A stretch of DNA of 64,000 nt from Escallonia rubra (lineage: Eukaryota; Streptophyta; Magnoliopsida; Escalloniales; Escalloniaceae), in NCBI GenBank assembly GCA_033065855.1, contig JAVXUO010000748.1:228618-292617 (forward strand), read 5' to 3'. Each line of letters opens with the position of its first letter. The first letter of the stretch is position 1. Position numbers and translations under genes: made by a program. Of this stretch, positions 1 to 64,000 are shown one piece after another. Under the pieces are notes generated by a model. It did no database searches, was not told where the DNA came from, and saw only the letters and a program-made list of their open reading frames with translations.

Positions 1-1215
1 TATTTTTTAAGATTTTCTAAGGCAATTAACTTTAAAATATGTGTACATCATAAGATGTTTATTATAGAATTCAAAAGTTGTACTATTCTACTAAAATTTT
101 GCTAAATTTTGATGTTAAACAGTTATATTGTGATTATAATTCTTGCCGTTATATAAAGATAGACGGAGATACATTGCATAAGGCTACAAAAGTTTAATAT
201 ATACTTGCTTTATGTTTGCTTTGTAAATTCTGATCAAGTTCTTATTCAATAATTGATATAAGTGAGTACAATTACACTAAGTTCTAATAAGGTCAGTTGT
301 TGATTAAGAGTATATATTAATTTTGGACTTGTGAGTTACAACATTGGTTTTAAGATTTAATATTATGTCACACACGATTACAAATATTATTTATATTTAA
401 AGGTTAATCATTTAATTGCTAGTAATCAAATTAAATCCTAGTAAATTAATCAATTGATAACGCGAAGTCTTAAAAGATTGCCAGGTAAGAATATCATTTC
501 GTCAAATTTTACCTTTTAAGAGGAATACAACGTATATCTGTAGTTTCAGTACCTATTCTTTAAATTGATATTTGATTTATTACTAATAAAAAAGACATAG
601 TCTTATACAAAAAGTTTTACAATGAATGAGGTGAACATAATTATGAATTACTGATTATGCATACATTGGTCTAATAGACATGAATGAAATTTTTGTCAAA
701 TTACAAAACTTTTATCTTAAACCTACTTTGTTTTTGCTCTGTAGATTGTGATTCTTATCTTATTGAAAATTTTAGGTGGTAATAGTCAACATTTTCTCTC
801 GTACCATCATATTTCTTTCTCCATTGGAGGTTTTTTTAGGTGCTAGTAATCTAACTAACTGTTATTGATGAGGAAAAGTGTTTGTGACTTGTACTTATTG
901 ATGTCTTTTTCATTTATAGGAGTACATGCTTTTTATTTTACAGTTTGAGGTTATTCATTTGAAAAATAATTTGTGAAAGTACATTCTTGTTTTGGTGCTT
1001 TAAGTACTTTTAAAGTTTAATTCATTTTCGGAGTAGTGGTTTTTGTTTGCATTTGTTGGAATATTTTTTGGTTTCTATTTTGGAGTTCAAAGTTTATTAA
1101 TTATATTTTTTTTGTGCATAAGCTGCTATTTTGATATTTTTAACATTTTTTTATGAACGAAGTCATACTTAGTTTGTATATTGCTTAGGTGAAAAGAAAA
1201 GAAAATTTGTAATTT
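1..1215. other. AT-rich DNA, no gene seen
   Basis: This stretch is very AT-rich. I see no open frame, splice-linked coding run, RNA gene or clear repeat unit. Confidence 0.6.
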
Positions 1216-2183
1216 GTGCAATTTTTTGTATTTTATATTTGTGAGACTTTATTTTGCTATTCGAGAGTGATTTTGAGGTGCTACTAGTCAAAGTTAAAAC
1301 CCAATAAGTGTATATAGATATGATAAAATTTTAGAAATGTGGTTTCCTAGTTTTATAAGGTTTACAAAACTTGGACAAAGTATATATATTTAATTTTTGT
1401 ACATGACTTTTTACAATGCATGATTTATTTTGTTTATTTTAAAAGTGCTTTTAAGGTGTTATACATGATTTTTTGTATTTTACTTTTGTGAGACTTTATT
1501 TTGTTACTTGAAAGTGATTTTGAGGTGTTAATGGTTAAAGTTAAGGACTAATATGTATGCATCTAAATTCGAGAGAGTTTTAGAATTGGTTTTCAAGTTC
1601 AATAAAGTTTACAAAATTAAACATATTGCCTACAAACTTTTAATATCAAATCACAGTAAACATTAATAAGGAAGTGTAAAATAAAAAAGAAAAAAAAAAG
1701 CCAGAACAAATGGGATGATATTTAACTAAACGACGTAAAAAAGAAAAACATACGCTTGGAACAACTTACCTTTTTAATTTGTAAAGTATTAATCATTAAC
1801 TTATATACATGATTTTGGTTGTTTACATTTGTGAAATTTTATTTTTGTTTATTTTTTAAGTTCTTTCAAGGTGTTAACAGTCAAACTTGAAGCCTTATAC
1901 GTAAATCTATAAATTATGTAGAGTTTTAGAAGATGTAAAATTGGTTTCTTAGCATTATAAGATTTAGGAAAACCGGGGCATTAATACCTACAAACTTTTT
2001 AATAATAAAATCATAACAAAGAGTTACTAAGTAAGGGCTGATTTCGTACTTTACATGTTACAAATTTTATATTGCTATTTAAAGTATTTTGAGGTGTTAA
2101 TTTTAAAAATGAAGGCCTAATATATAAGGATATTGATTAGGTAGAGACTTAGAAAGTTTATACCTGGTTTCGTAATTTTATCA
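1216..2183. repeat. degenerate direct repeats, unit about 240-340 bp
   Basis: About four diverged units follow one another. Each contains, in order, a phrase like GTGAGACTTTATTTTG, then TTTTGAGGTGTTAA, then GAGTTTTAGAA with GGTTTC..AG, then TTTACAAAA and CCTACAAACTTTTAAT. Copies lie near 1216-1450, 1480-1690, 1800-2035 and 2041-2183. The last unit stops at the left end of the CACTA element. A matching tail (GGTTTCTTAG...TTTACAAA...CCTACGAATTTT) reappears at about 10,905-11,000. The array has no coding potential. Confidence 0.55.
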
Positions 2184-2660
2184 TTACAGAGAAAAAGACT
2201 TTTAGTGACAGACAAATGCATCGTTAAAAGTCGGTATTGCGTCGCGAAAAACTTTTAGTGATGGGCATCCTGTCGCTAAAAGTCCGTTCCGAACAACCCC
2301 GTCACCAAAAGTTTGGCAATGGAATTTGGAATTCCGTCTCCAAAAATCCAACTTTTAGCGATGGACAATAAATTCATTTTGCAACATAATTCCGTATTTT
2401 AGTTTAATTTCTATTTTGGAAATTAAACACTTCAAAAAATATTTTTTCCGTCGCTTAAGGTTTAACCGACTGAAATTTAGCGATGGAATATCTGTCGCTA
2501 AAAGCCCGCCAGCAAAAAGTAATGGACTTTTAGCAACGGAATTTTTGTTGCTAAAAGTCCGTCGGTTAAACTTTTGCTAAAGGTCTGTCGCTAAAAGTTT
2601 TTAATAAATTTCATTGTAGACTTTTAGCGATGGAATAAAATCCATCGCTAATTTTTTTTT
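2184..2660. repeat. CACTA left subterminal repeats (TTTTAGCGACGGA type)
   Basis: More than ten copies of a short motif like CTTTTAGCGATGGA or its complement TCCGTCGCTAAAAG are packed into under 500 bp, in both orientations. In En/Spm elements such subterminal repeats bind the element-encoded TNPA-type protein. That role is family knowledge and is not shown here. Confidence 0.8.
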
Positions 2661-3179
2661 TTTTTAAATACCCGAACCTGTAATTTAAACACAAACATGT
2701 ATTCACAATTCCAACAATCAATTCTCAATCTACATTAGGGTTAAATAATTGCTGATAGATCAGTAATTATTTAATCCTAAAACAAAAAGTGTATATATTC
2801 AAATTCTATACTAATTGAACATAAAATGTTTACAATATTATTCATAGTGAACCAGATATAACAGGGCTCGAGGACAAGAGCGGGAGGGGATACAAATAGG
2901 GTATGTGAGGGGAGAACAATTCTAGGAGGGCATGACAAGGGAATAGGGGGAGGGCTCAGGTTTTGTAGAGCCCAAAATCTGGATCATGCTGATCGTCATC
3001 ATCCACGGGGTACTATCATTAGGATCCGACTCAGTATGTCCAACAAAAATTTCCTGCATTAAAAGCACGTATGCATAAATCTCGTTAGCAATTGTATATT
3101 GTGGTTATTCATGTGTATATTTACTTCATAAAATAACTTGTACTTGATCCTGAGCCCTGATCATCCTGAACACCTCTTC

Positions 3180-4490
3180 ATCAATGTGACAAACATCCTC
3201 CGGGTGTAATTGTCACTCCGCAGTCGGTGTCTATGTCTGTGAAGGGGCAGTAGGGGGTGGGGACGCTCCCATCACGACATGTGCAATCGCGCTGGGCAGG
3301 CCGCGTACACGATCTTTCCGCCTATCGGCGACCCCTGGTGTATCTATATAGCCACCACTTCAATCTCCCAATACTCGTACTTGTACACGTGGATAATTGT
3401 GGCTATCCGGACTACTGCCCAAAGCCCCAAATCTATTCATACGAGGCCTGCAAAATAGTAATTTGAGATTGAAAACATTAAGCAATAGACATCAAATACG
3501 TAGTCGAAGTTTTAACTATATACAAATTAATTTATAACTTACATCGATCGGTCGGGCAATCTCTGAAACGAAGTCCCATGCCTGATGTGAACCATCTTTA
3601 TCCTTTTTCCTCATGGGTATCATTGTGTATGTTAAAGCACACATCTCATCCTTCTCTAGGTGATGGTGCTCAGACGCATTGTTGTGTCGGATAACGTTGT
3701 AAGGCACCCACCATCGCCCCCCCCCCCTCTTCCCGTGTGCGTAGGATCTTAATCCTTTCTGTTCTCCCTCCCATTCTTACTTTTCGCCTCCCAACATGGA
3801 TCAATGATCCACCTATAAACCATCTACCCCCGTACAGATTGTGAGATCCAATAAGGGGGATATCCCTTCCATTCCTCCATCGGGCACCCTCTGGCAGCAA
3901 CTTCCTCGCTCACTCCCGTGCGTCGTGTAGCCATCAACAGTAATTTTTGGCAATGTAGGCAAAAAAAGCCATCCTCCCCAATGTGTTCTGCTCAAGCAAC
4001 TCAAACTCGAACCCTATTTTAAGGCATCCAATTACACAATCGATACGATTGATTTAAATATTAGGTAATAATTCATCAAACCATCTATGTCACTCCTCCC
4101 ACTGGGCCTCCCTCGTCCTGGCATCTCAGTCCTTCCAGCACAACAATGGTTCAAAGAAGCAGACCTTCACAATGACGTCGATCTTTGTTTTTGCCGGACA
4201 CTCTAAGATCCTAATAAAGAATAGCATTACTATCGTTAAATTAGTAAACAGTAACTATCAGAATTATTAAAGTATCAACTACTGCGTTATGTATTTTTTT
4301 ACTTACAGGACATCCTCGGTGAGAGTAACTCACTGTTTCCATTGGGGATCGATGCGCACCCACGTGTGGGTCCACGCCCTTCACGATATCCTACAAAATA
4401 CCAACATTAATGCAGTTCAAATATAATTTAAATATAAGGGTGAAATGATGACTAAATGATAATATCAAATATACCTGATGTCTTCGAACC
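3180..4490 (-). pseudogene. possible second CACTA ORF (plant Ptta/En/Spm transposase-like), fragmentary
   Basis: Short minus-strand segments resemble the second protein of plant CACTA elements (PF03004-like). One segment, RKKDKDGSHQAWDF near 3,560-3,620, recalls the family phrase of threonine, basic residues and KKDGS. Another, NRFGALGSSPDSHNYP near 3,390-3,440, recalls the GLGS tail. The segments are in different frames with stops between them. The position downstream of the TNP2 remnant on the same strand fits the usual order of genes in such elements. The assignment rests on short motifs and could be wrong. Confidence 0.35.
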
Positions 4491-4907
4491 CACAGAAGAA
4501 GAACTAGCGTGCGGCTGGGAAGGCTCGGTCTGGTACAAGGGCTACGGCTACAACTCAGGCCGGGCCTGTTGGATGCTCGTGTTATGTGCCTTGTCATCAG
4601 CAAGTAATGCCGAGGTAGGACCCACTGACGTAGACGCAGCTCGGTGGCCACTGCAACCACTAATGGTCCATAATCTATCCATAAATGATAACACGAAACA
4701 GACTTTGTATAAAGGAAGTCCAAGAAAATTAACACATTAAAATGACCGCAGAAACACTATATGAATATGATGAATGAGTAAGTTAACATATTATTACGGA
4801 GTAATCAAGTACAAAATCACACTTGGAAGGTGACTTTGTTATATCATAACATTAAGTGAAATATTCAAGTTACTAATTACAAGTCATAAACGTTACAACT
4901 TTACAAG

Positions 4908-7900
4908 TCAATCGTCTTCATTTTGAGAATCGTCACTGTCTTCATCTTCAGACTCATCATCATTTTCTTCTTCTTGAGACTCGTTATAAACTTCATATTG
5001 TAATTCATCCTCTTCATCAGTAGACTCAATGTTCCCCTTCATCATCTACAACTTTTTCTCCTAGATGAAGTGTTGGTTGAAGAGGAACATCGTCCTCCTT
5101 GTTGTTCACCTCAACAAGTACCATGACAGGTACTTGGTTGGCTTGATAGATGTCGACCTAACTGTCATATGCGGCTGATAAATTTTTTTACTTGATAACT
5201 ATAAACCAATAAGATTTAGGATTTGCAACATCTTCCGCATAGAACATTTGTGCACCTTTGACTAGCAAACACAAACGGTTCTTCTGATGCAAGTCTTGAC
5301 TTATTATTGACATCTTCAATCCCTTACGAGCTAACACCCATTCATTGACTTCATGTAGTATCAAACTAGGAACACTTGAACATCACCTAGCGGTTTTGAC
5401 TACCCAGATATGTTAGCTCAACAATCTCATCCAACTCTAAAACAAAATATACAATTTTCATCATATAACAGTCGTTGTTGACCAAGACTCCACTATTTTG
5501 AATTTGTTTAGTTCGGTCATCATCTTTTGTGTTAAACTTTAACTCGTTGACAATATATCGTGCATGACATGATGTTTGTTTACTAGGGCATTAAGCTAGC
5601 ACTTTCAAATAGGAGTTTACTGGTTTGTCGACTAATTGAACCTATTATAGAAGACGGTAAAAATTAAGGATACATCAGTATACTAATAAATCACATAACT
5701 ATATATAACAGGTAATATAGTTTGGTTTGAGACTTACACGTATTTTGAACCACTCAAGAAATTGTAGTTTTCAATGAGATTCAAGTTAGCGGGATCAATG
5801 ACCTAAGATTCTGCATCGAACTCACTGCAAATTGATATAGTTAACCCGCTAATCACATATTTTCAAGTATTTACAATAATTATTTGAAGATATTAAATTA
5901 CTTAACGAAAGCTGAAACTTCTTCATAATTTAGAAGGGCATGTATTGTTGCAGCGCTGTACTCTTCATCCATTAACCACCGAGCATAGGTTTGTCCGAAC
6001 GGACTACATTACTGTTTACGTATTAATAAATTCCCTTCAAAATTTATGCTGGTTTCGGGCTCATTTCGACCTAGTTGATTAACCTTTTATCATCATTAGG
6101 CCCAAAAAAATTGGCTACAGAAGTTGATAAGCTCTTCCATCATGTAAGCCTCAGCAATTGAGCCCTCAACATGAGCTTTATTGCAGACTTTTTTCTTTAG
6201 ATGAAACATGAATCTAGAAGTTTAGTCAATTGAGTTAAGTGAAATATCAATAATAACATGGCTTGCATTATGTGTAAATGAACAACAAAGAGCTAAAGGA
6301 TTGTCTCTCAAATGGATACATCCACCGATATTGCACGGGTCCGCCCATCTTAACTTCATACGCCAAGTGAAAAGGCAAATGCTCCATTGAATCAAAGAAG
6401 GATGGTGAAAATATTTTCTCGAGCTTGCGCATTGTCACCACAATGCTTTTTTCAAACACCTCCATATTACTCACCCGAAGTGTAGAACAACATATATCTC
6501 AAAAGAAATGAGATAATTCCGTCAAAGTCACGAATATAACCTTTGGCAACAATCCCTGGAAGGCAATAGGAATGAATCTTTCCATAAATATGTGACAGTC
6601 GTGACTTTTCATCCCTTGGAAATTGCACTTTGATACATTGCAACAATGAGATATGTTGGATGCATACCCATCCGAAAGCTTTAAATTCTTAACTCATTGA
6701 TAGACCTTCTCTACCTTTTTCTTGTTTAGACAGTACGGTGCTTTCGAAAATATCGTCCTCCCGCTGACTGTTCGAGGATGCAGTTCATGGCGTACACCCA
6801 ACTGTTGTAGATCATTTCTCGCTTTAAGGTGATCTTTTGATTTTTCATTGACGTTCAACATTGTATTGAATACATTATCGAAAACATTCTTCTTACTATG
6901 CATCACATTCATGTTGTTTCGAATAATGAGTGTCCTCCAGTAGTCTAACTCCCAAAAAATACATTGTTTCCTCCAATTGTGCTCTTTCCCATATTCTGGA
7001 ATCTTCTGATCTGGCACACCCTTGCCATATGGTATGTTAGTATCAAGTGCCTCTAGACGTGAAAGCACTTTATCACCAGATAAATAGTCCAGTGTGACAA
7101 CCTCATGCTCTATTGTTCCGACAAATTTATCCTTCTATCTACAGAACTGATGGTTTGATGGCAACAACTTACGGTGACATCCGAACAAAGAGGCCTTTTC
7201 GCCGTGCTTTAACATATGACTGGGACCCATATAAGCAGGGCATGCTAACTTTTCATGGATGCTCCAGCCACACGTCATCCCCAATACGGAAAAATTGTGT
7301 ATAGTCCTAATCAAAGCAGCCATAATCTAAAAGTTATGTTTACGAGATGCATCATAAGCTTTGACTCCACGATTCGTAGCTGTTTGAGCTTATCAATCAA
7401 CAGCCTTAAATATACATCATGTCCTTACAAGGACTCTTTTGTCTCGGACTATGCAACGACAAAAACATGTACGACTTTTTCATGCACATGTTAGGTAGAA
7501 GGTTCTACGGGAATAATAATAACACATGTGAGGTAAGGCGTGCTAGACATCCTGAAAGGATTGAACCCATCGGTTGCCAAACCAAGTCTAATATTTTGAA
7601 CTTCTGGAACAAAGGTTGGATGCCTGCGGTCAAACTCCTTCCACGCCTTTCCATCAGCGTGGTTTGTCACCATATCGGCATCGTTGCTATAAGTCTGACA
7701 GTACGTGAGCTCTCATATGTTCAGCTGTATTGGAGGAGTAGTATATCCTCTGAAGCCTTGGCCTAACAAAAAAATTTTGTAATACCTTCCATGAAATGTT
7801 TTTCTTTTCCCCTTTGTTCGGTTTATACCTCTAATGATCACATACTGGACATTTTTTCAAATCCTTATTCTCTTTCCAGAACAGTACATAGTCGTTAGCA

Positions 7901-8542
7901 CGCAACTATTTGCTCATAACCGATTCCAAATTTCATCATCATCTTCTTCGCATCATAGTACGACAGTGGTAGTTTCTCAATCTCTAGTAAAATTTTCTTG
8001 ATAAAAGTAACGAACTCGTTAAATCCTTTCTCATTCAAGTCGTGGTTCAATTTCAACTGTAATAACCTACTAACTATAGACAACCATGTGTGCTTTCTAG
8101 CTAATTCCATCCCACAACGGCTCTTCGGCGTCTCTTAACAAATCATAAAACTGATGAGCGCCCTTGTTCGGCTGTTAGGAACTGTCATCGTCGCGATACT
8201 CGCCCAAGTCAACATTAGCATGCCCATAATCTATAATCATATTTCGATAAGGATAATATGTCTCCATCCTAACTTCAACTTGTCTAGTCGGGTTGGATGA
8301 CAATATTACTATTTTCCTGCGATGCGTCCACCTTGTGTATCCACCCATAAAACCGTACCGGAGAAGATGTCATTTTATCATAATTCTTTTTCTCCAATGC
8401 AACAACACACATTACCGCCTGAATACCTCATCTCAAAGTCAACATATGCAGGATGGGTGTAAGCGCACTTGAGAAATTCATTGACGCGATCCTTGAAATC
8501 ATCATTATTGTTCCTTTTCATCCAACTTCGATCAACCGACAT
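4908..8542 (-). pseudogene. CACTA transposase remnant (TNP2, with DUF4218 and DUF4216 parts)
   Basis: Read from 8542 leftward, it starts with MSVDRSWMKRNN, the transposase-associated N-terminal domain. Next come TNP2-core phrases: DGKAWKEFDRRHPTF and RLGLATDGFNPF (about 7,560-7,660), a segment with WSIHEKLACPAYMG (about 7,220-7,260), then KEHNWRKQCIFWELDYWRTL and NVFDNVFNTMLNV (about 6,860-6,990). A DUF4218 phrase HLAYEVKMGGPVQYRWMYPF lies near 6,310-6,370. A DUF4216 phrase with PFVFASQ and FYAEDVANPKSYWF lies near 5,190-5,300. An acidic tail ends at a stop at 4908-4910. Many frameshifts and stops interrupt it. In a working element this protein would bind the ends and cut them. Confidence 0.8.
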
Positions 8543-9319
8543 GACAACTCAAGTTACTATATACCACCTTAAATTAAAACCAATAATTAGTTAAGTTTAA
8601 TATGAAAGTGAATGCATGTATGTAACAACATGTCTATACCCCCTCATTTCCCTAATAGGTAGTGATCCTATCCTATTCAGAAAAGTACATGTCTATAAAA
8701 TAGTTAGCGATTCAAGCTTTGTCCTTTGTCTATGAAAAATATAACAGCACCTCCCTGTATTTCTCCAAGTACACAATACACGACATGGATTACGTGTTCT
8801 AACATCCGTCTAATCTTACTCTTACAAGATATAATGGATGTAAGACACTGAATCTGTATACATCCGGAGAAACACCGGAGAAAGTAAACCAAATATCCAA
8901 GACATAAAATGCGAAGCACGAGTTGATACATTGTTTTACAAACACTTGGCTTTTCTAAATTGAACAAACTGGACATCTAGAGGCTCATTACAAAGCATTA
9001 CTTTGTAATGAGTACCTTTGAATGGGTGCTAAGTGTTTTTTATGCATGCATGCATTTAAAAATTTGTAATATTAAAGAATCTTTTCGAAATATCAGAATT
9101 TTCAGGAAAATAGAATTATTAGGTTAATTTGCAAGAATATGTCATAACCAAAATGATTCACTTCCAATTTCGATAGCAACCAACTCGTTGTCAATTGACT
9201 TCACAAAATAATAACGAATATTCCTAATGCAGGAAGCCGACTCATGTTTCTCAGTAGAGTATTGAATTCGCACGCAGAGTTGATATGGGGTCACCTGTGA
9301 TTTTGATATTGCGATATAG

Positions 9320-10030
9320 GGACACGTTTTAGGATTAATAATTTGGGTTTACGGTTTAGTTAGGGTTAGGGTTGTATTTAAGGTTTAAGTTTTAGTATAA
9401 ATGACTTAAGTAGGACTATGTTTGTATTTAGGTGTACGGTTTAGGGTTAATTAGAGTTTAGGATTAATTAGGGCTTTTTAGGGATGCACTAGGGTTTAAG
9501 TAGGGGTAGTTAGGGTTAATTAAGGTTTAATTAAGGGTTAATTACGGTTAATTAGGTTTAATTTGGGCTTAATATGGTTAATTAAGGATGTATTAGGGTT
9601 TAAGTAGGGTTAACTAGGGTTTAATTAAGATTAATAGGGATAGTTAGCATTAATTAGGATTTCATTAGGACTTAATTGGGGTTAACTAGGGTCAATTAGG
9701 GTCAATTAACACTTATTAGGTTAAATTAAGGTTTTATTAAGCATTCATTAGGGTTAATTAAGGGTAGTTAGGGTTAATTAAGGTTTAATTAGCATTAATT
9801 AGGTTTATATATGGTTCATTAGGGCTTATTAGGGTTATTCAGGTTTAATTAGGGTTAATTAGGGTTTAAGGTTTTTTTTCCTAACTATCGATTTAGGGGT
9901 TGGATTTAGGGTACATGGTTTAGGGTTTAGGGTTTGGGGTTTGAGATTTGGGTTTAGGATTAGGGTTACGATTTAGGATTAATGCTTTAAATACAGTTTA
10001 GGGTTTACGGTTTAATTATGGTTTAATTAG
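9320..10030. repeat. telomere-like degenerate TTTAGGG / TTAATTAGGG tract
   Basis: About 700 bp is dominated by GGGTTTA, TTAGGG and AATTAGGGTTTAATTAGGG variants, all in one orientation. The purest stretch, near 9,900-9,970, has several consecutive GGTTTAGGGTTTAGGGTTT units. TTTAGGG is the common plant telomere repeat. The tract lies between the TNP2 remnant and the right subterminal repeats of the CACTA element, so it is interstitial and not a chromosome end. Confidence 0.75.
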
Positions 10031-10639
10031 GAAGAATAGCTGTTGATTTACTCAATCGGTGCGTTACCACTTTTAACCTCACTGGCCAGTTTGGCGACTT
10101 TCGTTATTATTAGGATTAGGATTTTGGGATTGTGAAGTTGATGATTGAGCTTTCGGTTTAAGACGGGAAGCTAGGAGTTGTTATTTGACCTTAATTAACG
10201 TCGCTAAATTCTACAATAATTAGAGCAATAATTACAACAATAATTCTAAAAATAACCATAATCATAACAATAATTACTAATAATCACAAGAATAACCATA
10301 ATTATAACACTAATTAAAAAAAGTTCTACAACAATTATAGTTATAATAACAACAATCAATAAAAAGTACCCAATAATGGGGGAAGTAATAGGGTGTAGCA
10401 GTGGCACAAGGTGGTGGCGTTACAGCAGGGTGCAACAGTGGCGGGCGTGGAGGTGTTATGGCGCCGGGGCAGTGGGTACGGCAGGGACGGGGTTATGGCG
10501 GCCAGGGGTGGGGGCTTGGGAGGTGGTAGGAGAAAGACAGAGAGAGATCTAAAGAGTAGAGAGGGGGAGAGAAAGAAAGAGAGTATAGAGAGAGTGCACA
10601 ATGGCGGGGAAAAGAAAGAAAGAAGACTAGGGTTTTAAT

Positions 10640-10860
10640 TAAATTGACTTTTTGCGACGGACCTTCCCGGTTCTAAAATATTTACTTTTTCAATTTTTTT
10701 TTTACTTTTAGCGATGGACGTTACCGTCCCTAAAGATCCGTCGCTAAAAGTTACTTAGAACAGCCTATCAGCGACAAACTTTTAGCGACGTATTAAATGA
10801 TATAAATTTTTTTTAAAAAGATACTTTTAGCGACAGATTCTGATCCGTCGCAAATATTCC
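10640..10860. repeat. CACTA right subterminal repeats
   Basis: Copies of TTTTTGCGACGGAC, CTTTTAGCGATGGAC, GATCCGTCGCTAAAAG, CTTTTAGCGACG and ATCCGTCGCAAA occur here. They are the same family as the cluster at 2.2-2.66 kb and mark the other end of the element. Confidence 0.75.
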
Positions 10861-12560
10861 ATCAAAGAATTTATTTTCAAATTTCGAAAGTTTGAAAGTT
10901 TGTACTTGGTTTCTTAGTTTTCTAAAGTTTACAAATATTGGGCAAATTATACCTACGAATTTTCAAATCAGCAATCTTAATAAAGAGTTAAATAGAGTAG
11001 AAAAAGAAAAGGACACCACAAAAAATAGGATTCTTGAATTGTATATATTCTATTTAAAAAGTTGAACTCTAAATGAAGGGACCGATTAAGTTGGGAGACT
11101 ATCATATGCAAAGTTGAAGCTTATGTGGCAGAAGGAGAATGTTCTTAAAAAATCATACGTGATGTAAAGATAAGAGCTCTAAAGATCCTATGTGTCGCAA
11201 TTATGAGGGACGTTTTCGGCTTTTTATATATGCATGTATAGATTTGGTGAGCCATGTTACATTGAATGTCATGTTTCTAACTTACTTACGTGGATTGGAA
11301 TGTGAGGTAGTTCAACAGATTGCACTAGAGATCTCAATCTTATTTTCTGAATGTTGTCTCACGTATCTATAAAATGTAACCCCGGTGATTTTATTTTTGA
11401 ATGGCTCCTCTGGCTTTTGTCTCTTAGATAAATTTGACATTGGAATTATTTTAAATCATGTGGAGCTTGTCATATTTATTTTTGAAATTATTGGAGTGCT
11501 TTTCTTAATAACTAAATACCAGTATCCAAATTATAAAAATTTTCAAAATATATTTCAAGATTAGAACTTCTTCGGAATCATTTCCAACATATGTAACTTT
11601 TTGACTCATTGCTAATGAATTTACCTACAAGTATTCATTACTTTGACATCGTTATTGTCCACTAGTACAAGCCATTTGATTGTGTTGCTGGTCTGATTTA
11701 TGAACTGGAAGTTAGCAAATATGTTTTGGTATTTGCCATGCACATTTGTATTGTACTCAATTAACTCTGAGTAAAGTTATTGTTTTAGCGTGCTATGAAT
11801 CTGCAGGTGACTGCGTGCTTTAATTTTACCGAACTTTGTGCTCACCCCTTACTTTGAGGTTATCAGAAAATGTTCGAAGTTGTATAAAGGTTTTAAGGCA
11901 TGGCTAAGTAAGAACCTTTCGAGCGAAGTACTTTAATATTAGTTTGTTATATATATAGATTTTAAAAGATGGCTATAATAGCATTGGTTGTATCTCAAAG
12001 GATTATACTTACTCAAATATTGGTTATTATAAAATCTATAGAAACAATTTTTAACTAAGAGTTTTATGGTGCATAAAATGTTCGGCTCTACATTTAATGA
12101 CATTAAAAATAATTGACAATTAAGATTTCATAAGTACAGTGTCTGTGGGTTTTTCTTTACTCGATTTCACATTATTTGTGTTCACATTTGTCATTGATGC
12201 CAAGAAAAGTGGGTTTGTACCTATGTGGAGGTGCCACAAAGGTTGCAGTCCGTGTCAGCTTTCAAGTATGCAAAGTGAGAGACAGCAAGGACAGAGTAAG
12301 GGCAGAGAGCAAGGCTTCCCAGACAAGCCATGAGGAGTGGCAGTGCTATGAAGGCAAGGCTGAGACGAACAGGGCTGGCAGTCTACAGTCCAAGTCAGGG
12401 GGTCCAAGTCTACGGTCCAAAGTTATGTCCAATTTTGTGTTTCTCTCTCTAGAATCCAAGAGCTCTCAAATTCTCGAGTGAGAAAGTGATTTTTGTGAGA
12501 ATGAAGAAGCAGTCCCTTTTGAGTCATAAAGTTCACTATTTATAAAAAACAGTGTGCTTA
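10861..12560. other. non-coding, nothing recognised
   Basis: The sequence is AT-rich. The first ~140 bp resembles the tail of the 1.2-2.2 kb repeat unit. Short open frames near 11,190 and 12,140 have no recognisable domain or splice context. GC content rises after about 12,200, towards the minisatellite region. Confidence 0.5.
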
Positions 12561-12929
12561 TGTCATAAAGTGCCAAATGTCGTCCCCTGGGAGTGACACG
12601 TCACCAGGGGGTCCCAAAATATCAGTTCTCCGTTGGACTGCCGGTTCCCAAATTCACGTTGCCTGCCTCGCACAGCGTTGCTATACCTGTCTGAGAAGAC
12701 TGACCACACCATGACAGCTTGATCAGAGTAAACCCATTGCCCCAGCCACCAATCCAAGCCTTTACTAATCCCACGAGGTGCGTCAAGAGACCGCAGAGAA
12801 CCTGACAGCTGTGAGGGTTGCCCCTGTAGCCAACTGCCAGGGGGACTAGGCGCGATGCCCTCCAAGGACCTGCTCCCGTCCCGGAGTGACCCGTGGGTCA
12901 TTGTCCTGGTGGTGTCAACGATCAACGGT

Positions 12930-13500
12930 AACATGAGTGGATCACATGGTCGCAGCTCAGTGCTCAGAGTCACGCAAGTCAAACCAGACGGCGATAGCTT
13001 TGTGGTAACGAGCCTATCCCACTGCGAGGGATCCTTATGCTAGGGCACTACGAACGGAGCCCCCCGTGATGATAACGGCGATGGCTTTGAGGTAGTGAGC
13101 CCACTTCGTGGCGGTGATGACTTTAAGGCTGTGAGTTAATCCCACTGCGAGGGGTCCTTGTGCCGGACCCCCCCCCCCAGTGATTGTGACGACAATGGCT
13201 TTAAGGTTGTGAGCCCATCCCGTGGCGTCGATGACTTTAGGGTTGTGAGTTCATCCCGCTGCGAGGGGTCTCGTGCCGGAGCCCCCCGTGATTGTGACGG
13301 CGATGGCTTTAAGGTTGTGAGCCCATCCCGTGGCGGTGATTACTTTAAGGTTGTGAGTTCATCTCGCTGCGAGGGGTCCTCGTGCAGGAGCCCTCCGTGA
13401 TTGTGACGGCGATGGCTTTAAGGTTGTAAGCCCATCCCGTGGCGGCGATGACTTTAAGATTGTGAGTTCATCCTGCTGCGAGGGGTCCTCGTGCCGGAGA
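12930..13500. repeat. tandem repeat, unit about 111 bp
   Basis: At least four consecutive units carry GCGATGGCTTTAAGGTTGTG, then CCCATCCCGTGGCGG and CGCTGCGAGGGGTCC. The GATGGCTTT phrase recurs at about 13,082, 13,193, 13,303 and 13,412, spacing about 110 bp. The DNA is GC-rich, unlike its surroundings. The open frames across it are a by-product of the repeat. Confidence 0.8.
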
Positions 13501-14545
13501 ACTACGAACGGTGCCCCTCAGAAGCATGTAACATGATTGTAGCGCATGGGCGCGGTGCCTACAGCACGAGACATGATTGTGGCGCACGGGCACGGCGACG
13601 AACGTCACGAAAACAACACCTGGTGTCGTGGTCACATGTCACGAAAGTGGCGCACGAGCGCGGCGACGAACGTCGTGGAAACAATACCTGGTGCCGTGGT
13701 CACATGTCACGAAAGTGGCGCACGGGCGCGGCGACGAGCGTCGCGGAGACAACACTTGGTGCCGGGGCACGTATCATCGAAGTGGCACACGGGCACGGTG
13801 ACGAACGTCGTAGAGACAATACCTGATGTCAGGGCACGTATCATGGAAGTGGCACACGAGCGCAGCGACGAGCGTCGCGAAGACAACACTGGGTGCCGGG
13901 GCACGTGTTATGAAAGTGGCGTACGGGCACGGCGACGAACGTCGCGGAGACAATACCTGGTGCCGTGGGCACATGTCATGGAAGTGGCGCACGGGCGCGA
14001 CGACGAGCGTCACGGAGACAACACTTGGTACCGGGGCAAGTATCATGGAAGTGGCGCACGGGCGCGGCGATGAACGTCGCAGAGACAATACCTGGTGCCG
14101 GGGGCACATGTTATGAAAGTGGCGCGGCGACGAATGTTGCGAAGCAATACTTGGTGCCGGGGCATGTGTTATGAAAGTGGTGCACGGGCGCGGTGACGGA
14201 CGTTGCGGAGACAACACTTGGTGCCAGGACACGTATCATGGAAGTGGTGCACGGGCACGGCGACGAACGTCGCAGAGACAATACCTGGTGTCGGGGACAT
14301 ATGTTATGAAATTGGCACGGCGACAAACGTCGCGGAGCAATACTTGGTGCCGGGGCACGTATCATGACCATGGCTCACGGGTGCGGCGACGAACGTCACG
14401 GAGCAATACTTGTTGACGGGGAAGGTATCATGACGATGGCGCACGGGCGCAGCGACGAACGTCATGGATCAATACTTGGTGTCGGGGCACGTATCATAAG
14501 AATGGCGCACGGGTGCGGCGACGAATGTCGCTGAGACGGCGCACG
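13500..14545. repeat. minisatellite, unit about 68 bp, about 14 copies
   Basis: The unit runs TGGCGCACGGGCGCGGCGAC, then GAACGTCGCGGAGACAA, then CCTGGTGCCGGGGCACGTAT and CATGAAAG, and repeats every ~68 bp with substitutions and a few shortened units. Since 68 is not a multiple of 3, the same unit is read in all three frames in turn. Long open frames on both strands over this region are therefore spurious. It directly follows the 111-bp repeat. Confidence 0.85.
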
Positions 14546-14799
14546 AGCACACGTCGGGTGTCCCGAAGATGGGATGTGAGTTGAGTGTGCCTGTGATAGC
14601 AAAATAATGAATGCAACATGTAGTAATGACAAAGTTGGGAGTGATGGTATGCGGTCGTCGGTGACGGGTCATTCGATGGTAGCGCGTGACTTTGGGCGAT
14701 GGGCATCGCATAAGCGGTGTACGCTCACGGACGACGGACGTCACGAGGTTGATGTACGAACGTCAGTAAACATCGCGGAGGTGTGAAGGCTTGAGAAAA

Positions 14800-15260
14800 T
14801 AAGTGCGCGCGGGAGGAGAGGCCATAGGCTGAAAATTGGGGGAAGGCCAAGGCCACCACCCCTGGGGAGGCCGAGGTCGACCCCTTGGGGTGGTCGAGGC
14901 CGACCCTAGGGGGTGGCCAAGGCCAATGGCCAACTCCCGTGAAGGGAGGCCAAGGCCACTCCCTTTTTTGGTAAACTTTGAGCGCACCGACGGTAGGTGT
15001 TTTGATGGGCAATGACAAATCCAAAAGTTGCATTATGTCGAGCGTGTCGATGTGAATCATACCTACATGACGAACAAGGTACCAAAGTCAAGTATGAAGC
15101 ATACGAAGTGAAAAAAGTGCGTAAAGGGGGTTTGCGCGAAGGGGTGAACCACCATGGGAAAATGGCCGAGGCCAACCCCTCATGGAGGCCGAGGCTGACC
15201 CCCTAGGCATGGGGAAGGCCGAGGCCGACCCTCTGGGGTTGGTCAAGGCCATTTGCCCCT
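14800..15260. repeat. imperfect GGCCRAGGCC repeat clusters
   Basis: Two clusters, about 14,840-14,970 and 15,160-15,260, are built from variants of GAGGCCGAGGCCGACCCC and GGCCAAGGCC spaced 20-40 bp. No coding function is supported. From 14,545 to 15,740 I see no gene. Confidence 0.6.
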
Positions 15261-16131
15261 TGACCCCGTTGCTCCAAATGCGCCGTCGACCGATGTTTTT
15301 GATGAAAATGTGTTCGGGTGGTCTCGATGTGACGAACATGCTAGCATGACTAACGTTAACGTGAAATAATCGGCGCCTAAGTCGCACACGAAGCGCGCGA
15401 AGCGAGAAACACATGTGACTTTTATCGGTTCGATGCGTTGGAAAATTGACTGTTGACAATGTCGACGTGTTCGCTTGAAATGTGACCCCTAGTGGGCCCT
15501 TGGGTACGACCAGAATAGGTTGGGAACAATCATTGGTCTCCACATTGGCTTTATACTAAGAGAATCATGAGTTCAGTGCATAGTGGAAGACCCAGAATAT
15601 GTATACATTGTGGAAGAAGTAGAAAATCTATACATTATGCAACCTCCCAACACTGGTCATAGTAAAAGACCAATGTTATGACACACACACACAAACACAC
15701 ACACGGGGGGAGGCATACACATGATAATATAGACAAAAGGAAGAACAAACTTAATGGAGAACGCTTACAAAGTTTCCTTCCCGGCATTAGTTATTGTTCT
15801 GGCAGACATGGTTGGTTTCAAGAAGTGTGAGCAGCGACTCTTTTAAGCCCTTCAGTGATAAAAATGTAAAAATTAAGCCAAAAAGAGTGTCATGTAAACC
15901 TCGTCTTGACATGATTGTGGGGAAGGTCCGAGTGCCTTGTATCATAGGATCCCCATTAGTAGCTAGCTATAATTTGGACTCCTATTGCATCAATGCCAAA
16001 CTTTTGACTGTAAGAATGGTTCAATTAGCAACGGCAGACACGGTCCGTGATAAGCACATGATTGGTCAATATGGCACCATAGATTTATGCCTAAATCTGG
16101 TCCAACGCCTTAATGAGTACCACTCAATGGT
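15261..16131. other. intergenic, with a short (CA)n tract
   Basis: There is a CA-rich run at about 15,680-15,705 followed by seven G. Short open frames do not match anything I recognise. The region leads into the LRR receptor-kinase fragment. Confidence 0.5.
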
Positions 16132-16440
16132 TTGGTCATTCCCCCCTCAAGTTTCACTGATGAAATGGCTCTTCTGGCCTTCAAGTCCCCCATCGAATTC
16201 GATCCCAACATAACCTTGGTTAGTAACTGGACCGATAAATCCAACTTCTGTGACTGGATTAGGGTCACGTGCAGCAACTTAGGCAGAGGGTCACTTATTT
16301 GGCCCTCTGCGGAATGGGTCTTCAAGGCACTATTTCTCCGCATATCGCTAATCTTTCCTTCCTTTAGATGATCGATCTCCGAAAGAACCATTTTCACGGT
16401 CGTTTGACGCAAGAAGTAGGCCGTTTACGTCGTCAACATA
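16132..16440 (+). pseudogene. LRR receptor-like kinase fragment (N-terminal LRR region)
   Basis: One frame reads SFTDEMALLAFKS, then LVSNWTDKSNFCDWIRVTCSN. This is the LRR N-terminal cap (LRRNT_2) with its paired-cysteine CDWxxVTC motif, as in EFR/Xa21-like receptor kinases. After a frameshift at about 16,280 the next frame continues QRVTYLALCGMGLQGTISP and HIANLSFL, then a stop, then MIDLRKNHFHGRLTQEVGRL, which is a first leucine-rich repeat. Everything after about 16,440 is lost, including transmembrane and kinase parts. It is a truncated relic, and no signal peptide is recognisable in front of it. Confidence 0.75.
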
Positions 16441-16639
16441 GTAAAGATTAAATGCAAGTTTAATACTAGCTAAAAGCGCAACAATATTTCATGTTTTAGA
16501 ATCATTATATCACATGCAAAGTACATGATACTTGCTACTAGATGTAAGTTGTTTTGTACTTCTATCAATTGTGCGAAATGAGTGCCCCATAAATTATCCA
16601 AGAGTAAATAGGAAATATTCAAGTTTACACATTACCGGG

Positions 16640-17323
16640 TGTCACGGACTGCCCCTTGCACCCGCCTAGCACCGCGTCCCCGCGCCCACCCTGCACAGTG
16701 CCCCCGCGCCCATCCAACACTCGCCCATGCACCCTCACAAGTTCTTCAAGTCTCGTGCCCATGCGCCCGTCAAGCACAGCGCCCGCTCGCCCAACTACAG
16801 TGCCCGTGCACGTCAAAAGCCAACCGTGAAGATCTGAAGATCCAGGCGTGCGTTTTTGCTCAATTTTGGTAGAGATCACCCTTGTATATATTTAAGTTTC
16901 CCTGTAAAATTTCAAGTCATTCCGAGTTGTATTTCTCTAAAAAGGGGCACTATGACTCATCGCACATAGTGACGTCCACTACTGTTACTTAGGAGAATCC
17001 TCTTAGTGGTACTATATGGGAGTACATGTACACCCATACCCGAGAGTCCCTTGCTTTGTTTTAGCTTGCCTGTTTTGCTAGATTGCACACTGTGGATGCA
17101 AACAAAGTCTTCTGCAAGTTGTAATGATGATGTTGAAGTAATGAGAATATTTGGGACCGTTTTGCCCTTGTGTTGAAATTTACTTCTTTGTGCACTGTTT
17201 TATGCAATGTTGATGCACTGCTTGCTGTAGATTGTTGGGATTTGTTGGCGGACTCTTCTTGCAAGAGGCAAGTCGAGTGCCACACACGGTTTCCTTTGTG
17301 CCATCAAGGGCCACCGTGTGTCA
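16640..17323 (+). repeat. 5' LTR of the gypsy element
   Basis: It begins TGTCACGGACTGCC and ends ACCGTGTGTCA. The first 170 bp is C-rich, and the rest is of ordinary composition and contains TTGTATATATTTAAG near 16,880 as a TATA-like element. It pairs with 22141-22824. Confidence 0.95.
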
Positions 17324-17325
17324 GG

Positions 17326-17337
17326 TGGTATCAGAGC
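17326..17337 (+). other. primer binding site, initiator Met-tRNA
   Basis: TGGTATCAGAGC begins two bases after the 5' LTR. It is complementary to the 3' end of plant initiator Met-tRNA, the usual primer for plant gypsy and copia elements. Confidence 0.9.
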
Positions 17338-17404
17338 CGCGGTTGCCCAAGGGACCGTGGCTTCAGCTAAGAGAATAATGTGGGATAGTTTGTTGAGAAA
17401 AACT

Positions 17405-18250
17405 ATGGCCAACACGAAAGAGAGAATCGATGCTTTGGAAGCACAGATACAGAGCATGTTCAAGTGCGACCAGGATGCTCTAGGCATCCTGAAGCAATTC
17501 TCCCTTCGCCTGGACGCGTTGGAAGTGAATCTTGAAGCCACTGATAATGCCCGATATGCTGAGAACATGGATTGGGAGGGCAAGTTTCAGGAGCTTCAAG
17601 ATCGAGTGGTGCACCATACACGGCATACTGAAGGTATAGACTGGGAGTCTAAATTTCAAGAGCTCCAAGATCGAGTGGAGCTTCTTAGTCGTGTAGTGGT
17701 TAACACACTCGCAAGGGGTGCGGAGCACTCATCGAGGCCCCGAGTGCCAGAGCCCAATAGTTACGAGGGAGCCCGTGACGCCAAGGAATTAGAAAACTTC
17801 CTTTTCGATATAGAACAATACTTTCGAGCCATCAGAATAGACTCGGAAGCGACGAAGGTGTCGATGGCTGCCATGTTTTTGGTTGGAGATGCCAAGTTAT
17901 GGTGGCGGAAGAAGTACGCAAAGATCGAAGATGGGTCTTGCGTCATAAACACATGGGATACACTCAAACGCGAGCTAAAGAGCCAGTTTTTCGCAGAGAA
18001 CACCGCATTCAACGCGAGGAAAGCGTTGTTGGAATGCAAGCACACCGGATCGGTCCGGGAATATTGCCAGGCATTTTCTGCCTTGATGTTGGACATCAGC
18101 GACATGTCTGCAGTCGACAGACTCTTCTTCTTCTTCATGGAAGGGTTAAAACCATGGGCTCGTACCGAGCTTAATAGACGTCGGGTAAACAACCTTAACG
18201 AAGCCATCATCACTGCCGAGAGCCTTTTAGATTCCAACCCCGAACCATAG
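17405..18250 (+). CDS. gypsy gag (capsid part), stop before zinc knuckle
   Basis: The frame runs MANTKERIDALEAQIQSM to a TAG at 18248-18250, about 281 residues. The middle has the retrotransposon gag signature (PF03732-like): KLWWRKKYAK, TWDTLKRELKSQFF, and the late FFFMEGLKPWARTEL. This protein would form the particle core. The zinc knuckle that should follow lies downstream of the stop at about 18,440-18,490. It reads CFLCQGLHVIVNYPQR, where the last cysteine of the CCHC set is replaced by tyrosine. The TAG and lost cysteine suggest decay. I chose the ATG at 17405, 68 nt after the primer site; the frame is open a little upstream. Confidence 0.8.
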   Translation: MANTKERIDALEAQIQSMFKCDQDALGILKQFSLRLDALEVNLEATDNARYAENMDWEGKFQELQDRVVHHTRHTEGIDWESKFQELQDRVELLSRVVVNTLARGAEHSSRPRVPEPNSYEGARDAKELENFLFDIEQYFRAIRIDSEATKVSMAAMFLVGDAKLWWRKKYAKIEDGSCVINTWDTLKRELKSQFFAENTAFNARKALLECKHTGSVREYCQAFSALMLDISDMSAVDRLFFFFMEGLKPWARTELNRRRVNNLNEAIITAESLLDSNPEP

Positions 18251-18699
18251 AGACCCCCTCAAAGAGGGAATCTAAGCAGAAGTAATGGTGGCAAAAAGCC
18301 AGGGGGTCAAGCACCAAACTAAAGTTGGGGCAGTAAAAGCAGTTGGGCGTCAAACTCTTCCACTCAATAGAAGAGTGGAGTTGGGTTCAAAGCCAAGCCT
18401 GACGCTAGCACTAGTGGAGAAGTGAAGAAACTTGTTTCAGGGGTTGCTTCTTGTGTCAAGGGCTGCACGTGATCGTTAACTATCCGCAACGACTGAATGC
18501 CTTCTTTGACAACATTGGGCAGGTGCAACGTGGGGAACAATATGGCTCTCAATCGAGGCATCCACCAGCAGAGGAACAAACAGACGCACAAGATTACGAA
18601 GAGGAAGATGTCGTCGGGGCCTTTCCTCGCTGGTGTAATGCTGTGACAACGCAGGTTGGGAACCCCGAAGAGAGCTCGACTGGGGAAAAGCCTAAAGAC

Positions 18700-21600
18700 A
18701 TGCCGCCAAAGAAAAAGAGCGATGTACCAGGGAAAGGCTTGTCTCAGAGCGATGTATGTGGACATCAAGATTAACGGGAAGGCCACCAAGGCCATGGTGG
18801 ACACAGGAGCTACCCATAATTACATTTCAAGCACCGAAGTGGAAAGACTGGGTCTAACTCTAAAAAAAGGGTGCGGACGGGTGAAGGCTATCAACTCTAC
18901 CGCACAGCCAGTAGCGAGGATAGCGAGATCTGTTTTGATCAAGATTGGCCCATACGAAGGAAGGACCAACTTTTTAGTAGTCATCATGGATGACTTTAAG
19001 CTGATCCTTATGTTAGAGTTTCTGTGTGACACGAAGACCACCGTGATGCCATGCACCAACTCTCTGGCCATGCTTGGGAGTAAACCTTGTGTCATCCCAA
19101 CTGTATCTCCTAGGGCGGGAAAGCGTTCTATCTCAGCCTTCCAGTTGAAAAAGGGATTAAAACGGGACGAAACAACCTACCTTGCCATGCTACGGTGGGA
19201 CGAGATTGAAGAAGTATCAGGACCATTACCCAAAGAAGTTAAAGTGATATTAAACGACTTTGAAGATGTGATGCCTAATGAATTGCCGAAGAAATTACCA
19301 CCCAGAAGGGCAATTGACCATGAGATCGAGCTTGTGCCAGGCACAAAGCCACCCGCCCGAGCTCCGTATCGGATGTCACAACCAGAACTTGCTGAACTTA
19401 GAAAACAATTGATAGAGTTGCTAGACGTGGGTTTGATCACTCCAGCGAAGTCGCCTTATGGTGCACCAGTCCTCTTCCAGAAGAAACAAGATGGTTCCTT
19501 GCGGATGTGTGTGGACTACAGAGCGCTAAACAAGGTGACTATTCGGAACAAGTATCCTATCCCTTTAGTCGCCGATTGTTTTGATCAGCTTAGTAGGGTG
19601 AGAGTGTTTACCAAGTTGGACTTGAAGTCTGGGTATTGGCAGGTCCGAATCGCCGAAGGTGATGAGGCGACGACAACTTCTGTCACCAGATACGGTGCGT
19701 ATGAGTTCCTAGTCATGCCGTTCGGCTTGACCAACGCCTCGGCCACATTTTTCCCCTTAATGAATCAGGTTTAGGGGACTACATTGACGATTTTGTAATG
19801 GTGTATCTCGATGATATTGTGATCTACAGTTCCAGCTTGGACGAGCATCTAAAGCACTTGAGAAAGGTGCTTACCCGACTGAAAGAGCACAAGCTATATG
19901 TGAAGCTATCGAAATGCACCTTTGCCCAGACCAAGATTAAATTCTTGGGCCATGTGATAGAACAGGGTCAGATCAGGATGGACTCAGCTAAAGTTCAAGT
20001 GATACAGGAGTGGCAGCCGCCAACTAATGTTTCAAAACTGAGATCTTTCCTAGGATTGACCAACTATTATAGGAAATTTGTTCGAGATTATTCGAGAATG
20101 GCCCATCCCCTAACCGAACTTTTGAAGAAGAGCAAAGTTTGGGAATGGTCCAAGGAATGTCAATTGGCCTTCTTGGCCATGAAGCGGGCTATGTCTGAAG
20201 ATCCGGTACTTGGTCTCCCCGATGTGTCGAAGTCCTTTGAAGTTCATACAGATGCTTCTGACTTTGCACTAGGAGGGGTTCTAATGCAAGAATGCCTCCC
20301 GGTGGCATATAAGAGTAGGAAGCTCAACGAAGCAGAACGTCGCTACACGACTCATGAGAAAGAGTTACTCGCGGTAGTGCATTGTCTCAGAGTTTAGAGG
20401 CACTACCTGCTTGGTTCAAGCTTCATAGTGCGGACATAAAACACTGCTGTGAGCCACTTCTTGAGTCAATCTAAGCTTACCTCGAAACAGGCCAGGTGGC
20501 AGAAACTTCTGGCAGAATTCAACTTCATGCTCGAGTACAGGGCAAGCTCAACCAACAGCGTAGCAGACGCCCTCAATAGGAGAGCCGAACTAGATCAGGT
20601 AGCATTGATGGCCATGAATGCTATTGTTAGAGCAGACAGCCGAGTTGCCATCAACATCGGAAAGAAGATCAGGAAGGCCCTTACCAGGGACCCGGTTGCC
20701 CAGCAACTGTTGAAACTGATCGAGAGCGGTAAAACTCGACAGTTTTGGCAAGAAGATGGTTTGTTGATGACCAAAGGAAGATGGGTATACGTCCCCAGAG
20801 TTGATGATCTGAGACGAACATTGATTCGAGAATGTCATGACACCCTTTGGGCAGGCCATGCCGGAGGAGAAAGAACATTAGCTCTCCTTCAACAAGATTA
20901 CTCCTCGTCCCAAATAGGGGATGAAGTGCAGGAGTATGTGAAGACATGCCTTACTTGTCAGCAGGACAAGGTGGAGCGTAAGAAGAAAACAGGGTTACTA
21001 CAACCGCTGTCGATCCCCAAGAGACCGTGGGAGAGTGTGTCGTTGGATTTTATCACTGGTCTGTCGAAGGTTGAAGACTTAGGCACGATTCTTGTTGTCG
21101 TTGATTGGTTTAGCAAGTATGCGAGCTTTATCACAACACCCAAGTATTGCTCAGCCGAAGACACAGCGCAACTTTTCTTTAAGTATGTGGTGAAGTATTG
21201 GGGCATGCCTCAAGACATTGTCAGTGATCGAGACTCTCGCTTCACTGGAAACTTTTGGACTGAACTTTTTAAGTTATTTGGATCCCAACTTTCGATGAGT
21301 TCAAGTTATCATCCAGAATCAGCCGGTCAGACGGAGCGGTTCAATTCCATGTTAGAAGAGTACCTCCGCCATTTTGTCAGTGCAACACAGAAAAATTGGG
21401 TCAAGCTACTGGATGTTGCCCAGCTGTGTTTCAACTCACGCAAAAGCTCTTCGACAGGGAAGAGTGCTTTTGAGATTATGAATGGACAACAACCGTTACT
21501 ACCCCACACGGTAAATGTCCCCAACGCAGGAAAATCTCCAAGGGCCATAAGCTCCAGCGAAGAATGGAGGCAGAATATAGATCTAGCTCACTCCTACCTG

Positions 21601-22110
21601 GAGAAAGCAGCCAGAAGAATGAAGAAACACGCCGACAAGAACAGGAGATCTCAGGAGTTTAACATGGGCGACAAAATTATGGTTAAGCTACTGCCACAAG
21701 ATTGCAAATTTTTAAGGGCAAGAGACTCTCGTCTTTTGCAGAAATATGACTGACCCCTGACTATAGTGAAGAAGATAGGCAAGATGGCTTACAAAGTTGA
21801 TCCGCCAAATTGGTGGAGCCACCAGCTCCATCCTGTCTTTCACGTCAGCATCTTGAAGCCATTCTATGAAGACACAGCAGACCCCTCCAGGGGCCAAATC
21901 AGGAGACCAGGACTCAAACCCAAAGCGGCAAGAAAAGCGAGTTGCTGAAGCTGTTTTGAATGATAGAGTGATTACAGCATCCCGCAAGCGCCATCAGGAG
22001 TACCTAGTCAAGTGGCAGGGATATATGGATGAAGAGAACACTTGGGAACGAGCAGCAGACTTGTCAACCTACACCGACAAGATTGAAGCCTACCACATGC
22101 AGAAGTTGAC
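18700..22110 (+). pseudogene. gypsy pol (protease, RT, RNase H, integrase, chromodomain), broken
   Basis: The protease active site [12 protein letters not shown] lies near 18,795. RT motifs [14 protein letters not shown] and [13 protein letters not shown] are followed by a TAG and frame change at 19,772. RT resumes with MVYLDDIVIYSS (YLDD box) at 19,798. The RNase H region is hit by in-frame TAG (20,395) and TAA (about 20,437). Integrase shows the H..H..C..C finger ending CLTCQQDK, and the acidic triad in SLDFITGL, VSDRDSRF and TERFNSMLEEYL. A TGA follows at 21,751. A frameshifted chromodomain (YLVKWQGYMDEENTWERA) lies at about 22,000-22,055. Gene order and chromodomain identify a chromovirus; the lineage is not assigned. 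Confidence 0.9.
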
Positions 22111-22127
22111 GAGGGCGTCAACAGCTC

Positions 22128-22140
22128 TAGTGGGGGAGAA
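22128..22140 (+). other. polypurine tract of the gypsy element
   Basis: The purine-rich run AGTGGGGGAGAA touches the 3' LTR at 22141, the expected plus-strand priming site. Confidence 0.85.
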
Positions 22141-22824
22141 TGTCACGGGCTGCCCCTTGCACCGGCCTAGCACCGTGCCCCCGCGCCCATCCTGCACAGC
22201 GCCCCCGCACCCATCCAACACGCGCCCATGCACCCTCACAAGTTCTTCAAGTCTCGCGCCCATGTGCCCGTCAAGCACAGCGCCCGCGCGCCCAACTACA
22301 GTGCCCGTGCACGTCAAAAGCCAACCGTGAAGATCTGAAGATCCAGGCGTGCGTTTTTGCTCAATTTTGGTGGAGATCACCCTTGTATATATTTAAGTTT
22401 CCTTGTAAAATTTCAAGTCATTCCGAGTTGTATTTCTTTAAAAAGGGGCACTATGACTCCTCGCACATAGTGACGTTTACTACTGTCACTTAGGAAAATC
22501 CTCTTAGTGGTACTATATGGGAGTACATGTACACCCATACCCGAGAGTCCCTTGGTTTGTTTTAGCTTGCCTGTTTAGTTAGATTGCACACTGTGGATGC
22601 AAACAAAGCCTTCTGTAAGTTGTAATGATGATGTTGAAGTAATGCGAATATTTGAGACTGTTTTGCCCTTGTGTTGAAATTTACTTCTTTGTGCACTGTT
22701 TTATGTAATGTTGATGCACTGCTTGCTGTAGATCGTTCGGATTTGTTGGCGGACTCTTCTTGCAAGAGGCAAGTCGAGTGCCACACACGGTTTCTTTTGT
22801 GCCATCGAGGGCCACCGTGTGTCA
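22141..22824 (+). repeat. 3' LTR of the gypsy element
   Basis: 684 bp, TGTCACGGGC to GTGTGTCA, collinear with 16640-17323. I count about 32 substitutions and no length change between the two. Confidence 0.95.
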
Positions 22825-23260
22825 CTGGGCCATGGTACTTGAATTGAAGTTTCTGCTGCTTTGAAGTCCCATACCAGGACTGAGGTGTCTTATGACTTGC
22901 AGTTTTCGGAAGATTCAAATATACATCCCATATTCCTTTTGCTTTCTTCTCAAGCACCAGACTTGAGTCTAGAACAGCCATCTTAATTATAAAGGAGGAT
23001 CAATTAGATTAGGCAAAAGTTAACCACCTCAGGTGATCCTTCAATGGTCGAACCTAAACCCTGAAGATAGCACTTGTAAGAATTTGGTATGCTTTGAAGT
23101 TCAAATTCCAGAATCAGCCATGGTCTTTGAATAGGGTATTAGAAAAGGTGCGGGACGGTTTCCGTGGATGGTTGATTTGATGCGTATCAGCACCCCAAGT
23201 GAAATAGGGCGACAAAACCAAGTGGCGGCCATTGGTGAGGAGGTCAATCATATTCTATAG
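22825..23260. other. possible broken host exon beside the gypsy insertion
   Basis: On the minus strand a frame starts at 22981 and stays open for about 50 codons up to the gypsy 3' LTR (it contains GIWDVYLNLPKTASHK and SWYGTSKQQKLQF). On the far side of the element, past 16639, the same strand reads a GTAATGT that could be a splice donor. I do not recognise the protein. The plus strand also has open runs here, for example at about 23,150-23,259, which ends TAG then GTACGT. Either could be chance. Confidence 0.25.
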
Positions 23261-24160
23261 GTACGTACAGAGATATTGGTTAATTAACACAAGACAGGGA
23301 ATCTAAGAGCAATAATAATTCATGTAGTTAAGTAGATACGTTTTTCTCTCTCAAACCAAAGCACTTCTATAACTGGTGTGTCATTAGCTTCTATCATTAC
23401 CATATGAGGCTTAAGAGTAGAGATTTGGGGACGCTGTCGCTTCATTAAATGCATACTTGGCTTTTTACCTTTCAGTTTTCAACTAAATCCAATTGCTCAA
23501 TATTGATATGCTGTGAGCTTTTTGATTTGTTCAAATGCATCGTCACTAGAGTTAATGCTTTTTTTAGCTTTTAGACTGACATTCACCACATTGTTATGTT
23601 GGTTCAGAAAAAAAAGAGAAGAACAATAAAACCATCATCAGAAGCAAATTAGGCAGGTATGCACCTCCCTTACTGCCTCCTCCATATAAATCCACGTTCC
23701 ATAATTGTAAACACATAATCACACAGAAGCTAAATTAAAAGACTTACTGATTCCAAATATTTGAGGATATTGCTAATCAGCAGCAAGTAATGACTAAAAA
23801 TAATCCTTCATGAGTACCAACAGTCAGTCACTACTTCTTGTACTTCCCCTTGTTTTCTCTATAAACCTGTCTCCGTGCCTGAACCATGCATATATTAACA
23901 CCACATTTTAGACCTTTTACCAAAATAACTGCTAGGATTCTCGCCGAACATGATTGTGGGTCAAAACTGCGAATGTAATTGTTCTCTTTATACCACTCTT
24001 GAGAGTAGAAACAGAAAGGAGCTTGTGGAAGTGCGAGAAAGCTTAAATTTTTTTATAGTTACTATGGTAATGAAGTTCAAGTAATGTCTGAACATCTACT
24101 GACGAAGTTCTTCTCTCCAGGGAAGTTATTAAAACAATGAGTCAAAATGTAAAATTTGCC
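23261..24160. other. intergenic, nothing recognised
   Basis: No open frame of note, no repeat and no RNA gene is visible. The last part would hold the 3' untranslated region of the minus-strand chitinase. Confidence 0.5.
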
Positions 24161-25596
24161 CTAGCATCTAAGGTTATCCCCAGGCGAAACACCAAATTGA
24201 TTACAATATTGAGTGTAATAGTCGACACGAGCAGTAACGGTATTAGGGTTTGCACCATCACATTCTAGCGCGCCGTTAATGGCACGAATAGTCGGGCCGA
24301 ACCCCTGGCCAGAAGTTATGATAGAGTGAACTCTGTTCATCCAATACCACAAGGCAGCCCTGAACGAGACAACTGGATTGGACGCTACAATGTCGGGATT
24401 GTTTAGGCCGTCAAACCCAATGCTATTTCCTGCTGGCCCGTAGTTGTAGTTCCATGAGAGCTGAAGGGGACCTCTGCCATAGTAACCCTTGTTTGCTACA
24501 CATGGATACTGTGTATTTGCCTCATCACAATAATCCTTAGAGGGACCATCAATCTCTTCTACGTAGCAAAAGTCTGCACACGGTGAAGATAATTTCTTAT
24601 TAGAATTGAGACAGTAAGACATAGAGGGAAATAAATCAACTAGACGACTACGCCATAATTTGTTTAAGCCGCCCCATACTTGACCAAATGTAAGCACAAA
24701 ATTCATAGTACTTTAGCTTATACATTACACATTTTAATGCTGCAAGGAAACAGTTGACTACAATGATCTTTTCGCAACAAAAAAGGTGAGGCGTTGTTGG
24801 ATACCAAAAGGACATAAACTTTAGGCCCTCCATTGACATCTGTATTTCTTTAACGAGTATGCAAATGAGTCGTGATAGCATATTTGTAGTGTCTAACGAA
24901 AGCAGCATAGTTTCCCAACATGGATACTGCGTATTCATCACAATATTTGGGCCAAAAAGGTAATAGTTGGTTTCTAATAGTCTTTTAGCATGAGCAAATG
25001 TGTGGCTACACGAGATATTGCGAGGGCATAAAAATTTGTAGAGTCACGCAAAAAGTTAATCAATGAGAGGTTCGCCATACGAGGATGTGCACTCTTCTAA
25101 TTAGCACACATACTCCTTCATTCATATGGGGAACTTTCCCTATGGCAGTGAAGAAGAGGGAATTGAACAAACGAGAAGGGTCCGATAACTTACGTCCAGT
25201 TTCATGGGTGACATGCCCAAAGAAGGCCGCGATCTCACGCTTAGAATCGTCAATAGAACCAACCCTGCCGAACTGGGGATACGAATTGAGGGCTTCAAGA
25301 AACGCTGCTCTCGTGAAGAAGCTCTTCCCCACACAACTCGAAGCAGCTACGTCAAGAATCCCATTGAAGAACGCATCCGTCACGATATCCCCAACAACAA
25401 CACCATTGGCTGGTGGCGACGCAAAACAAGGGCCTTCCTGGCACCCGGCGCCACAGTAATCACTGGTGTTTCCACAGTAACCATACTGGCTACAGCACAA
25501 GTCAGCTGCACAGCCACAGTTCTGACCAGCAACTAGTGCCGGAAAGGCCCCGGCGAGAAATCCGGCTACAAGTAACAGTAGCAAATTCTTTCCCAT
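24161..25596 (-). CDS. class IV chitinase (GH19, hevein-type chitin-binding domain), two exons
   Basis: Exon 1 is 25596-25194 and exon 2 is 24573-24161; they join across a GT..AG intron of 620 bp to give 271 residues, the usual size for class IV. The protein starts with a signal peptide ([16 protein letters not shown]...ALVAG). Next comes a cysteine-rich hevein domain ([17 protein letters not shown], to about residue 57), then the GH19 domain with catalytic glutamate in HVTHETGHF and the second acidic site in YVEEIDG. The chitin-groove phrases [16 protein letters not shown] and the C-terminal NLRC are intact. It would be secreted and cleave chitin in defence. The splice point falls inside the conserved HETG/H codon, as in relatives. 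In-frame ATGs also exist at 25611 and 25626; I chose 25596 because the hydrophobic leader follows directly. Confidence 0.93.
24905..24950 (-). repeat. ghost of chitinase exon 2 inside the intron
   Basis: The intron contains TGTGATGAATACGCAGTATC followed by CATGT. It closely matches exon 2 around DEANTQYPC (about 24,490-24,530), TGTGATGAGGCAAATACACA then GTATCCATGT. It looks like a partial internal duplication or relic of an older exon. It is about 30 bp and has no splice context. Confidence 0.45.
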
Positions 25597-25664
25597 GTCG
25601 AGGCCTAACATATTGATTACAGACATGAAAATTTGGTTATGGGAGAAGAGAAGAAAGACGGGGA

Positions 25665-25704
25665 GATATTTATAGTTGCACACAATGGAAAGAGATATTT
25701 ATAG
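25665..25704 (-). promoter_or_regulatory. two TATA boxes of the chitinase gene in a short direct repeat
   Basis: On the minus strand CTATAAATATC occurs at 25665-25675 and again at 25694-25704, each within the same ~17-bp direct repeat. The nearer one lies about 70-80 bp before the start codon, at a normal distance for transcription to begin between 25,630 and 25,645. Confidence 0.6.
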
Positions 25705-25788
25705 TTGCTTTGACTTTGGCTTGTGAAGGAAGGAACGAGCTGTGAGTTGCATGATAATGTCTTAATGCATGTGGACAAGTGTTGAAAA

Positions 25789-25887
25789 GGTCAAGCCCAT
25801 AGCCCATCTCTTGATTTGCTAATATCAAGCACTTCAGGCTTCTTTGATTTGCTAATATCATCAAACAGAAAAAGCTTCCTTGGTCAA
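25789..25887 (-). promoter_or_regulatory. W-box-like motifs upstream of the chitinase
   Basis: TTGACC on the minus strand occurs at 25789-25794 and 25882-25887. TTGAC(C/T) is the core bound by WRKY factors, which often drive pathogen-induced chitinases. The motif is short and chance matches are common. Confidence 0.35.
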
Positions 25888-27130
25888 CTTCTAGAAATTT
25901 AAAGAATTTACTTTTGCCATGTCGACCTAATTTTGTTTTTTATTTAAGTTCTAAGAACACACGTGTTTGGGACCGCCACGCACGACGACACTGCATAGGT
26001 TTGGTGTCATGCTGACAACACAATGAGAATGAAATTTTTTTCTTTTGGTTGCCGTATAATGATAAATTTATTTGCGTCACAATTTGGAGAATATCGACAG
26101 ATGACAGGTATCTTATAAACTAAAAATTAACTGACAGAATGATTTTGTTAGAGGAACAACACATTCGTATCTCGGGTTATCAATGAACCACGCGTAGGAT
26201 GTTGTTTTTCAATTTTATGCACATAATTTTAAAAGTTCTTTGATTGTTGTTGGTTAGACTAATCACATCGTATATATGATGTTTGCTAACGCAGTGTACC
26301 GTCTTTAAAATACGTATACAACCACCGTAAAGAAAATTTTCTTTGACAAAAATAAAAACAAATCTAGAAGTATAAAAAAGTCAACATTCTCGATGTCAGC
26401 CAATTACGGGTGGTTGGTACACAAGCCTTACTGTGTATGGCACCGCCTGATTGTCATTGTCCATCTAGGCTTCATTTCCATTTTATGGCTGGCATTTTTT
26501 AAGAATTTTTGCATCAATACTTTTTTTTTAAAAGAATTTTTGCTATTTTCAGTGGCAAGTGGGCGCAGAGAGGTAAAAGACGAAAATGTACAAATTTCTA
26601 TTCTTTCTTTTTTCGCTACCTGATATTATGACACCTTTTAATGAAATTATGACCCCTTCTAATGCAGATACTCTTGGAATTGGTAGACAGATACCGTTTC
26701 CCCAGCTTGATCTCAAATAGTTGAAAGCCAAATGATATGAGAATTGTTGAAGCATATACAATCTATTACATTTTCTTTTACGTGAGGTATAAAACAGAAC
26801 ATCTAAGATCCTTAACGACAAAATATCTCAATAACTTAAGTTTCTAAAGAGGACACATTCTCTTACAAAACCATCTGAAACAAAGTAATAAGCGCAACGG
26901 CTACATTAAACTACAGAATCATAAATTTAAATTAAATTACTCACATTCGGATAAAATTCTCAAAGGTAAAAATAATATAGTTCTAGTATTGAGAGTTGAG
27001 ACTAACCAAATGCTCAAACTTCCAAAGCTTGCCTGGGCCTCTGATCACGTCTTTTACCTGTGGCAGAGGACATGACAAAATAATGGAGTGAGCTTGAATA
27101 GCCCACAGTAAGGGGGACCAAAATGGATCG
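25855..27130. repeat. segmental duplication, copy A (upstream of chitinase)
   Basis: This 1.2-kb block is collinear with 28055-29310. Shared landmarks in order: GTCAACTTCTAGAA, CATGTCGACC, TTTGCRTCACAATTTGGAGA, GAGGAACAACACAT, AAAAAAGTCAACATTCTC, TGTATGGCACCGCCTGATTG, CATCTAAGATC, and GCAGAGGACATG with AGCCCACAG. The copies are clearly diverged with many small indels. Copy A includes the chitinase distal promoter. No gene is recognised in it. Confidence 0.8.
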
Positions 27131-27499
27131 AAAATAAATTTCAAAATAAAAAACTAAGTCGAAGCAATGACGAGAAAGCGAACACAAAATTCGAAGATAC
27201 AAAATACACAGTAACGAAATAGCCACCATTTAGCAAGTCACTAAAAAAAAAGGTTTTTAGTCACTACAAAAGTCAGGAAGATAGACTCCGAAAGTCAAAA
27301 AGACTACCTCTTCATGATAGACTCCAAAAGTAAAAAAAGAGAACCCTTCTCTTTAAAGAAAAAAATAGCTTATATTCTTGATCGTCGTATCTATATCTAT
27401 ATATCTCTCTATTAATACTCTATATAATGAGAATTATTCCTTTGGTGGTGTAACATCACTTTTTGTGTTAAACAACTTCCTACCAACAATATTGACATT
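27131..27499. other. AT-rich spacer
   Basis: Apart from a TATCTATATCTATATATCTC run near 27,390, nothing is recognisable. Confidence 0.5.
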
Positions 27500-28054
27500 T
27501 GGCATTCTATTTTTTTTCTTGAATAATTCACAAAACAAAAATTTTAATATTGAATAACTACTTCTAACTTTTATAATAAAAATTCATTTTACTGAATATG
27601 GTACTAAACACTTATACATGATGATACTTGATTTTTTGAAAAAATTTATGTTATCAATTTTATTTTTGCACCCGTTTCGCTTGTGCCACGATGTGGAGGG
27701 GCCAAACTTGCTTTTATAAAAATATCATATTACTAATTTTATTTTTGCACACCATAACTACCTATACTGAATGTTGACACTTGATATTCGATAGTTTTTT
27801 ATTTTATTTTAAAAATGACACAAAATAAAAGTTTAAGTAGTAGATAACTACTTATAAGGACATGTTTATTTTCATAATTTAAAATTCATTTTGCAGAATG
27901 TGATAATAAATCACTTATACACGTGATGCTTGATTTATTTAACAAAATTCATATATTTAATTTTAACAAAAATATTGAATAGTAAATAAGAACCTTAAGG
28001 ACGTGTTTGATTTTCACATTTTATAACACTTATATCATGCTTGATTTTCTAAAA
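27500..28054. repeat. degenerate direct repeat, unit about 275 bp
   Basis: Two units (about 27,500-27,670 and 27,776-27,965) and part of a third share TTGAATAACTACTTCTAA or TAGATAACTACTTATAAG, AAATTCATTTT.CWGAATRTG, CACTTATACA and CTTGATTT. The block fills the gap between the two segmental-duplication copies and has no coding content. Confidence 0.55.
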
Positions 28055-29310
28055 AAAAATTAATTCAAACAGAAAAATCTTCTTTAGTCAACTTCTAGAA
28101 GTTTGAAAATTCTGCATTTGACATGTCGACCAAATATTTTTTATAGAGGTTTTAAGAACTTCATTTAGCAGACGTATTTGGGACTCCACACAACGACAGT
28201 GTATGTGCTGAGCGTCGTCCTAACAACTCAATTAAAATTAAAAAGATACTTGACGTCGTATAATGAATAAATATATTTGCATCACAATTTGGAGAGCGTC
28301 GGCAGATGACAAGTATTTCATACCATAAAGATAAACCGAAAAAGTAATTATGTTGAGGAACAACACATCAGTATCTCAAGATAGCAACGAGCCACACGCT
28401 GAATTCTGCTTTTCAATTTAATGCAAAGAATTTCTAAAGTATAAAAAAGTCAACATTCTCCATCATTGTAAGCCAAGTATGGGTGGTGGGTACAAAAGAC
28501 CTACTGTGTATGGCACCGCCTGATTGTCATTGTCAATTTAGGCTCCATGGTCTACTTAACATCTCACAGCTGAAACAGGTAACAGAAAATTGTTCAATTA
28601 GGGCTCCATTGCCATTTTATGGTTGGCATGTTTTTTAAAATGCGCTATTTTTAGTGACAAGTGGGCGTAGATAGGCAAAAGACGAAAATGTGTACATTTC
28701 TACTATTTCTTTAACGCTACCTACCTGAAATTATGACACCTTCCCATAAAATTATGACACCTTCTAATGTAGACACACTTGGTGTTGGTATTGCTTGTAC
28801 CAAAAAAAAAAAAATTTGCTTGTCTATATATGGATTGTTTTCCTTTCCCGAATTCGATCTCAAATAGTTGAATTCCGAATGATGTGAGAATTGTGATGCA
28901 TTTCAAAAGACTAAGGACTTAACGGCTAAAATAGTTGAAGCATACACAGTCTACTACATTTCCTATTACGCCAGGTATAAAACAAAACATCTAAGATCGT
29001 TAACGATAAAATGTCTCCATAACTTAAGTTTCTAGGGAGGATCCATTATCTTACAAAACCATCCAAAACAAAGTAATAACTGCAATGAATACGTCAAATT
29101 ATGGAATTGTAAATTCAAAATCCAATTACTCACATTTGGGTAAATTGCTCAAAGGTAAACCTAAATAGTTCTAATATCTAGACTAATCAAATGTTCAAAA
29201 CTTTCAAAGCTTACCAGAGTCTCTAGTAACCTCTTTCACCTGCAGCAGAGGACATGGTAGAAAAATAGAGTGAGATCTAATATATAGCCCACAGCAAGAG
29301 AGACCAAACA
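28055..29310. repeat. segmental duplication, copy B
   Basis: Partner of 25855-27130 (landmarks listed there), in the same orientation, offset about 2.2 kb. There is no chitinase gene next to copy B at the position corresponding to copy A. It may be the promoter remnant of a lost tandem paralogue. An extra ~60 bp (near 28,550-28,600) and an A-run near 28,801 are copy-specific. Confidence 0.75.
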
Positions 29311-30018
29311 GCGATCGAGGATATATATGATACACGATCAACTGCCAAATAGGAATCAATAGCATACAACACGCAATTGTCGAATTATAAGAGAAAGGAA
29401 ATGGGAAATCTACATAAAACTTAGTGAAATCTACATAATTCCATCTCAACAGATCCAAAATAAGCTGAAATTCTGATAGAGAATATAATGTGAGCATGGC
29501 TTTAAACATGGAAAAATTGCGAGAGAGCCCGATTACAGGTGTGCTAAAGCAACTTAGCTAAAGCAGAATATAATGTCAGCATGGCTTCTGAGGCGCTATA
29601 AGTTCCTTAGCTCACCAGTCACTTACTTTTGCTCGCTCAATAGCCTCTCTCAACAACCAAATCACTCAGTAGCTTAAATTATTGGTCCAATTTTCTTTTA
29701 TTTCTAACACATCAAAGACAGAGTACTTAAGACTCTTTTAATTGCTAATCTTATACTCGTTAGAAAGAGTTCGAGAATTAATATTGCACAATGAAACACG
29801 ATCAATTACATTTGGGCTTCCAAATGTAATGGTGAGATTAGAAAAACACCAACGTGCTCAGGGATAAAGTTGCAAACTTTTGACTTAAAACGGAGAGATT
29901 ACAAAGTCCCTATTAGGACATAATTGCAGGAAAAATATAGTAAAGGCTCGGATTAATGGTCCCAACCATCTAGAATCATTTGATATATTATGAAAAAAAG
30001 TCTTGTGCCCTCTCCGTT
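29311..30018. other. intergenic, nothing recognised
   Basis: Short repeated phrases (AATATAATGT.AGCATGGCTT near 29,485 and 29,570) are the only structure seen. It ends at the copia element. Confidence 0.45.
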
Positions 30019-30249
30019 TGACCAAATGGTATCAATTGTTGTGTCTAATCTCATTTACAGGTAGCAATATATATACACTGAAAAACTAAATCTATGGGCT
30101 AAAATGAAGCTGTAAAAGATGAAAATCCTATACCTATGCCAAAAAAATAAGCTATACAAAAGATCATGGCATTTGTTATGGGCTGTCAAGATTATAAAGT
30201 TAAACACTTATTTAACATGTGCATAATCCGGTTATAATCCCGATTGATA
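30019..30249 (-). repeat. 3' LTR of the copia element
   Basis: 231 bp, nearly identical to 37944-38173. On the element strand it begins TATCAATCGGG directly after GGGGGAG and ends with CA. Confidence 0.9.
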
Positions 30250-30261
30250 CTCCCCCTCAAG
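30250..30261 (-). other. polypurine tract of the copia element
   Basis: On the minus strand CTTGAGGGGGAG abuts the 3' LTR, the classic copia plus-strand primer. Confidence 0.85.
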
Positions 30262-33200
30262 TTGGAGCATGGCGATTTCGAATGCCCAACTTGCCGCAAA
30301 GATAATGAAACTGATGACGCCCAAGTGCCTTAGTGAAGATGTCAGCTACCTGCTGTGCTGTGCGAACATGTGCGGTGCTAATGTTGCCGGCAAGTAGCTG
30401 CTCTCTGACATAGTGACAGTCAATCTCAATGTGCTTGGTCCTTTCATGAAAGACCGGGTTCAAAGCAATATGTAATGCCGCTTGATTGTCACAGAAGAGT
30501 CTCATGGGACGATCATGGTGAACGCCAAGAGAGAGAAGAAAGGATTTGAGCCAAGTGTGCTCGCAAGTGGTTACCGCCATCGAACGGTATTTTGCCTCAG
30601 CAGATGATCGAGAAACTGTCGGTTGTTTCTTGGTATGCCATGAAATGGGGGAATTTCCCATGGAAACAAAATATCCAGTAACGGAACGTCGGGTGAGTGG
30701 GCAGATGGCCCAGTCTGAGTCACAAAAGGCATAGATCTGAAAAGGACTATCGGCCGGCAAAAACAAGCCTTGGCCCAGGGCGGCTTTGAGATATCGTAAA
30801 ACTCGAAGCGCGGCGTCCTAATGTTGGGAACGAGGAGACTGCATGAACTGGGACAAGACATGAACCGCATAGCAAATGTCAGGATGGTGAGGTAGACAAG
30901 GTGACCAATGAGGCGCCGATATGATCCTGGGTCAGAGAAGAGAGGACAGTCAGCAAGAGCAAGACCGTGGTTCTGTTCCATAGGGAATGCATCGGGCTTG
31001 GACGCAGATAAACCGGATTCAGAGAGGATATCCAATGCATTTTTTAACCGAGAGAGAAAGAGGCCACGCAGTCCACGTGCTGCTTCGATGCCCAAAAAAG
31101 ACTTGAGAGTCCCGAGGTCTTTAAGCTTAAAGCAGTCGTTGAGATACTGTTTGAACGAAGAGCAGGCGGTGCTGTTATTCCCAACGAGTATCAAATCATC
31201 CACATACATAACAACAGAGAGAAAGACGTCCCATTTTCAGTAGGTGAAAAGTGTGTGATCGGCATGGGACTAAGGAAGCCATAAGAACATAAGGCGGTGG
31301 AGAGTTTTGCGAACCAGTTGCGGGGTGACTGCGAGGTGGCCGTATATATACTTCTTCATGGAGATCACCATGCAGAAAGGCATTGTTTATATCCATTTGA
31401 TAGAGCTCCCAATTTTTAATAACAACTACTGCTAAGAATACCCGGATGCTTACCATTTTGGCAACTGGGGCAAAAGTCTTGGTATAGTCAAGTCCTTCAA
31501 CTTGAGTATCCCTTCGAACCATAACCCAGGCCTTGTATCTCTTAGTAGACCCGTCAGATTTGAATTTAATTTTGTACACCCATTTTGAGCCGATGGGCTT
31601 CTTGCCAGGAGATAAGTCTTTAATAGTCCAGGTACCATTTTCTTTAAGAGCATCAATTTCTGCTCGCATGGCTGCACACCAATTTGGATCGTGGGATGCA
31701 GCCTTGTAGTAATGCGGCTTAGAGCCGGAAGAAACTGCATCCAAAAATTGAGTGTGCGCAGCAGAAAATTACTTACAAGATACAAAATTAGCCAGAGGAT
31801 ACTTGGGACCGCTAGAGCCGTTGGTGGGTGTTGAAGATGCAGGGGGGAAGAACTTGCGCAGTGTGACATACATAGTTTTTGAGAACAGAATGAGCTTTCT
31901 TTTGTCGCTTTCCACGACTAAGAGTGGGAGACGGAGCAGTAGGAGAGCTCAGTGGAGAAGCCAGAAAGGAGATCTCGAGGTCAAGACCCGTAGTGATACC
32001 TGGCGGACTAGGGGAATGAGTGGCAGCTGGTGAGAGTGGCGGATCTCCCCCTGTTGCTGATGGTGTGTCTCCCTTTATCACCGAAGCGGATGCCATAGGA
32101 TCTTCGGCACAGTCCCATGCTTGGTAGAAAGTGGTGGTCTCGGGTGTAGGAGAAGGGCCGAGAGGTGTGGTAAATGGGAAGATGGTTTCCTCAAACTTCA
32201 CATTCCGGGAGAAGAAGGCTTGATTAGTTTCGAGATCATATATCCACCAACCTTTCTTGCCTGGGGGATATCCAAGAAAAACATAACGTCTACTTTTAGG
32301 GGCAAATTTGTCCGTGGATTTTGTGTGAGCATAGCAAAGACACCCAAAGACCCAAATATGAGAATAAGATGGGACCTTTTGGAAGAGGAGTTCATGGGGT
32401 GTTTTGTGTTTGGGAATGGCTGAAGGAGTACGGTTTATGAGGTGAGCAGCGGTAAGTACACATTCCCCCCAAAACTCAATAGGTAGGTTGGCTTGAAAAC
32501 GTAGGGCTCGGGCGACCTCTAGAATATGACGGTGTTTCCTCTCAACTCTCCCATTTTGTACGGGTGTACCGACCATAGAGGTTTGGTGTAATATACAGTG
32601 ATCATTATAGAATTGGGTCATGGTCTGGGAATCGAATTCATGGCCATTATCGCTCCTAATTATTTGGACAAGTTTGCCAAATAGAGTGTGGAACATATTA
32701 TAGAAGTTTCGAAGCAAGGTACCAGTCTGACCCTTATCATGCATTAAATAAACCCAGACAGCTCTACTATAGTCATCCCCAATTGTCAAACAATATTTTG
32801 CACCAGAAATAGTGCTTACCCGATAGGGGCCCCAAATGTCACAATGTATCAATCCAAAAATATCCATAACACGACTAGTACTATCAGGAAAAACAGTCTG
32901 AGTGTGCTTTGCACGACAACACACGTCACAAATAGTTTTAAGGGAAGGAGAAACAACTGAAACTATACGAAAGATGAATAAGAGGCTGACTAGAGGGATG
33001 CCCCATGCACCGGTGCCAGAGCTCGTAGGACTCGGACTCAGAGACGGCGGCCACTGTAGCAGCAGGAAGTCGCTGAAACACGAACACCCCTCGATGCATC
33101 TTACCCAGTCCAATCGGGCTCTTCGAAGTGCGGTCCTGCAATACACATATATCATGGGAGAAAGCCACAAAGCAGTTAGCGTCAGTAGCTAAACAAGAGA

Positions 33201-33982
33201 TATAAATAAGATTAACAGCCAAGTTTGGCACATAGAGCACGTGGCGAAGAGTGATATTGTCTGTTAATGAGACACTTTCTGCTTTAATGGCATTAGTTTG
33301 AAGACCGTCCGGTAAGCCTACCGAAGAAGGTGGAATATCCCAGATACTTGAAAAGAAATTCAAGTTCCCCTTCTTATGGTGCGAGGCACCGCTATCAATC
33401 AACCAAGTATGTGTAGTAGGCAGCGATTTACCTACGAGAGAGTCTGTACCCGATGGAGAGGATTTCAGAAAAGTGATGAGGCGTTGCATCTGCTCATGTG
33501 TCAAGCCAGGAAGAGCAGTAGTGGAGGCAGCCTGTGCCTGACCGAGAGAAGGGCTGCTGTTCTGTGTCACGGCGGCAAAGGCCTGGAGTGGGCCAGATGA
33601 GGAGCGGGTTGCGTTTTGTGACATGGCAGGGGATCCACGACCCCGCCCCTTTTCCAGATGGAGCAATACCAAGGCGACGGTAACATTTCTCCTGTGTGTG
33701 ACCCACCCGATGACAAAACGTGCACCAGGGCCGCCTCGTAGGTGTACGGTCTGGGCCCCCTGCAGTGGCTGAAACAAGGCCAGAAGACCGCTACTAGTGA
33801 TGCCCCGGTGAGACTCTTCCTGCATGACGATGGCGTAGAGTCTGTCTATGTTGGGAAACGGGTCCATGTTTATAATATGAGTACGCAAAGTAGCGTACTT
33901 GTCATCGAGTCCGATGAGAAATTGGTAGGTCTGTAAGTCTTGATACCAATTCATTTTTTGATTACCTTTGGGACACCCGCAT
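30257..33982 (-). pseudogene. copia gag C-terminal part, protease, integrase, RT and RNase H, broken
   Basis: From 33,982 leftward: gag end with QTYQFLIGLDDKYATLR; a zinc-knuckle region split by a frameshift near 33,700; protease WLIDSGASHH near 33,395; GAG-pre-integrase ELWHRCMGHPS near 33,010; integrase with GLIHCDIWGPY, IRSDNGHEFDSQ and NGRVERKHRHILEV; RT with NGTWTIKDLSPGKKPIGSKW, QMDINNAFLHGDL and MYVDDLILVGN; RNase H with AFCDSDWA and FCDNQAALHIA, and a stop at 30257. At least four frameshifts or stops separate these pieces (for example near 30,830, 31,230 and 31,780). The order integrase before RT defines copia. Confidence 0.92.
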
Positions 33983-36900
33983 TGTGATACCCCGAACGTA
34001 TTGAAAAAAATTATTTAACACTAAATTGATTAATTAACGAAAATTATTTTATTGTGTAACATCATATTGACGTTAATTAGGTATCAGGAAGTGGAATAAA
34101 GGGTTAGTGTAGTTTTGGGGCTTAAGCGTAATTTTAATAGTTTGGGGGTCTTTTTGGAATTTTGGAAACTTTGGGGGTGAATTTGTAGTTTTGGAAACTT
34201 GAGGGGCCATTTTGCAAATCTTGGAATTCATACCTAGGTGTCAAATTGCCGTGACTATTGTCCCACGGAGGTGCCACCTCGTACTTCAATTTGTGGGTGA
34301 GTAATCAAGTTATTACTATAATATAAAGTAATGGAAAATAATGAAACCTTTATGATTAACGAATGAAAAGAAAATAGAAAAAAAAATTAAAAAAGAAAGA
34401 GAAGATAATCTTTCCATTTCAGGAAAGAAACAGAGAACCAGGAGCAGAGAAGGAAGGAGGAAATACAAGAGCTCGGACAAGGAAAAAAAAGGGAAGGGTT
34501 GTGAAAAAAGGGTAATTCTTCTTTTTTTTTTTTTTTCAGTATGTGAATTCAAGCTTTGAGGGTATTTTGTGGCCCTGTTGCCGTGTGGGTGGGTGCACCC
34601 GTCTCGGCGCGAATGTGTTCTTCGTGTGCAGGAGTGGATGGGTTAATTATGATGTTGTGCGTGTTGGTGTGTGTGTATTTAGTAGGTGGGGTGTGGTGTA
34701 AATCTCTGTGAGTGCAGGGAGTGTGGGAGTTTGCATGTGTTCAGTGTGTGCCGTGACTGTGCGTGAGTTTGTGTGTTCCACGGAAGTGATGGTATGTGTA
34801 TATGGTTATATATGTGGGTAAATACATGTGAATTAGTGTATTATAGTATGGGTTAGGCATTTGAAGGTGTAATGGTGTGTGGCAAAGGAGTGCGGGGATG
34901 GATGTGCATGTCCCTGTGTGTGTAACCGTGAGGAGGAAGGAGAGTGAGTGAAAAAAAGGTGTAATAGTGTGTGTATAATCTGAACAGTAGTTGTAATCGT
35001 CGCTAAAAATGGAAATTTATTTAAACAGTTTTTTTCACGAATTATAAAAAATAGTTAGAGCTAGATTTAGACAAAGTTGCAAAAAAGATACCCAGGTATA
35101 TTTAGGAGATCTACATTAGGGAAATATTTCAGATTTTTCCGAGAACTGGAAAGGAGTTAACCGATACGGGAAATCGTGAAACTTTACAGTATAATTTAAA
35201 ATACCAAACTAGCGCGATTTCACGTGAAACTTTTATGGGGACCTTAGGATGCTGAGAAGTTTCTTTTCCCAAGATTTTGGGTCATTCCGAAGTCGTTCGC
35301 TATTTTTGGCCGAACGGACTTTTAAGCGCTCGGTCCGAACACTGGTTAGAAATTTTCAGGCGAAAATTTTCTAAAACACTTTTTAGCTTGAGAATGACTT
35401 CGGGAGGATAAAAATAACATTTTTAGGTGCTTTTGAGATTTGTTTGGTGCCGGGAATCCTCATGGGGGCATTTCGGTAAATTATCACCCAAAGAGGGGTA
35501 TTTTGCTAATTCTCCCGGTAAAGTTTTTCAAAGGAATTTTTAGTTCGGAAAAAGGGTGGTAAAACACCAAAAGGGTGATTTGAAGTTGATTTGAGGTGAT
35601 GGGAGTGATAGTGAACCCCGGGGGCATTTTGGTAATTTGCCACTAGACGGGGGTATTTTGGAAATTTTACCGCGCGAATTCTGAACTTCGTGAACGCCTT
35701 AATTGAGCATTCTAGAATAACAAGAAGCGGGGAATGGGATGAAAATCCCTAAATGAAGGGTATCAGCACTAATGCGGTGCTCGGCTAGGTTAAAGACCTA
35801 GCTGTTTGGTCGGAGTAACTGACCGCTGTAGAACACGGTAAATAACTGATAAAATGAAAGTAGAATAATTTTGTATTATGATGGTTATTGGCTAACGAGT
35901 AAAGTCTTATTTGATTAGGTGACCCTGCTAGCGACGGTTTGAAGTTATTAGGCTCGTCGGCTAAAAGCCAGCCATGTAAGGATAGTATGATTCTCTGTAT
36001 GCTACGAATTTGCTCCTCGTGGCATACACCTCATTGATGATGTGAAGTATGATGAACGTTTTCTGGTGAATATGAGGTATCGGTGGTTATTGTGCCGGTA
36101 CCTCTCGTGTCTTGAAATGTTGTTGTGGTTTTCGGCTAGCTTGTTCCCTAGTCTACTCTATGTGCGTTATTAATAATTCCAAGTTACTTTGTTGATCCCC
36201 GGTCGCGTGTATGACCGGAATTTCTTGTTGACGGGTTTGTTGATCGAGGACATAAGGTGGACCCTGTTCCCTTAGTCCGTCCAGTTGTTGTAATTTGTGC
36301 TTTGGCAATAGCATGGTTCGGGGACGAACACTCCTTGTGAGTTCCCTTCTTGTATTTGCTGTCTCTTTTATGTTTCTGAGACTGAGATGAACATCTCGGA
36401 GTACGGGACATTATGTTAAAGGAGGGCCAGTGAAACGTAATCACCGGCAAATAGGATGTAGGGCGCGCGGTTCGAGTTAGTCGTGCCGGTTGAGTCCAGT
36501 CAGTCCGGTCAGTGTCTGCATTGCAGTTGATTTTACTATGACAATGTGATTTTAATGGCTTGTATTTTATTGATGTTTAATTTGGCGATTTGGTGTTCAT
36601 GTGCATGGTAGTCGGTTAGTCGGTTCTGTCAGTACAGTTGATGAAATGTGGTGATAATGTTGTTCTGTTGGGCCTTAAAGCCGCTTAGTCTGTCTAAAAT
36701 AAAAAGAAAACATGTTGCTTGATTCATTGAATTGATGTTGTGTCATCCTTTGAAACTCTGGATTCTTGACATCATTGAGATTGATTATCATTTCTCCCAA
36801 GGCTGTCATTTCGTTGTCTGCGTTGTTCCTCGTATTGTCTTTACTGGGTGATTTGCGCTCATTCCTTACCTGTAATGTTTCAGGCAGACATGGGGAAGTA

Positions 36901-37177
36901 GGGAAACTTCGAAGAAATGGAAAGAGAAAGCACTTGATCGGTGAATAGGAAAGTAAGACAAGGATATGTGTATTTTGGGGACTAGATATTTTGTGTAAAT
37001 ACTTCCGTTGTGCTCATGTTGAGCTTTACAATGAAATTTTTTGTAAGGATGGCTTTTTGTGAAACCTTATGTATATTCAAGGATATTTCTAGAATTGCTC
37101 TGTATCGACAGGGTTTATAATGCAGTCATGACTGACAACTCGGCTCTGGTGACGTCACTTGGGTTGGGCGTGTCACA
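33983..37177. mobile_element. solo LTR (about 3.2 kb) nested in the copia gag
   Basis: It starts TGTGATACCCCGAACG and ends GGGCGTGTCACA, an imperfect TGTGAYAC inverted terminus. No gag or pol frame is found inside. Flanks CGCAT (33978-33982) and CACAC (37178-37182) fit a degraded 5-bp duplication. Taking one copy out brings the copia gag frame from ...SPLES into the CGCPKGNQ segment. Internal runs such as GGGGGCATTTTGGTAATT and the AATGAAATTTTTTG tail near 37,030 fit a long gypsy LTR. Long LTRs of this size are known in Tekay-like chromoviruses; that lineage is a guess. I see no gene in it. Confidence 0.65.
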
Positions 37178-37676
37178 CACACGACTCCAAAGGCGACAAA
37201 GACAACAATTCATCCCACATCACAAGCAATTTTATGTAATAGGTCATGACAGAAGCCCCTTCTTATGTAGTCATAGACGCATCGAACCACAATTTATAGA
37301 TCCTAGGTCTATTGGGTATTGAGTATCAGGTTTTCAAGGAATCCCAGATTAATTTGGCCTCATTAAGTCGTGACACAGTGGCACGGATAGGGGGGTCTAG
37401 TGAGTTACAGATCCAAGAACATAAGGTGGAGTTAACAATGTCCCAAGCTAGAAAATATTCAGACTTAGGGTCTGGTTTTGCGATTCTTCCATCAATAAAA
37501 GCAAGCTTATTATGTGATTTTAGTGTCAGAATAGCCGATTGTTCCCAGGCAACATAATTGTCTCCTTTCAAGGTATCCTTAGTAAGGGAATTACCTGAGT
37601 TTGCTTGACTGGACATGTAGTATTCTGAAGTTGGATCGAGGTGCTTAGGCTTGGAGATTTCTGCGTCCTTGGCCAT
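37178..37676 (-). pseudogene. copia gag N-terminal part
   Basis: From the ATG at 37676: MAKDAEISKPKHLDPTSEYY, then KGDNYVAWEQSAILTLKSHN and WDSLKT. This is the usual copia gag start (DUF4219/UBN2-like). A stop follows at 37326-37328 and another near 37,256. The frame then resumes with MTYYIKLLVMWDELLSLSPL up to the solo LTR at 37,177. The remainder of gag continues at 33,982. Confidence 0.8.
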
Positions 37677-37931
37677 GTCGATGAAGATGGTAACACACCG
37701 CTCCTTGATGGCGGGTCTAATTGGATGCATCGGTAGTGATTGCCGAGAAAAAAGAGGTGTTGTCGGATTGCTTGCACACTAGCAGAGAAGGATACGGGAC
37801 CTGAGAGTTCGATGACGTGAATAGCAGGTTACAGGCTGGAATTTGACGTAGCTGAGTGACAGTGGTCCGGGAAGGATGAATGCCAGACGAGGAGAAAAAG
37901 AAAAGAAAAGAGGGCTAAGCGGAAATATTAT

Positions 37932-37943
37932 GCTCTGATACCA
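37932..37943 (-). other. primer binding site, initiator Met-tRNA (copia)
   Basis: GCTCTGATACCA on the plus strand is the complement of TGGTATCAGAGC, adjacent to the 5' LTR of the minus-strand element. Confidence 0.9.
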
Positions 37944-38173
37944 TGACAAAATTGTATCAATTGTTGTGTCTAATCTCATTTACAGGTAGCAATATATATA
38001 CACTGAAGAACTAAATCTATGGGCTAAAATGAAGCTGTAAAAGATGAAAATCCTATAACTATGCCCAAAAAATAAGCTATACAAAAGATCATGGCATTTG
38101 TTATGAGCTGTCAAGATTCTGAAGTTAAGCACTTATTTAACATGTGCATAATCCGGTTATAATCCGGTTGATA
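37944..38173 (-). repeat. 5' LTR of the copia element
   Basis: 230 bp partner of 30019-30249. Only about ten substitutions or indels are seen by eye. Confidence 0.9.
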
Positions 38174-38540
38174 CCCTTCTCCTGCTTCCATCACATCAAC
38201 CTGCTCTAATCTAACTATTCTACAGGGTTAGAATGATCAATAGTGCAAGAACACTGCAATATGTGTTCTATAGGCATCCCCACTTCCTACACTTTAGCTA
38301 TCGCCAAGTCATGTCTACCTAAAACCTCAAATGGCAATATCTCTTAAAAAATATAACTCACACGTGCGCACAATGTTAAATATAGCAATACAAAGCTAAT
38401 AAATGAAATTGAATAAAAAACCAAAAGAAAGAAAGTTGGATATGGGAGGAGAATGTTGCATAATGGAAGAAAAAGTCGTAACCTTGTGCTATGAGAAAAT
38501 TTTCTAAGACAAAAATGCAAATATGTGTGCTTACAAAATC
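38174..38540. other. intergenic, nothing recognised
   Basis: There is no frame or repeat of note between the copia LTR and the LINE remnant. Confidence 0.45.
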
Positions 38541-39399
38541 GAACTCAATTTCGTGCTTCAACACCCCTTAAGTTCATATTCCAACAAACTATTTTAGTGG
38601 ATTACTGCCAGGATTTGTTTTCTCCTGATTTTACCAGAATGAATCTTCGTCGTGCGACGTTGGATTTAAGTACTCTAATATTAGCCCAAGAGCAACATTT
38701 GAATCGGACTTTTACTGATAGTGAGATTAAAAGTGACATGCTTCATATGAAAGGTTCTAAGTCTCCTGGTCTGGATGGTATTCTTACAGCATTGTTTTCA
38801 TAGGTGATGGGACTTTATGAGGCCCCTAGTAACTCGAGGTGTGTACGTTATGCTTTTCCAATTCGGGTTATATGCTTCGTCATATAAGTAGCTCCTTTTT
38901 AACTCTTATTTTGAAATTTTTTTTCCTAAAACAGCGGAAGACTTCACACTAATAAGTTTATGTAATGTGATCAACAATATCATTGCAAAAGTTCTAGTCA
39001 ATAGATTGACTCCAGTTATGAGTTCTATTATTTGGCCTTTTCAAAATGCACTTATATTTGGTAGATGTCTACGAATAACGGTATTCTGGCTCAAGAACTT
39101 ACGAACTATGTTCGTAAAAGAAAAAAAGGCAGAGGAGTATTTATTGCTCATAAGTTGGATATGACCAAGGCTTTTGATCGGTTACCTTGACATTTTTTAA
39201 AAAAGGTCTTGCATATCATGAATTTTTCTGGAAATTGGATTCAGCTCATAATGCAATGTATACCACTGCGCCATACTCAATCCTTGTTAATGGAGCTTTC
39301 ACTCCCATTTTTTATCCTAAGTATGGAATCCGTCATGGGGATCCCTTTTGACCTCTCCTTTTTTTTTTGTGTGCTCAAAAGTGCTTTCTACTACACTAA

Positions 39400-40157
39400 G
39401 AGCCCGTTTGGGATTGATTAAAAAAAATAAATTCTGCTTAAATCTTAATCAGTTTTCAAAATCTGATTTAATCAGAATCAGTTTATTGTTTGGCAAAAGT
39501 AGTTGTAAATTAGATTAAATTTATAAAAAGTGTTTGTATAAAAAGTACTTAAATCAGTTTCACTATGAAAAAATGACCATAGAGGGCATTCAATAAACAA
39601 TTTTTATAATATCCAAGCAACGTTAACATAACTTTTATTCGTAAATAATTATAATGCCCAAATAAATTATGAAAATAACTATTTTCACGTCCTACAAAAA
39701 TTGCTACCTTTTATTTTAAATTAAAAACATAAACAATCTCACGTTATTGCTTATAGTACGACAACATCCCCAAATTACAAATAAAGTTTATCTTGAGCCA
39801 AAAAAAATAAAAATTTATCTAGCAGAAATTACATCACAGATAGCATCACGAACATTAGTATGGAAAAGAAGTTAGCAGAGAAGAGATAAACTCCAGCAAT
39901 TATCTAATTAATTAAGGGGTATGAGAGGTCTTTTTGTAAAAAATATAGGGATAGAATGGTAAATTACATGGTCAAACCTGATTATGGAAAAAGTGATTAT
40001 TTCATAATCCTCACTTTTGAGGATTATGGATTAAATCAGTTTTTAGCTTTTGGAGATGGATTAAATCTGTTAATCTCTTTTGCCAAACACTCACAAACCT
40101 GATTTAATCTAGATTAAATCAGGTTTGACCAAGATTTAATCAATCCCAAACACCCTG
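39400..40157. mobile_element. Tourist/PIF-Harbinger-like MITE inside the LINE
   Basis: The ends are GAGCCCGTTTGGGATTGATT and, in inverted orientation, CAGGGTGTTTGGGATTGATT. TAA flanks both sides (39397-39399 and 40158-40160), the TWA duplication of the PIF/Harbinger group. Removing the insert and one TAA joins the LINE frame smoothly into LIHADKK. It is 758 bp, AT-rich, and has no coding capacity. Confidence 0.75.
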
Positions 40158-40243
40158 TAATTCATGCAGACAAAAAAGAGATTGATTACAGGAACAAAAG
40201 TAGGCAAGATGTCCCCTTATGTTACCCATATGATGTATGCAGA

Positions 40244-40245
<2 letters not shown>

Positions 40246-40303
<58 letters not shown>
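40246..40303. repeat. (TA)n microsatellite in the LINE RT
   Basis: About 29 TA units begin immediately at the GATGATATA coding for the YADD box, so the tract expanded inside the former catalytic codons. Confidence 0.9.
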
Positions 40304-40305
<2 letters not shown>

Positions 40306-40759
40306 AAGCTTCAAAAGAACACAGTGAATGAAGTCAAAGAGTTATGTGCTATTTTGGCACATTATTGCTATACTTTCGGGCAACAAATTAACCGATACAA
40401 GTCAGGGCTTACTGGACTATGTGGAAGTTCGGGAGCAGATTGAGAATTTTAGTCTCAACCATATTTTGGAAAGTGTTTGGGTGTTGAATTAGATGTCTCG
40501 GCAATAGGAAATAAGTGTTTTCGGGGGTGGTTCATTGGGTCCAGGATAGGTTCGCACATTGGTTGGGTTTATCACTGAATTAGGCTGGCAGAACTACTTT
40601 AATTCAGTTGGTATTATCCTCGCTCCTTATTCATTATATGTCAACTTATCAATCCTTGATCTATTTGTGAAAGTAATTAGATCAAATTTTAGCAATATTT
40701 TTGTGGTCGGGTGAGGGTACTCATAAGTCTATCCATGGATATCTTGGACAGCTTTATTA

Positions 40760-41598
40760 GCCTATTTGTGAGTTTTGAGACGAGAGAAAATAAGAGAAAG
40801 AAAAAGAAAGGAAGAGAAGGGAAGGGAAAAAAAATTTCCTTTATCTTATTCATGAGTTTAAGAGAGAAAATAAAGTATCAATCATTTTTCTTATTTGTAA
40901 GTTCAACAAAAAAGAAACGAAAAGGACATCTGATTACGTATATAACCTTATATTACATTGTGATAATTCTAATAAAGATTATGATGTATGATCCTAAAAA
41001 GAACATAGTTTTGACAGGGAAACAAATTATTCATCAATGACATCATACAAAGTTTATTATGACATTAACCAGTGATGTAAAGCTCATTGCATTAGTATGG
41101 TAGTGATGTAAAGCTCATTGCATTAGTATGGTATACCATACTAATGCAATGAGCTTTATATTACAGGTTAATGTCACAATAAAAAAATAAAAATTAGTCA
41201 TGAGTTGACTACAAACATCACAACATCAAAATCTAATTAATGCCACACAAAAGGCAAAAACCAGTCATGAGTCAAGCATAACATCTAAAACAAATCATAT
41301 GTTTGTAAGAAAAATGGTAACTTCTTGTAAGGAATCCTAAAACTACAAGTCATTATAAATCTTATCTTTGTTATTTCAAGCGTAATATGGACATTATGAA
41401 AATATTACTTATAACAGTTTTAGTTTCTCTCCGTTTCTTTCCAATTTGGAAAGAAAGATTTATAGAAAAAAGAAACCCAAACTTTTCTCCCCTTTTTCTT
41501 CTTTTTTCTGCTTAAAAAAGCTCACAGATTAGAGAAAAGAAGCCACTTTCCTTTCTTTTCCTTTCTTTTCTCTCCTAAAAAGGCCTCACAAACAGGCT
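40760..41598. mobile_element. MITE-like insertion with inverted ends, inside the LINE
   Basis: The ends GCCTATTTGTGAG (40760 on) and CTCACAAACAGGC (to 41597) are inverted, and similarity continues inward over about 33 bp (GAGAGAAAA and its complement). TTA (40757-40759) and ATA (41599-41601) flank it. Splicing it out joins SWTALL to CLPKHLG of the LINE. It carries no transposase and houses a smaller foldback. Confidence 0.65.
41056..41178. repeat. foldback sequence with a perfect 48-bp palindrome
   Basis: Positions 41110-41157 are a perfect palindrome (24-bp arms meeting at GGTA/TACC). Outside it, TTATGACATTAACC pairs with GGTTAATGTCACAATAA. The left arm also has a 30-bp tandem duplication (TAGTGATGTAAAGCTCATTG...). 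It looks like a small foldback element nested in the 40,760-41,598 insertion. Confidence 0.8.
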
Positions 41599-42196
41599 AT
41601 ATGTCTTCCTAAACACCTTGGACGTTTGGGATTTCATGACTTTAGGTCTTTTAATAAAGCTTTACAAGCCAAACAAGCTTGGAAGATTTGGTCATCACCT
41701 CGGAGCCTGATAGCTCAGCTTCTTAAAAGTTGTTACTTTAAACAACAAGCTTTTCTTCGGGCAAAAAATAATAGTAACAGTTTCTGGGTTTAAATAAGCA
41801 TTTTGGTAGGAAAAGAGTTTTAAAGCAAGGGTTTCAGCGGAAAATTACAGATGGACGATCTATTTTGGTTAGGATGGATTGGTGGTTGCCAAGTGCAACT
41901 TCTGATCAGCTACATCAATACTACCATTCTGATAACAGTCATTGTCCTGATTCTGATTTAATCTTTCAAAATACACTAAATTGAGACATGGAATGAATTC
42001 TTTCTGTATTCCTAATTAATTTAGCCACTAGAATTTTCCGCATCTAGCTTCTATCTGACAGAACAGTCATTTGCTAAAATAAGCCTTTTCTCTGTCTCTG
42101 ATACGTATATTTTTCTTCCTTGCCGCTTGGTGAGAGCTCAAAGTTTTGATGACAGTGTTTCACCAAGTCTATTGCGTTTGAAAATAACATGCATCC

Positions 42197-42610
42197 CCTA
42201 CAAGAAAAGAGCTCTATAGTGACGAAAAAGTCAACGGTACACAAGAGCCCATGGGCACAAGTGTTGTTATGCCAATAGTAACAAGGCCCGTGGGCATAAG
42301 TATTTTTATGCCGACGGTACACAAGTGTCTGTCGGCACAAGTGTCATTATGCAAACAGTAACAAGGGCCCATGAGTACAAGTATTGTTATGCCAACGGTA
42401 GAAAAGGGCCCGTGGGCACAAGTGTTGTTATGCCAATGGTAACAAAGGCCCATCTGCAAAAGTATTGTTATGCCAACAGTATACAAGGGCCCATCGGCAC
42501 AAGTGTTGTTATGCCAATGGTAACAAAGGCTTGTAAGCAAAAAGTGTAGTTATGCCAATACTCCACAAGGGCCAGTTGGCAAAATTGTTGCTATGCCAAT
42601 AGTTATTAGT
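42197..42610. repeat. tandem repeat, unit about 40 bp, beside a CACTA-like terminus
   Basis: About nine units of TTGTTATGCCAATGGTAACA plus AGGGCCCATGGGCACAAG occupy 42,238-42,600. They are preceded by CCCTACAAGAAAAGAGCTC, close to the CACTACAAGAAAA end of plant CACTA elements. Such repeat-bearing ends are typical subterminal structures. No transposase or opposite end is found. Confidence 0.5.
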
Positions 42611-43412
42611 AAGCCATTGGCTTATCTATATTATATGTATTTGGATTCGATTGGCAGCTAATAGGCTTCCAAATTAGTCTTAATCTAAGTTTCTAAGATT
42701 TTAAACGTTTTCTTAAAAGCAAATTGGCTAAAATGATGACTTTAGCCTTTGAAAGAATAACTGCCCATTTTCACGTCTTAAACATCGGCAACTATTATAC
42801 AACAACAACAAACTCAGAAATTACAATCACCCTGGTCACAATCACCACCAACACACCTCCACTACCCACCGACGATAATTGTAACCACCATCACAATCAA
42901 ATACCTACCACCACCACTAAGCCCATGCAACTACCCACTGATTGCCGAACTTCGATCTCCATTAATTAATTACCAATGATGGTGGTGATAGACTCGACGA
43001 CCGCAACCGTGATGGTGGTAGATCTATTTATTCTGGTAGATCCAACAGCGGCAGTAGCAATCCAACCACCTCCATTTTTCTTATAGTTATCTCATCCCTC
43101 TATATCTTTTCTTTTCCTTTCACACACAACATATTGCACTCAATTCTTTTGTGATGGTGGCTAGCTGGTCTCCGATTTTAAACAATTAGGCCATGCATGA
43201 AAGCTGATAGTGATGCTCAGCTAGTTAGGGTAAGGCAGACTGGGTGTTTGTGTGTGTGTCTCTTTGTACGTGTTTTGGTGGATGTTGAGTAGGGATGGTA
43301 GGGACATGGGGTTGAACGGTGTTTGAAGGGTGGGTAAGGGATTATGCAGTGGAGGAAAGGTCGTAAGAACCCCGCGAGGAGGGGGGGATGCAGGTATGAT
43401 GGATCACGACCC
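42611..43412. other. low-complexity spacer
   Basis: An ACC/CAC-rich stretch at about 42,780-42,930 and a GGTGGT-rich one at about 42,975-43,025 are the only features. No gene is recognised. Confidence 0.45.
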
Positions 43413-43466
<54 letters not shown>

Positions 43467-43469
43467 CAT

Positions 43470-43502
<33 letters not shown>

Positions 43503-43542
43503 CATATATATACCTATATATTTTTATATATACAGACACATA
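43413..43542. repeat. (CA)n/(TA)n microsatellite at left end of MULE 1
   Basis: Runs of CA and TA alternate and end two bases before the MULE terminal repeat. Confidence 0.9.
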
Positions 43543-43830
43543 GGGAGCTGATCCGTTGAGAGCGTAGGCAAAATAGGAGAAGTTGCAAGCGCAATCTGAC
43601 CGTCCATCCCGAAAGATGGACGGCCCAGATCGCGCCTTTTTCGAAAGCTGTCAGTCGTCCGCCATACAGTATGGCGGACGGGTTTTTTTACCTTATTGCC
43701 CATCCGCGCCTGTCCGCTGCACTGTATGGCGGAGGACATTAAAGTCCTGATGGGAGAGAGCAAAAAGACGTCCGCGATACTGTGTAGCGGACGTCTCCCA
43801 GTCTCCTAGGCTGGGACCTGCCTGACACGA
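43543..43830 (+). repeat. MULE 1 left TIR
   Basis: The inverse of the sequence ending at 51555. It contains three palindromes of the GTCCGCCATACAGTATGGCG type (43657-43679 is perfect) and an inverted GACCGTCCATCCCGAAAGAT/GGACGG stem. Confidence 0.85.
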
Positions 43831-44563
43831 GACAGCAAAAAAGGTATCCGCTATAAAGTGTATCGGACCTCGCCTAGGCTGACAGCTGTCAGGTCCTGTC
43901 AGGACCTAACTTTCAGGGACTTTATTTCTGCACGTGTCAGAGTGTCGGGAATAATTTATGCTATACAGTATCGCGGACAGGATTTTCCCGTATACCCCAA
44001 AGTTCCTGATTCTCAGCTCTTTCCGCAAAATTTTCTTCTCCTTCGGATTCACTTGCTTCCATTTTCGGCTCCCCACAAACTTCGAGTAAAACTTGCTTCA
44101 ATCTTCTTCACTCAAGCAAGGTAAGTTTCTAATCTCAAATATTTTCAGGGTGGATTGACTGATAAAGTATATATATTTTTTTTGGGCAAAAAAATATAGA
44201 TTTTTGATGATGTTCTAGAAATTAATTTGTTAACTTTTAAGAAGTTTATTGTAGTCAATTTTGATTTTTTTGAGGGGCGCTAACTTCGGCACATCTATCC
44301 TATTGCCTTTTGAATTTTTTGAGATACGTTTGTTGTATTTTGGCATGATGAATTTGTCTAACGCTCTTAGTAATTTTAATTTGTTATGTTCAATAAATCT
44401 ATAATTAGCAAAATGGGAGACTTTTAAGATTATGTATATGGTATATTTGTCATCTTAAATTTGTCTATTCGTCAAGATAATTTGAAGGTAATATTTTCAG
44501 TTGAAAATGTCATTTGATTGTTAAGCGTAGTCTATATTTCTACATATAGGGAGCTGTTTCACA

Positions 44564-46860
44564 ATGTCTGATTTCGTGTCGAGCTCCAACACCCCCGTAG
44601 ATGCTAGTGATCCGTATCTAGGACGAACCTTTCAAACATTGGAGGAAGCTGGAGAATGTTTCCGAGCGTATTCATTGAGGGTTGGATTTGGCATTAGAAT
44701 AAATACTTCAAGAACGAGCAACATAACGAGAAAGATATGCTCTCGCTTATACGAGTGCCATAGGGGCAGAAACCCAGTGCAAAATGAGACACGCGTAGGC
44801 AACGATGACAGTGATGAGGAAATAGGATATTCGCGCAGAAGACGAGACTTCTTTGCGCGAACAAATTGCCAGGTCAAGATGTTCGTAAGCTATAAAGCCA
44901 AACAAGATCATTGGCTTATTACTAGCCTAGAACTGGCACACAATCACCCGTTAGTAACCCCTTCTAAGGTGAGTCAGATGCATCAACACAAGAAGATGGG
45001 AGAGGTCGCGAGGAGCCTCATTCACACAATGAGCGATGCGCGGCTAGGACCTACCAACATGATTAATGTTCTTGCTGAACCGGCCGGGGGAATTCAAAAT
45101 TTAAACTTTAACACGACAGACATTCGCAACGCGATCTGAACCCATAGACGAGTCGTGTATGACCTCAATGATGCTCAAGCCACAATGAGCCTATTGAAGC
45201 GGATGCAGATGGAGGACCCGCAATTTACCTTCGATTATAAACTTAACGATGAGCATCGTGTTAGCACAATTTTTTGGGTCGACGGCGTTTGAGGCTTGCT
45301 TATAAGCATTTTGGGGATGTCGTGACTTTTGACACCACATACCGTACCAACAAGTACTCGATGCCGTTTGCCCCTTTCACGGGGGTCAATCATCATTATC
45401 ACTCCATCCTGTTCGGGTTTGCCTTGTTAAGGGACGAGAACGAGAGTTCTTTTGAATGGTTGTTTAGTGTGTGGCTGGAAGCCATGAACTTCAAAGCACC
45501 CAACGTTATCATCACCGATCAAGATTTGACAATGAAGAAGGCTATTGCCACCGTCTTCTCAGATACTCGACACAACTTGTGCACTTGGCACATAAGCAAC
45601 AAATACCCCGAACGTTTGCATCACGTGTACGCAAAGTTTCCAGACTTTAAATAGGATTTTGACACGTGCGTTAGCAAGTCGTTAACGATTGAGGAATTTG
45701 AGGAGAGGTGGGAAAAGCTTGTTCAGGATTACTCATTGCAAGACAACGGGTGGCTCCAGCACTTGTACGAGCTCAAAAAGCAATGGATTGGCGTTTACAC
45801 GAGGAGGCATTTTTCTGTGGGCATAAAAACGACGGGCAGGAGTGAATCTATGAATGCCACGTTCAATAGTTACGTGGGTACAACTACCAATTTGAAGAGT
45901 TTCATCACATCCGCACAGAAAGCGGTTGCGTCGTTGTTCGTGAAAGAAAGGGCTGCAGACTTTGCAACCACGTACAAACAGAGGAGAAGGTTGCTTGAGA
46001 CCCCGCTGGAGCTGAATGGTGCCAAAATCTATACGAAGGAGATCTTTTTGCTATACCAAGTAGAGCTGCAGAAATCGGGACGGTACTGTATAAACAAGGT
46101 GGCAGAAAAGTCTACGCGTAAGTACAAGATTTATTCGCTCGTGAATGACCTCGTTCCTGAGAAGCTGCGCAGAATGTATACGGTGAGCCACGACACATTG
46201 ACGGACTCGGTGACATGTGTTTGCAAGAAGTTTGAGTTCTATGGCATCATGTGTAGACACATTCTGCGCTTTTTCACCCAGAAGAATATCAGGACAATCC
46301 CCGATAAATACGTCTTGCCACGGTGGACGAAAGGTGTTAACAGGTTGCACGGTACCATTGCCTTTCCGGAGCACCCGTATACTGACTTTGAAGAATCGGA
46401 GACGTTGCGGTATAATCATCTGGTGACGAGTTTCACCCGTTTGTCCGTAAAGGCTGCTGCTTCAATGGTCGGTTATAAACATCTCCTCGAGGTAGCTCAG
46501 CAGCAAGAGCCCATCGTCGACCAGTTGGAAGCAGCTTCAGTCACCAATGCGATTGACACCAGGCCTACGACGGGGGTATTAGAAGATGACGAGCCGGGGG
46601 AGGAAGACGACAATGATATCCGGCCGTTGGATCTAATTATATTACAAACGAAAGGCCGTAAGCGATCTACGCGGATGAAAAGCTCTATTGAAACGGCAAC
46701 TCAACCTAAAAAGCTGCGAAGGTGTGCATTGTGCAACAAAATGACCGACCACGACAAGCGGAACCATTACAAGGCACTGGGGATAAGTTCAGGGGGTTTG
46801 CAAGACGGGGAAGAAGGTGACGCCAAAGATGAGGACGAACAAGCTGCAGTGGGCCTTTAA
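44564..46860 (+). pseudogene. FAR1-type MULE transposase, copy 1
   Basis: The coding exon follows a 5' leader intron (44121 GTAAGT to 44549 AG). Domains in order: FAR1 DNA-binding domain (residues about 20-130; CFRAYSLRVGFGIR, RTNCQVKMFVSYK, LELAHNHPL), MULE DDE transposase core (VVTFDTTYRTN, then IITDQDLTMKKAI and NLCTWHISNKY), SWIM zinc finger (CVCKKFEFYGIMCRHILRFF), and an acidic tail with the short CALCNKMTDHDKRNHY motif. Three lesions disable it: TGA at about 45,137 (CGA in copy 2), a one-base deletion near 45,285, and TAG at 45,652 (CAG in copy 2). The catalytic first aspartate, missing in copy 2, is present here. It would cut at the TIRs. Confidence 0.92.
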
Positions 46861-47004
46861 TTTTTTGTATAAGTTTGAAATTTGTAATAATTTTCGGAGG
46901 GATAATTTTTCGACCGACTACTGGAATTTTTAAAAAATGGACCTATGAGAAGCCATCGAATCAAATCTAAAGTCTTTATTTAATTATTTTTTTTTGTAAG
47001 CCCC

Positions 47005-47200
47005 GTCCGCTATACAATGTAGCGGACGTCATCACAGGCAAACTCTTGGTCTTCTTTTATGTCCGCTATACAATATAGCGGACGTCATCGCAGTAAAACT
47101 TTTAGTCTTCTTTTATGTCCGCTATACAATATAGCGGACGTCATCGAAGAAAAACTTTTGGTATTCTTTTATGTCCGCTATAGAATGTAGCGGATAACTC
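47005..47200. repeat. array of 23-bp palindromes, MULE 1
   Basis: GTCCGCTATACAATGTAGCG-GAC at 47005-47027, GTCCGCTATACAATATAGCG-GAC at 47061-47083 and 47117-47139, and a weaker copy near 47,174, spaced about 56 bp in a unit with TCTTCTTTTAT. It lies just after the transposase stop. Confidence 0.9.
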
Positions 47201-47372
47201 TATCCTATTATATATATTGATCATATCGGGCAATCAGCTGTTATCAGTCCGCTGAGGGCACTCTCTCTGTCTCGAACATGTAGACCAGGCCGCTACTCCA
47301 TCTCCGGCGACCCACATCTCCGGTGACCCATAACTCCGGCGATAAACCGTCCTCCCCTCAACGCTGACCTCG

Positions 47373-47506
47373 ATGGCTTCTAGATCGGAGACCACCTACG
47401 ATTTTATTGGCAACTTGCACCTGGCAGGCAAACACTTATTCAAAGTCATGATGCCGGGGTTTGAGAATGAACTTGTAGGCCATCCCTCTTTCTATGTATT
47501 TTCGTG
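47373..47506 (+). pseudogene. B3 gene first exon remnant, copy 1
   Basis: The ATG and the phrases ETTYDFIGNLHLAGKH and GFENEL match the intact gene at 55607 almost base for base. At 47,506 (TTTTCGTG), inside the expected intron, it jumps to sequence found at about 58,155 in copy 2, so exon 2 is deleted. Confidence 0.85.
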
Positions 47507-47549
47507 TTGGGAATTTATGTTTCTAACTACATCTGTCAAACTATAATGG

Positions 47550-47985
47550 GGTAACTAGCATGCCTAAGGTGCAATGAGCAAAAAAAAAGTGACATAAAAA
47601 ATTACAACATTTTTCGCAAGCTATGAATTTGGCGCTAAAGTGTGCGCGAATAGGCCCTTCATAGGAAAACCAAAAAAATAATTTGTCTTGTTTTTCGCCG
47701 AAATTTATAGAAATGGGCTATATAGCGTGCCTAAGGTGCAATGAGCAAAAAAAAAGTGACCAAAAAAATTACAACATTTTTCGCAAGCTATGAATTTGGC
47801 GCTAAAGTGTGCGCGAATAGGCCTTTCATAGGAAAACCAAAAAAATAATTTGTCTCATTTTTCGCCGAATAGAAATGGGCTATATAGCGTGCCTAAGGTG
47901 CAATGAGCAAAAAAAAAAAACTGACCAAAACAATTACAACATTTTTCGCAAGCTATGAATTTGGCGCTAAAGTGTGCGCGAATAG
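47550..47985. repeat. tandem repeat, unit about 168 bp, MULE 1
   Basis: Two and a half units of GCGTGCCTAAGGTGCAATGA, TTACAACATTTTTCGCAAGC, GGCGCTAAAGTGTGCGCGAA and TTTTTCGCCG. The same block is at 58,198-58,590 in copy 2. Confidence 0.85.
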
Positions 47986-47992
47986 TTTTTTT

Positions 47993-48206
47993 GCCAAGCA
48001 GAAGGAAGACTCCCCAACACTTAGTTTTTTTTTCGGCCCTATCTACGTCCGCTATACTATATAGCGGACAACCAAGCAGAAGTAAGACTCCCCAACACTT
48101 AGTTTTTTTTTCGGCCCTATCTACGTCCGCTATACTATATAGCGGATAGCCAAGCAGAAGTAAGACTCCCCAACACTTAGTTTTTTTTCGGCCCTATCTA
48201 CGTCCG
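47993..48206. repeat. tandem repeat, unit about 79 bp, each with one palindrome, MULE 1
   Basis: About three units of CCAAGCAGAAGTAAGACTCC, ACACTTAGTTTTTTTT, CGGCCCTATCTAC and then GTCCGCTATACTATATAGCG-GA. The last unit breaks off at the deletion junction. Confidence 0.85.
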
Positions 48207-50644
48207 CGCAGGGAATTTGGTTAGATCACAAAGTTGTCTAACCAAATTCCCTGCGCCAGCGTGGACAGTTCTCTCCACGAGACACTGTAATCCAAGCCCT
48301 GCGGGTTATCCACGTCATACGACGCTCTGTCTGGGGGGGGGGGGGGCCGGTAAAATAACGGTGATGGATTAGGTCATGTTTATGCGGCTTCAGGGGCCTG
48401 GCTGGATGCCCGTTCGGATATTGCCCTCGGGGGTCGACCGGTTGCTCTTGCCCTCCGCCCGGGGGCAAGAGCAACGGAAGAAATTGGCCTCCAACCAACG
48501 GATTGGCCGGCTGATAATCCCCTTGGGGGGCCCCAGCCGGCTGATAATCGCCTTCGGGGGCCCCGGCCGGCTGATATTGGTCGTCGGCCATTTCTTCCCC
48601 CGGCTGATATTGCCCTTCGGGGCCGCCAAGTGGTCCCGCCCATGGGACAATGGGCAGTGCCTCGTTGAAATCGTAAGGCCATTCTTGCGTGACTTGACTC
48701 TGAGAGAGGGGTTGGGGTTCCGGGAACAAATCGAAGGTCGGGCCGCTGTAATCGGCCCACGAAGCTTGAGCATGTCCCATCCCCGGTACAGAGGGACCAC
48801 CAACTCCCTGGCTCACCCCTGAAGCTTGCCCGGAGGGATCAACGTTATACGGGCTGGTGCCCGTATAACCCATTCCCGGGCTGTCGACCGAAAACCGTCC
48901 CGATGCTTGCCGCACAAAATTCCCGCAGCCTATAGCCAGTGCAACAGCCTGTTAGCGAAGACCCTCACCCATTGCGCTCATCAGATCCTTCCGCTCACTC
49001 AACTTCTGGAAGAATGCAAGCGAGGCATTAACCTACATCCAAAGAGATAACAAATAAGTAACTTTAATCAGACATTTATATTCAAGACAAGTTGGGCAAC
49101 TTACGAGATTGTATGCCATACGCTCGTCGATCTGACCCCTAGGCGCATACCTCGCCCCGCGTTCAAAGTTCACTGGGGCTACTCTCCTCCGCGTGATGCG
49201 GGAGTAACACTCATCGTACTCCGCGATGCTGATAACGGGGTCCGGCTCTGAGACGATGGCCGCTAGTGTGTCCTGCCAAGAAGTCCAAAGCTCTTCTTCG
49301 GCCGCACACAATTCTTGCGCATTGGCCTTGCCAAACCGCCTGACATCCGGTGGGTCCTTGTTAACCCTCATATCTGGGGCACCGGCTGGCAAACCCTGCT
49401 CCAACTCAAAATGGCGCATTGCTCGGTCTGGCAGCTGCCACTCTGCAACCTCGAAGTGGATGAGGGGTGTGCGCTGCAACCCGGAGAGCGTGAAGACGAA
49501 CGACTCTTCTACCCGTCGCGCCAAACGTATGTACGGTGCCCAACGCAATTGGCCCGGAGATAGGCGGTCGAACTCCCCTCGATAGAACGTGATGTTGTGA
49601 TGGGGATCGACTCTCCTGCGGTAGTGGCTATTCTTCCGACTGTACTCCCAACCACGCAACCGAGGCCACACTCTATCGGTTCCATCCCCACGCGTCGGTG
49701 CCTCGGGAGCAAGGTGTTCATTAGACCACACCTGAGAACATGGGCAAATTATATTTATATCGTCGATTCAACAAAAGCAAAAACAAAAAAAAACAATAAC
49801 GAAGACATGATTTATATGATATACCTGCAATAGCGAGAGACATGCACATATGGATTTGGAGTTGGGCCTCGTTGCCTTGAGCAATGCTCGGTACATATAC
49901 GAAAGAACCGCTGCACCCCATGCATAATCTCCAACCTCCGCCAGGTTACCCAACAACGATAAATATCTCACGCTGACCGTGTTCTTCGTCGTCGTTGGGA
50001 ATAATATTGCCCCCACCACCCACCAGAGGAAGGCTTGTGTGTACAACAGAAGGTCACGGCCCGTATAGTTTTCCGGCAAAACCCCGTAGGTATCTACCAA
50101 CCACTTCAACTTGATACATCCATTGGTAAATTGATCCTGGGGTATCGAAGTTAAGAAGTCCCTAGCGGTTCTCTTATTCGTTGCTTCTGACGGAGGAGCA
50201 ATTACCGGCCGCCCTGTCACCGGCAACCCTAAGATGAACACTACATCTTCTAGGGTAATTTTCATCTCTCCGAGCGGGAAGTGAAACGTATTCGTTTCAC
50301 TTCTCCACCTCTCAACAAGGGTACCTATCAAGGTCCGGTCAAGCTGTTGAAAGATCTGCCCATGCGTGAAAATCCCAAACCCAATTCCACGCAGTATCCT
50401 CTTCTGGGCGGTGTTCAGTTTCCACGATACTATATTGCGAGATACTTCTACGGTGTTAAGAAGTTCTCTTTCCTATGAATTAATAAATACAATTTAAGCA
50501 TAACAAACGGTATATACAACGTTCGTAAGCGATAGAAAGTCGATAAATAATGTATCTTACTCCACCATCCCATATGAGCGTACTGATATGGTTGGCTTGG
50601 TCGTATAACACGGATGGGTCTTCAGGTCTTGGATTAAATTCCAT
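48206..50644 (-). pseudogene. plant mobile domain gene (PMD-Ulp1), copy 1, Ulp1 part deleted
   Basis: Exons with GT..AG borders: 50644-50561, 50472-49825, 49731-49105, and exon 4 from 49032 to the break near 48,240. Exons 1-3 are open and code a plant mobile domain (MAIN-like; FPLGEMKITLEDVVFILGLP, DYAWGAAVLSYMYRAL, VWPRLRGWEY, RYAPRGQIDERMAYNL). Exon 4 has a TAA at 48952-48954, then a low-complexity linker with repeated YQPAGAP units, then a frameshift at an over-long G run (48,335-48,350). The C48 peptidase found in copy 2 is missing, replaced by a hairpin junction. Here the PMD exons are better preserved than in copy 2. Confidence 0.88.
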
Positions 50645-51264
50645 TTTTTGCAACTGAAATTATGGAAAAACCTTCTCAGTTTGGATTTTACGTTTTGGAT
50701 TTTGATAATCACTCGCAAAAATACGACGCTAGCACATGCATAATACATATAACGCAAGCACATGAATGATGCAAACAATGTTAGCATATGTACTCATATG
50801 TATAAATATATATATACATATACGGAATCGGATTTTACAAACGCTTGCACAAGAACAAAAACATATATATATATAAAACGCAATATTCATCACAACTGAA
50901 GATTACAAACAAAAAAAAGTGTAGATTTTCTGAACTTACGTGATCGATTTAGGGTATTAAAGGTGTTCTTAAGACGGAATTACGCCGATATGCTTGCCAA
51001 CGCTGCTGGGAAATTTTGTGAGTAGAAAGAGTGGAGAAGAGTGTCGTAGTTACTGTCGTTTGAAAGTATATTGAACGTCGGCAAGATAGTACCGCGGATG
51101 GCTATTACGTCCGCGAAACAATATCGCGGATGGCTATAACGTTCGCTAAACTGTATAGCGGACGCTCCTATTTTGCCCACGCTCTCAATGGATCAGCTCC
51201 TATTTTGCCCACGCTCTCACTGTTGACGTGACAGATAAGGACAAGATAACCGTCATTGCCGAAA

Positions 51265-51554
51265 AAATTGACGGGACAGGCCCTGACAGGTGTCAGCCTA
51301 GGGACGTCCGCTACATAGTATCGCGGACGTCTTTTTGCTGTCTCCCATCAGGACTTTAATGTCCTCCGCCATACAGTGTAGCGGACAGGCGCGAAGGGGC
51401 AATAAGGTAAAAAAACCCGCCCGCCATACTGTATGGCGGACGACTGACAGCTTTCGAAAAAGGCGCGATCTGGGCCTTCCGTCTTTCGGGATGGACGGTC
51501 AGATCGCGCTTGCAACTTCTCCTATTTTGCCCACGCTCTCAACGGATCAGCTCC

Positions 51555-51555
<1 letters not shown>
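51265..51555 (-). repeat. MULE 1 right TIR
   Basis: The inverted partner of 43543-43830, with the same palindromes (near 51,305, 51,365 and 51,420). It ends GGATCAGCTCCC against a (CA)n run. Confidence 0.85.
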
Positions 51556-51614
<59 letters not shown>

Positions 51615-51637
51615 CACATACATATACATAAATATAC

Positions 51638-51669
<32 letters not shown>

Positions 51670-51763
51670 ATATATATATACATATATATATACATATATA
51701 TATATACACACAATGTATATATATACATATACATATACATATATATATATATATATACACACA

Positions 51764-51828
<65 letters not shown>
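51556..51828. repeat. (CA)n/(TA)n microsatellite between the two MULEs
   Basis: About 270 bp of CA, TA and TG runs is all that separates the two elements. Confidence 0.95.
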
Positions 51829-51829
<1 letters not shown>

Positions 51830-52100
51830 TGAGAGCGTGGGGAAAATAGTAGAAGTTGCAAACGCGATCTGATCGTCCATCCCGAATGATGGACGGTCCA
51901 GATCGCGCCTTTTTCAAAAGCTGTCAGTCGTCCGCCATACTGTATGGCGGACGGGTTTTTTTACCTTTTTGCCCTCCGTCACTGTCCGCTACACTGTATG
52001 GCGGAGGACATTAAAGTCCTGATGGGAGACAGCCAAAAGACGTCTGCCATACTGTGTAGCGGACGTCCCTAGGCTGACACCTCTCAGGGCCAGACAGGAG
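51829..52100 (+). repeat. MULE 2 left TIR
   Basis: Its inverted partner ends at 63304. Both TIRs of copy 2 share CACTGTCCGCTACACTGTAT and GCCAAAAGACGTC, unlike copy 1. Palindromes near 51,930, 51,985 and 52,041. Confidence 0.85.
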
Positions 52101-52823
52101 ACAGCAAAAAAGGAATACGCTATACAGTGTAGCGGACCTGACAGCTGTCAGGTCCTATCAGGACCTGACTTTCAGGGACTTTATTTCTGCACGTGTCAGA
52201 GTGTCGGGAATAATTTTCGCTATACAGTATCGCGGACAGGCGCTTCCCATATACCCCAAAGTTCCTGATTCTCAGTTCTTTCCGCAAAATTTTCTTCTCC
52301 TTCGGATTCACTTGCTTCCATTTTCGGCTCCCCTCAAGCTTCGAGTAAAACTTGCTTCAATCTTCTTCACTCAAGCAAGGTAAGTTTCTGATCTCAAATA
52401 TTTTCTGGGTGGATTGACTGATAAAGTATATATATATATTTTTGGGCAAAAAAATATAGATTTTTGATGATGTTCTAGAAATTAATTTGTTAACTTTAAA
52501 GAAGTTTATTGTAGTCAATTTTGATTTTTTTGAGGGGCGCTAACTTCGGCACATCTATCCTATTGCCTTTTGAATTTTTTGAGATACGTTTGTTGTATTT
52601 TGGCATGATGAATTTGTCTAACGCTCTTAGTAATTTTAATTTGTTATGTTCAATAAATCTATAATTAGCAAAATGGGAGACTTTTGAGATTATGTATATG
52701 GTATATTTGTCATCTTAAATTTGTCTATTCGTCAAGATAATTTGAAGGTAATATTTTCAGTTGAAAATGTCATTTGATTGTTAAGCGTAGTCTATATTTC
52801 TACATATAGGGAGCTGTTTCACA

Positions 52824-55087
52824 ATGTCTGATTTCGTGTCGAGCTCCAACACCCCCGTAGATGCTAGTGATCCGTATCTAGGACGAACCTTTCAAACATT
52901 GGAGGAAGCTGGAGAATGTTTCCGAGCGTATTCATTGAGGGTTGGATTTGGCATTAGAATAAAGACTTCAAGAACGAGCAACATAACGAGAAAGATATGC
53001 TCTCGCTTATACGAGTGCCATAGGGGCAGAAACCCAGTGCAAAATGAGACACGCGTAGGCAACGAGGACAGTGATGACGAAATAGGATATTCGCGCAGAA
53101 GACGGGACTTCTTTGCGCGAACGAATTGCCAGGTCAAGATGTTCGTAAGCTATAAAGCCAAGCAAGATCATTGGCTTATTACCAGCCTAGAACTGGCACA
53201 CAATCACCCGTTAGTAACCCCTTCTAAGGTGAGTCAGATACATCAACACAAGAAGATGGGAAAGGTCGCGAGGAGCCTCATTCACATAATGAGCGATGCG
53301 CGGCTAGGACCTACCGACATGATTAATGTTCTTGCTGAACAGGCCGGGGGAATTCAAAATTTAAACTTTATCACGACAGACGTTCGCAACGCGGTCCGAA
53401 CCCATAGACGAGCCGCGTATGACCTCAATGATGCTCAAGCCACAATGAGCTTATTAAAGCGGATGCAGATGGAGGACCCGCAGTTTACCTTCGATTATAA
53501 ACTTGACGACGAGCATCGTGTTAGCATAATTTTTTGGGTCGACGATCGTTTGAGGCTTGCTTATAAGCATTTTGGGGATGGTACTCGATGCCGTTTGCCC
53601 CTTTCACGGGGGTCAATCATCATTATCATTCCATCCTGTTCGGGTTTGCCTTGTTAAGGGACGAGAGCGAGAGTTCTTTTGAATGGTTGTTTAGTGTGTG
53701 GCTGGAAGCCGTGAACTTCAACGCACCCAACGCTATCATCACCGATCAAGATTTGGCAATGAAGAAGGCTATTGCCACCGTCTTCCCAGATACTCGACAC
53801 AACTTGTGCACTTGGCACATAAGCAACAAATACCCCGAACGTTTGCATCACGTGTACGCAAAGTTTCCAGACTTTAAACAGGATTTTGACACGTGCGTTA
53901 GCAAATCGTTAACGATTGAGGAATTTGAGGAGAGGTGGGAAAAGCTTGTTCAGGATTACTCATTGCAAGACAACGGGTGGCTCCAGCACTTGTACGAGCT
54001 CAAAAAGCAATGGATTGGCGTTTACACGAGGAGGCATTTTTCTGCGGGCATGAAAACGACGGGGAGGAGTGAATCTATGAATGCCACGTTCAATAGTTAC
54101 GTGGGTACAACTACCAATTTGAAGAGTTTCATCACATCCGCACAGAAAGCGGTTGCGTCGTTGTTCGTGAAAGAAAGGGCTGCAGACTTTGCAACCACGT
54201 ACAAACAGAGGAGAAGGTTGCTTGAGACCCCGCTGGAGCTGAATGGTGCCAAAGTCTATACGAAGGAGATCTTCTTGCTATACCAAGTAGAGCTGCAGAA
54301 ATCGGGACGGTACTGTATAAACAAGGTGGCAGAGAATTCTACGCGTGAGTACAAGGTTTATTCGCTCGTGAATGACCTCGTTCCTGAGAAGCTGCGCAGA
54401 ATGTATACAGTGAGCCACGACACATTGACGGACTCGGTGACATGTGTTTGCAAGAAGTTTGAGTTCCATGGCATCATGTGTAGACACGTTCTGCGCTTTT
54501 TCACCCAGAAGAATATAAGGACAATCCCCGATAAATAAGTCTTGCCACGGTGGATGAAAGGTGCTAACAGGTTGCACGGTACCATTGCCTTTTCGGAGCA
54601 CCCGTATACTGACTTTGAAGAATCGGAGACGTTGCGGTATAATCATCTGGTGACGAGTTTCACCCGTTTGTCCGTAAAGGCTGCTGCTTCAATGGTCGGT
54701 TATAAACATCTCCTCGAGGTAGCTCAGCAGCAAGAGCCCATCGTCGACCAGTTGGAAGCAGCTTCAGTCACCAATGCGATTGACACCGAGCCTACGACGG
54801 GGGTATCAGAAGATGACGAGCCGGGGGAGGAAGACGACAATGATATCCGTTTGTTGGATCCAATTATATCGCAAACGAAAGGCCGCAAGAGATCTACGCG
54901 GATGAAAAGCTCTATTGAAACGACAACTCAACCTAAAAAGCTGCGAAGGTGTGCATTGTGCAACAAAATGACCGACCACGACAAGCAGAACCATTACAAG
55001 GCACTGGGGATAAGTTCAGGGGGTTTGCAAGACGGAGAAGAAGGTGACGCCGAAGATGAGGACGAACAAGCTGCAGTGGACCTTTAA
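52824..55087 (+). pseudogene. FAR1-type MULE transposase, copy 2
   Basis: Same leader intron (52380-52809) and domain order as copy 1, with the N-terminal half open where copy 1 is broken. A 34-bp deletion at 53580/53581 removes the segment with the first catalytic aspartate (FDTTY) and shifts the frame. A TAA at 54536-54538 replaces a tyrosine codon (TAC in copy 1) just after the SWIM finger. The C-terminal acidic region and CALCNKMTDHDKQNHY are open. The protein would be about 760 residues if whole, normal for FAR1-type transposases. Most differences from copy 1 are single substitutions. Confidence 0.92.
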
Positions 55088-55234
55088 TTTTTTGTACAAC
55101 GTTATGACATTTGTAATAATTTTCGGAGGGATAATTTTTTGACCGAATACTGGAATTTTTAAAAAATGGACCTATGAGAGGCCATCAAATCAAATCTAAA
55201 GTCTTTATTTAATTAAATTTTTTTTTGTAAGCCC

Positions 55235-55435
55235 CGTCCGCTATACAATGTAGTAGACGTCATCGCAGACAAACTTTTGGTCTTCTTTTATGTCTGCTAT
55301 ACAATATAGCAGACGTCATGAGCAGTAAAAGTTTTGGTCTTCTTTTATGTCCGCTATACAATATAATGGACGTCATCGAAGAAAAAACTTTTGGTATTCT
55401 TTTATGTCCGCTATACAATGTAGCGGATAACTCTA
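55235..55435. repeat. array of 23-bp palindromes, MULE 2
   Basis: Four copies near 55,237, 55,291, 55,348 and 55,405, the counterpart of 47005-47200. Several arms here have lost pairing through single changes (for example TAGTAGAC for TAGCGGAC). Confidence 0.85.
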
Positions 55436-55606
55436 TCCTATTATATATATTAATCATATCGGGCAATCAGCTGTTATCAGTCCTCTCTGAGGGCACTTCT
55501 CTGTCTCGAACATCTAGCCCAGGCCGCTACTCCATCTCCGGCGACCCACATCTCCGGTGACCCACAACTCCGACGATAAACCGTCCTCCCCTCAACGCCG
55601 ACCTCG

Positions 55607-56075
55607 ATGGCTTCTGGATCGGAGACCACCTACGATTTTATTGGCAACTTGCACCTGGCAGGCAAACACTTTTTCAACGTCATGATGTCGGGGTTTGAGA
55701 ATGAACTTGTAGGCGATCCCTCTTTCTCTGTATTTTCGTGTGTTAAAGGTTTGATCTTTTGGTTAAAAACTAACCTATTTTTTGTATTGTGTTTGTTAGG
55801 ACATACCGGAAGCCTTTACCAATCAATTTACAACAATTCATGACAGTGCAAGATTATATAGCCGCAAGGGGGCATGGCAGGTTGAAATCAAGCTGAAGCC
55901 CGGCCGACCCCAAAAAAAGCAATTCACAGAGGGTTGGAACGTCTTCGTGCGCCAGCATGGCCTCGAACTCGGGGACTTTGTAGTGTTTGAACACCTTGGG
56001 TGGTGGGATTTTCAAGTTGTAATCTTTGATCGGAGCACTTGTGAAAAAAATTCTTTCCCCCAATGTGAACCCTAA
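55607..56075 (+). CDS. B3 DNA-binding domain protein, two exons, carried by MULE 2
   Basis: Exon 1 is 55607-55708 and exon 2 is 55800-56075; the 91-bp intron is GT..AG. The joined product is 125 residues and almost entirely one B3 domain: LAGKHFFNVMMSGFENEL, then DIPEAFTNQF, WQVEIKLK, FTEGWNVFVRQHGLELGDFV and VFEHLGWWDFQVVIFD. These are the standard B3 strands, including the GW..F....GL..GD.. core. B3 domains bind short DNA motifs in the major groove, and REM-type single-domain proteins are the nearest kind. No stop or frameshift is seen, so it may be intact. It lies between transposase and repeats, in the same direction as the transposase. The role in the element is inference. Confidence 0.85.
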
Positions 56076-56149
56076 TTTATTATTAATAAAATAATTTATG
56101 TTCTTGTTCATTGTGATTCGTAATTTTTCCTCGCTTAATTGTGCTTAAT

Positions 56150-56410
56150 TGTGTCGTTTGAGATTCCCTCGATATATTGAGATCGTTGATTGTGAATCGT
56201 ACGTTGATTGTGTCGTTTGAGATTCCCTCGGTAAATTGAGATCGTTGATTGTGAATCATACGTTCTTTATTGTTTACCGATATTGAGATTGTTGATTCTG
56301 ACGCCAAAACAAGTCTTCGGGCGCCAATTTATTAAAACAGCATTATGCTACAATACGACTAAAACAAGCCTTTGGGCGCCAATTTATTAAAACTGCAGTA
56401 CGCTACAACG
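56150..56410. repeat. two short tandem duplications
   Basis: TTGTGTCGTTTGAGATTCCC with its neighbours is repeated with a ~62-bp period (56,150-56,270), and GGGCGCCAATTTATTAAAAC with a ~57-bp period (56,310-56,410). Confidence 0.7.
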
Positions 56411-56433
56411 TCTAGCTCTACTACATAGCGGAC

Positions 56434-56776
56434 ATAAGGCCTCCGCTTAGGCTGGGGTTCGGGAAGGTCAGAACTAAGTGTCTGGTTCGTGCCAACCATT
56501 TTCTGGTCCAAGTTGCAGACAATGATCTGCTGCACCACTATGACGTAAGCTTGGTCATGTATTCTGCGGGGTTGTCCGCTATACTATATAGCGGACATAT
56601 ATAGGAGAAAAAAAACTAAATGTTGGAGACTTTGCCTCTGCGGGGCTGTCCGCTATACTATATAGCGGACCTTGGAGAGAAAAATGGTTGTATGCAGCTC
56701 AAATCAAAAAATGGTTGGCACGGACCAGACACTTAGTTCCGACCTTCCCGAACCCCGGCCTAAGCGGAGGCCTTAT
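56434..56776. mobile_element. inverted-repeat (MITE-like) element holding two palindromes
   Basis: Arms of about 69 bp (56434-56502 and 56708-56776) start ATAAGGCCTCCGCTTAGGC and stay paired with few mismatches. Between them lie two perfect GTCCGCTATACTATATAGCG-GAC palindromes (56574-56596 and 56648-56670). No target duplication is obvious. Confidence 0.75.
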
Positions 56777-56797
56777 AGCTTTAGAATAACTCGATCT

Positions 56798-57229
56798 TCA
56801 GTCATCTTCATCTGAAACTTGAGCATCGGAAACATTTCCTTCTTCGAAGCTCATGTTCCAGTATACTTGTGCTTCATTGTTGTTGCCATCTTCATGTGCA
56901 TCACGTGCCATACGACGTAAGTTATGCCTACTTTGACGAACTCTCATTCTATTATTTTCCTCACGTATTCGATGCAGTGCCCTTTCAAGCTCCATGTGCG
57001 TAATTCGAGACATGTTGATTGCCTTTTGTCGAGGTATGGGTATATTCATGCTTCGTGAATCAGCTACTAAGACCTCATGTTCATTCATCCGATAAGATCA
57101 TTCTGCACGTAATGTATTAACATAGCTTGATGAGTAACGCAAACTTGGACGCAAAGAATAGTGAAATTCATCTTCGCCCGCCCAGTAACGACCCATTGCT
57201 TCAAAAATATCTCGTGGAGTATATGACAT
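56798..57229 (-). pseudogene. small coiled-coil protein gene A, with one in-frame TGA
   Basis: From the ATG at 57229: MSYTPRDIFEAMGRYWAGED, to codon 43, then TGA (57098-57100), then SYRMNEHEVLVADSRS and an Arg/Glu-rich likely coiled coil (MELERALHRIREENNRMRVR) and an acidic end (SDEDD). 144 codons in all. If the TGA is a true stop, an ATG at 57088 could give a 96-residue protein. It pairs with the gene at 57619. I do not recognise the family. A TATA-like TATATATA lies at about 57,299-57,306, 70 bp upstream. Confidence 0.5.
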
Positions 57230-57618
57230 TTCCAGAGTTGTTATGAAATTAGGAGTATATCACTTTATGCCCTTTGCCCTTCGTGCAATGCATGTACTTA
57301 TATATACTTTGAAACGGGACCACTTTATGAAAGAGCTACAGGTTCAACTTTATGAGATGTGACAAGCCTTTGGCAATAGACTAGAGACTTGTCTTGTCAC
57401 CAAAGAGAATTGTCTTGTCACCAAAGACTTGTCAACTTTATGACACGGGCATGCTATTGTCTCCAACTATTGTCATGTTCAATGTCCAGAGACTTGTCTT
57501 GTCACCAGAGATGGACAGACTATTGTGTAGCTATATTCCCAATATATTGTGTATGTGTGTGTGGGATTATTTATATATGTTAGCCATGCTTATCGCTTTA
57601 GAACCAAAACAAAGTTAA
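57230..57618. promoter_or_regulatory. putative bidirectional promoter with direct repeats
   Basis: A 389-bp gap separates the divergent small genes. It holds a TATA-like motif facing each way (about 57,299-57,306 and TTATTTATATATG at 57567-57579). Three direct copies of TTGTCTTGTCACCA lie near 57389, 57410 and 57494. Confidence 0.45.
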
Positions 57619-58053
57619 ATGGCAGGAGTTCCTGGGAGTTCTAGTCTACGGGGACGTGAGACTGTGTGGTTGTTGTGTGAAAGGAACGACGACTACAAAG
57701 ATGTGAAGTACACGGATCCCAGAGAGTATTATTGCGGTTTACGGAGAGAATGAGCATATCGAGTTAAGGAATCAGAAGCGCTACACCAAGATCTCACCAT
57801 GCTGAGAGCACCTGTGCCGCAACGTCGTTCACTTACTATGTCGCGGCGTAATGTTAAGCAGTGTAAGAAAGCTATGCGCCAAGTTCGTATGGAGAATAAC
57901 CGGATGTTGCTGAGTAGAAAACGATTTTATATGCTTCAACTTGCGGAAGAAATGGCCGAGGTTAGTGGGAGGCAGCTCAAATCAAACGAGAGAAACAATA
58001 TTTTAACCAATGATCAGTACTTATCTGATGAGTATATGTCAAATGAAGAGTGA
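57619..58053 (+). pseudogene. small coiled-coil protein gene B, paralogue of A, with in-frame TGA
   Basis: From the ATG at 57619: MAGVPGSSSLRGRETVWLLC, to codon 44, TGA (57751-57753), then AYRVKESEALHQDL, PVPQRRSLTMSRRN, VRMENNRMLLSRKRF and an acidic end (MSNEE). 145 codons. It aligns with gene A through LR.E-stop-.YR, P..R...MSR and ENNRM. The TGA sits at codon 45 here and 44 in A. An ATG at 57799 would give an 84-residue product after the stop. Family unknown; nuclear or DNA-associated use is only a guess from charge. Confidence 0.5.
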
Positions 58054-58197
58054 TATATATATCTCTTCCTACTGCATGTTAGGATTTCATTCCAACCGGC
58101 ACTTATCCACATGTCATTCTAATTAGCGAATCCCGTCTTTTGAAGCATGTAAAATATTGGGAATATATGTTTCTAACTACATCCATCATACTATAAT

Positions 58198-58590
58198 GTG
58201 GTAACTAGCATGCCTAAGGTGCAATGAGAAAAAAAAATTGACATAAAAAATTACAACATTTTTCGCAAGCTATGAAGTTGGCGCTAAAGTGTGCGCGAAT
58301 AGGCCTTCATAGGAAAACCAAAAAAATAATTTATCTCGTTTTTCGCCGAAATGCATAGAAATGGGCTATATAGCGTGCCTAAGGTGCAATGAGCAAAAAA
58401 AAATGACATAAAAAATTACAACATTTTCGCAAGCTATGAATTTGGCGCTAAAGTGTGCGCGAATAGGCCCTTCATAGGAAAACCAAAAAAATAATTTGTC
58501 TCGTTTTTCGCCGCAATTCATAGAAATGGTCTATATAGCGTGCCTAAGGTGCAATGAGCAAAAAAAAAGTGACCAAATCAATTACATATC
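58198..58590. repeat. tandem repeat, unit about 168 bp, MULE 2
   Basis: About 2.4 units, the same as 47550-47985. Confidence 0.85.
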
Positions 58591-58593
58591 TAC

Positions 58594-58995
58594 GTCCGCT
58601 ATACTATATAGCGGACAGCCAAGCAGAAGGAAGACTCCCCAACACTTAGTTTTTTTTTCCGGCCCTATCTACGTCCGCTATACTATATCGCAGACAGCCA
58701 AGCAGAAGGAAGACTCCCCAATACTTAGTTTTTTTTTCGGCCCCATCTACGTCCGCTATACTATATCGCGGACAGCCAAGCAGAAGGAAGACTCCCCAAC
58801 ACTTAGTTTTTTTTTCGGCCCTATCTACGTCCGCTATACTATATCGCGGACAGCCAAGCAGAAGGAAGACTCCCCAACACTTAGGTTTTTTTCCGGCCCT
58901 ATCTAAGTCCGCAATACTATATCACAGACAGCCAAGCAGAAGGAAGACTCCCCAACACTTAGTTTTTTTTCTGCCCTATCTATGTTTAGCGGACA
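58594..58995. repeat. tandem repeat, unit about 79 bp, each with one palindrome, MULE 2
   Basis: Five units (CCAAGCAGAAGGAAGACTCC, AACACTTAGTTTTTTTTTC, CGGCCCTATCTAC, then the palindrome). Copy 1 has about three, so the array length varies. The first palindrome (58594-58616) is perfect. Later ones end TATCGCGGAC and are mispaired at one arm base. Confidence 0.88.
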
Positions 58996-59242
58996 GTCCA
59001 ACAGAAACAGTCTCACTTGGTTTTTACACTTTGTTTCCCCCTGGTGAAAGCAAATCACACAGAACAAATAAAACACTCAGCTCAACAACACAACGATATC
59101 AGTGAATCAAATCAATCGCATTCAACAACGATCACATCTCAGTCAACACAGATGAAATCGTCAATCGCATTCAAACGATAAGATTCAAGAAGTTTAAGGA
59201 CAATTAAAAATGTGAATATAATGTTATTATACGCAAACATTG

Positions 59243-62200
59243 TCAATTACACGGATTTATAATATATCTAATAGGTCTAGGCCGGCCATTGATAATTTGC
59301 CAAGCCATCCTATACCTAAAGCAGTCTATGTATTCTTGGGTCCAGACGGTCTTCTTGAGGCTCTCCGACCGACAGATGTAATCCATGTACATGCAGAGGA
59401 AGACGCCGCAGTCCGAGGAATTAAGTTGCTTGGGCCTAGTCCTCTTCAATCGGAGAACAAGCTGCGTATCGCCCGGTGCCCTCCCTCGGGTCTCTTGAGA
59501 ACGCTCTCTATTGACCATGGCAGCAAATAGATTCTGCGAGAAACAGGATAAGCATTAAACATTAAACATAGCAAACATAATAAGATTAATCAGTTCTACA
59601 ATATGCAAGTTACAATAAGAAGTAAACAGGATCTTACCATGGCATCCAACATCCCTAAGCCTCGGTACATTTCAATCACACCAATTGCGTCCGTATCATC
59701 GTAGAGACTGTCGAGGACTGATACCGTATTCGTTACCGGTTCATAGCAAATCAAGAACCAGTGGGCATTCACTATAGCTGGGATTAGAAACACATCCGCC
59801 ACACTTGCGCTCTCTGGACTCGGCCGAGCAAGATATGCGAGTAGGTTAGCGAACGGTCTCCACTTGACCTCGACCTTCGCCTTTCTCGCCTGCTTCCTCG
59901 CCTTGTCCCAGTCGTTATACTCTTGTACTAGCATATTATGAAAGTAAGCATCGAGGATAAAAATGCGCGGACCGTAGTTAGGCTGCTCCCGACTCCTTTG
60001 CAGCAGAATTTGCACGTAGTGCGAGATGACAAAGTTGTCTAACCACATCCCCGGCGCCAGCGTGGACAGTTCTCTCCATGAGACACTGTAATCCAAGCCC
60101 TGTGGGTTATCCACGTCATACGACGCTTCGTCTGGGGGGGGCCCGCTAAAATAACGGTGATGGATTAGGTCATGTTTATACGGCTTTAGGGGCCTGGCTG
60201 GATGCCCTTGCGGATATTGCCCTCGGGGGTCGACCGGTTGCTCTTGCCCGCTGCCGGGGGGCAAGAGCAACGGAAGAAATTGGCCTCCAACCAACGGATC
60301 GGCCGGCTGATAATCCCTTTGGGGAGCCCCGGCCGGCTGATAATCGCCTTCGAGGGCCCCGGCCGGCTGATATTGCTCGCCGGCCATTTCTTCCGCCGAC
60401 TGATATTGCCCTTCGGGGCCGCCAAGTGGTCCCGCCCACGGGACAATGGGCAGTGCCTCGTTGAAACCGTAAGGCCATTCTTACGTGACTTGACTCTGAG
60501 AGAGGGGTTGGGGTTCCGGGAACAAATCGAAGGTCGGGCCGCTATAATCGGCCCACGACGCTTGAGCATGTCCCATCCCCGGTACAGAGGGACCACCAAC
60601 TCCCTGGCTCACCCCTGAAGCTTGCCCGGAGGGATCAACGTTATACGGGCTGGCGCCCGTATAACCCTTTCCCGGGCTATCGACCGAAGACTGTCCCGAT
60701 GCTTGCCGCACAAAATTCCCGCAACCTATAGCCAGTGCAGCAGCCTATTGGCGAAGATCCTCGCCCACTGCGCTCATCAGATCCTTCCACTCACTCAACT
60801 TCTGGAAGAATGCAAGCGAGGCATTAACCTACATCCAAAGAGATAACAAATAAGTAACTTTAATCAGACATTTATATTCAAGACAAGTTGGGCAACTTAC
60901 GAGATTGTATGCCATACGCTCGTCGATCTGACCCCTAGGCGCATACCTCGCCCCGCGTTCAAAGTTCACTGGGGCTACTCTCCTCCGCGTGATGCGGGAG
61001 TACCACTCATCGTACTCCCCGATGCTGATAACAAGGTCTGGCTCCGAGACGATGGCCGCCAGTGTGTCCTGCCTAGAAGTCCAGAGCTCTAGTTCGGCTG
61101 CGCACAATTCTTGCGCATTGGCCTTGCCAAACCGCCCGACATCCGGTGGGTCCCTGTTAACCGTCATATCTGGGGCACCGGCGGGCAAACCCTGCTCCAA
61201 CTCAAAATGGCGCATTGCTCAGTCTGACAGCTGCCACTCTGCGACCTCGAAGTGGATGAGGGGTGTGCGCTGCAACCCGAAGAGCGTGAAGACGAATGAC
61301 TCTTCTACTCATCGCGCCAAACGTATGTACGGTGCCCAACGCAATTGGCCCGGAGATAGGCGGTCGAACTCCCCTCGATAGAACGTGATGTTGTGATGGG
61401 GATCGACTCTCCTGCGGTAGTGGCTATTCTTCCGGCTGTACTCCCAAGCACGCAACCGAGGCCACACTCTATCGGTTCCATCCCTACGCGTCGGTGAATC
61501 GGGAGCAAGGTGTTCATAAGACCACACCTGAGAACATGGACAAATTATATTTATATCGTCGATTCAAAAAAATCAAAAACAAAAAAAAACAATAACGAAG
61601 ACAGGATTTATATGATATACCTGCAATAGCGAGAGACATGCACATATGGTTTTGGAGTCGGGCCTCGTTGCCTTGTGCAATGCTCGGTACAGATACGAAA
61701 GAACCGTTGCACCCCATGCATAATCTCCAACATCAGCCAGGTTACCCAACAACGGTAAATATTTCACGCTGGCCGTGTTCTTCGACGTCGTTGGGAATAA
61801 AATTGCCCCCATCACCCACCAGAGGAAGGCTTTTGTGTAAAGCACAAGCTCATGGCCCGTATAGTTTTCCGGCAAAACCCCGTACGTATCTACCAACCAC
61901 TTCAACTTTATACCACCACTGCTAAATTGATCCTGGGGTATCGAAGTGAGGAAGTCCCTAGCAGTTCTCGTTTTCGTTGCTTCTGACGGAGGAGCAATTA
62001 TCGGCAGCCCCGTCACCGGCAACCCTAAGATGAACCCTACTTCTTCTAGGGTAATTGTCAGCTCTTCGAGCGGGAAGTGAAACGTATTCGTTTCACTTCT
62101 CCACCTCTCAACAAGGGCACCTATCAAGGCCCGGTCAAGCTGTTGAAATATCTGCTCATGCGTGAAAATCCCAAACCCAATTCCACGCAGTATCGTCTTC

Positions 62201-62441
62201 TGGGCGGTGTTCAGTTTTCCACGATACTATATCGCGAGATACTTCTACGGTGTTCACAAGTTCTCTTTCCTACGAATTAATAAATACAATTTAAGCATAA
62301 CAAACGGTATATACAACGTTCGTAAGCGATAGAAAGTCGATAAATAATGTATCTTACACCACCATCCCATATGAGCGTACTGATATGGTTGGCTTGGTCG
62401 TATAACACGGATGGGTCTTCAGGTCCAGGGTTAAATTCTAT
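59243..62441 (-). pseudogene. PMD-Ulp1 fusion gene, copy 2 (all five exons, mutated)
   Basis: Exons: 62441-62358, 62269-61621, 61527-60901, 60828-59638 and 59533-59243, with GT..AG introns. Exons 1-3 encode the plant mobile domain; exon 4 a Pro/Gln/Gly-rich linker with repeated YQPAG units and the first half of a C48 (Ulp1-like) peptidase; exon 5 the rest. Peptidase residues are visible: histidine in NAHWFLICYE, aspartate in SVLDSLYDD, and glutamine and cysteine in PKQLNSSDCGVFLCMY. Lesions: start ATG to ATA, an extra A near 62,216, and stops at 61,309, 61,219, 60,745 and 60,481. The stops are mostly C-to-T changes. Ulp1 peptidases cut SUMO-like tags; PMD occurs in host MAIN proteins and in transposons. 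Confidence 0.88.
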
Positions 62442-62869
62442 TTTTTGCAACTGAAATTATGGAAAACATTCTCAGTTTTGATTTTACGTTTTGGATTTTG
62501 ATAATTGCTCGCAAAAATACGACGCATGCACATGCATAATACATATAACGCAAGCACATGAATGATACATACAATGTTAGCATATGTACTCATATGTATA
62601 AATATATATACATATACGGAATCGGATTTTGCAAACGCTTGCACAAGAACAAAAACATACATATATAAAACGCAATATTCATCATAACTGAATATTACAG
62701 ACAAAAAAAAGTGTAGATTTTGTGAACTTAGGTGATCGATTTAAGGTATTAAAGGTGTTCGTAAGACGGAATTGCGCCGATATGCTTGCCAACGCCGTCT
62801 AGAACAAATACCCTAAATCGATGTGAGTAGAAAGAGTGGAGAAGAGTGTCGTAGTTACTGTCGTTTGAA

Positions 62870-62970
62870 AGTATATTGAACGTCCGCAATACAGTACCGC
62901 GGATGGCTATTACGTCCGCGATACTATATCGCGGATGGCTATAACGTCCGCGATACTGTGTAGCGGACAC
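62870..62970. repeat. palindromes upstream of PMD-Ulp1, MULE 2
   Basis: Three copies: GTCCGCAATACAGTACCGCG-GA (near 62,883), GTCCGCGATACTATATCGCG-GA (near 62,915, fully paired with G:C at the variable arm position) and GTCCGCGATACTGTGTAGCG-GAC (near 62,947). They lie about 430-500 bp upstream of the gene's former start codon. Confidence 0.85.
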
Positions 62971-63019
62971 TGTTGACGTGACAGATAAGGACAAGATAAC
63001 CGTCATTGCCGAAAAAACT

Positions 63020-63304
63020 GTTGTGTCAGGCCCTGACAGGTGTCAGCCTAGGGACGTCCGCTACACAGTATGGCGGACGTCTTTTGGCTGTCTCCCATCA
63101 GGACTTTAATGTCTTCCGCCATACAGTGTAGCGGACAGTGGCGGAGGGCAAAAAGGTAAAAAAACCCGTCCGCCATACAGTATGGCGGACGACTGACAGC
63201 TTTTGAAAAGGGCGCGATCTGGACCGTCCATCATTCGGGATGGACGGTCAGATCGCGTTTGTAACTTCTCCTATTTTGCCCACGCTCTCAACAGATCAGC
63301 TCCC
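63020..63304 (-). repeat. MULE 2 right TIR
   Basis: The inverted partner of 51829-52100. It ends CAGATCAGCTCCC beside the microsatellite and contains palindromes near 63,057, 63,117 and 63,168. Confidence 0.85.
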
Positions 63305-63308
63305 ATAC

Positions 63309-63368
<60 letters not shown>

Positions 63369-63540
63369 GTGTATATATTTGTATATATGTATATATATTT
63401 ATACATTGTGTGTATATATATATATATACACACACAATGTATATGTATATATATATATATATACACACACACACAATGTATATATATATATATATACACG
63501 CGCAATGTATATGTATATATACAATGTATATGTCTATATG
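63305..63540. repeat. (TA)n/(CA)n microsatellite at right end of MULE 2
   Basis: TA runs are broken by three CACAATGTATAT phrases that also occur in the spacer at about 51,710-51,770. Confidence 0.9.
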
Positions 63541-64000
63541 GCGTTGAAGGGAAAGAGGAAGAAAAGTGAGGTGGGTCCCATTCATTTTAGTCCGAATTGA
63601 TCTGGACTAATTTTATACCCCCCCCCCCCCCCCGGGTATTATTTTATCTCACTCAAGGGGGATAAAACAAGTCCAAAGGACACCTTATCCGGGGACTAAA
63701 TGCGTGTCCAAACGCCGGATAAGATTATTTTTATCATATCCGGGGTCTTATCCTGCGCGCCAAACACAGCCTAAAAGAACGTCGGGAGTTAATCGGGACA
63801 TTTTCTGGGCTTATAGGGTCATTTGACAAACACGCTGGTTGGTGTCACTTCTTGTAGTGTCTACAACACTAACCAAATCTGAAACTTTGAAGTTCAAGTA
63901 CTCCGAATAAAAGTGACGGAATAGAGAAAGCAATTTTGTAGAGAGAGACCACATTTGTCACGAGCGCCATTACAAGGCAGTTTATAATATTCTTAGAATT
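63541..64000. other. probable MITE fragment, no gene
   Basis: A C15 run (63,618-63,632) is followed by GGGTATTATTTTATCTC, GGATAAGATTATTTTTATC and CGCGCCAAACACAGCC. This recalls inverted ends of small non-autonomous DNA elements, whose ends often read CCAAACA.GCC. The opposite end is not identified. Confidence 0.3.

Follow-up and report, generated by a model that had tools for sequence, protein, structure and literature searches.

The window analyzed here, a 64,000-bp stretch of Escallonia rubra DNA, contains at positions 51828–63304 (plus strand) a decayed Mutator-like transposon with long terminal inverted repeats (TIRs) and five genes, which we named copy B. That this element is real is confirmed by its TIRs, its terminus and two collinear full-length copies, C1484 and C1643. 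Its genes encode a FAR1-MULE-SWIM transposase, a B3 protein, two divergently oriented small paralogues (SL and SR) and a five-exon fusion of a plant mobile domain (PMD) with a Ulp1-type C48 peptidase. The left TIR (51828–52096, plus strand) pairs with 63024–63293 at 96.3% identity over 270 bp, and the arms reach 330 bp at 93% once the flanking simple repeat is counted in. Pairing of the TIRs and comparison with other termini show that the right TIR (63024–63304, minus strand) ends intact, whereas the left TIR lacks its outermost 12 bp (GGGAGCTGATCC), whose place is taken by (GT)n. A target site duplication of 8–11 bp cannot be distinguished from the surrounding repeat at most flanks of the family, which consist of (TA)n or (CA)n. 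The original prediction, made from the sequence alone, that long TIRs enclose five genes was borne out, and profile HMMs for FAR1, MULE, SWIM, B3, PMD and C48, the check it had proposed, all matched in the gene pieces. It was right about gene content but missed that four of the five genes in copy B are dead, only B3 being open.

The transposase gene (52824–55087, plus strand) has lost its frame near 53580, at a point where it lacks the DTTY segment that the MULE domain has in other copies, and is interrupted by a TAA at 54536. Its pieces nevertheless match FAR1 (E = 2e-14), MULE (8.5e-24) and SWIM (3.9e-5), and the presence of all three in one transposase is a mark of the Jittery (FAR1) type. 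Only one of seven copies, C1484, has an open transposase, extending over 765 aa; its MULE domain (PF10551, E = 2.7e-32) and the long TIRs identify the element as a TIR-MULE. Comparison of C1484 with the diverged locus L006 gave a transposase dN/dS of 0.31.

Downstream follows the B3 gene, with exon 1 at 55607–55708 (start codon, 34 codons, then a GT donor) and exon 2, including the stop, at 55800–56075, both on the plus strand. The 125-aa protein is open in copy B and in 20 of 25 copies. Exon 2 matches the Pfam B3 domain (E = 8.9e-10; 37.8 bits against a curated cut-off of 30.1), and the nearest solved chain is a weak match to VRN1 (E = 0.03). SL (56798–57229, minus strand; 143 aa when open) and SR (57619–58053, plus strand; 144 aa when open) are open in 18 and 14 of 25 copies, respectively. 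Read from C1484, the two are 32% identical over 109 aa, and neither has a Pfam domain. Each carries an in-frame TGA in copy B, at the same residue; genuine recoding was considered and rejected, as nearly all other copies have W there (SR of copy C659 has C). A profile of SR and SL matched 217 proteins. The predicted SR structure consists of helices only (mean pLDDT 73, pTM 0.41); a Foldseek search returned no match below E = 4.5 and a profile search against PDB chains none below 0.29, matches so weak that no function follows for SR.

Relative to the majority reading, dN/dS of the copies was 0.75 for B3, 0.51 for SR and 0.58 for SL, in a block alignment that excludes C2550, interrupted early by another insertion. 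For SR and SL together (C2548 excluded), variants shared between copies were richer in synonymous changes than singletons (15 synonymous to 18 nonsynonymous against 31:112, p = 0.008). The same comparison gave no sign of selection for B3 (2:11 against 19:34), and p = 0.14 for the three small genes combined. All three are open simultaneously in 11 of 25 copies, a figure that a trans-acting helper would allow and hitch-hiking would also predict.

The PMD-Ulp1 gene lies on the minus strand. Exon 1 (62358–62441) starts with ATG in the majority reading and with ATA in copy B, exon 2 (61621–62269) encodes the PMD and has a 1-nt insertion in copy B, and exon 3 (60901–61527) encodes the remainder of this domain. 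Exon 4 (59638–60828) contains a linker with tandem peptide repeats, including a 30-bp tandem repeat at 60300–60372, followed by the C48 His and Asp; exon 5 (59243–59533) provides the Cys and the stop. Stops in exons 3 and 4 add to the lesions of copy B. Its exon pieces match PMD with E = 3.6e-45 and C48 with 4e-6 and 3.1e-7, as compared to 7e-71 and 2e-15 for the spliced majority reading from nine copies. The final residues of this 941-codon reading are artefactual, caused by a base lost in exon 5, which measures 96 codons in B, C1484, C1643 and C2854. An open frame is seen only in the majority reading: none of the ten copies read is open throughout, and exon 4 has a frameshift or stop in every one. 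The catalytic His, Asp and Cys of the C48 family are retained in nine of ten copies, the exception being sister element A, in which the region is deleted. With sister A excluded from the majority and variant classes, shared and singleton variants do not differ (13:47 against 84:198, p = 0.27). DUF1985 reached E = 0.11 on one exon and was not listed for the spliced reading at E up to 0.1.

Sister element A (43543–51555, plus strand) lies directly left of copy B, has the same TIRs and lacks, by deletion, B3 exon 2 through SR as well as the C48-encoding part of exons 4 and 5. Both belong to a TIR-MULE family that is present in many copies and encodes a FAR1-MULE-SWIM transposase. Among the best 40 scored places, selected by the B3-SL-SR block itself, this block lies within a single alignment at no fewer than 28, the window included (88–100% identity), and at 39 of the best 40 at least 1584 of the 1601 bases of the PMD end are aligned. 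The equivalent of 51827–63319 is collinear in C1484 at about 96% identity and in C1643 at 92–94%. In 13 pairs, which include the window and one contig twice, the PMD follows the block on the same strand after 3.0–5.9 kb. It had been stated at the outset that copies with these TIRs but without B3 and the small genes would speak against these genes being part of the element; seven of eight readable long copies contain the block, one of them with deletions, and the eighth is sister A, which lost it by deletion. Because order and spacing are the same in copies elsewhere, the five genes form one mobile unit. The same copies exclude chance, a mis-joined assembly (the gene order recurs on many contigs) and a nested insertion of B3, SL and SR into copy B alone. 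TA or CA microsatellites abut 28 of 35 distinct termini and, in an overlapping sample, 26 of 30 loci, as opposed to 1.9% of 5000 random 80-mers.

A second family-wide feature is a 21-bp palindrome present at 23 sites in copy B, 22 of them outside exons (binomial p = 2.5e-7, a value that assumes independent sites, which tandem sites are not). The window contains 70 strand-matches, all within elements A and B, where 0.01 would be expected. In copy B they cluster at 51931–52236 (three sites in the left TIR, two subterminal), at 55236–55427 between the transposase and B3 genes (four sites in a 57-bp tandem array), at 58587–58985 between SR and PMD-Ulp1, whose 3′ ends face each other (five sites, 78-bp tandem unit) and at 62883–63189 (six sites, right subterminal region and TIR). 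Two more (56575 and 56649) are enclosed by an 89-bp inverted repeat (89% identity; 56434–56776) 3′ of SL. The divergent SL-SR promoter region (57230–57618) contains none. Site number in the SR-Ulp1 array varies between copies: 5 in B, 20 in C1484, 12 in C1643, 7 in C2854, 10 in C2548 and 2 in A. The palindrome is absent from six 3.3-kb loci that represent other FAR1-MULE families, and the two loci that yielded five, L001 and L006, turned out to belong to the present family as diverged members; the specificity is that seen against these six loci and one 9.9-kb stretch of the related family described below. Among 209 sites, all from related copies, 127 show complementary bases at the two free paired positions of the pattern, where about 100 are expected from column frequencies; this excess suggests that the site is symmetric and may be read by a dimer. 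Decay at CpG as a mark of methylation was also considered for the palindromes and dropped (transitions at 39 of 836 CpG against 27 of 836 other arm C/G bases).

These palindromes could be binding sites of the transposase, with the extra proteins serving transposition (synapsis, excision, microsatellite integration) and not escape from silencing. In or near the TIRs lie 11 of the 23 sites of copy B, the transposase has a FAR1 DNA-binding domain, and the termini favor microsatellites; binding sites at ends plus interior are known from other plant transposons. Yet site number grows mostly deep inside the element, reaching up to 20 in the SR-Ulp1 array, a place at which a cut-and-paste enzyme has no need of binding sites, and AutoMuTAnT inhabits TA microsatellites without extra genes (PMC4486113, as far as its accessible text goes). 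We regard this explanation as a serious possibility that falls short of being probable. The arrays might also be targets or triggers of host silencing by hairpin RNA or RNA-directed DNA methylation (RdDM) and not sites for element proteins: the 89-bp inverted repeat could fold, and accessible parts of PMC10398659 and PMC5735166 discuss tandem repeats of VANDALs as siRNA sources and RdDM targets. But harmful arrays should vanish, while those of C1484 and C1643 are larger, and the excess complementarity suggests a dimer-read site. We consider such a host-silencing role highly improbable.

A related family in this genome, at C1232, has a convergent PMD-Ulp1 gene as well, 42% identical over the PMD half and 28% and 52% over C-terminal pieces. 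Its linker contains a 60-bp tandem repeat, and the family has a six-copy 311-bp array of its own. No match to B3, SL or SR and no palindrome was found in the 9.9 kb downstream of its transposase. As judged from this one family without the three genes, the comparison shows a putative core of transposase and convergent PMD-Ulp1, between which B3, SL and SR are placed in the five-gene family. This arrangement would fit captured passengers that hitch-hike with a two-gene core, the palindromes being a by-product of TIR-derived tandem duplication, as would the non-significant purifying selection on B3 and the many broken copies. Passengers would, however, hardly be expected to be so well conserved: the block is whole at 28 or more places with all three frames open in 11 of 25 copies, shared SR and SL variants are enriched in synonymous changes, SR-type proteins of 41–55% identity recur among the 120 of 217 matches listed, with oak among the named sources, and Escallonia herrerae has an annotated B3 protein with 83 of 91 exon-2 residues identical. 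Hitch-hiking seems rather doubtful to us.

The original prediction could not place the combination with a B3 gene in a described family. The unusual part is the B3-SL-SR module, since Ulp1 beside MULE transposases is already known: in the accessible parts of PMC2528002, Ulp1 coding sequences are found downstream of the transposase gene, on the same or the opposite strand, in MULEs with TIRs as well as in non-TIR ones, including grapevine and melon elements of which some are Jittery-like. That text describes no B3 or small paralogues for them, and the Escallonia Ulp1 differs in its fusion to a full PMD. Our literature search found no MULE with a B3 gene; most subscription journals lay outside it, and it does not prove absence. 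The PMD occurs in proteins of other MULEs and of Gypsy elements and in MAIN/MAIL1. In such a MULE, PMD-C forms part of a fusion with the transposase (PMC5418596, in part), whereas the Escallonia PMD is joined to Ulp1 and encoded by a gene of its own that runs convergently. MuTAnT and SaTar MULEs of Medicago, guayule and rice share insertion into TA microsatellites and mixed element clusters (PMC5907723, accessible portion). AutoMuTAnT has a Jittery-like transposase, too, but is a one-gene element of 4.9 kb with a different terminal sequence (GGGGTTTGCTAGAACA as the published mask, against GGGAGCTGATCC) and no motif arrays described in the available text (PMC4486113).

A parallel to the anti-silencing factor VANC, which acts through motif clusters in Arabidopsis VANDALs, had also been drawn. 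For the arrays it proved closer than foreseen (23 sites, variable size), but it does not extend to support for VANDAL membership: the VANDAL21 motif YAGTATTAY occurs on neither strand of 51828–63304, other VANDAL families having other motifs, and the gene encodes a PMD (E = 7e-71) in place of the DUF1985 of VANC. The 270-bp TIRs are a weak distinction, because VANDALs are called non-TIR in PMC13317346 while VANDAL21 TIRs are mentioned in PMC10398659, both consulted in part. As far as these sources and PMC5735166 were accessible, VANDALs with VANC and those carrying KIU likewise combine several genes, family-specific noncoding motif arrays and a protein with tandem peptide repeats, with Ulp1 in KIU; no B3 is described for them.

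Our preferred explanation, at a probability of about 0.38, is that of a microsatellite-targeting FAR1-type MULE that may have acquired a module of three genes and arrays of binding sites of its own for a VANC-like self-activation. The palindrome would be bound by a dimeric element-encoded protein, most likely B3, perhaps with SR and SL as partners, or possibly by the FAR1 end of the transposase. Binding to the arrays would label noncoding DNA as belonging to the element. PMD-Ulp1 might act as the effector, and promoters and ends would stay accessible or be desilenced in trans across the family's copies, in the manner of VANC on VANDALs; insertion into microsatellites could limit damage to the host. 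Anti-silencing by any element protein is thus a role that we infer. Collinear copies, palindrome specificity and arrays of varying size favor VANC-like self-activation, as do the signs of constraint (transposase dN/dS of 0.31, SR and SL p = 0.008, the SR relatives) and the repeats of the C1232 family. The latter resemble the VANC pattern published in PMC5735166 and PMC10398659, in the parts available: tandem motif repeats in noncoding DNA, not alike from one family to the next, and variable regions of VANC that contain tandem peptide motifs. The explanation is weakened by the lack of an open PMD-Ulp1 in ten copies, the single open transposase in seven, the null selection tests for B3, for the three small genes together and for PMD-Ulp1, and the palindrome-free SL-SR promoter region.

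Sequence-specific anti-silencing by transposons has been described for Arabidopsis VANDALs, as the accessible literature has it. Here another MULE lineage carries VANDAL-like signs, namely its own motif arrays and a PMD/Ulp1 gene with tandem peptide repeats, and in addition a DNA-binding B3 protein and a pair of small proteins. At its boldest, B3, SR and SL would be a second, independently evolved system of self-recognition and anti-silencing in plants, reading the palindrome array outside VANDALs atop an older transposase and PMD-Ulp1 core, with SR/SL as a new widespread helper family. We consider this unlikely and put it forward as speculation; were it to hold, self-activation of transposons would have arisen at least twice, with a B3 protein recruited for it. 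Because the C1232 family has the core and, where read, not the module, the role of the module can be tested by comparing the two families, and a many-copy family with helper genes and palindromes is a good test ground for plant transposon self-activation. New as observations are the termini abutting TA/CA microsatellites and the 21-bp palindrome arrays that vary between copies.

We read the window directly between 51200 and 64000, listed open frames and inverted repeats, compared the window with itself and performed Pfam searches. In the self-comparison, the left TIR (51828-52096) and the right TIR (63024-63293) match at 96.3%. They bound an element of 51828-63304, termed B, which encloses a FAR1/MULE/SWIM transposase gene, a two-exon B3 gene, a divergent pair of small paralogous genes (SL and SR) and, directed inward from the right end, a five-exon gene encoding a plant mobile domain and a C48 peptidase (PMD-Ulp1). 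The original prediction of a TIR-bounded Mutator-like element with five genes was thus borne out by the TIR match and by Pfam hits for FAR1, MULE, SWIM, B3, PMD and C48. Its author had also been unable to place the combination with a B3 gene in a described family; in the literature searched, no MULE with a B3 gene was found. The other components have precedents: passages of one report describe, for grapevine, melon and Arabidopsis, MULEs in which the transposase is followed by Ulp1 in either orientation (PMC2528002), and PMD within MULEs is already known from part of another (PMC5418596).

The 566-Mb assembly, in which the window lies on contig C1138, was searched with three queries: the left TIR, the B3-SL-SR block and the PMD end. 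Seven large copies, 18 block copies and four additional PMD-Ulp1 regions were fetched, and nine copies were studied at length, namely these seven, B and its sister A in the window. The copy on contig C1484 is collinear with B over the full length at about 96%, and the one on C1643 is collinear at 92-94%. Seven of the nine (B, C1484, C1643, C2854, C1822, C291 and C2548) carry B3 and both small genes whole or mostly, with a deletion in C2548 that cuts into SL and SR. Of the remaining two, A (43543-51555) has the same TIRs as B, adjoins it on the left across a common microsatellite tract, and has lost the segment from B3 exon 2 to SR as well as the C48 part of PMD-Ulp1 by internal deletions; C2550 is broken by another insertion ahead of the position of the block. 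This break lies inside the transposase gene, and the insert, which starts at about L041:1412 with CACTACAAGAAA, resembles a CACTA-type element.

Genome-wide, at least 28 places, including the window, match the block over at least 2500 of its 2541 bases in a single alignment (88-100% identity), and at least 13 further places contain it partially or in pieces; since this list was selected by the block itself, with the best 40 of 1813 first-look candidates scored, these numbers are no estimate of frequency. Pair counts, which rest on the best 40 places per list and are therefore lower bounds, gave at least 12 TIRs followed on the same strand by a listed block 1.7-3.6 kb downstream (window 3.3 kb), at least 13 block-PMD pairs on the same strand at 3.0-5.9 kb (window 3.2 kb; contig C659 counted twice) and at least eight TIR-PMD pairs at 8.8-14 kb (window 9.1 kb). 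Had B3 and the small genes been chance captures, other copies with these TIRs should lack them; because the block recurs across copies on the same strand and with such spacing, these genes belong to the element, as had been proposed.

Copy B itself is decayed. Its transposase lacks the MULE DTTY segment, loses its frame around position 53580 and is interrupted by a stop at 54536. SL and SR each contain one TGA where nearly all other copies have W, and in PMD-Ulp1 an ATA replaces the ATG, exon 2 has one additional base, and exons 3 and 4 contain stops. B3 is the only open gene, and GGGAGCTGATCC is missing from the left end. Among the copies read, the transposase is open in one of seven (C1484, 765 aa); in C1643, its start string was not found. 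In a spliced PMD-Ulp1 sequence read by majority from nine copies, A left out, the introns are bordered by GT/AG, and Pfam recognizes PMD (E 7e-71) and C48 (E 2e-15) in 941 codons. The C48 His, Asp and Cys residues are retained in nine of ten copies, the exception being A, where the region is gone; exon 4 is open throughout in none of the ten.

Across 25 copies, open frames were found for B3 in 20, SL in 18, SR in 14 and all three in 11. Measured against the majority sequence, the copies have a dN/dS of 0.75 in B3, 0.51 in SR and 0.58 in SL; between L006, a diverged family member with one stop, and C1484, the transposase gives 0.31. Variants found in at least two copies mostly date from the period of element movement. 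For SR and SL together, the ratio of synonymous to nonsynonymous changes is 15:18 among these shared variants and 31:112 among singletons (p 0.008). Such a synonymous excess is absent from B3 (2:11 shared, 19:34 singletons) and from PMD-Ulp1 (13:47 and 84:198, p 0.27), and pooling the three small genes gives p 0.14; all these p values are only rough, because the copies are related to one another. A profile built from SR, SL and an initial relative matched 217 proteins outside the Escallonia rubra genome. All of the 120 matches listed are nearer to SR than to SL, none has a precomputed Pfam domain, and the named ones comprise one JGI protein and hypothetical proteins from Quercus suber and Q. 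lobata. An annotated B3 protein from Escallonia herrerae has the identical residue at 83 of the 91 positions encoded by exon 2.

The family also carries a palindrome. The 21-bp word TCCGCnATACnnTATnGCGGA occurs 70 times on either strand of the window with up to two mismatches (0.01 expected), and all 70 matches, spanning 43658-63189, fall within A and B. Allowing up to four substitutions yields 23 sites in B, compared with 0.4 in Markov controls, and 39 in a 14.8-kb stretch of C1484 (controls 0.2). In B, all but one of the 23 are non-exonic, the remaining one being a weak match in PMD exon 2. They cluster at both ends, between transposase and B3, 3' of SL and between SR and Ulp1; the SL-SR gap of B has none. 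The number of sites in the SR-Ulp1 array ranges from 2 in A to 20 in C1484, with 5 in B, 7 in C2854, 10 in C2548 and 12 in C1643. The arms of the sites collected follow from the search pattern itself; at the paired positions left free by it, 127 of 209 sites show complementarity, with about 100 expected from column frequencies. Two further loci with the palindrome are diverged members of the window family. Six 3.3-kb loci from other families of FAR1-MULEs, whose transposases are about 36-61% identical depending on the piece, contain none. An 89-bp inverted repeat (56434-56776) encloses two palindromes; in C291, the segment within it is inverted, as if flipped through recombination of the repeat arms.

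A related family, represented by C1232, has a transposase of 50% identity and a convergent PMD-Ulp1 gene downstream (L075:698-3623, minus strand), which is 42% identical over 492 columns in the PMD half; later stretches of 193 and 56 columns are 28% and 52% identical, respectively. Its linker contains a 60-bp tandem repeat, and a six-copy 311-bp tandem array (97%) lies past the 5' end of the gene (L075:3790-5670). The 9.9 kb read contained neither the palindrome nor a match to B3, SL or SR. The transposase and PMD-Ulp1 thus form a core common to both families, and this single comparison suggests that the B3-SL-SR module and the palindrome accompany the window family.

Passages of three reports describe VANC proteins that bind to short motifs located in noncoding tandem repeats of the VANDAL family to which they belong, induce methylation loss and co-diverge with their targets; tandem peptide motifs are frequent in their variable regions, and some VANC genes carry Ulp1 (KIU) (PMC5735166, PMC10398659, PMC13317346). 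Similarly, the window family has its own word in noncoding arrays of varying size and a PMD-Ulp1 whose linker bears repeats and differs between families; a B3 DNA-binding fold comes in addition. The B3 protein would be the natural candidate reader of the palindrome, and self-recognition of the element through the palindrome could relieve silencing. We consider such a role the most likely one, at a probability of just under 0.4. The main rival is that the extra genes and the palindrome serve transposition itself.

The insertion sites show a preference as well. In 26 of 30 TIR loci, more than 30% of the outer 80 bases consist of TA, CA or GT dinucleotide repeats, compared to 1.9% of random 80-mers (n=5000); in this set, four rows show a terminus other than the searched one, and a single flank does not reach 80 bases. 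Over all fetched DNA, in a sample overlapping these loci, 28 of 35 distinct termini are flanked by microsatellites; such tracts are common to several elements, as for A and B. This is the insertion habit reported in parts of the work on MuTAnT and SaTar elements (PMC4486113, PMC5907723). In the left flanks of L014, L021 and L034, an apparent end of another element lies beyond the TA microsatellite, from the same family in L014 and with a similar terminus in the other two, an arrangement similar to the mixed clusters that SaTar elements are reported to form. To the right of B, the window contains a run of 16 C (63618-63633).
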